A stretch of 35,513 nt of DNA from Bacteroidota bacterium (GCA_029907355.1 JARYLZ010000025.1:1-35513), one strand, 5' to 3'; shown: positions 1 to 35,513, numbered from the stretch's first letter. A program made the numbers and translations. Notes: generated by a model from the letters alone, not told the origin.

Positions 1-1
1 G

Positions 2-601
2 ATCGCCTCCCTCGTCGTCGATATCGTCGTTCGGCGCATCCCGCGCGAAATGGGCTACGATCCCGTGACGGCCATCCAGGTACTGTCGCCCATGTACACG
101 ACACAGGCGGGTGTCGATCACCTGAACCTCCGCCTGCGCCGTGAACTGAACCCCCACGGCAGTCTCATCCTTCACAAGGGGGAGGACAGCTGGCACATCG
201 GCGACAAGGTCATGCAGACGAAGAACGACTATGGGAAGGATGTCTTCAATGGGGACATCGGCCGCATCGTCGGCGCCGACGACGAGGAAGCCTTGGTCAC
301 GGTCCGCTTCGACGAGAGGGATGTCGTCTTCGCCTACGACGAACTGTCGAGCCTCACCCACGCGTACGCGATCACGATCCATAAGAGCCAGGGCAGCGAA
401 TACGACGTCGTCGTGCTCCCCGTGACGATGCAGCACCGCATCATGCTCCAGAGGAACCTCCTCTACACGGCCATGACCCGAGCGCGAAAACTCCTCGTCT
501 GCGTGGGCCAACGCTCGGCACTGGAATACGGTGTCCGGAACGAGCGCCCCGCCTTCCGCCATACGCGCCTTGCCGAAGCCCTCCGCGACGCGTTCCGGTG
601 A
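2..601 (+). CDS. RecD2-like ATP-dependent DNA helicase, C-terminal part (5' truncated by window)
   Basis: The reading frame is open from base 2 and the gene begins outside the window; 199 C-terminal residues are visible. The segment IQVLSPMYTTQAGVDHLN, followed by LNP, is typical of RecD2/RecD-family helicases. GDKVMQTKNDY and FNGDIG form the SH3-like region near the C terminus. THAYAITIHKSQGSEYD is helicase motif V of superfamily 1B, and LLYTAMTRARK is motif VI with its arginine finger. RecD2 enzymes are 5'-3' DNA helicases acting in repair and recombination, usually without RecBC partners. Whether this protein has the N-terminal helix-hairpin-helix region of RecD2 cannot be seen. The next gene starts 130 bases downstream, so it is probably the last gene of its unit. 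The family call is firm; RecD2 against a TraA-like relative is less so. Confidence 0.9.
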   Translation: MASLVVDIVVRRIPREMGYDPVTAIQVLSPMYTTQAGVDHLNLRLRRELNPHGSLILHKGEDSWHIGDKVMQTKNDYGKDVFNGDIGRIVGADDEEALVTVRFDERDVVFAYDELSSLTHAYAITIHKSQGSEYDVVVLPVTMQHRIMLQRNLLYTAMTRARKLLVCVGQRSALEYGVRNERPAFRHTRLAEALRDAFR

Positions 602-731
602 TGACGGGAAGATTCGATGTTCGTGATGGGAAATGTCTCGAGAAATCCATAAGTTTTTGAAACGACATTCCGGTAGACGGAACAGCCTTCGAGGGTCATA
701 AAACCTTCGGGAGAGGAAGACGAACGCACGC

Positions 732-1595
732 ATGTTGAAGAAAAAACGCCAGATCACGCTCGAGAAACTTCACTTGACGAACCCCCAGAAGGAGGGCATC
801 CTGCAACTCCTCGCGTCGCAGAAGAACAAGTACCGGAAGCTGCTCCACGAGGCGCACGAGCGTATGCATATCATCGCGGACCTGAGTTCCAGCCTCGAGT
901 TCTGGCTGAATGTCAACGGCAAGTACGAGCATGTCAGCCCCTCGTGCGGGCGCATCACGGGGTACGACGCTTCCGAGTTTCTTCGGGGGACCGTTTCCCT
1001 CGACAAGCTCATTCACCCCGATTGTCTCCGTCAGTTCGAACGCGACCGCAAGCATGCCATGCTCGCCAAACCGGGTTCCGACGTCGAGTATAAATTCATC
1101 CGGAAAGACGGCGCTGTCCGTTGGGCGCGGGCGTCGTGGAAACCCGTTCTCACGAGGCGGGGGCGGCATATCGGCGTGCGGATAAGCATTACGGACATCA
1201 CCGCCGAAAAAGAATTCGCGTGCGAGACGGGGCGACTCTCGTCGATTGTCGAGGCGTTGACGGCTGACGGCGGCACCGCGCTCGCCGAACTGGACGGGTT
1301 TGGGGTTGTCACATCATGGCCGGATACGGCGGTGAGCCTGACCGGTCTCCGGAGGACCGCTGCCGTGAATACCTCTCTCGCAGAACACATCGCCGAGAAG
1401 GACGCCATCGAACGCGCTGTGGAATCCCTCCGGAAAGGCGAAACGGCAAAGTTCCCCATCGAGAATGGACATTTCCTTCCCCCCGCCCGATCCACGGGGG
1501 CCTTTTCCTTGACCCTTCTGTCCCATGCAGACCCGTCAGGGGAAATCCGCGGCATCACCTGTATCATTCGCCGCGAGGGAGAACGTCGGCATTGA
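732..1595 (+). CDS. PAS-domain protein without kinase or cyclase output
   Basis: A 287-residue soluble protein. Residues 1-45 are basic and helical. Residues about 48-160 form a PAS fold with its PAC end: FWLNVNGKYEHVSPSCGRI, then YKFIRKDGAVRWARASW and ISITDITAEKEF. Residues about 165-285 look like a second, divergent PAS-like domain (ELDGFGVVTSW at its start). No histidine kinase, GGDEF, HD or DNA-binding domain follows, so it probably senses a ligand or redox state and acts by protein contact. No transmembrane segment or signal peptide is seen. The ATG at 732 has a purine-rich GGGAGAGGAAG about 10 bases upstream. Its stop codon overlaps the GAGG that could serve as ribosome binding site for the following peptidase gene, which suggests co-translation. 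The signal it senses cannot be predicted. Confidence 0.8.
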   Translation: MLKKKRQITLEKLHLTNPQKEGILQLLASQKNKYRKLLHEAHERMHIIADLSSSLEFWLNVNGKYEHVSPSCGRITGYDASEFLRGTVSLDKLIHPDCLRQFERDRKHAMLAKPGSDVEYKFIRKDGAVRWARASWKPVLTRRGRHIGVRISITDITAEKEFACETGRLSSIVEALTADGGTALAELDGFGVVTSWPDTAVSLTGLRRTAAVNTSLAEHIAEKDAIERAVESLRKGETAKFPIENGHFLPPARSTGAFSLTLLSHADPSGEIRGITCIIRREGERRH

Positions 1596-1603
1596 GGAAA
1601 GGA

Positions 1604-2965
1604 TTGAACCGTATCCCGTCAGACGGGGTTTCACGGCACCATCGCATCCCCGCATCCGATGCGGGCGGCGTGGGAGATTTCGAGAACCGGAATGCGCCGA
1701 AACGGGGGAGGGTCGATCGAGCCCGGCATGCCGGAACCGCCGGCACCCGGACGACGGTGCTCCCGAGCGGGGTGACCATCGTGAGCGAGAGGATCGCATC
1801 CGTCCGTTCCGTTTCCCTCGGGTTCTGGTTCGATGTCGGGAGCCGCGACGAACCACCCGAGTACAACGGCATCGCGCACTTCATCGAGCACGCCGTTTTC
1901 AAGGGGACGGAGAAGCGGAAGACCCACCACATCGCCCGCTACCTCGAGACCGTCGGCGGGTACGTCAACGCCTTCACGGCGAAAGACGCGACGTGCTTCT
2001 ACGCGCGGGTTCTCGACCGGCACCTGCCCCGCGCGATGGACCTCCTCTCCGATCTCATCCTGCACCCCGCCTTCGCCGAACGGGAACTCGAGAAGGAAAG
2101 GAGGGTGGTGGAGGAGGAGATCCGGAGTATCGGGGATGATCCGGAGGATTACATCCACGACGAGTTCGAGCTCCTCTTGTTCGGACAGCACCCGCTTGCG
2201 CGCACCGTCATCGGCCCGTACGAAAACCTCCCGGCCTTCACCGCCGAAGCGCTCCGCTCCTTCATCCGGCGGGAATACACGACCGGCAATCTCGTCGTCG
2301 CGGCGGCGGGCAACCTCGAACATGAACGTCTCGTCGACCTCTGTTCCGCCGCGCTCGACACCCTGCCGCGGGGGGAGCGCCGCGTCCGCACGAGACCCGG
2401 GACACACGCCCCCCGCAACAGGACGCTCGCGAGGCCGGTTCAACAAACACATCTCCTCATGGGAACGAGAGTTCCCGGCTTACGCAGCCGGACCTGCGAC
2501 GCGCTCGTTCTCCTCAACACTCTCTTGGGCGAAGGGATGGGGTCGCGCCTGTTCCAGCGGGTGCGCGAACAGCACGGCTACACGTACAACATTTTTTCCT
2601 TCCTCACGCAATATGAGGACGTAGGGGTGTTCGGAGTCTACATGAGCGCGGACAACGGGAGGGTCGATCGCTGCCGCGACATCATCCGGCGGGAACTGGA
2701 CGATCTCTCCACGCGGCCGGTCTCCCGGCGCGAACTCGCCCGAACGCGCGAACAGGTGATCGGGGGTATCCTCCTCGGCCTCGAGAGCATGAATGCACGC
2801 ATGAGCAGATTGGGAAAGGACATGCTCGTTTTCGGGAGAGTGCTCGAGGTCGACGAGGTCATCGCCCGCCTCGAAGCCGTTACGGCGGAAGACATCCTCC
2901 ATGCCGCCGAAACCGCCTGCGATCACGCATCGTACTCGTCCGTGACTATCGTCCCCGTGCGTTGA
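1604..2965 (+). CDS. M16 family zinc peptidase (processing-peptidase type)
   Basis: A 453-residue protein of the insulinase/mitochondrial processing peptidase family. It carries the inverted zinc motif HFIEH (His92, Glu95, His96 from the chosen start), with the third ligand expected in the EEE at 170-172, about 76 residues on as the family requires. LPSGVTIVSE at the beginning of the domain and GMGSRLFQRVREQHGYTY in the second half are family hallmarks, so both M16 domains are present. The frame is open far upstream over the PAS gene, but that part is not credible protein. I chose TTG at 1604 because GAGG lies 6 bases before it, overlapping the PAS stop. GTG at 1670 is an alternative that removes 22 residues of an arginine-rich leader. 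Bacterial homologues are cytoplasmic or periplasmic peptidases of uncertain substrate. Confidence 0.88.
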   Translation: MNRIPSDGVSRHHRIPASDAGGVGDFENRNAPKRGRVDRARHAGTAGTRTTVLPSGVTIVSERIASVRSVSLGFWFDVGSRDEPPEYNGIAHFIEHAVFKGTEKRKTHHIARYLETVGGYVNAFTAKDATCFYARVLDRHLPRAMDLLSDLILHPAFAERELEKERRVVEEEIRSIGDDPEDYIHDEFELLLFGQHPLARTVIGPYENLPAFTAEALRSFIRREYTTGNLVVAAAGNLEHERLVDLCSAALDTLPRGERRVRTRPGTHAPRNRTLARPVQQTHLLMGTRVPGLRSRTCDALVLLNTLLGEGMGSRLFQRVREQHGYTYNIFSFLTQYEDVGVFGVYMSADNGRVDRCRDIIRRELDDLSTRPVSRRELARTREQVIGGILLGLESMNARMSRLGKDMLVFGRVLEVDEVIARLEAVTAEDILHAAETACDHASYSSVTIVPVR

Positions 2966-3003
2966 GCAGGGTGCGAGGAGCCTTCGACCGTTCCGGACGG
3001 GCG

Positions 3004-3032
3004 TTTGCTAAGACCTCCCTTCTGTGTACATT
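3004..3032 (+). promoter_or_regulatory. Promoter-like site upstream of the aminotransferase-nuoGHI genes
   Basis: TTTGCT (3004-3009) and TACATT (3027-3032) are separated by 17 bases. The site lies in the 134-base gap after the peptidase gene and about 65 bases before the aminotransferase ATG. The same type of -10 element (TAnnTT followed by C or G) appears at two other gene starts in this window. It is a visual match only. Confidence 0.45.
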
Positions 3033-3099
3033 CTCGATCGAACCGGCGGTCCGAACACTTTCGGCCGGACCGGGACCCACTCGATTGTTCGGTGACATC

Positions 3100-4308
3100 A
3101 TGGCAAGCACCCTTCCCCTCTCGCAGCGCGCCCGCCTCATGCCGGCGTCCCCCATTCGGAAACTCGTCCCGCTCGGCGACGCCGCGAAGCGCCGCGGCAT
3201 CCACGTTTACCACCTCAACATCGGCCAGCCCGACATCGAGACGCCCCCCGAGTTCATGGACGCCGTGCGGGCATACCGCGAGAAAGTGATCGCCTACGGC
3301 CACTCCCAAGGGCTTTCCGTGTTCATCGAGAGCCTCGTCCGGTATTACGGGGGACTGGGTATCCCTCTGGCGCCGAAAAATGTGTTCGTCACCACCGGAG
3401 GGTCCGAGGCCATCACCTTCGCCATGATGGCGGTCTGCGAACCGGGTGAGGAGATCATCGTCTTCGAGCCGTTCTACACGAATTACAACGGCTTTGCGAT
3501 CATGGGCGGTATCCGGCTGGTGCCCCTGGAAACGCGGGCGGAGGACGGCTATCACCTGCCGTCGGAGGAAACGATCGAAGCGGCCGTCACCCCGCGGACA
3601 CGGGCCATCCTCATCTGCAACCCCAACAACCCGACGGGGACGGTTCTCCGCCCGGACGAACTCGCCGTGATCCGCCGCATCGCCTTGCGCCACGGGTTGT
3701 ACGTCCTTTCCGACGAGGTCTACCGGGAATTCGTCTACGAGGGGGAGACGCGATCCGTGCTCTCGCTCGAGGGGCTCGAACAGCAGGCCGTCGTGCTCGA
3801 CAGCCTCTCGAAGCGGTACAGCCTCTGCGGCAGCCGCATGGGGTGCATCGTCAGCAGGAACGAAGAACTCATGGGTGCCTTCCTCCGTTTCGGGCAGGCT
3901 CGTCTCTGTACGGCGACGCTCGAGCAGATCGGCTCGGCGGCCCTCGTGGACGCGGGGTCGAAATATTTCGCGCCCATGATCGATGAGTATAGAAGGCGCC
4001 GTGACGCGACGTACGAGGAACTGATGAAAATCCCCGGCGTCGTGTGCCGCAAACCGAGCGGTGCGTTTTACATCATGGCCCGCCTGCCGGTGGACGACGC
4101 CGACGCCTTCGCGGCATGGATGCTCTCGGATTTCCACGACGGGAACGAGACGACGATGATCGCACCGGGGTCGGGGTTCTACGCGACGCCGGGGCGGGGG
4201 AAGGACGAAGCGCGGCTCGCTTACGTCCTGGCTGCGGAGGAGTGCCGGCGAGCGATCGAGATTCTCGGACGCGGCATCGAGGCCTACCCCGGGCGCATCG
4301 GCCGGTGA
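3100..4308 (+). CDS. PLP-dependent class I/II aminotransferase (aspartate aminotransferase-like)
   Basis: A 402-residue fold-type I aminotransferase. SPIRKLVPLGDAAKRRG and YHLNIGQPDIETP are typical of the N terminus of this subfamily. NPNNPTG (174-180) is the cofactor and substrate site, SDEVY carries Asp205 that pairs with the pyridine nitrogen, and SLSKRYSLCGSRMG holds the Schiff-base Lys238. It should transfer an amino group between an amino acid and a 2-oxoacid in the cytoplasm; the substrate cannot be read from sequence. The open frame reaches upstream to 2962, but that part matches no aminotransferase, and the ATG at 3100 fits the family's N terminus. A promoter-like site lies at 3004-3032. 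The nuoG ATG follows 18 bases after its stop, so it may be co-transcribed with nuoGHI, an unusual metabolic neighbour. Confidence 0.93.
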   Translation: MASTLPLSQRARLMPASPIRKLVPLGDAAKRRGIHVYHLNIGQPDIETPPEFMDAVRAYREKVIAYGHSQGLSVFIESLVRYYGGLGIPLAPKNVFVTTGGSEAITFAMMAVCEPGEEIIVFEPFYTNYNGFAIMGGIRLVPLETRAEDGYHLPSEETIEAAVTPRTRAILICNPNNPTGTVLRPDELAVIRRIALRHGLYVLSDEVYREFVYEGETRSVLSLEGLEQQAVVLDSLSKRYSLCGSRMGCIVSRNEELMGAFLRFGQARLCTATLEQIGSAALVDAGSKYFAPMIDEYRRRRDATYEELMKIPGVVCRKPSGAFYIMARLPVDDADAFAAWMLSDFHDGNETTMIAPGSGFYATPGRGKDEARLAYVLAAEECRRAIEILGRGIEAYPGRIGR

Positions 4309-4326
4309 CGAAGAAGCGCGCCGCCG

Positions 4327-6033
4327 ATGATCACCATCACGATCGACGGCCGGGAAGTCCGGACTCAGCCGGGGAAGACAATCATCGAGGCGGCTTTCGA
4401 GAACGGGGTGTACATCCCGCATTTCTGCTGGCATCCGGCCCTATCCGTTTCCGGGAACTGCCGCATGTGCCTCGTCGAGGTCGATGGCCTCCCGAAGCTG
4501 GTCGTCGCCTGCGCGACCCTCTGTACCGACGGGATGGTCCTCCGCGTCGATTCGGAGAGAGCCATCGCGGCGCGGCATGCGGTCATGGAGTTTCTCCTCA
4601 TCAACCATCCCCTCGATTGCCCGATATGCGACGAGGCGGGGGAATGCAAACTGCAGGATTACGCGTACCGGTACGGACCGGGCGAGAGCCGTTTCGACGA
4701 GGAGAAAGTCCGCCAGCCGAAACGCGTCGACATCGGTCCTCATGTCGTGTTCGATGCCGAGCGGTGCATCGCCTGTTCGCGGTGCATCCGGTTCTGTTCC
4801 GAGATTCTCCATGACCCGCGACTCACCTTCGTCGGGCGGGGAGACCGCGTCGCCGTCGCGACCTTCCCCGGCGTGAAACTGGAGAACCCGTATTCCATGA
4901 ACATCATCGAGCTCTGCCCGGTTGGAGCGCTGACGAGCCGCGATTTCCGTTTCAAGGCGCGCGTCTGGGAAATGTCCGACACGCCGAGCGTCTGCCCCGG
5001 CTGCGCGCGGGGATGCTCGGTACACGTCTGGGTGCGCCGGAACGAAATCCTGCGCATGACCCCGCGCGAAAACCGTTTCGTGAACGGCACGTGGATGTGC
5101 GATTTCGGCAGGCTGGAAAGCTGGCGCCATGCGGCCGACGAAAACCGTCTCATGAAGCCTGCTCTCCGGCGCGCCGGCGGCATCGTCGAGCCGGTGCCGT
5201 GGGACGAGGCTCTCCCCGCAGCCGCGGAACGGCTCCGCCGCGCCGCAGAGGGGCGCATCGCCGTCCTCGGGTCCGGTTTCGACACGTGCGAGGGCGCTTA
5301 CGCTCTCGCGCGGTTCGCTCGAGAAGTGCTCCGCACCCCCTTCATCGATTCGATCCCGTACTTCGACCCGGAACAAGAGGACGATTTTCTCAGGCGGGCG
5401 GACCGGACGCCGAACACGACGGGAGCGCGCCTCGCAGGCGTCGCCCCGGCGGATGAGAGGTACGGCCTCGCCGCGATCGTCGAGGGCCTCGAGCGGGGGG
5501 AATTCTCCGCACTCGTGGCCACCGACTCGGTGGGCGGGGGAAACGGGTGGATCGACGCGGCGCGCGAGCGCCTCGAGAGCGTCATCTTCATCGGCAGGAA
5601 CGCATCGCCTCTGGCGGAACGGGCGGACATCCTCCTGCCTGCGACGAACTTCGCGGAGGAAAACGGGACGTACGTGAACTTCGAGAACCGGCTCCAGCTG
5701 TTGCACCCCGCCCTCGTTACGAAAGACGGCGACCGCCGCACCGGCCCCTTCCGTCTCAGCCGGCTCGACGCTTTCGCCACACCGTTCGACCGCTGGGGTC
5801 GCATGCCGAAACGCGATGCCCGCCCCCTCTGGCGAATCCTGCGCGATCTCGCCGGCACGTTCGGCATAGCCTGGGGTTGGGAACACCCGCGCGACGTGTT
5901 CGCGGAACTCGCGCACAACGTCCCTGCGTTCCGCGGTCTCGCATGGGATGCCATCGGGCCGGAAGGCGTCCCCCTGGGAGGGGAGGCATCCCCTCCGATC
6001 CGCTCATACCGGTATAGCGACATTCGACCGTAG
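4327..6033 (+). CDS. nuoG: NADH-quinone oxidoreductase subunit G (short form)
   Basis: A 568-residue complex I peripheral-arm subunit. Cluster ligands can all be placed: [2Fe-2S] N1b at Cys34, 45, 48 and 62; the His-liganded N5 cluster at His94, Cys98, 101 and 107; N4 at Cys147, 150, 153 and 197; and an N7-type set at Cys223, 226, 230 and 258. N7 is kept only in some bacteria. Residues 260-568 are a shortened molybdopterin-oxidoreductase-like domain, about half the size of the E. coli counterpart, with ADILLPATNFAEENGTYVN still recognisable. It passes electrons from the NADH-dehydrogenase module toward the quinone arm. It is followed 11 bases later by nuoH, then nuoI. A formate dehydrogenase-type relative is less likely given those neighbours. 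Confidence 0.92.
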   Translation: MITITIDGREVRTQPGKTIIEAAFENGVYIPHFCWHPALSVSGNCRMCLVEVDGLPKLVVACATLCTDGMVLRVDSERAIAARHAVMEFLLINHPLDCPICDEAGECKLQDYAYRYGPGESRFDEEKVRQPKRVDIGPHVVFDAERCIACSRCIRFCSEILHDPRLTFVGRGDRVAVATFPGVKLENPYSMNIIELCPVGALTSRDFRFKARVWEMSDTPSVCPGCARGCSVHVWVRRNEILRMTPRENRFVNGTWMCDFGRLESWRHAADENRLMKPALRRAGGIVEPVPWDEALPAAAERLRRAAEGRIAVLGSGFDTCEGAYALARFAREVLRTPFIDSIPYFDPEQEDDFLRRADRTPNTTGARLAGVAPADERYGLAAIVEGLERGEFSALVATDSVGGGNGWIDAARERLESVIFIGRNASPLAERADILLPATNFAEENGTYVNFENRLQLLHPALVTKDGDRRTGPFRLSRLDAFATPFDRWGRMPKRDARPLWRILRDLAGTFGIAWGWEHPRDVFAELAHNVPAFRGLAWDAIGPEGVPLGGEASPPIRSYRYSDIRP

Positions 6034-6044
6034 CGAGGCCACGC

Positions 6045-7073
6045 ATGGACGCCGTCGGTGTGCTCATCGCCCTGCTCAAGATCGTCGTGCTCTTCGCCGT
6101 CGTTCTCCTGACGGTCGCCGAGCTCGTCTACTTCGAACGGAAGATCAGCGCTTGGATTCAGAACCGCATCGGCCCGAACCGCGTCGGACCAGCAGGTCTT
6201 CTCCAGCCGTATGCCGATGTCCTGAAGCTATTGATGAAAGAGGACGTAGTGCCGGCGGCGGCGAACCGGTTCCTCCACGCGCTCGCACCCGTCGTTTCGA
6301 TCAGCATCGCCCTCGCCGCTCTCGCCGTCGTCCCCATCGCCGGCTCACCCGTCACTCTCTTCGGGAGAAGCGTCATTCCGGTAATCGCGGATATCGACGT
6401 CGGGGTCCTTTACATCCTCGCTCTCTCTTCCATGGGTGTATACGGGCTGACCATCGGGGGCTGGGCATCCAACAACAAGTATTCCCTGCTCGGCGGGCTG
6501 CGTTCCTCCGCCCAGATGATTTCCTACGAGCTGTCGATGGGGCTGAGCCTCATCGGCGTGGTCATGATCACCGGGTCCCTCAGGCTGGATGAAATCGTCC
6601 GGCACCAGGCCGGCTGGATGTGGAACATCGTCCTGCAACCCATCGGGTTCGTCACGTTTCTCATCGCGGCGTTCGCCGAAACCAATAGGCTACCCTTCGA
6701 TCTGCCCGAAGCGGAACACGAACTCGTGGGGGGGTATCACACCGAGTACAGCAGTTTCAAGTTCGCGCTCTTCTACCTGGCGGAATACGCGAACATGATC
6801 ACGGCCTCGGCCGTCATCGCAACGCTCTACCTCGGCGGTTGGCAGGTTCCCGGCCTTTCCCGCCTCGGTCTTTCGACGGGCGCCGAGATCGCCATGCAGA
6901 TCGGCGCGTTCCTCGCGAAGACGGCGGCGATGCTGTTCTTCTTCCAATGGGTCCGCTGGAGCATTCCCCGATTCCGGTACGACCAGCTCATGAACCTCGG
7001 CTGGAAAGTGATGTTCCCCGCTGCCCTCGCGAACATCGTCTTGACGGCTCTCGTCCTTCTCTTCGTCGAGTGA
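6045..7073 (+). CDS. nuoH: NADH-quinone oxidoreductase subunit H
   Basis: A 342-residue integral membrane protein with about eight hydrophobic helices. It carries the classic subunit H signatures: YFERKISAWIQNRIGPNRVG near residues 28-47, LQPYADVLKLLMKED just after it, and AETNRLPFDLPEAEHELVGG around residue 210, which lines the entrance of the quinone cavity. GYHTEYSSFKFALFYLAEYAN follows, as in other NuoH proteins. The subunit joins the peripheral arm to the membrane arm of complex I and takes part in coupling quinone reduction to ion pumping. It starts 11 bases after nuoG. The family call is certain; length and motifs are complete. Confidence 0.96.
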   Translation: MDAVGVLIALLKIVVLFAVVLLTVAELVYFERKISAWIQNRIGPNRVGPAGLLQPYADVLKLLMKEDVVPAAANRFLHALAPVVSISIALAALAVVPIAGSPVTLFGRSVIPVIADIDVGVLYILALSSMGVYGLTIGGWASNNKYSLLGGLRSSAQMISYELSMGLSLIGVVMITGSLRLDEIVRHQAGWMWNIVLQPIGFVTFLIAAFAETNRLPFDLPEAEHELVGGYHTEYSSFKFALFYLAEYANMITASAVIATLYLGGWQVPGLSRLGLSTGAEIAMQIGAFLAKTAAMLFFFQWVRWSIPRFRYDQLMNLGWKVMFPAALANIVLTALVLLFVE

Positions 7074-7074
7074 C

Positions 7075-7272
7075 ATGGAACGCAGGGTCACAAGAAGGAG
7101 CATACTGCACAGGGTGGGAGATCGTCCATCCCCTGTCGAGGCTGTCGATGCGAAGGTCGTACAGCGGGGGGAAGAAAACGGCGCCCCCTCGTCCCGTCGT
7201 CGGTCGATGAGAGGGAAACGTCGCGCGTCCGTCTCGGAGATATGCGGGAAATCAGGAAGCGGCGAAAGGTGA
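7075..7272 (+). CDS. Doubtful 65-residue basic ORF filling the nuoH-nuoI gap
   Basis: An ATG one base after the nuoH stop opens a 65-codon frame that ends 4 bases before the nuoI start, so it fills the 203-base gap almost exactly. The product is strongly basic (Arg, Lys and Ser rich), has no membrane segment and resembles nothing I know. No clear ribosome binding site precedes it, though coupling with the nuoH stop is possible. In GC-rich DNA such a frame can easily be chance. I list it because the fit is tight and the gap is otherwise unexplained. Confidence 0.2.
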
Positions 7273-7276
7273 CCCC

Positions 7277-7765
7277 ATGCGGAAAAACCTCTACCGGTTG
7301 ACCTTCCTGGAGAGGCTGTACATCCCGGAAATCCTGAGGGGGATGGCGATCACCCTCAGGCAGATGTTTCGACGGAAAGAGACGCGGCAGTACCCCGAAG
7401 AGAAATGGGTGCCTCCGCCTTCGTTCCGCGGTGCACCCGTGCTCGTCCTGGAAGAGAACGGGGTCGAACGCTGCGTGGCCTGCGGACTCTGTTCGCGCGT
7501 CTGCCCGGCATTGGCCATCGACGTGCAGGCGGCGGAGACGCCGGACCCGAAAGAACGATACCCTGCGCACTTCGAGATCAACATGCTCCGCTGCATCTTC
7601 TGCGGTTTCTGCGAGGAGGTTTGCCCCGAGGAAGCGATCGTCATGAGCGATGCGTTCGAATTCGCATTCACTCGTTACGAGGACGCTGTTTTCGGGAAGG
7701 AGAGACTCCTGACACCCGTCTCGCATGTGCGGGAACGCCTGACTTTCCTGCGCGAACGGCGTTGA
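7277..7765 (+). CDS. nuoI: NADH-quinone oxidoreductase subunit I
   Basis: A 162-residue ferredoxin-like complex I subunit. Two [4Fe-4S] sites are complete: [12 protein letters not shown] (Cys66, 69, 72, 76) and [12 protein letters not shown] (Cys106, 109, 112, 116), corresponding to N6a and N6b. The start ([20 protein letters not shown]) and the [12 protein letters not shown] end match NuoI. It carries electrons from NuoG toward N2 and quinone. AAAGG lies 8 bases before the ATG. No nuoJ-N follows; the next gene, 9 bases on, encodes an exported LamG protein, so the membrane-arm genes must lie elsewhere if a full complex I is made. Confidence 0.95.
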
Positions 7766-7774
7766 GGTGTTCCT

Positions 7775-9541
7775 GTGCTCGACGTGCGACCGTCCCACCT
7801 CGCTGGCTTATTCCTCCTTCTCGCGGCGGCCCTGACGTTCCCGGGTTGTATCACGCGCCTCATCGCCGTTTCCGTGCCGTCGGTCGTGACGGTGGATGAA
7901 CCCTTCACGCTCGCCGTCGACGGAGTCGTCGCGGGGATCGGCGGCGGGTGCGCCGCCCTGATCGTGGAAGTCCCTGCGACGTTCGAGTTCGTGAACGCGT
8001 CCTACGTCGCACCCTCGGCTCGCCGCAGGCTGTACCACGACCGCACCATCGCCGCGCGCTTTCGTCCGGATTCCGGATGCCGCGTCCTCGCTCTGGCCGA
8101 CTCGGTCCCGTACGGGCCGGGCGGCGAGGAGCGTGTACGTGTCTTCGTGACCCTCAGGCCGACGGCGACGGGCACGTTCACGCTGAAATTCGCGGGCGGC
8201 ACGCTCCAATCGGACGGCGAGGAGCGCACGTGGATCACGCATACCCCTGCGGACATCACCGATTTCCGGAAAATCGATGTGGTCGGTTTCACCGCGACGC
8301 TGACGGTCGCAGAGCCGGAGCGCAACGGCACGACAGCCATCGCCTTCACCGGCGGACGCGACTTCCTCGCCCTGCCGGATTCCGGCATATTCGCATTCAC
8401 CCTGCGGGAGGATTTCGCGATCGAATTCTGGACATGCACAACGGCGCGGGACGCCGTTCTTTTCAGCACGCGCACGGACGATATTCTCGGCGCTTTTCCC
8501 CTGGAAATCGCGGTAGACGAGTACGGCGCCCCCGTCGTCCGGTCCTGCGACGGCGATACGCTGTTCCAGACCGTCTCGAGCGTCTTCTTCGCCGACGGGA
8601 CGTGGCACCACATCGCGGTGTCGTACACGGCGTCGGCGCGGCTCTTCGAACTCTACCTGGATGCGAAATTCCTCGGTTCCTTGACGGTCTCGCCCCGTAC
8701 CGTCGGGGTTCCTCACGCCGCACCGCTCTTCGGGTGCCGCCCGTCGAAAAGGAAATTTTACGCGGGGACCGTAGACGAGGTCCGGTTCTGGACCGCCGCC
8801 CGCACGCAAGAGGAAATCGTTTTTTACCGGAACACGGCGCTTTCCGGTTACGAGCAGAACCTCGCGGCGCTCTACGGTTTCGAGCGCACGTCGAACGGCG
8901 TCGTCCCCAGCAGCGCCGCTGTCGAGGGTTACGATGCAGTCGCATATAACAAGCCGAAACTCGTGCCCTCCACGGCGCCGTTGCGCGTGGAACTGATCTC
9001 GTTCAGCGTTTTGCTCGACGGTACGACGGTCTCCATGAACTGGGAATCGTTCGACGAGTCCAAAGTCAAGGCATTCCACCTCGAGAAACGGACCGAGGAA
9101 GGGAAATATGCAACACTGGCGGTTTTCCCCGGCGGGGAGACGGGGCAGAACCACCGGAGCTACCACGCCGAGGACACATGGTCTGAGAAGACCATCGTGT
9201 ATTACCGCCTGAAGAAGATCAACACCGACGGGAGCGTCATTCTCTCCGACGAGGTTCCCGTCGGTGCCGAGCAGATTCTGGACTTCAACCTGGGCGACTG
9301 CCAGCCGAACCCCTTTTCCCAGGCGACGGAAATACCTTACACCCTGTCGGAGCCGACAACCGTCACCCTGCGTGTTTACGACCTCGTCGGCCGCGAAGTG
9401 GCGGATCTCATATCGGAACGGCAGAAACCGGGCAGTTACTCGGTTCGCTTCGAGGCGTCGGGTCTTCCACCCGGACCGTACTTCTACAAGCTCCGGACCG
9501 CGGCCGGAGCGCAGACGAAGAAAATGTACCTCGTGCGCTGA
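7775..9541 (+). CDS. Exported LamG-domain protein with T9SS sorting domain
   Basis: A 588-residue secreted protein. The start is GTG at 7775, with GAGGTG overlapping the nuoI stop 5 bases upstream. Residues about 8-27 are a hydrophobic signal segment ending FPGC, only loosely like a lipobox. Residues about 30-185 form a beta-rich, Ig-like region. Residues about 192-368 are a LamG/concanavalin A-like domain: FAIEFWTCTT, the WHHIAVSYT strand, and AGTVDEVRFWTAARTQEEI are typical. Residues about 395-490 form another beta domain of the kind common before sorting domains. Residues 506-588 are a type A T9SS sorting domain, with QPNPFSQATEIPYTLSEP and LRVYDLVGREV. The LamG domain suggests carbohydrate or protein binding at the surface. 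The ligand is unknown. Confidence 0.82.
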   Translation: MLDVRPSHLAGLFLLLAAALTFPGCITRLIAVSVPSVVTVDEPFTLAVDGVVAGIGGGCAALIVEVPATFEFVNASYVAPSARRRLYHDRTIAARFRPDSGCRVLALADSVPYGPGGEERVRVFVTLRPTATGTFTLKFAGGTLQSDGEERTWITHTPADITDFRKIDVVGFTATLTVAEPERNGTTAIAFTGGRDFLALPDSGIFAFTLREDFAIEFWTCTTARDAVLFSTRTDDILGAFPLEIAVDEYGAPVVRSCDGDTLFQTVSSVFFADGTWHHIAVSYTASARLFELYLDAKFLGSLTVSPRTVGVPHAAPLFGCRPSKRKFYAGTVDEVRFWTAARTQEEIVFYRNTALSGYEQNLAALYGFERTSNGVVPSSAAVEGYDAVAYNKPKLVPSTAPLRVELISFSVLLDGTTVSMNWESFDESKVKAFHLEKRTEEGKYATLAVFPGGETGQNHRSYHAEDTWSEKTIVYYRLKKINTDGSVILSDEVPVGAEQILDFNLGDCQPNPFSQATEIPYTLSEPTTVTLRVYDLVGREVADLISERQKPGSYSVRFEASGLPPGPYFYKLRTAAGAQTKKMYLVR

Positions 9542-9605
9542 CGGGAAGCTTGATTTATTGTGGATAGACGTATCTTTTCTCTATATTTTTCTTCGGAAAA
9601 TCGGC

Positions 9606-9634
9606 TTGACATTCCCAGACCCGTTCTGTAATTT
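9606..9634 (+). promoter_or_regulatory. Promoter-like site upstream of the P-domain protein gene
   Basis: A consensus TTGACA (9606-9611) and TAATTT followed by G (9629-9635) are 17 bases apart, in an AT-richer stretch just after the LamG gene. It would give a long leader of about 175 bases before the ATG at 9818; no riboswitch-like fold was recognised in that leader. Confidence 0.6.
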
Positions 9635-9817
9635 GACGCTCGACTTGGCCCTTTCATCCCGATACCGGCATTGGATCCACGGAACGAACCCGCCTCTTTT
9701 CCGAACGTTTCGCCGTTGACGGGATCGCCCCCATCACATCCTCGCATTGTCATCGTGAGTGCACGCGATAAATCAGCGAACCACACATTTACTTTCCCAA
9801 CTGCTTGGAGGTATTCT

Positions 9818-12800
9818 ATGAGGAAGTTGACTCTCCTTTCAGCTTTGCTCCTCGTGGGATTGCTATCCGTGCCGCAGGCGCAGGCGCAAACCTACAGGTT
9901 CAAAAGCACTCCACATTTGCCGATCTACAGCGGCCAGACTGTGATCGACCAGATGTACATCCCGACGAACGTGAGATTGGCCAATGTCACGATCGGGATT
10001 TACTGCAAGACGGTGTATTACGGTTCGCTCCGTATCGTCCTCACGGCCCCGAAGGGGAACCAGATCATTCTGAAAAACGAGCTGGCCTTCGGTTCGAACT
10101 ACGCCGGCTCGCTCGGCCACGAACGCTCGTGGGCGCTTTTCCAGGACGGCGGCCGTACCATGGACGGGACGACCATGCCCAACGATCTCCCGTTTGCCCC
10201 CGCCCAGATGCTCGCCAACCTGACGGGGAAAGATGCGCAGGGCTGGTGGACCCTTTCGGTGATGGACAACCGGAACTCGCCCGTCCCGTACCAGAACGGT
10301 TTCCTCGAGGGATGGAGCGTGAATTTCAACGCCGTTGTCATCGAGCCTGAAGCCGTTCTCTGGCGGCAGGTCAAGACGGGTTCCCAGCTCGTCGGCCAAC
10401 TGAACGGTCAGACGCAAATCGTGCCGAACGAAAAAGGCGGGCTCGAAATGTGCACGGTCGCCGGAGTTCCCAACGTCACGCCGGGCAAGAACGGAGAAGC
10501 CTACCCGTTCATCATTTCCGGACTCGGCATCCCCGGACTGCTCATCGGCCAACCTGTCCCCGGTTACGTGACGCCGGGACGTTTCCGCGTGACGGTCGAT
10601 ATCGCGACGAGTTACCCCGGCGTACAGGTTGCTGCCTACACAGGGGACATCGCCATTTATTTCGGGCGGGCGCCCCAGTACAATCCGCCTTTACAGTCGC
10701 CGCCGTCTCCACCGAACATGCAGGGTACGGCATCCCAGTGGCCGACCGGCTCCGGCGGGTGGACGAATCAGCTCCAGGGCGGCAACCCCACGCAGGGCGG
10801 GGTCCGTCTCTCGGCGTGCAATAACTTCGACTCCCCACCGTGGTTTATCCCCGCGAACGATATGGGCGGCTATACGGACTGCACGTTCGACGATCGGGCA
10901 CTCATCTCGATCACGCAGGCCGAAGTGTGCGGCGGCCCGATGGGTTCCGGGGTATGCGGCGCGTTCCGTCCTGAACTTCCGCTTTCCGGTTTGAACGGGA
11001 ACCCCGTCGAGGGTCTGTATTACGTGACCGTTTATGACACCTTCGGCGAAGGAAACGTCCAGACATACGGTCAGTTGCGCGTGCTTCGCATAACGGTCGA
11101 GTACCTCGCGGGCGGCGGCGAGACCGAAAACCCCATGCTCCACCAGGGTATCGCGGGTCCGCTGATGGGCGTGCCGATCCCCGGACCGATCAGCGGTTAC
11201 CCGTTCGGCTACCTCGCGGACGTCATCACGACCCTCCCGCCGTACTCGATCCATGCGAAGGAACAGGACCCGATCCTCTTCTTCTGGGGCGTCCAGAAGC
11301 TCGGGCCGCGCTCGGCAACGGGCTATGAGAACCTCCAGGCCCGCAGCGGCGCCTCTTCGTTCACGACGCTCGCCGCCGACGGGCCGTATGCTTACCCCGG
11401 GACCCTCGTCGCGAATCCCCAACAGGCGGGCCTGACGGTCAATGCCGACGTCGGTTCGCTCCCGTTAGGGAATTACTACTTGCGGTCGGTCCTCAGTCAG
11501 CAGAGGTACGACGACGACAACACGGACAACTGGTTCGAGACGCAGAACCCGTTGCAGATCACGCCCACGACGCTGGCATACTACGGCGAAAAGATCAACC
11601 AGTGGAACGATTACCAGTCTCCGGGCGGGTCGGGCGTCTACGCCAGCTTCCCGTTCCAGTCGCAGGGTTCCTCCGGTTCGGGTATCGGGCAGACATTCAC
11701 GCTGTGGAGAAACAGCACGGTCGTCACGAGCATCGATTACAAGATCGACCGCGGTAACGTCGTCGCCCAGACATGGCGCACGCCTCTCCGCATCACCGTG
11801 TGGAAAGTCGGCGGCCCTCTCGGCTTGATCGGCGCACCCGTCGGACCGCCGGTGGCGCGTTCCAAGACGATCGGCGCGGACGAGTACATGCTGGGCAACT
11901 GGCGGAGCTTCCCGCTCTACGCCTGCGACCAGCAGGGCAACATCACGAACAACCCCAGTGTGACCCTGCCGCAAGGCACCTATGTCGTCATGCTCGACAA
12001 TATGGCGACGACGAACCTCGTCCTCTACCCGTACAGCTGGGGCATGCTGCCCTTCTTGACCGACAGGAATCAGGCGTTCCGCTTCAACGAGAATTTCGGC
12101 CCCATCGGCACGTACGCGACTACCGGCACGCGCTTCATGTACCAGTACAACACGGGGACGACCGCACCGCCGAGCCAGCCGATGTCCGCGCTCTCGACCC
12201 CGTGCCCGTGGAGCAATTACTGCCTGCCGATGCGGGTCAACATGACCACCCTCAACGACTTCGCCATCGATTACCTCAGCATCAACGGCCTGAAGGGGAC
12301 GGAGTCCCTGACGATCACCGCCGCGCCGTTCCAGCCGAACGTCATCGTCACGGCGAACTCGCTGCAGGGCAACAACATGAAGGACTTCAACATCCGCCTC
12401 GAGATCTTCGACGGCGCGAACAACCGTGTGTACCTGCACGACCGCAACTACGGTCCCCAGGGCACACCGCCTGTCGCCGGAATCGCGGGGTACGAAACGG
12501 TCTCCGTCCCGATGGCGCAGTGGAACCCGCCGTACGGCGGCATGTATCGCATGCGCGCCTTCTTCTCGCGCAAACCGGACGACCAGAACCCCGTGAACGA
12601 CGAGCATGAATTCTGGCTCTACGTGTCGAGCTCGCGTGCGATTCTCGCCACCGGCTCGGGCGCGACGGCCGCCGACATCGACGCCGCGGTCTCCACGCTC
12701 CGCAACAAGGGCGTCACCGTCGAAGTGATGGAAGCTTCCGACGCGCGCATCGCCGCCGCGAGAGGCCTCGACATCTACGTGATGGGCACCGTCCAGGGCG

Positions 12801-13561
12801 ACGCGAAGAACGTCATCGCCAAGGCGATCGAGAACGGCAACAACATCGGCATCGTCTATGAACGGAAAGCGAACATCGGCAAGCTCCTCCGCGTCGTCGA
12901 CAACGTCTTCGACATCGAGCGGCCGAACGCCGACTACGACCGGATGACCCTCTTCCCGAGGATCGAGGAACGCTCGCTGAACGAGCGTCCGGTCCGGATC
13001 CCCGAAACGCTTCCCTTCAAGACGGTGGACGAGCTCGTCGCGCAGATCAAGGCGCTGCGCCCGAACGTCGAGCCGGTGCAGAACGATCCGGTCGAGGTGA
13101 AGCCGATCGACGAGGAGATCCGCCGTTCGATGATCCCCGTCGAGACTCGCACGCCGTACGGTGAACTCCGCACGGTGGACGTCGAACTCGGCGATCTCGG
13201 CGTGCTCTTCGTGTCGCCGACCAACCGGAAACCGGTTTACGAGATCGCAGAAGCCGTCGTGCCGGGCGGGTTCGGTCTCGAGCAGAACTACCCGAACCCG
13301 TTCAACCCATCGACGAGCATCTCGTACTCGTTGCCGCAAGCGAGCGTCGTAACGCTGCGTGTGATCGACATGCTCGGCCGCGAGGTCGCGACCATCGTCA
13401 ACGAGACGCAGGCGGCGGGTCGCTACACCGTCACGTGGAAGGGCATGAACCAGAACGGCGAGAGCGTCGCGAGCGGTACGTACATCTACCGCATCGACGC
13501 TGTGCCGGTCGACGGTTCGCAGCCGTTCACGGGCATGAGGAAGATGACCCTGTCCAAGTGA
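9818..13561 (+). CDS. Large T9SS-secreted protein with proprotein-convertase P domains
   Basis: A 1247-residue protein. The ATG at 9818 is chosen because TTGGAGG lies 7 bases before it and a clear signal peptide follows (LTLLSALLLVGLL, cleavage near AQAQ at residues 21-24). The frame is open upstream to 9671 without protein-like content. Residues about 30-175 are a P/homoB domain, with VIDQMYIPTNVRLANVTIGI, the strand LRIVLTAPKGNQIIL, and GWWTLSVMDN. Residues about 340-430 look like a second P-like domain ending GLYYVTVYDTFGEG. The middle is beta-rich without a recognised catalytic domain. Residues 1151-1247 are a textbook sorting domain: QNYPNPFNPSTSISYSLP, LRVIDMLGREVATIV and GTYIYRI. P domains usually accompany a protease; none is visible here. 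It is probably a surface or released protein; its role is unknown. Confidence 0.88.
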   Translation: MRKLTLLSALLLVGLLSVPQAQAQTYRFKSTPHLPIYSGQTVIDQMYIPTNVRLANVTIGIYCKTVYYGSLRIVLTAPKGNQIILKNELAFGSNYAGSLGHERSWALFQDGGRTMDGTTMPNDLPFAPAQMLANLTGKDAQGWWTLSVMDNRNSPVPYQNGFLEGWSVNFNAVVIEPEAVLWRQVKTGSQLVGQLNGQTQIVPNEKGGLEMCTVAGVPNVTPGKNGEAYPFIISGLGIPGLLIGQPVPGYVTPGRFRVTVDIATSYPGVQVAAYTGDIAIYFGRAPQYNPPLQSPPSPPNMQGTASQWPTGSGGWTNQLQGGNPTQGGVRLSACNNFDSPPWFIPANDMGGYTDCTFDDRALISITQAEVCGGPMGSGVCGAFRPELPLSGLNGNPVEGLYYVTVYDTFGEGNVQTYGQLRVLRITVEYLAGGGETENPMLHQGIAGPLMGVPIPGPISGYPFGYLADVITTLPPYSIHAKEQDPILFFWGVQKLGPRSATGYENLQARSGASSFTTLAADGPYAYPGTLVANPQQAGLTVNADVGSLPLGNYYLRSVLSQQRYDDDNTDNWFETQNPLQITPTTLAYYGEKINQWNDYQSPGGSGVYASFPFQSQGSSGSGIGQTFTLWRNSTVVTSIDYKIDRGNVVAQTWRTPLRITVWKVGGPLGLIGAPVGPPVARSKTIGADEYMLGNWRSFPLYACDQQGNITNNPSVTLPQGTYVVMLDNMATTNLVLYPYSWGMLPFLTDRNQAFRFNENFGPIGTYATTGTRFMYQYNTGTTAPPSQPMSALSTPCPWSNYCLPMRVNMTTLNDFAIDYLSINGLKGTESLTITAAPFQPNVIVTANSLQGNNMKDFNIRLEIFDGANNRVYLHDRNYGPQGTPPVAGIAGYETVSVPMAQWNPPYGGMYRMRAFFSRKPDDQNPVNDEHEFWLYVSSSRAILATGSGATAADIDAAVSTLRNKGVTVEVMEASDARIAAARGLDIYVMGTVQGDAKNVIAKAIENGNNIGIVYERKANIGKLLRVVDNVFDIERPNADYDRMTLFPRIEERSLNERPVRIPETLPFKTVDELVAQIKALRPNVEPVQNDPVEVKPIDEEIRRSMIPVETRTPYGELRTVDVELGDLGVLFVSPTNRKPVYEIAEAVVPGGFGLEQNYPNPFNPSTSISYSLPQASVVTLRVIDMLGREVATIVNETQAAGRYTVTWKGMNQNGESVASGTYIYRIDAVPVDGSQPFTGMRKMTLSK

Positions 13562-13608
13562 GCCGCGGGGATTCCCCGCATCACCTCGCGACACGGGTCG
13601 CGATAAAC

Positions 13609-13643
13609 GGCGGGCGCCCGGATCACCGGGCGCCCGTTTTTTT
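13609..13643 (+). terminator. Rho-independent terminator after the P-domain protein gene
   Basis: The ten-base GC-only arm CGGGCGCCCG occurs at 13611-13620 and again at 13627-13636, separated by GATCAC. Because the arm is its own reverse complement the two copies pair perfectly. Seven T residues follow at 13637-13643. It lies 50 bases after the stop codon and is the clearest terminator in the window. Confidence 0.92.
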
Positions 13644-13741
13644 CTGATCGGCGGGAGAGGGCATCGGCCTCGACGGCGTTTCCCCTTTCCCTCGAACGCG
13701 ATTTCGCGTATTTTCAAACAGCAGAAACAACTCTTCGTACC

Positions 13742-14974
13742 ATGATGCTTCTTTCGAGAACTCTCGGGCGTACCATCGCCGTCACGGCAGCCTTTCTCGT
13801 TCTCGCGTCGAGCGGGGGGAGAAGCCAGGTCTGTGAATCTCTCCAATACTACAACCCATCCGGGGCGGAACATGTCTACACGTCGGCCCTCCCGACCGTG
13901 TGGTGGGGGCTACGCGTCTCCCCCACGCTCCCGTTCGCCGCGACGGTGGACTCCGCGCTCATCGGTTTCGGCATCCAGAAGAACAACACGGCCTTCATCT
14001 ACGACACCCTCGAAGTGCGCGTGTTGCGCGACACGCTCCCGATGATCCAGATCCTGGATTCCTACGTTGCGGGGATCCCCGCCACCGGGGGACAAGTTCC
14101 CGATACGTACTGGGTCGTGGAGTTCGATTTTACCCCTCCGATGGCCACGATTCCTGCAGGTCGGAGTTTCTGGATCGCGTGGCGACTCCGCGGTCCCGCG
14201 GTGGATGTGGCACGCATCCTCATGAGAAAACCCGCCGCGAACCCTTCGCGTTCCGTCGTCATCAATCCCAACGGGACGACGCAAACCGTCACGCAGTTCC
14301 TCGCGTCGTCGACATTCCAGGACAGCGTGGATCTCTACGCGGAGGCCCACGTCTGTTACCCCGGTGCACCCCCCGTCGAACTCGTCTCCTTCCGTGCGCG
14401 GTGGGAGAACGAACAGGGAGTGCTGGAGTGGAACACCGCAACGGAGACCAACAACCTCGGTTTCGAAGTCCAACGTCTCGCAGACCGATCCCGCGACGGC
14501 AGGTTCGCCGTCTGGCAGAGGCTGGGTTTCGTCCCGGGGTCCGGCACCAGTACGAGCGAGCGCACATACCGTTTCGTCGATGCACAGCCGCGGGTTGTGA
14601 TGGATGAACACGGCATCGTCCGGTACAGGCTCTGCCAGGTGGATTACGACGGCACCGTCACGCACTCCCCGGTTGCGGAACTGCACGTCCCCTTCACGGC
14701 AGGCGGATGCACGCTCGAAGCGGTGCGTCCGAACCCTCTCCGCCGCGCGGATGGAATCGGGCGGACCGTGTTCACACTCGCATCTCCCCGCCACGTCCGT
14801 ATCGATCTGTACGACGTTTTGGGGCGGCACGTCGGGTTGCTCTGCGAAGGGGATTTCCCGGCAGGTGTCCACGAAGCGGCGATCGACCCCAAGACCCTCG
14901 CCCCCGGTTCGTATCTCGTCGTCCTGGCGGTAGACGACGCCCGGCTGAGCCGGCGCGTCTGCATTCCGGACTGA
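13742..14974 (+). CDS. Secreted protein with variant T9SS sorting domain
   Basis: A 410-residue protein. A signal peptide spans residues 1-28 (TIAVTAAFLVLASSGGRSQ). Residues about 30-205 are a beta-rich domain with no family I recognise. Residues about 212-320 have the fold signature often found just before sorting domains (PPVELVSFRARWENEQGVLE, then TNNLGFEVQRL and VRYRLCQVDYDGTV). Residues 324-410 are a sorting-domain variant: RPNPLRR replaces the usual PNPFNP, followed by RIDLYDVLGRHVGLL and APGSYLVVL. The gene follows the strong terminator by about 100 bases, so it needs its own promoter; TATTTTC at 13709-13715 is a weak -10 candidate. The glycosyltransferase ATG is 19 bases after its stop. 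The function is unknown beyond export. Confidence 0.82.
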   Translation: MMLLSRTLGRTIAVTAAFLVLASSGGRSQVCESLQYYNPSGAEHVYTSALPTVWWGLRVSPTLPFAATVDSALIGFGIQKNNTAFIYDTLEVRVLRDTLPMIQILDSYVAGIPATGGQVPDTYWVVEFDFTPPMATIPAGRSFWIAWRLRGPAVDVARILMRKPAANPSRSVVINPNGTTQTVTQFLASSTFQDSVDLYAEAHVCYPGAPPVELVSFRARWENEQGVLEWNTATETNNLGFEVQRLADRSRDGRFAVWQRLGFVPGSGTSTSERTYRFVDAQPRVVMDEHGIVRYRLCQVDYDGTVTHSPVAELHVPFTAGGCTLEAVRPNPLRRADGIGRTVFTLASPRHVRIDLYDVLGRHVGLLCEGDFPAGVHEAAIDPKTLAPGSYLVVLAVDDARLSRRVCIPD

Positions 14975-14993
14975 CGGTTTCTTTCGCCAGCTC

Positions 14994-16859
14994 ATGCCTC
15001 CCCGGAGGGCGGGTTCGAGGACGAAGCGCAGCCCCACCGGCCGTCGCGAGGGAACCCGGTGCGGCGATGCATTCCCATGGCTGCTTACGACTGCGGTCGT
15101 TCTCGCAGCCGTCGTGCGCATCGCGTTCTTTCTCCAATTGCGGGGAACCCCCTTCTTCGCAATGCATATTTCGGACGCGAAGATCTACATGGAAATCGCC
15201 GCGTCGGTGGGGAGCGGGGCGCCGCATCCCGCGTCTTCGTTCATGTCCCCCCTCTACCCGCTTTTCATCGCGGGCATCGCGTCGATTTTCGGCAACGCGG
15301 TGTTCTGGGTCCGCCTGATTCAATGCGTCCTCGGGACGGTTGCGGTCATGCTGACCGGCCTGCTGGGTAAGCGCTTGTGGGACCGGGCAGCCGGCTTGTC
15401 CGCGGCGTTTCTCCTCGCCCTATCCCCCGAGGCGGTCTTCTTCGACAACATGATCCTCGTCGAGTCGTTCCTCGTCTTTTCGAGCGCGCTGTACCTCTTC
15501 TTCGCCGAGAGGTCTTCGGGTGAAGGAGGTATCCTCGGTGGTCTCGGGGCCGGTGCGGCACTGGGCTTGGCGGTCGTCACCCGGTTCAGCCTCGCCCTCG
15601 TCGTGCCGGCAGCTCTCGCCGAACGGCTCCGCTTCCGGGGGAAACGAGGTATTGCCGACCCGCGTTTCGCGGCGATGATCGCGGCGGCCGTTCTCTGTGT
15701 CGTGCCCTTCATGGTCCGCAACGCCTTGTCCGGCGGGTCGGCCGTGTCGGTCACGAGTTCCGGGGGCTTCAATTACTATGCGGGGAACAACTCCGCGTGT
15801 GAGGGGTGGTACCGTGTGCCCGAAGAGGTCGATATCTCGCGCGACCCGAACGGGATGCGGTACGCCTCGCGCGATGCGGGGCGGGAGCTCACGCCCGCCG
15901 AAACCTCGGCGCACTGGTTTGGGAAGGCATGGGCATGGATGAAGGAACACCCTCTCGACTGGCTCCTCCTGCAGGCGCGCAAGCTGCTCCTGTTTTTCCA
16001 CCCCGGTGAGATCGACCAGTTCGGTCTCACACCGTCATTCTTCCGGCACGAATACGGCACCGTCCTTTCCCTCCCGTTGCCGGCCTGGCCCGTCCTCCTG
16101 TTCCTCGCATGGATGGGATTGGCCGCCATGGTCCGGGACCGGGCGCCGAGCGGACCGGTCTTGCCGTTCGCCGCGGCCGTCATCGTCTCGACCGTCGTGT
16201 TCTTCGTCAACGGCCGGCTCCGCATGCCGGTGTACCCCGCCCTCGCTCTTCTCGGCGGTTACGGCGTTCGCGTGGGGATCGAAGCGGTTCGAGAACGCTC
16301 GCTCCGAAGGGCGGCGGCTCTTGCGGGAGGTGCGGCGTTCGCCGCGGTTTCCCTCGCGTTCCAGCCCGCAATCCCGGACCGCCACGAGCGCCCATACCAG
16401 GCCCTCGGTGATTTCGCGTTCCGCGCAGGGAATTACGCCGATGCGGAACGCTTTTTCAGCGCTTCGCTGGCCGAGGTCCCCACGAGCGAAGCTTACATGG
16501 GAAAAGGCAACGCTCTCGCAGCACAGGGGCGCTTCGAGGAAGCCTCGCTCCGATACGACAGCGCTCTCGCGCTGAACCCGCGGAACGCGCTCGCATGGTT
16601 CAACGCGGGGAACCTCGCGCTCCAGCGGGGAGACGCGGCGGTAGCCCTGCGCGCCTGGGAACGCAGCATTTCCCTCGATCCGGAGCGGTCGGCACCATGG
16701 AGGAACCGCGGGCTGCTCCTCGCGCGCCTCGGGCGCATCGCCGAAGCGGTTTCCTCGCTTGAACAGGCCGTGGAACTGGAAACGGACATCGCGGTCCGAA
16801 AATCCCTTCGTCGCGACATCGACGCTCTCCGCAGGGCTGCGCAGCCGCGGGAGCCCTGA
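14994..16859 (+). CDS. GT-C membrane glycosyltransferase fused to C-terminal TPR repeats
   Basis: A 621-residue polytopic membrane protein. Residues about 28-465 contain around ten hydrophobic helices. The first loop has HISDAKIYMEIA with Asp61, in the position of the acidic catalytic motif of GT39/ArnT-like enzymes, which use polyprenyl-phosphate sugars and transfer them on the outer face of the inner membrane. FMSPLYPLFIAGI and a NYYAGNN loop also fit this superfamily. Residues about 468-618 are four or so TPR units (for example AYMGKGNALAAQGRFEEAS and AWFNAGNLALQRGDAAVAL), likely a periplasmic or cytoplasmic contact platform. No SD is evident before the ATG. Its stop directly abuts the stop of the convergent CBS gene, with no base between them. 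The donor sugar and acceptor are unknown; protein O-glycosylation is one possibility. Confidence 0.82.
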   Translation: MPPRRAGSRTKRSPTGRREGTRCGDAFPWLLTTAVVLAAVVRIAFFLQLRGTPFFAMHISDAKIYMEIAASVGSGAPHPASSFMSPLYPLFIAGIASIFGNAVFWVRLIQCVLGTVAVMLTGLLGKRLWDRAAGLSAAFLLALSPEAVFFDNMILVESFLVFSSALYLFFAERSSGEGGILGGLGAGAALGLAVVTRFSLALVVPAALAERLRFRGKRGIADPRFAAMIAAAVLCVVPFMVRNALSGGSAVSVTSSGGFNYYAGNNSACEGWYRVPEEVDISRDPNGMRYASRDAGRELTPAETSAHWFGKAWAWMKEHPLDWLLLQARKLLLFFHPGEIDQFGLTPSFFRHEYGTVLSLPLPAWPVLLFLAWMGLAAMVRDRAPSGPVLPFAAAVIVSTVVFFVNGRLRMPVYPALALLGGYGVRVGIEAVRERSLRRAAALAGGAAFAAVSLAFQPAIPDRHERPYQALGDFAFRAGNYADAERFFSASLAEVPTSEAYMGKGNALAAQGRFEEASLRYDSALALNPRNALAWFNAGNLALQRGDAAVALRAWERSISLDPERSAPWRNRGLLLARLGRIAEAVSSLEQAVELETDIAVRKSLRRDIDALRRAAQPREP

Positions 16860-17399
16860 TCACCTCCCCGCGTCCGAACTCTCATCTTCGTCATGGGGGC
16901 CGACCGCCTTGTGCGGAGGAAGGTTCAGGACCTCGTCCGCGAAATGCTGGACGAAGTACGAGACGATGTCCTTGACGGAAACGACCCCGACGGGAATGAA
17001 GTCGCGGTTCACGATCGGGATGTGGCGGTACCCGCCGAGGTCCATGAAGTTCATCGCGTAGGCGATGGTGTCGTCCTCGTACAGGGCGTGGGGGTTGACG
17101 GTCATCACCTCTGAGAGGGGGGTGGTTCTCAGGTCGAAGGACGAGCCGATAATTTTCTTCAGCACGTCGCGTTCCGTGAAGATGCCGTAGAGGACGTTCC
17201 GGCTGGTCACGAGCACGCAGCCGATCCGTTTCGTCTGCATGAGGAAGATCGCCTGGTTGATCGGCGTGTCGATCGAACAGGTGATCGCCGGTTTCATGAT
17301 GGTCTTCAGCGAACGGCGGAGGAGGTTCCCGTCGATGACGGGGAACTGGGCCTCCGCTTCCGAAGAGAGGTGGGGGAATGGAACGTTTTCGTCTGCCAT
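16860..17399 (-). CDS. Tandem CBS-domain protein
   Basis: A 179-residue protein made almost wholly of two CBS motifs. Residues about 31-90 (SLKTIMKPAITCSIDTPINQ, then GIFTERDVLKKI) and about 95-155 (LSEVMTVNPHALYEDD, then RHIPIVNRDF and GVVSVKDIVSYF) form one Bateman module. Such modules bind adenosine nucleotides and regulate a partner enzyme or transporter. No other domain is attached. The frame is open for 116 codons upstream over the 3' end of hutH, but the ATG at 17399 gives a sensible protein. It starts 25 bases after the hutH stop on the same strand, so the two are probably co-transcribed and it might modulate the lyase or another partner; that link is inference. The acidic C terminus is short and likely disordered. 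Confidence 0.9.
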   Translation of the reverse strand: MADENVPFPHLSSEAEAQFPVIDGNLLRRSLKTIMKPAITCSIDTPINQAIFLMQTKRIGCVLVTSRNVLYGIFTERDVLKKIIGSSFDLRTTPLSEVMTVNPHALYEDDTIAYAMNFMDLGGYRHIPIVNRDFIPVGVVSVKDIVSYFVQHFADEVLNLPPHKAVGPHDEDESSDAGR

Positions 17400-17424
17400 G
17401 GGTATCCCGCCATGATGGTGTCGT

Positions 17425-18963
17425 TTATTCGAGAGGTCCGATGCGCCGTTCCACGGCTTCCAGGATGGCGCCGTTGCGCACGAGTTCCGCCGCACGCCGG
17501 AGGTCTTCGGCGAGCACGCGGTCGTCCCCGAGGGACGGGATGACTTCGCGGATCGCCGCGTGCGCCGCGCTTGTCCCGCGTCCCATGGCGAGCGGTGCAT
17601 GGAAGTCCAGTCCTTGCGCAGCGGCGACGAATTCGATGGCGACGACCTGCTCGGCGTTGAGGAGAACGTGGAAAGCTTTCCGCGCGGCGATCGCGCCCAT
17701 GCTGTTGTGGTCTTCCTGGTTGGCGGAAGTCGGGATGGAATCGACACTCGCGGGGTGCGCGAGGACCTTGTTTTCCGAGACGAGGGCGGCGGCGGTGTAC
17801 TGCGCGATCATCAAGCCGCTGTTGAGGCCGCCGTTCCGTGTGAGGAAGCGCGGCAGTCCGCTGAGCGAACCGTTGACCAACCGCTCGATGCGGCGCTCGG
17901 AGATGCCTGCGAGCTCCGCGAGGGCGACGGCGAGGAAATCGCCTGCGAGGGCGACGGGTTCGCCGTGGAAATTCCCTCCCTCGATGAGTTCCTCGCCGTC
18001 GGCGAAGACGAGGGGGTTGTCCGTCACAGAATTGATCTCCACGGCGAGCACGCCCCGCACGTAATCCATCGCGTCGCGCATGGCTCCGTGCACCTGGGGA
18101 ATGCAACGGAGCGAGTACGCGTCCTGGACGATCTCGTGCCCGTGCCGATGCGCCTCGCGGATGGCACTTCCCTCGAGCAGGCGGAGCACGTTCCGCGCCG
18201 AGCGCTGCTGACCGGGGTGCGGGCGGACGGCGTGGAGCCGCGGCGAACAGGAGCGGTCCGTCCCACGGAGGGCTTCCATCGTCATGGCGCCCGCGATATC
18301 GCACTGGCGGGCCAGCGATGCGGCACGCACGGCGGCCAGCGACAGGTAGGCCGTCATCATCTGCGTCCCGTTGATGAGCGCGAGACCTTCCTTCGCCGCG
18401 AGGGTCGGCGGCGTCAGCCCCGCTGTGCGGAGCGCTTCCGCGATAGGACGGCGCCCATTCCCCTCCGCATCCCAGCACTCGCCGACACCCGTCATTCCGA
18501 GCACGAGGTGGGAGAGGGGAACCAGGTCGCCGCTCGAACCGACCGACCCCTGCGAGGGAATCACCGGAACGATGTCGGCGTTGAGCATGTCGAGGAGGAA
18601 ACGAACGGTCTCGACGCGGATGCCGGAATACCCGCCGGCGAGCGCATTCGCGCGGAGAAGCATCATCGCGCGCGTGACGGGTTTCGGGATCGGTTCGCCG
18701 CACCCCGCAGAATGGCTCACGATGAGGTTCTTCTGCAGCTGCTCGATGGCATCCTCGTCGATCGAGACCGTGCTGAATTCCCCGAAGCCGGTCGTGACAC
18801 CGTACATGGTGCGCTTCTCGCGGACCCATCGTTCGACGAGATCGCGCGAAGCCTGCATTCTCCTGCATGCATCCGGGTCAAGGGAAACCTCGCCGCCGCG
18901 TACCGCGATTGCGAACACGTCATCGAGCGTGAGCGAGGAACCGTCGAGTCGAAGGACAACCAT
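17425..18963 (-). CDS. hutH: Histidine ammonia-lyase family enzyme with Ser-Ser-Gly MIO triad
   Basis: A 512-residue MIO-dependent aromatic amino acid lyase, the normal length for HutH. The active-site Tyr54 lies in MYGVTTGFGEF. The cofactor-forming triad is Ser143-Ser144-Gly145 in GSVGSSGDLVPLSHL, where histidine ammonia-lyases usually have Ala-Ser-Gly. SHSAG (His84) and the Glu in NQEDHNSMG correspond to residues linked to histidine selectivity, and QDAYSLRCIPQVHGA is strongly conserved in the family. The expected reaction is histidine to urocanate plus ammonia. No hutU, hutI or hutG lies nearby. The start is ATG at 18963; the frame continues 19 codons upstream, but a promoter-like site at 18998-19027 would leave these out. 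Tyrosine lyase or an aminomutase are alternatives because of the altered triad. Confidence 0.9.
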   Translation of the reverse strand: MVVLRLDGSSLTLDDVFAIAVRGGEVSLDPDACRRMQASRDLVERWVREKRTMYGVTTGFGEFSTVSIDEDAIEQLQKNLIVSHSAGCGEPIPKPVTRAMMLLRANALAGGYSGIRVETVRFLLDMLNADIVPVIPSQGSVGSSGDLVPLSHLVLGMTGVGECWDAEGNGRRPIAEALRTAGLTPPTLAAKEGLALINGTQMMTAYLSLAAVRAASLARQCDIAGAMTMEALRGTDRSCSPRLHAVRPHPGQQRSARNVLRLLEGSAIREAHRHGHEIVQDAYSLRCIPQVHGAMRDAMDYVRGVLAVEINSVTDNPLVFADGEELIEGGNFHGEPVALAGDFLAVALAELAGISERRIERLVNGSLSGLPRFLTRNGGLNSGLMIAQYTAAALVSENKVLAHPASVDSIPTSANQEDHNSMGAIAARKAFHVLLNAEQVVAIEFVAAAQGLDFHAPLAMGRGTSAAHAAIREVIPSLGDDRVLAEDLRRAAELVRNGAILEAVERRIGPLE

Positions 18964-18997
18964 GGGAGGCAGGAGATCGGCTGAATATACTCGCCGC

Positions 18998-19027
18998 CAA
19001 ACTACGAAGGAACGACACATCGTTCAA
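18998..19027 (-). promoter_or_regulatory. Promoter-like site upstream of hutH
   Basis: Reading the minus strand, TTGAAC (19027 to 19022) and TAGTTTG (19004 to 18998) are separated by 17 bases and end 34 bases before the hutH ATG. Its form matches the site at 9606-9634. It supports the start at 18963 rather than the upstream in-frame ATG at 19020. Confidence 0.5.
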
Positions 19028-19217
19028 CGGAAAGCCGGCGAGGAACAACACGACAAGGGAACCGCCATGCGTCTGCTCGCGAAGGGAAACCCCGTCCCGG
19101 ATCTTCCCGTGCGGGATCGGTTCGGCGAGGAATTGGAAATGGGATCTCCGCATTTCATTTTTTCAGAAAGATGGGGAGAGGTTTCTCTCCGAGACATTCA
19201 ACTCCACACAGCATGTC

Positions 19218-21176
19218 ATGACACGGCCTTTCCGAGTGAGTCTCACCGCCTTCGGCGCGCTGCTTCTGCTCTATACCTTGCTCCGCCTCGGCTTCTACGT
19301 GGTGAACGGGGCATACTACACCGACGTCTCCGCCGTCGAGGTGTTCCGCGCTTTCGTCCGCGGTGTCCGCTTCGACGCGGCGGGCATTCTTCTCCTCAAC
19401 GTGCCCGTGCTCCTCCTTTACCTTCTCCCGGGCGAGCCTTCGCGTCTACGGTGGTACAGGGCTTTCGTGTTCGGTCTCTTCCTCCTCCTCAACGTCACCG
19501 CCATCGCCCTGAACCTCGCAGACTACGCCTACTACCCGATGGTTCAGCGCCGACTCCTCTACGAACCGTACACGATGCTGCCGGACCTGTGGCGCATGGC
19601 GCCCGCGACGCTTTCCCGTTACCGCTTCCTCGCCCTGGGTTTCGCCGTCCTCTCCGTGCTTTTCGCCCTCGGTATGTCGCGTCTCCTTCGTGCCGTGGAA
19701 CGACGGCAAGCGGCCCCCCGCGCCCTGTGGAAGGAAATCCTCACGCTCGCCCTGGCGGCAGTTCTCGTCGTCATCGGCATCCGCGGCGGTCTGCAATTGA
19801 AACCTCTCCGCCAGAGCAACGCATTCGTGTCGCCCGTCCCCGCCCTAGGGTACCTGACGCTCAACAGCACGTACACGGTTTTACGGACGCTCTTTCAACC
19901 GGCACTGCCTGCGTACGATTTTCTCCCGCAGGCGGAGGCGCAAGCGGAAGTCCGGACCCTGCTTGCCTCCTGCGGCGAGATGTTCCCCGATACGGCCTAC
20001 ACTTTTCTCCGAAAGCGTGCCCCCGCCGATGGGGAGAGGCGGCTCAACGTCGTCATCATCATCATGGAGAGCTGGACGACCGTTTACAACGGCTGCATCA
20101 GCGGCAAGCGGACGATCACGCCGTTCTTCGACTCGCTGGCGCGCGGCGGCCTCCTTTTTTCGAACTTCATGGCGAACGGACAGCGCTCGATCGAGGCGGT
20201 CCCCTCGATCCTTGCTTCCATCCCCGGTCTCTATCACGCCTCGCTCATCGGCTCGAAGGCGGAAATGAACAACATTCGCGGGCTCGGCACGATCCTCCGC
20301 GAGCGGGGCTACACGACCTCCTTCCACCATGGCGCGACGACGGGATCGATGGGATTCGACGCGTTCGCGCGACTCGCAGGCTTTTTCCATTACTATGGGA
20401 AAGAATCCTACCCTTCCCCGGCCGATTCTCTCTTCGATCACGTCTGGGGGTTGAACGACGAACCCTTTTTCCTCGACGCCGTCGAGAAGATCTCCGCTCT
20501 TCCGCGTCCCTTCTGCTCCGTCCTCTTCTCCCTCTCCTCGCACATCCCTTTCGAGGTGCCGCGACACCGCCATCCGCTCTTCGAAGCGTACAAAGAGGAT
20601 GACGCCTTCGAACGATCTCTCCGCTACTCGGATTTCGCCCTCGGGCGGTTCTTTCACAGCGCCCGCGAGAAACCGTGGTTCGACAGTACGGTCTTCCTCA
20701 TCACCGCGGACCACACCATCTTCGGGGCACGCAACACGGTGCATTCTTACTACCATATCCCGCTGTTGATCTATGCCCCCTCGTTCATTCGACCGGGGAG
20801 GGAAGACCGCATCGGTTCGCACGTCGACATTCTGCCGACGATTCTCGACCTGCTCGGGATACCGGCTTTCCACGCTTCGATGGGGCGTTCCCTGCTGGAT
20901 CCCGACCGCGTCCCGTTTGCGGTGGAACGCAACGGACCGGAGTATTGCATCTTCGATGATTCCCTCCTCTACGTTCACGACTTGGAAAACGAGAAGGGGC
21001 TATTCCGGTATCGCGAAAACCCGAAAACAGCGTGCGATGTGCGTGCCGTGTATCTTGAGCACGCAGCGAGGCTGCGGCGCATGCTTTTTTCGTATCTCCA
21101 GACCGTGACACACGCGCTGGCGGACAACCGCATCGTCCCGCCGGACTTGGTGAGATACATGAATCACCGACGATGA
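19218..21176 (+). CDS. LtaS/sulfatase-family membrane phospho- or sulfo-transferase
   Basis: A 652-residue protein with five N-terminal membrane helices (about residues 8-28, 53-70, 80-100, 136-156, 172-190) and a large extracytoplasmic sulfatase domain from about 270. This is the layout of lipoteichoic acid synthase and related phosphoglycerol or phosphoethanolamine transferases. Metal ligands appear as Glu284 (IIIMESWT) and Asp498-His499 (ITADHT). The expected nucleophile position is Ser324 in ANGQRSIEAVPSIL, where LtaS has threonine. SLSSHIPFEVP and HVDILPTILDLLGIP are family strands. A Gram-negative enzyme of this type would modify an envelope glycan or lipid; the substrate is not predictable. 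It is divergent from hutH over a 254-base gap. No strong SD is seen before the ATG. Confidence 0.88.
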   Translation: MTRPFRVSLTAFGALLLLYTLLRLGFYVVNGAYYTDVSAVEVFRAFVRGVRFDAAGILLLNVPVLLLYLLPGEPSRLRWYRAFVFGLFLLLNVTAIALNLADYAYYPMVQRRLLYEPYTMLPDLWRMAPATLSRYRFLALGFAVLSVLFALGMSRLLRAVERRQAAPRALWKEILTLALAAVLVVIGIRGGLQLKPLRQSNAFVSPVPALGYLTLNSTYTVLRTLFQPALPAYDFLPQAEAQAEVRTLLASCGEMFPDTAYTFLRKRAPADGERRLNVVIIIMESWTTVYNGCISGKRTITPFFDSLARGGLLFSNFMANGQRSIEAVPSILASIPGLYHASLIGSKAEMNNIRGLGTILRERGYTTSFHHGATTGSMGFDAFARLAGFFHYYGKESYPSPADSLFDHVWGLNDEPFFLDAVEKISALPRPFCSVLFSLSSHIPFEVPRHRHPLFEAYKEDDAFERSLRYSDFALGRFFHSAREKPWFDSTVFLITADHTIFGARNTVHSYYHIPLLIYAPSFIRPGREDRIGSHVDILPTILDLLGIPAFHASMGRSLLDPDRVPFAVERNGPEYCIFDDSLLYVHDLENEKGLFRYRENPKTACDVRAVYLEHAARLRRMLFSYLQTVTHALADNRIVPPDLVRYMNHRR

Positions 21177-22644
21177 GAGGTACCTCACGACGAAGCAATG
21201 ACCCGTCTGATACACGCTTGGGGAGGTCGGTTCGGTATGCTGAGCGAGGCTGCGTTTCTCATGAGGCGATGTCCAGGAGTCCACAGCGCGTTCGGTATAA
21301 TCGTTCGCCGGATTTAGAGATATGCCGTTCCGTGCCGAACGGCTGACCGGACCGGAGGGCACGAAAGACACACGGATCCCGGAGCGCCGCAAGGCTTCAT
21401 CCCGACGATGCCTTCCGACCGCCGCTGCCATGGTTTGCGAGGAACGCTCGTGCGCCGCTTTGCCGTGAAAGGGACCAGCGAATCGATCCTGTGCGGTACG
21501 CTGCGAAGAGAGGGGAGACGTGACGCACGGTGTACGGGACAAGACACGTGTTCTTCAAGTCCGTTTCGAATCATCACATTGCCGTGGAGGGAACCGGTCA
21601 AGGTAATCCCCTTTCGTATCGCCGAATCACGGCGAAACCCGGCAAATCCGAAACACGATGCGGCTCGGGGTGAAGGGACAGGGAACCGGAACTTCGCCTC
21701 TGAGGTTATGCAGCGGTATCCGAGGACGTTCCATCATGCCGACGTGGGGGAATCCGGTTAGGAGGCGTGTCCCTCACATGGCACCGGAGAACGAGAGATG
21801 CCGTTGCGACGTTGTTGATCCAGGCCGACTGTGCGAGGTCGCGGGGGCGGACGGTCATCCCCGATTCTCGTTCACGGTGACCGTCGGATGGACCGCACTC
21901 TGACAGTTCTTCCCGTCTTGCATGCGAGATATGATCTCACGAACCTACCAGGGTCGAGCAGGTTGCTGTTCCTATAAATTCTCGCAAATATCTTTCTGTT
22001 CCCTATCGCCCTCACGAATAACGGTCGAAACCCCATGGGAAAGACTGACACCCTCGAATGGAAATGAAGGGAAAACCATCATTGTTCAAATTTTCGCGAA
22101 TGATGTCCGATCGGTGAGGATGATATTTCCCTCTTGTTTTTTATTGTGTATTCGAAATCATCTTCCATTTTTCTTTATTTGATATGGAAATTCATTTGAT
22201 AAATAGTTAGGTTAAGTTCAATCATGAGGACGGCTGACGTTTCAGATCGAATAAAAACGTCACCGAAACAACAAGATGCTTCGGTTTTGCAGGTTCTCCC
22301 TTCGATGGTTCCCATGCGAATAGGGATTGTCGCAGTGAGAAATGGTGCGAAATCTCAACCGGTCCTGGAAGAACATCCTTTCAGGCAACTGGGATTTCCC
22401 CTTCATAGTCTCCTCGGTTTGTGACATCCCGGGTGATGGGATTTTTTACGCCTTTGTGAAAACTCACGGTCAATCGATCTTTCGAATGTTGCCGGTTCCC
22501 AACGATCATCGTTGCGGGAAAAAACAGCCTTATCATGGGAAGGGGTTTCTGTTTCGGGGACCGTTTCGCCCGTTGATCTTTCCTTTATGGATAACGAGAG
22601 TCCGTGTTTTTCCGGAGGCAGGCAGGCTTCGTACCGTCCGGCTC
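21177..22644 (+). other. Long stretch without a recognisable gene, including an AT-rich patch
   Basis: About 1.47 kb between the sulfatase and the first giant surface-protein gene. Several frames are open, the longest plausible one at 21408-21761, but none gives a protein-like composition or a known motif. From about 21940 to 22260 the DNA turns AT-rich, with runs such as TTTTTATTG near 22137-22145 and TTCTTTATTTG near 22171-22181, unlike the GC-rich surroundings. TAAGTTC at 22213-22219 resembles the -10 elements elsewhere in the window but has no good -35. The frame of the next gene stays open back to 22342 without protein-like content. The palindrome AACGATCATCGTT lies at 22501-22513. This stretch may hold promoter or regulatory RNA for the surface-protein array; no tRNA was seen. 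Confidence 0.5.
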
Positions 22645-25600
22645 ATGGTCAGTCTGTCGATATTTTTGTTGCCGGTTACAGTATCCTGCGCACATGTTGT
22701 CGATTGGTTCGTAAACGTGGGGAGCCGCGATGGAGCCCCGTTGACGGAACGTAGCCATTCCCCTCGTATCTCCTGCGTTTCACCCCCTCTCGCCTTCATC
22801 GAGAATGCAGGGCACGTTCGCGATCTCAGCGGACGGCAGCGGCCCGATGTCCTGTACCTGCTCGACGGTCGGAACGCGTGGTTGTATTTCACCGCCCGCT
22901 CCGTCAGTTTCGTTTTCCCGGGTAAACATCTTGAGGGAGAGAATACCCGGCAACAGGAACACATGAGTGGCCGGGTGCGGAACGGGGCGGGCATTCGGCG
23001 CATCGACATGGTCTTCGAGGGTGCTTCGGCCCACCCTGTCGTTGTTCCCGAGGACCCCCTCGACGTTGCCGTCTCGTTTTACACCCCCGCTGCGACCGCC
23101 GGCGTCCGCGTCGAGCGCGTGTACCGCACGCTCCGCTACCGCGGTATTTACGAGGGCATCGACCTTCTCTTCACCGTGAAGGACGATGGCGTCAAATACG
23201 CATTCATCATCCGGCCGGGGGGGAGGATATCGGATATCCGCATCCGTTATCTGGGTGCCGGGGACGTCTCGATCACACCCGGCGGCACTCTACAGGCCCT
23301 CTCGCCGGAGGGTGTCCTCGACGATTCCGCTCCCGTCGCGTGGACATCGCCCTTCCCGTTTTCTGGGACACTCCCGACCAGTCTCGAGTATTGCACGGCG
23401 GCGGAGCGGAGCGCCCCGGTCCTTGTGGACCGCGTTCTCGAAGGCTGTACGACGCGGTTCAGGGCGGCGCCCTACGACGGGAACTCGACACTCGTGATCG
23501 ACCCGTTCCTCCAGTGGTCGACGTACTTCGGCGGTTCCGCCCCGGATTACGCCCGGGCGGCCTGCATGGACGCGCAGGGGAATCTCTACATCGCCGGCTA
23601 TACGATGAGCACCGATTTCCCCGTGACCCCCGGCGCTTTCCAGGGGAAGAATGCAGGCAAACTGGATGTTTTCGTCGCAAAATTCGACCCATCCCGCGAG
23701 AAGGCATGGTGTACCTACTATGGCGGGTCGGGGGAAGAGGAATCGCCGCGGATCGCACCTGTGCCGGCGGGCGGTGTGGTCGTGTCGGGGAACACCACGA
23801 GCGATGATTTCCCCGTGTCGGCCGGCGCTTTCCAACCGCACAACAACGGGAAAACCGACATGTTTCTCCTCAAGCTCGACGCGGAAGGTGTGCGCGAGTG
23901 GGCCACATATTTCGGCGGGGGATTGAGCGACGAGTGTGCGGGTCTCGCGGTCTCGCGCGGGGGCGACATCGCCATTGCGGGCGGGACGTTCAGCACGAAT
24001 TTCCCCGTGAGCCGCGGTGCTTTTCAGACGATCAACACCGGGGACTTCGATGCCGTCGTCGCTCGCTTCAGCCCGGCGGGCGCGAGGATATGGGCGACGT
24101 ATATCGGCGGCTGGGGCATGGATTTCGCGACGTCCGTCGTGTTCGCGGGCAACGGGGAACTGTGCGTCGCCGGGTATACCGAAAGTCAGAATTTCCCCGT
24201 GTCGAGCCGGGCGGCGCAAGGGCGATACGGCGGGGGGCCTTACGATATGTTCGTCGGCCGTTTCACCGAGACCGGGTCCCTCGCCTGGGTCACGTACTGT
24301 GGCGGGAGCCGAGAAGACCGGGCGACGTCCGTCACGACGGACCGCACGGGGCGGATCATCGTCATCGGCCAGACGGAAAGCGGGGATTTCCCCGGCCTCG
24401 AGAAGGCGGGCGGCCAGGGCACCCAAGCATCCATCGACGCCGTCGTCGTGGAAATGGACGTGAAGGGTACGATCGTCCGCTCCCAACGGTTCGGGGGACG
24501 CGGGATCGATATCGCCACCGCGCACGTCGTGGACGACGCGGGGAATGTCATCATCGTCGGGCAGACGGAGAGCGTGGATTTCCCGGTCACCCACGACGCG
24601 TTCCAGCAAAAGCACGGCGGGGCATCCGACGTGTTCCTCGCGCGATTCAACGCCGCGGGGAGCAGAGTGTTCTCGACGTATTTCGGCGGGAGGGACCAGG
24701 ATATCCCTTACGGCATCGCCGTGGAAGCGAACGGGAACATTATCGTCACCGGCATCACGTCGAGCACGGATTTCTTCACGAGAAACGCTTCTCAGCGGAA
24801 GAGAGCGGGCTACACGGACGCGTTTCTCCTTCGCGTCGTGTTCGACGAGCCCGTCGCCAACGCGGGACCCGACACGATGGTCTGCCTCGGTTCGAGCGTG
24901 CAGATCGGGAGGCAGGCGAGCCGCGGGAAACCTCCTTACCGTTTCGCGTGGAAACCGTCCACGGCTTTGAGCGATCCTACTGCGATGTCCCCTCTCGCAG
25001 CGCCGCGCAAGACGACGGTCTATGAACTCACCGTCATGGATGCGGAGGGTGCGACGGGAACGGATTCCGTGACCGTCAGGGTCGTCGATCCCCCCCGTGT
25101 GAATGCCGGGAAAGACCGAGCGGTGTGCAAAGGGGACAGCGTCGTGCTCGCGGCGCATGTGAGCGGCGGTCTCAGCCCGTACTGGTATTCGTGGTCCCCT
25201 GCGACGGGTTTGAGCGCGACAGACGTTCTCTCCCCGAGGGTATTTCCGGGCGAGACGACACGCTTTACGCTGACCGTGCGCGACATGAACGGTTGTGTCG
25301 CATCGGATTCCGTCCTCGTCACGGTCTTCCCGCCGGTCGAGGCACATGCAGGGGACGATGTGACAATCTGTGCGGGCTCGGAGACGACCCTGGGTCTGTC
25401 CCCCACGGGCGGGAAAGCGCCTTACACGTACCGCTGGTCGCCGGCCGAAGGGCTCTCTTCCACCTCCTCGGTACGACCAACCGCAAAGCCGGATCGGACG
25501 ACGACATACTCGCTCGAGGTGACCGACGCGAACGGCTGCGTTGGGCGGGACACCGTAACCGTTCGCATCCTGGAACGCATTCGTGCGGATGCAGGGCCGG

Positions 25601-28038
25601 ACCGCTCGATTTGTCCCGGCGAACGTGTCCGGCTCGGTGGGACAACCCCGACGGGCAGGGGCCCCTTCCGTTACGAGTGGACCCCCGTCGCGGGATTGAA
25701 CAGCGCAACGGTTCCGGACCCCATCGCCTATCCGGTTCACACGACGGATTACGTGCTCACCGTGACGGACGCGAACGGGTGTACGGGGAGCGATACCGTT
25801 CGGGTGTCGGTCAACAGCATGGTGCGCGTGGATGCAGGTGCGGATATGGATCTCTGCGAGGGGAACCGTGTACGAATCGGGTCGCCTGCGGAGGGTGGGA
25901 CTCCGCCGTACACGTATGCCTGGACACCCGCCAGGGGATTGAGTTCGCCGTCCGATGCCCAACCGTTGGCCGCCCCGACGGAAACGGAGCGATACGTCGT
26001 CACGGTAACGGACGCCAACGGGTGCACGGCGCGCGATACCGTGGTTGTTTCCGTGCACGCAGTGCCGCGCGTGAAAACCGACCCCGATTTTTCGATCTGC
26101 CGCGGCTCACGGAGGAAGATCACCGCGACCGTCCGGGGCGGGCAGAGACCGATCCATTTCCGATGGACGCCGCAGATGGGCTTGAGTGCGTATGACGTTC
26201 CGAATCCCATCGCGAGCCCCGACACGACGACGGTGTACATCGTGACCGCCACGGACGCGAACGGGTGTACTTCGACGGACACGATCGTCATCACGGTACG
26301 CCCTTGCAGCCGCGCGGACGCGGGAGCCGATGTCGAAATCTGTGCGGGTTCAGAAACGGCTCTCGGCGGGGAACCGGCCGACCCGATGGAACAGCCACAG
26401 TATTTCTGGATGCCTGCGACCGGGCTGAGCGCGGCGAACAGGCATCGAACCACTGCAAAACCGCGCGAGACGACGACGTACATTCTCCGTGTCACGAACA
26501 TGTACGGGTGCGAGAGCCTCGATACCGTCACGGTCACCGTCCATCCGGGACCGATCGCGGACGCCGGCCCACCGGTCGCGATCTGCGAAAGGGAGCGAAC
26601 AGTGATCGGACATTATGCGAGCGGCGGTTTGCCGCCGTATTCGTATTCGTGGCAGCCTGAGGCAGGACTCGACGACCCGCACGAACCCCGCCCGACGGCT
26701 CAACCGCAGGTTTCCACCTCGTATATCCTGACGGTAACGGATGCACGGGGCTGTGCGTCCTCGGATACGGTCCCGGTAACGGTGCGCCCCGTGCCCATCG
26801 CCGAGGCGGGCCGCGATATGGAGATATGCAGCGGGACGGCGGTGAGACTCGGCGCTGCCGCCTCCGGTGGTCGAGGTCCGTTCATCTACAGCTGGACGCC
26901 CGCCTTCGGTTTGGACGATCCTCGCTCCGCTGGTCCTGTCGCAACGCCGCCGGTGACGACGGTGTACCATCTCACAGTAACGAACGCGGAAGGGTGCAGT
27001 GCGCACGACAGCGTCCTCATCGTGGTGCACGCCTCGCCGTCCCCGCGTATTCGGAGCGACGGGCCGACGACGTTCTGCGAAGGGGAGAACGTGACGCTCG
27101 ACGCGGGAGGGGACTACAAGGCGTATTCGTGGAGCGACGGTTCCACGACCCGCAGCGTCAATGTCCGATCATCCGGCGAGTATCGGGTGACCGCGATCGA
27201 CGAGTTCGGATGCAGAGGCGTTTCGGAGGCGGAACGGGTTCGGGTCATCCCGCTCCCGAGACCGCGCATCGTCGTCCTCGGGCGGAACGCCCTCTGCGAG
27301 GGGGAAAGCGTGTCCCTGGATGCAGGAGCCGGTTATGCCTCCTACCGATGGTCGACGGGCGACACCGCTCGCGTGATCTCCGTTGGGCGCGAAGGGACCT
27401 ACACCGTGTCGGTCACGAACGCGGAAGGGTGCGAAGCGTCGGCGGACCCTGTCGTCGTGACCGTGCGCCCGAGACCCCGTCCGATCGTTTCCCGGTGCCG
27501 TGACACGCTGACGGTGACACCTGCCGCGTCGTACCAGTGGCTGGTTGACGGGAAACCGTTGCGTGGCGCGGTGAACCGCGAATGCATCGCGGACAGGACG
27601 GGTTCCTACGCCGCCGTCGTACGGAATGCCGAAGGCTGCTCTGCACAGTCGGATCCCGTGGATGTCGTCATCGGCAGTTGTACGGCTGCGCTGGGCAGGA
27701 AAACCGCCCGGCGTGGCGACACCGTCCATATCGCTCTCGAGTGCAAGGCGGAGAGGGAACTCGATCGAAGCGGGGCGGTATCTTTCGAAGCGTCGATCCG
27801 CGTGAGAAAGGGAGAACTCGCTCTGCTCGATTCCACGCTGGCCGTTTCCGACGAAGACGGGACCTCTGTGATCATGGTACGCGGAACGCGTACGCCCGGT
27901 TCGCCTGTCCTCGCACGCATCCCTTTCCGTGCGCCGGGGAAAGCGGGACGTTTCCGCCTTTCCCTGGTCTCGTTCCGCTGGCTGGACGGCACGGCGCGTG
28001 CCGTGACACGCGACGGCGAAGTGCGCGTGATCCCCTGA
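22645..28038 (+). CDS. Giant surface protein 1: SBBP propeller with nine 81-residue Ig/PKD-like repeats, no sorting domain
   Basis: A 1797-residue protein. ATG at 22645 is chosen because a signal peptide follows at once (MVSLSIFLLPVTVSCA); no good SD is seen and an upstream TTG (22574) cannot be excluded. Residues about 45-290 are the N-terminal domain common to SBBP proteins (DUF7948-like): RQRPDVLYLLDG, then YRGIYEGIDLLFTVKDDGVK. From 23515 to 24846 there are seven SBBP repeats of the WSTYFGGS...D...GN...TDFPV type, enough for one seven-bladed propeller. Nine Ig/PKD-like repeats follow (24850-27033), then two 73-residue repeats, a degenerate third, and a cohesin-like module (27682-28035) ending RVIP. 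Each complete repeat has two cysteines, as in ICAG and NGC. Unlike its neighbour it lacks a T9SS sorting domain. It is probably an adhesin or surface stalk. Confidence 0.88.
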   Translation: MVSLSIFLLPVTVSCAHVVDWFVNVGSRDGAPLTERSHSPRISCVSPPLAFIENAGHVRDLSGRQRPDVLYLLDGRNAWLYFTARSVSFVFPGKHLEGENTRQQEHMSGRVRNGAGIRRIDMVFEGASAHPVVVPEDPLDVAVSFYTPAATAGVRVERVYRTLRYRGIYEGIDLLFTVKDDGVKYAFIIRPGGRISDIRIRYLGAGDVSITPGGTLQALSPEGVLDDSAPVAWTSPFPFSGTLPTSLEYCTAAERSAPVLVDRVLEGCTTRFRAAPYDGNSTLVIDPFLQWSTYFGGSAPDYARAACMDAQGNLYIAGYTMSTDFPVTPGAFQGKNAGKLDVFVAKFDPSREKAWCTYYGGSGEEESPRIAPVPAGGVVVSGNTTSDDFPVSAGAFQPHNNGKTDMFLLKLDAEGVREWATYFGGGLSDECAGLAVSRGGDIAIAGGTFSTNFPVSRGAFQTINTGDFDAVVARFSPAGARIWATYIGGWGMDFATSVVFAGNGELCVAGYTESQNFPVSSRAAQGRYGGGPYDMFVGRFTETGSLAWVTYCGGSREDRATSVTTDRTGRIIVIGQTESGDFPGLEKAGGQGTQASIDAVVVEMDVKGTIVRSQRFGGRGIDIATAHVVDDAGNVIIVGQTESVDFPVTHDAFQQKHGGASDVFLARFNAAGSRVFSTYFGGRDQDIPYGIAVEANGNIIVTGITSSTDFFTRNASQRKRAGYTDAFLLRVVFDEPVANAGPDTMVCLGSSVQIGRQASRGKPPYRFAWKPSTALSDPTAMSPLAAPRKTTVYELTVMDAEGATGTDSVTVRVVDPPRVNAGKDRAVCKGDSVVLAAHVSGGLSPYWYSWSPATGLSATDVLSPRVFPGETTRFTLTVRDMNGCVASDSVLVTVFPPVEAHAGDDVTICAGSETTLGLSPTGGKAPYTYRWSPAEGLSSTSSVRPTAKPDRTTTYSLEVTDANGCVGRDTVTVRILERIRADAGPDRSICPGERVRLGGTTPTGRGPFRYEWTPVAGLNSATVPDPIAYPVHTTDYVLTVTDANGCTGSDTVRVSVNSMVRVDAGADMDLCEGNRVRIGSPAEGGTPPYTYAWTPARGLSSPSDAQPLAAPTETERYVVTVTDANGCTARDTVVVSVHAVPRVKTDPDFSICRGSRRKITATVRGGQRPIHFRWTPQMGLSAYDVPNPIASPDTTTVYIVTATDANGCTSTDTIVITVRPCSRADAGADVEICAGSETALGGEPADPMEQPQYFWMPATGLSAANRHRTTAKPRETTTYILRVTNMYGCESLDTVTVTVHPGPIADAGPPVAICERERTVIGHYASGGLPPYSYSWQPEAGLDDPHEPRPTAQPQVSTSYILTVTDARGCASSDTVPVTVRPVPIAEAGRDMEICSGTAVRLGAAASGGRGPFIYSWTPAFGLDDPRSAGPVATPPVTTVYHLTVTNAEGCSAHDSVLIVVHASPSPRIRSDGPTTFCEGENVTLDAGGDYKAYSWSDGSTTRSVNVRSSGEYRVTAIDEFGCRGVSEAERVRVIPLPRPRIVVLGRNALCEGESVSLDAGAGYASYRWSTGDTARVISVGREGTYTVSVTNAEGCEASADPVVVTVRPRPRPIVSRCRDTLTVTPAASYQWLVDGKPLRGAVNRECIADRTGSYAAVVRNAEGCSAQSDPVDVVIGSCTAALGRKTARRGDTVHIALECKAERELDRSGAVSFEASIRVRKGELALLDSTLAVSDEDGTSVIMVRGTRTPGSPVLARIPFRAPGKAGRFRLSLVSFRWLDGTARAVTRDGEVRVIP
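23515..24846 (+). repeat. Seven SBBP beta-propeller repeats in giant protein 1
   Basis: The units begin at WSTYFGGS, WCTYYGGS, WATYFGGG, WATYIGGW, WVTYCGGS, RSQRFGGR and FSTYFGGR, each about 63 residues long. Each then has a GN or GG turn, a (T/S)xxDFPV-like strand, and DxFxxKF before the next unit. The sixth unit is the most degenerate. Seven is the count expected for one closed propeller. Confidence 0.85.
24850..27033 (+). repeat. Nine tandem Ig/PKD-like repeats of about 81 residues in giant protein 1
   Basis: The block is 728 codons, or 80.9 per unit. A unit runs from an ADAG(A/P)D-like start through (I/V)C.G, GG..PY.Y.W.P..GLS, and TT.Y.LTVTDANGC to a DTV.V.V end. The units differ at the protein level and more so in DNA, so this is an old expansion. 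Two cysteines in most units suggest disulfides; the first unit has lost its second cysteine. Confidence 0.88.
27034..27681 (+). repeat. Two 73-residue Ig-like repeats plus one degenerate copy in giant protein 1
   Basis: Units at 27034-27255 and 27256-27474 carry FCEG or LCEG, LDAG, a Y.W(S).G(D/S)(T) strand and an FGC or EGC near the end, as in giant protein 2. The third (27475-27681) is degenerate, with RDTL in place of the FCEG strand, and closely parallels the degenerate last unit of giant protein 2. Confidence 0.82.
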
Positions 28039-28793
28039 CCACGGAATCGTCTGTATTCCCATCGCTCGGGGATCGGAGCATGATGAGGTATGACATCGGT
28101 GTGTGAAAAATACGATTGTCCGAAAGACCCCATCGCCCTTTGGGCGACATGGTGCGCCATCCTTCCCGGCACAGGTCTCATCGGAAAGAAGTATAGACGC
28201 CGAGACGAGCAGGAATGAACGCGAACTGGGCGGGAACATACCCAGCGAGGAGGTTCGCATTCACGTATCGGACGGAAAGAATGAATGATCTACCGGGAAA
28301 TGCAACAATCCTTCGAGGTGCTATCCGTCAGTGCGATCGCTTCGTTAGCACCGGCCGCAGAGGTCCCTCGACGTTCCACGAGAGGATGCCTTTCCCGGGT
28401 ACATGCCGGAACCGGTGATCGCGATGTCCCTGAGATGCGAAGCACGGTTGCATGCATATCGGGAGGATTCCGTTCGTCGGTCGCTGAATAATGCACGGAT
28501 GGGGGACGGTGAAACCGCCCTTTTCCCGATCCGACAAGGCCGCCATGGTTTTGACTGTGGTCCGGCGATGATGAGAGATTATCCGAGCATCGCTTCATCG
28601 CACGATCGACCATTTTCAAGAGTGAGCGGTACATGCCGAACGCGTCGTGCCTGCTATCCCATGCGCGTTTTCGGAGGGGGTGCATCTGCGCGGGTCTTTG
28701 GTGAGAAACTCCGTTTTCTCGGTCGATGATTGTCGGGAAGACGTGCTGCCGTTTTGTAAGGCGCACGTTCGACAGATTCTTGAAGGAGGAAAA
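28039..28793 (+). other. 755 bases without a recognisable gene between giant proteins 1 and 2
   Basis: No frame gives a protein-like product. I looked here for a displaced sorting domain for giant protein 1 in all three forward frames and found none: after its TGA the same frame closes again within 15 codons. No strong terminator is visible. The last bases (28781-28790) form the strong SD of the leader ORF. Confidence 0.5.
28785..28790 (+). promoter_or_regulatory. Strong ribosome binding site before a 22-codon leader
   Basis: GAAGGAGGA lies at 28782-28790, with the near-perfect AGGAGG-type core at 28785-28790. It sits 3 to 4 bases before an ATG at 28794, and is the best ribosome binding site seen in the window. 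It is 69 bases upstream of the giant protein 2 start, too far to serve it directly. Confidence 0.7.
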
Positions 28794-28862
28794 ATGGGCT
28801 GGATTGTCCGCTTCGTTTTTTCTAGTTTCTCGAAGAATTTCACCATACGCGAATCTCGATGA
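28794..28862 (+). CDS. 22-residue leader peptide overlapping the start of giant protein 2
   Basis: The ATG at 28794 has the strongest SD in the window. It opens a 22-codon frame (MGWIVRFVFSSFSKNFTIRES and one arginine) whose TGA at 28860-28862 overlaps the giant protein 2 ATG at 28859 as ATGA. This is the classic geometry of translational coupling. The peptide has a hydrophobic beginning. The alternative is that it is the original N terminus of giant protein 2, separated by a frameshift: the main frame has a TAG at 28823-28825, so a simple shift inside the last 12 codons would join them. No attenuator fold was recognised. Confidence 0.5.
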   Translation: MGWIVRFVFSSFSKNFTIRESR

Positions 28863-31800
28863 CCGTCGCACTCTTTCTCCTCGCCTCGCTTCTCTCCCCT
28901 CCCGGCGGAGATCATGCTGGGCTCGACCGTGGTGGGTACAGGCCCGAGAACAGCGCGGAATCGATCTCCCTCACGGGCTGGAGGTTCCTAAGAAACGACG
29001 GGAGAATCCGCGACACGCGGGGAAAGAAACGCGATGATATTCTCTACAGTGCCGATTTCGGGTCCCTGCGCGTCTATTTTTTCAGAGATCGCGTCTCGTA
29101 CGTTTTTCTCGAGCGCACCGGCGGGCAAGACGATGACGTGCATGAATGCATTCACACCCACGAGGCTGCGAGCGGGCATTCCTGCGGTGTCACGCTCGTG
29201 CGTGACGCCTACCGCGCCTACAGGGTCGATGCGCGTTTCGGGGGTGCCTCCCGCCGGGTGAACCTGCGGCCTGTCTGTCCTGGACCGTCTCTTTCCCGTG
29301 CCCCTCTTTCGCCTGCCGTCGAAACGGAGACGCTCGTCTATGAAGGGATCTACCCCGGCATCGATGCCGTGTTCACCGTGAAAAAAGGCGGCATCAAGTG
29401 CGATTGGGTTCTGCAACCCGGTGCACGTCCGGAGAACATCGAGCTCGCGTACATCGGGGCGAAAGCGATCCGCATCCAGCCATCGGGCGATCTGCTGATC
29501 GAAACGCCGCTCGGTTCGATCATCGAAGGCGCACCTCTCCTATTCCCGGTCGAGGGGGCGGACCGGCCGGAGACCGTTTCACCGGACGGGAATCGGGCGC
29601 TTCCCGCACGCTTCGAGCTGGCGGGTTCTGTCGTGCGTCTGAGGGTCCCCACTTACGATGCGCGTTTCCCCATGCTCATTGACCCCTTTGTCGAGTGGTC
29701 TACATACATGGGAGGGGGGAGCACGGATTTCGGGACGGGAACGGCGATCGACCCCGACGGGAACGTCCTTCTCTGCGGCTGGACGACGAGCATCGATTTC
29801 CCGGTATCGGCGGGCGTCTTGCAGACCGTCCATGCAGGTAGGGAGGATGCCTTCGTCGCGAAGTTCGATCCCTCCGGCGTTCGGCTCTGGACGACATTCC
29901 TCGGTGGAGACACCCTCGATATCGCCATGGGGATAGCCACCGACCACACCGGGTCCATTGCCGTCATCGGGTACACGGCGAGCAGGAATTTCCCCGTCAC
30001 CACCGGTGCCTTTCAAGGGAATCTCCGAGGCAGTCACGACGTTTTCCTCGCGAAGCTCGGCCCCGATGGGACGGTCATGTGGTCCACGTTCATCGGCGGT
30101 TCGATGCAGGACGAGGGCGGTGCGGTCGCTTTCGACGCGACCGGGAACATCCTCGTGACGGGCCGCACGGTGAGCGGGGATTTCCCGGCCTCGTTCGGTT
30201 CGTTCCAGTTCACGAAAGCCGGATATTACGACGCGTTCATCGGGAAATTCCGCCCGGACGGCACGCGGGCCTGGATGACATTCTACGGGGGTAATTCCAC
30301 ACCGGACGAGTACGGAGAGGATTGGGGGCATTCCATCGCGGCCGCCCCCAACGGGGACGTCATCGTGTGCGGGCACACGACGAGCCCTGATTTCCCCGTT
30401 ACCCCCGATGCATTCCAGCGAGTGTATCGATCGAACCGGGACGGTTTCCTCGTGCGTTTCTCCGCGAACGGCGCGCGTCTCTATGCGACGTTCATCGGAG
30501 GCAGCGCGTGGGACGACGCGTACGGTTTGAGCGTCGACCGCCGCGGTGACATCATCCTGACGGGGGGAGTCGAAAGCCAGAATTTCCCCGTCACGCCGGG
30601 TGCGTTTCAAACCGTACGGCGCGGGACGACCGATGCGTTCATCGGCCGTTTCGACTCGAGCGGGGCATGCCGCTGGCTCACCTTGATCGGCAGCAGCGGA
30701 TCGGATTACGGGCACGGTACCGCCGTCTACCCGAGCGGGAACGCCCTCGTCGTGGGAAAGACGGACAGCACCGACTTCCCTGTGACACCGAGCGGCCCTC
30801 AACCTGCGCGTTGCGGCCCGGACTACTACGATGCGTTCATCGTGAAGATCAGCCCCGAGGGGAAGCCGCTGTGGTCGACCTACTACGGCGGTTCGGATAT
30901 GGAATACGGGATCGAGAACGAAGGCCTCGGCCGCGTGGCGGCAGATTGGCGTGGGACTGCTGCCGTCAGCGGCTGGACGGTCAGCCGGGATTTTCCCGTC
31001 ACGCCGATGGCATTCCAGAAAACGCATGCGGGCGGTTGGGATGCCTTTCTCGTCAAGCTCGGCTGCAACGTATCCCCTCCCGTCATCACGGCCGAGGGCC
31101 CGACATCCTTCTGCGAGGGTGGGTCGGTCCGTCTCGTCGCGGATTCGGGGTACGCGCACTATTTCTGGTCGACGGGCGACACGACGCGCGCAGTCACCGT
31201 TTCACGATCCGGCATGTACACCGTGCGGGCGATCGATGCGGACGATTGCGGTGCAGCCTCGGCGGAAATCCCCGTGACGGTGTTCCCCTTACCGACCCCG
31301 CTGGTTCTTCCCCTCGGCCCGACGGCGTTCTGCGAGCAGGACAGTGTCGTCCTGGACGGCGGCGAGGGCTTCCTGAGCTACAGGTGGTCCACGGGCGATA
31401 CATCCCGGATGATCACGGTGAAAACCTCAGTCTCGGTCTCCGTGACGGTGGTCGATTCGAACGGGTGTACCAGCGTTTCCCCCGCGATCGATATCGTCGT
31501 GTACCCGCGCCCCGTCGTATCCGTGACGGCATCCGGCCCTCTCGCGTTCTGCGACGGCGGGAGCGTGACGCTCGACGCGGGGGCGGGACATGCTCGCTAC
31601 CGCTGGTCGACGGGCGACACGACGCGTCGCTTGACCGTGACGCGGTCGGGTATCTACGATGTCGTCGTAACGAACGCGTTCGGGTGCGAAGCGCGTTCGC
31701 TCCCCGTTACAGTTACGGTCTACCCCCTTCCGAAGCCTTCCATCGTCGCCCTGGGCGATACGGTTCTCTGCGAAGGGGACAGCGTGACTCTCGATGCCGG

Positions 31801-33253
31801 TTCGGGTTACCTCGCGTATACCTGGACGACCGGTGAGAGGACGCGCAACATCGTCGTGCGATCGGCCGGATTATACGGTGTCACCGTGACGGATTCCAAC
31901 GGGTGCATGGCACCGGCGCGGCCGGTAGCTGTCACGGTCAACCCCCGACCCAGACCGGTGATCATCAGTCTCGGCCCGACTTCTTTCTGCGAAGGGGGTG
32001 AGGTAATCCTCGACGCAGGGGCAGGGTATGCCTCGTACCGCTGGTCGACGGGAGATACCGGGCGGACGCTCACGGTCCGCCGGACCGGTTCGTACTCCGT
32101 TACGACGGCATTCGAAACGGGGTGTACGGGGACCTCGCCGCCGGTAGCCGTGCTCGTTCATGCGAACCCGTCCCCCGTCATTACGCCCGCCGGGCTTACA
32201 TCGTTCTGCGACGGCGACAGTGTCGAACTGCGTGCACCTGCTGGTTTCGTCCGTTACCGCTGGTCGAACGGATCGACGAGCCCCGCTATTGTCGTCCGAG
32301 CGGCAGGATCGTACACCGTTCAAGTCGAGGATACGAACGGGTGCATCGGCGTTTCGCCTCCCGTCGAAGTGGTCGTATTCCCTCTCCCCCCTGTTCCCGT
32401 CATCACCCAACGGAAGGACACGCTGTTTTCGACCCGGGCCTCAGGGTACCGGTGGAAGGTGGATGGTGCGACAATCCCCGGTGGGGATGAACAGCGGCTG
32501 ATCATACCACGGTCCGGAACGTACACCGTGACAGTATTCAATGAATACGGCTGCTCCGCAGAGTCCGCACCATTTCCCGTAACCATCGCAACGGCGGCGG
32601 TACGCCTCCCCGATACCGAAGCTGCTCCAGGGGAGTTTATTTCGATCCCTCTTCTCTTGACCGGCTCGGAAAACCTGTTCCTTGCCGGCGCGAAGGATTT
32701 CCGAGCACGAGTCCGTTTCGAGTCTTCGATTCTCGAACCGGCAGTGGCGAACGCTTCCTGGTCGCGATCCGGCGCGGATTATGTGTTCGAGGTGCAGGGA
32801 GGTGCGTCCGATACGGTCGGTGTGCTCGCAACGATTCCCTGCCGCGCCATGCTGGGGGCAGTCGAACGAATTCCCTTGCGGATCGAGTCGTTCGAGTGGA
32901 CAGCAGGTGCGGTGCGGACGATGACGGCGGACGGAGTCTTTTCGCTCATCATCTGCCGCGAAGGCGGGCCCCGCCTTTTCGATGGAAGCAAACGGGCGTT
33001 CCTGGCTCAGAACAGACCCAATCCCTTCAACGCGCAAACCGTTATCTCTTTCGGGCTCGTCGAGGCAGGACCGATGCGTCTTGCCGTGTTCGACATGCTC
33101 GGGAGGCGAGTGAAAATTCTCGAAGAGGGCATGCGCGATGCCGGTCGTTACGAGACCGTATTCGACGCGGGAGACCTCCCTTCGGGTTCCTATCGTGTCG
33201 TCCTGGACAGTGGAACGACACATCTTACGCGCGTCGTCCACCTCGTAAAATAG
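28859..33253 (+). CDS. Giant surface protein 2: SBBP propeller, 73-residue Ig-like repeats, T9SS sorting domain
   Basis: A 1464-residue protein. The start ATG at 28859 overlaps the leader stop. The signal peptide is short (MTVALFLLASLLSPPGG) and lacks a basic n-region, which keeps open the frameshift idea. Residues about 35-275 are the SBBP-associated N-terminal domain (IRDTRGKKRDDILY, then YEGIYPGIDAVFTVKKGG). Seven SBBP repeats lie at 29696-31075. Six Ig-like repeats of about 73 residues (31076-32386) and a degenerate seventh follow. Next is a cohesin-like beta module (about 32597-32970). The end, 33005-33250, is a type A T9SS sorting domain: NRPNPFNAQTVISF, LAVFDMLGRRVKILEEG and GSYRVVL. 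It should cross the outer membrane through T9SS and be anchored or released, with the propeller displayed distally. The ligand is unknown. Confidence 0.92.
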   Translation: MTVALFLLASLLSPPGGDHAGLDRGGYRPENSAESISLTGWRFLRNDGRIRDTRGKKRDDILYSADFGSLRVYFFRDRVSYVFLERTGGQDDDVHECIHTHEAASGHSCGVTLVRDAYRAYRVDARFGGASRRVNLRPVCPGPSLSRAPLSPAVETETLVYEGIYPGIDAVFTVKKGGIKCDWVLQPGARPENIELAYIGAKAIRIQPSGDLLIETPLGSIIEGAPLLFPVEGADRPETVSPDGNRALPARFELAGSVVRLRVPTYDARFPMLIDPFVEWSTYMGGGSTDFGTGTAIDPDGNVLLCGWTTSIDFPVSAGVLQTVHAGREDAFVAKFDPSGVRLWTTFLGGDTLDIAMGIATDHTGSIAVIGYTASRNFPVTTGAFQGNLRGSHDVFLAKLGPDGTVMWSTFIGGSMQDEGGAVAFDATGNILVTGRTVSGDFPASFGSFQFTKAGYYDAFIGKFRPDGTRAWMTFYGGNSTPDEYGEDWGHSIAAAPNGDVIVCGHTTSPDFPVTPDAFQRVYRSNRDGFLVRFSANGARLYATFIGGSAWDDAYGLSVDRRGDIILTGGVESQNFPVTPGAFQTVRRGTTDAFIGRFDSSGACRWLTLIGSSGSDYGHGTAVYPSGNALVVGKTDSTDFPVTPSGPQPARCGPDYYDAFIVKISPEGKPLWSTYYGGSDMEYGIENEGLGRVAADWRGTAAVSGWTVSRDFPVTPMAFQKTHAGGWDAFLVKLGCNVSPPVITAEGPTSFCEGGSVRLVADSGYAHYFWSTGDTTRAVTVSRSGMYTVRAIDADDCGAASAEIPVTVFPLPTPLVLPLGPTAFCEQDSVVLDGGEGFLSYRWSTGDTSRMITVKTSVSVSVTVVDSNGCTSVSPAIDIVVYPRPVVSVTASGPLAFCDGGSVTLDAGAGHARYRWSTGDTTRRLTVTRSGIYDVVVTNAFGCEARSLPVTVTVYPLPKPSIVALGDTVLCEGDSVTLDAGSGYLAYTWTTGERTRNIVVRSAGLYGVTVTDSNGCMAPARPVAVTVNPRPRPVIISLGPTSFCEGGEVILDAGAGYASYRWSTGDTGRTLTVRRTGSYSVTTAFETGCTGTSPPVAVLVHANPSPVITPAGLTSFCDGDSVELRAPAGFVRYRWSNGSTSPAIVVRAAGSYTVQVEDTNGCIGVSPPVEVVVFPLPPVPVITQRKDTLFSTRASGYRWKVDGATIPGGDEQRLIIPRSGTYTVTVFNEYGCSAESAPFPVTIATAAVRLPDTEAAPGEFISIPLLLTGSENLFLAGAKDFRARVRFESSILEPAVANASWSRSGADYVFEVQGGASDTVGVLATIPCRAMLGAVERIPLRIESFEWTAGAVRTMTADGVFSLIICREGGPRLFDGSKRAFLAQNRPNPFNAQTVISFGLVEAGPMRLAVFDMLGRRVKILEEGMRDAGRYETVFDAGDLPSGSYRVVLDSGTTHLTRVVHLVK
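29696..31075 (+). repeat. Seven SBBP beta-propeller repeats in giant protein 2
   Basis: The units begin WSTYMGGG, WTTFLGGD, WSTFIGGS, WMTFYGGN, YATFIGGS, WLTLIGSS and WSTYYGGS. The fourth has an insertion after its GGN (PDEYGEDWG) and the seventh a smaller one (ENEGLG), so their loops should stand out from the propeller. DFPVT and DAF strands recur in nearly every unit. Confidence 0.85.
31076..32386 (+). repeat. Six tandem 73-residue Ig-like repeats in giant protein 2
   Basis: The block is 437 codons, or 72.8 per unit. The consensus runs P.P.I...GPTSFC(E/D)G, SV.LDAG.GY..YRWSTGDT, then a TV...G.Y.V.V.(D/N) strand and NGC (or GC), closing with V.V.V.P. The two cysteines per unit are conserved in all six. 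A degenerate seventh (32387 to about 32596) lacks the first cysteine. Confidence 0.88.
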
Positions 33254-33380
33254 GAACGGTTGGGAATGAGTGCCCGGCGGCAATATCTGCGACGAGAAAA
33301 AGCACGGGGCAATCGTGTGGATCGGGCGCAAAGTATGAAGGGGGACATGGTTCGATAGTGATCCTACGGCGGGTCGTTCG

Positions 33381-35513
33381 ATGTCGGAAGGAATGAAACG
33401 GATTTTCGACAAGATGGTTCATGTACCCGCCGTGTATCGGCTGGTTTCGGTGTCCGTCGTTGTAGCCCTCGCGGCGCTTCCCGTGCAACGAATTTTGGGT
33501 GGTGAACAACCGGGTGGCGTGAAGGACCTGCTTCAGCCGGGAAACGTGTTCGCCCCTCCCTTGCTTGGTGAATCTGCCGATGGCGTGTTCGTGGAGAACC
33601 GCCACGATATCCGCGATACGCGGGGCAAGGACCGATCGGACATTGTCTTCATACTCCGCGGGAAAGGGTGGGACGTTTTCTTCCGTCGGACCGGTGTCAG
33701 TTACGTTTTCCATCGCGTCGTTTCGAACGAGGATGAACATTTCCCCCTTCCCTCCGCTGTTGCCGGGAGGGTTTTCCCCCTCATCGAGGAATACAGGGTG
33801 GACGTGGAATTCATCCGCTGCCTGCCTTCGGTACGCCTCGAACCCGCGTCGCATGCCTTGGATGCGGTGAAATACTACACCCGCGGATGCATGGGGGGCT
33901 CGCGGCAAGCGTTCACACGCATCGCGTACCGCAACGTCTACGAAGGGATCGACATCGTTTTTTCCACGGAAAGCGGACGGTTGAAATACGATATCGTTGT
34001 CTCGCCGTGGGCGGAACCGTCCGAGGTATCGATGAGGTACAGCGGCGTCACGGCGGTTTTTCTCGATGGGTGGGGCAATCTTTCGGTCGAGACGCCATTC
34101 GGTGTCCTCCGGGAACTCGCACCGGTTGCCTTCACCGGTGGCGTGGGCGAGTCGAGCCGCGGGGCACTGCCGTATTCCGGTATGGGGGTACCCGTTGCGT
34201 ACCGTCTTGAAGGGTCGGAAGTGTCGTTCCACGTCGCTCCCTACCCGCGCGATCGAACACTGGTCATTGATCCCGGACTGGTATGGTCGACCTACTACGG
34301 CGGCGGGGCAGAGGATTGGGTGGCGGGTATCGCGCGGGACGCCGGCGGGAACGTGTACATCGTGGGGCGGACGCGCAGTTTGAACTTTCCCGTCGAAGCG
34401 GGTTACCGGATGGCCTCGGCAGGCGGGTGGGACGCATTCCTCGTGAAGCTCAACGCGCTCGGTCAGCGCGTGTGGGCGACATATTTGGGTGGGAGCGACC
34501 TCGATTACGGGTTCGGCGTCGCCGTCGATGCAACCGGCGGTCCGGTCATCTGCGGCTGGACGAAGAGCGACGACTTCCCCGTTCTCCATGCCGCACAAAC
34601 TGCCCGTGCAGGAGACCTGGACGCGTTCGTCGCTGCTTTCCGCAGTGACGGGACCCTGCGTTGGGCTACTTATTGCGGTGGGTCATTGGACGATCACGCC
34701 ATGAGCGTCGCCGCCGACCCAGTGGGCGGCATCGTCGTAACAGGCTGGACGTTGAGCATCGATTTCCCGACCGTATCACCCTTCCAGGCGACACAGGCAG
34801 GGTTTTCGGACATGATCGTCGTAAAATACGATACCCTCGGGAACGTCCTCTGGTCGACATACTTCGGCGGCAGCGGCCTCGATGAAGCATGGGATGCAGC
34901 GGTCGCCCCAAGCGGGACGGTGTACGTTTGCGGTCGTACAGGCAGTACGGATTTCCCAGCAGCGGGCGCGGCTCAGCCTGCACCGGCGGGAAACGTGGAT
35001 GCCTGTTCCGTCGCGTTGACGGCGGGGGGTACCCGCCTTTGGGCGACGTACTTTGGAGGGGGCAAGGACGAGTGCGCGTATGCCGTCGCGTGCGACGCCG
35101 CTGGCAATGTGTTCTGCACGGGCAGTACGGACAGCGACGACCTTCCTATTCTCAACGCTTTTCAGAAGAAACGAGCGCTGTTCCTCGATGCATGGGTCGC
35201 CAAGTACTCCCCTGGCGGTTCTCTCCAATGGTCAACCTACTACGGCGGAAACAGTTCGGATATCCCCGCCGACGCCGCGTGCGACCCCGCAGGCAACGTA
35301 ATCATCGCGGGGAGCAGCGGGAGTACGAGTCTTCCTCTCCTCAATGCCCCCATGCAGAAACGTGAGGGGGATGACGCGTTCATCGCCCGTTTCTCCGGGA
35401 ACGGCACACTGCTCTTCGCCGCTTTCGTCGGCGGGGGCAACAACGAGGGTGCGACGGGCGTCACATGGGGGGGCGGGCAATCCGCGGTAATGACCGGCAC
35501 AACGAACAGCATG
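33381..35513 (+). CDS. Giant surface protein 3: SBBP propeller protein, 3' truncated by window end
   Basis: The frame is open from 33381 to the last base, 711 codons, so the C terminus is unseen. ATG at 33393 is an alternative with GGAAGGA touching it; neither has ideal spacing. A basic n-region precedes a signal segment (LVSVSVVVALAALPV). Residues about 55-295 are the same N-terminal domain as in proteins 1 and 2 (IRDTRGKDRSDIVFIL, then YRNVYEGIDIVFSTESGRLK). SBBP repeats begin at 34284 (WSTYYGGG, WATYLGGS, WATYCGGS, WSTYFGGS, WATYFGGG, WSTYYGGN, and FAAFVGGG, cut off), so the count reaches seven again. It starts 127 bases after giant protein 2. Whether it has Ig-like repeats and a sorting domain must be read from beyond the window. 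Confidence 0.9.
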   Translation, partial: MSEGMKRIFDKMVHVPAVYRLVSVSVVVALAALPVQRILGGEQPGGVKDLLQPGNVFAPPLLGESADGVFVENRHDIRDTRGKDRSDIVFILRGKGWDVFFRRTGVSYVFHRVVSNEDEHFPLPSAVAGRVFPLIEEYRVDVEFIRCLPSVRLEPASHALDAVKYYTRGCMGGSRQAFTRIAYRNVYEGIDIVFSTESGRLKYDIVVSPWAEPSEVSMRYSGVTAVFLDGWGNLSVETPFGVLRELAPVAFTGGVGESSRGALPYSGMGVPVAYRLEGSEVSFHVAPYPRDRTLVIDPGLVWSTYYGGGAEDWVAGIARDAGGNVYIVGRTRSLNFPVEAGYRMASAGGWDAFLVKLNALGQRVWATYLGGSDLDYGFGVAVDATGGPVICGWTKSDDFPVLHAAQTARAGDLDAFVAAFRSDGTLRWATYCGGSLDDHAMSVAADPVGGIVVTGWTLSIDFPTVSPFQATQAGFSDMIVVKYDTLGNVLWSTYFGGSGLDEAWDAAVAPSGTVYVCGRTGSTDFPAAGAAQPAPAGNVDACSVALTAGGTRLWATYFGGGKDECAYAVACDAAGNVFCTGSTDSDDLPILNAFQKKRALFLDAWVAKYSPGGSLQWSTYYGGNSSDIPADAACDPAGNVIIAGSSGSTSLPLLNAPMQKREGDDAFIARFSGNGTLLFAAFVGGGNNEGATGVTWGGGQSAVMTGTTNSM
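34284..35513 (+). repeat. SBBP beta-propeller repeats in giant protein 3 (seventh cut by window end)
   Basis: Six complete units of about 61-63 residues and the start of a seventh. The strand before each turn is T.S.DFP-like in most units but becomes DDLP and TSLP in units five and six. Units are more regular in length than in giant protein 2, with no insertions. Confidence 0.83.

Follow-up and report, generated by a model that had tools for sequence, protein, structure and literature searches.

Three giant proteins encoded side by side, each with a propeller of SBBP repeats near its N-terminus and a long region behind it, raise the question of whether they act together and how they are carried to and held at the cell surface. 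They occupy the distal part of the window, the whole 35,513-nucleotide contig (C91) analysed here, from a Bacteroidota bacterium whose genome (G000) amounts to 3.25 Mb in 173 contigs. The original prediction of three adjacent genes on one strand is borne out. Copy 1 has an open frame from 22342 to 28038, within which the start first proposed, at 22645, gives a hydrophobic N-terminus; copy 2 runs from 28859 to 33253 and encodes 1464 aa; and copy 3 runs from 33381 to 35513, where it is truncated because the contig ends. All three lie on the plus strand, each begins with a signal-like N-terminus, and a sulfatase-family gene (19218-21176, also plus strand) lies upstream of the array and shares 60% identity with its counterpart in a relative of a different genus (G001).

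The heads of the three proteins are built alike. A DUF7948 domain (PF25778) is found at 22795-23505 in copy 1 (E 7e-32), 28985-29686 in copy 2 (E 3e-29) and 33588-34274 in copy 3 (E 2e-38), with scores of 112, 103 and 133 bits against a gathering score of 27, and is followed in each by SBBP repeats (PF06739; 60, 56 and 87 bits against a gathering score of 20.5; E 2e-16, 3e-15 and 9e-25) with a unit period of 63-72 aa. When scored with a unit profile built from the DUF7948/SBBP family itself, the seven units claimed for each copy are recovered in copy 1 (23512-24846, with a degenerate start to unit 6) and in copy 2 (29693-31057), and copy 3 (34281-35513) contains six units plus 32 residues, the first half, of the cut seventh; the full units have i-E-values of 6e-16 to 3e-27 and the partial one 5e-3. 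The AlphaFold2 model of the copy 1 core, for which the input comprised only the window proteins and the named relatives, predicts 28 propeller strands forming seven four-stranded blades at a mean pLDDT of 77. The further argument from equal propeller size to a conserved working head is not supported as it stands, however, as seven is the rule of the whole family: of the DUF7948 proteins in this genome and its relatives that could accommodate a propeller, 68 in all, 64 have exactly seven units; two of the remaining four show a gap of twice the usual length, probably a missed degenerate unit, and another has a distant extra match. With seven blades common across the family, heads of equal size are to be expected and are no sign of joint function.

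Gene order speaks more directly to whether the three belong together. Orthology was read from two trees, one of 71 cores and one careful tree of 20 cores, in which each of copies 1-3 has its own partner (bootstrap support 99-100) among three tandem genes of G001 that keep the order and the strand. There the array stands in the order sulfatase, copy 1, copy 2, copy 3, barrel/OmpA gene and phosphatase gene, and for this genome neither of the refuting conditions named in the original prediction, unequal blade counts or scattered genes, went against it. The same order is matched by the window together with a second contig of its genome, C15 (7645 bases), which opens inside a reading frame (L140:3583-7644, minus strand) that aligns at 43% identity with G001 copy 3 over residue 776 to the last. 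Next come genes for a barrel-OmpA protein (60%) and a phosphatase (62%), as in G001. Judged by this synteny, C15 appears to continue copy 3; since the window copy ends at residue 715 of the G001 protein, about 60 residues would be missing between the contigs, and the stalk and C-terminus encoded on C15, at least 1354 aa, are probably those of copy 3. Conservation of the tandem arrangement among relatives, which the original prediction had proposed as a check, is seen in G001. A single clear orthologue of copy 1 is present in each of the 12 genomes of the family, the named relatives that carry it being uncultured Bacteroidetes/Ignavibacteria metagenome bins, but the trees placed no copy 2 or copy 3 orthologue in the ten family genomes other than G000 and G001.

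The three copies differ in their export signals. That these are surface proteins is supported for copy 2 by a sorting domain of type A for the type IX secretion system (T9SS) at 33017-33229 (TIGR04183, 23.5 bits against a cut-off of 23.0), and for copy 3 by a type A domain detected with a local profile in the C15 continuation, but not for copy 1. No sorting domain is present in copy 1 or its seven complete orthologues (8/8 complete members of the group), whereas nearly all other complete members of the DUF7948 family carry one, and a hidden domain downstream was rejected, as none occurs in any frame between copy 1 and copy 2. The presence of a T9SS in this genome is judged on the translocon gene sprA (SprA_N, E 4e-51). 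Known substrates of this system carry, in the main, one of two sorting domains, and a separate shuttle serves each. The type B domain (TIGR04131, a model used here without a positive control) was found neither on the window proteins nor in G000, G001 or G004, and the PorP/SprF model (TIGR03519), which is strongly positive elsewhere in the phylum, has no match in the same three genomes.

A different C-terminal feature links the array to its neighbour; this base domain, the barrel-OmpA gene downstream and the lack of a sorting domain in copy 1, all absent from the original prediction, are better guides to function than the equal heads. Copy 1 ends in a cohesin-like domain at its very C-terminus (27706-28029), and in copy 2 a cohesin-fold domain (32621-32980), recognized from a structure model, is followed by the sorting domain. 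The product of the gene that closes the array begins with a region similar to outer-membrane barrels, by a weak family match, and continues with a proline linker and two OmpA domains; TIGR03519 is not among the matches listed for these barrel-OmpA proteins, so membership of PorP/SprF was rejected. The gene is placed after the array or, where copy 1 stands alone, after copy 1, as in 6/6 array-less genomes in which the downstream sequence could be seen, and copy 1 orthologues end only about 40-160 bases before it. Across five genomes, 14 of the 18 barrel-OmpA genes that are full-length or frame-split adjoin a gene ending in a cohesin-like domain on the same strand, upstream or downstream, where a rough estimate from gene density would give about 0.04. 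Among DUF7948 proteins, 11/22 with the cohesin domain and 4/63 without it are directly followed by a barrel-OmpA gene (Fisher p 2e-5). Four of the 11 cohesin-bearing exceptions occupy internal positions in the two arrays. Both sets of counts represent fewer independent events, because the genomes are related, and both rely on a cohesin profile built partly from genes beside the barrel-OmpA partner. The association is not exclusive: just 16 of the 47 genes with a cohesin domain lie next to a barrel gene, some barrel-OmpA genes stand apart from any cohesin gene, and two DUF7948 proteins with no detected cohesin domain (L105 and L112) nonetheless precede one.

The reading favoured here, with a probability of roughly 55%, is that the proteins are ligand-binding surface fibres exported by the T9SS and anchored by a dedicated wall-tethered barrel. 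The DUF7948 domain and seven-bladed propeller would form a head that binds a ligand for adhesion or capture, with no catalysis indicated, and would be carried on a long PKD/Ig stalk with the cohesin-fold domain at its base. Copies 2 and 3 would be exported by type IX secretion, as their domains suggest, and the base would dock on the outer-membrane barrel encoded at the array end, whose two OmpA domains are predicted to grip the cell wall. For copy 1, which lacks a sorting domain, the barrel protein may both receive the exported chain and anchor it. In known T9SS, the type B sorting domain of large adhesins requires a barrel shuttle encoded directly downstream, which is also their anchor, and PorE links PorP to the wall (PMC9143113, PMC12618676). 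The pairs SprB-SprF and PG1035-PorP-PorE thus likewise consist of a large surface protein followed by its own outer-membrane barrel gene, with a wall link through an OmpA-like domain that is supplied there by PorE, and it is this parallel of an adhesin with a downstream barrel that favours surface fibres with a wall-tethered anchor. The present proteins differ from these systems in having no type B domain and no PorP/SprF match, in the fusion of barrel and OmpA domains, and in substrates with a cohesin-fold domain at the C-terminal end, which a type A domain may or may not accompany. They share domains, domain order, seven units and, in copies 2 and 3, the sorting domain with the DUF7948/SBBP-repeat T9SS proteins of Bacteroidota and Ignavibacteria (PF25778, PF06739, PKD/Ig and TIGR04183), from which they are distinguished by the copy 1 group without a sorting domain and by three fixed orthologous tandem copies with a barrel-OmpA gene. 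The conserved array, closed by the gene for a putative anchor, suggests that this little-known bacterial group has a set of fibres dedicated to surface binding.

The main competing view, which is possible but on balance doubtful, is that these are ordinary type A adhesins, copies 2 and 3 being passed through PorV to lipopolysaccharide, while the barrel-OmpA protein is merely a co-expressed stabilizer of the envelope and copy 1 a degraded or periplasmic paralogue. In other systems PorV takes charge of proteins with type A sorting domains, which become attached to lipopolysaccharide (PMC9143113); copies 2 and 3, which have such domains like nearly all other complete family members, would then need no second anchor, a point that counts against the fibre model. 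OmpA proteins are moreover common envelope parts, and, again weighing against the fibre model, in G004 the copy 1 orthologue has no cohesin-like domain, yet the barrel gene is kept. This view is opposed by the adjacency of cohesin and barrel genes, which is far above chance, and by copy 1 itself, whose retention in 12/12 genomes, uniform absence of a sorting domain in 8/8 complete members and constant stalk length within groups do not give it the look of a degraded gene.

The anchored-fibre reading can be extended, tentatively and with lower confidence than the reading itself, to an undescribed T9SS branch of Ignavibacteria, in which the cohesin-fold base would be an address label for a barrel-OmpA receiver and anchor that replaces PorP/SprF, and copy 1 would use this label instead of a sorting domain. 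A conserved group of giant proteins that have no recognized sorting domain and stand beside a putative barrel-wall anchor gene of their own allows the existence of a third address label to be addressed directly, and the barrel-OmpA protein supplies a specific candidate partner for part of the many 'SBBP repeat' proteins whose annotation stops at the domain. The parts are known, and neither the array nor the cohesin/barrel linkage seems to have been described within the literature searched, which is no proof of absence; the searches found nothing on DUF7948, on PKD, OmpA, T9SS and propeller combined, or on Ignavibacteria with T9SS and OmpA.

The assignment of ligand binding to the head follows from its propeller form, from matrix binding reported for the SBBP protein LipL53 and from the absence of the catalytic frame of CylK. 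This cyanobacterial biosynthetic enzyme (7fh6, 7ron), which forms no fibre, is the only protein of solved structure related to the propeller by sequence (E 1e-29) as well as the best fold match (E 2e-27), and its seven-bladed SBBP-type propeller is homologous to those of the array. As the active site of CylK lies between the propeller and the N-terminal domain (PMC8916777), the head could in principle be a surface-displayed enzyme of the same kind; this is improbable, because only the propeller matches CylK and the DUF7948 domain of copy 1 has no solved sequence relative. The N-terminal domain of CylK is a calcium beta-roll that supplies Arg105 (PMC8916777), and being unlike DUF7948 it leaves this residue without a counterpart; the copy 1 position aligned to Asp440 is not acidic, and the best conserved residues are the glycine, proline, threonine, tryptophan and aspartate of the repeat frame. 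CylK-like catalysis was accordingly rejected, the propeller homology being real and the catalytic positions not common to both. The LipL53-family lipoproteins of Leptospira (NF047494) also have an SBBP propeller, and adhesion to host matrix proteins has been reported for LipL53, as cited in PMC13066512. They are lipoproteins of about 466 model positions with no stalk, unlike the array proteins, which are not members of the family (83-92 bits against a cut-off of 400 bits).

The fold of the base domain raises the prospect of a working cohesin that recruits dockerin-bearing enzymes into a cellulosome-like surface complex. In the model of the copy 2 C-terminus, which has moderate confidence, the best Foldseek matches are clostridial scaffoldins and cohesins, type I cohesins matching best, and a scaffold with cohesins and a sorting domain has been proposed in Cloacimonadota (PMC8542988). 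The domain nevertheless differs from clostridial cohesins in giving no match to the Pfam cohesin models on any window protein and in occurring once per fibre, at the membrane end, rather than in a row. A search for dockerin (PF00404) found none in the window's own genome, on which ground a cellulosome was rejected, and none in G003 or G006, with three matches in G001 and one in G004. A recruiting function for the base is slightly less probable still than catalysis by the head, and docking on the barrel remains the preferred role.

Chance local duplication with redundant function, for which recent tandem DUF7948 pairs in relatives such as that in G004 (L040) provide a precedent, is very improbable, as the tree places the window copies farther from each other (path lengths above 2.2) than from their G001 orthologues (about 1.1-1.2), so that the array is older than the divergence between these genera.

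The claim that the proteins diverge behind the propeller is confirmed by the stalks, which measure about 1061 aa for copy 1 against 732 aa for copy 2. The stalk of copy 1 (24847-27600) consists of repeated PKD-like units of 81 aa followed by Ig-like units, and its length is 1061 aa in each of the two array genomes against 1304-1305 aa in the three others measured (G002, G003 and G006); the longer form exceeds the shorter by the length of three 81-aa PKD units. In copy 2 the stalk has 732 aa in two genomes and 734 aa in a third. Stalk length is therefore constant inside an orthologue group and changes between groups by whole units, a pattern that fits selection on reach, although inheritance with no exchange of units would give the same. 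The proposal that the propeller is the conserved head and the stalk the variable part is supported in that the seven-bladed heads are equal and the stalks differ, but the head is not fixed to the array. A genome from another family of the order (G012) has a copy 2 orthologue, and the neighbouring giant in the first position combines a stalk and base of this type with a choice-of-anchor-L head, which indicates that heads are exchangeable while stalk and base stay.

The spacer between the first two of the three tandem giants measures 820 bases in the window (28039-28858) and about 55 bases in the array of another genus (G001), and from the sequence the window array may therefore carry an additional promoter or regulatory stretch between copies 1 and 2.

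In G004, the copy 1 orthologue (L127:10388-16129) is without the cohesin-like domain, and the barrel-OmpA gene, the proposed anchor partner, still lies immediately 3' of it. The G012 array comprises two genes followed by the barrel-OmpA gene, the copy 2 orthologue being preceded by a gene (L134:997-5070) whose product combines a choice-of-anchor-L head with a PKD stalk, a cohesin-like base and a sorting domain of the same kinds. The source genome holds a DUF7948-propeller gene besides the array copies (L014:6711-14319, contig C114), which seems, as read from its sequence, to contain a frameshift close to the 3' end; its second frame (13012-14319) holds the cohesin and sorting domains and is immediately followed by a barrel-OmpA gene.

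The range of DUF7948 extends beyond Bacteroidota-type bacteria, as matches in the control genomes include Bacillus subtilis and Methanosarcina acetivorans. DUF7948-like proteins also include a second group, about 1650-1750 aa long (loci L041, L042, L043, L052 and similar), in which the DUF7948 model is matched only in part and few SBBP units can be recognised; these proteins may contain a diverged propeller.

Upstream of the array, the window contains T9SS cargo-like genes (7775-14974), encoding a LamG-domain protein with a sorting domain, a P-domain protein with a FlgD-like end, and a protein without a Pfam match that is similar to sorting-domain regions. An aromatic amino acid lyase gene (17425-19020, minus strand; E 1e-195) sits amid the surface-protein genes of the window.
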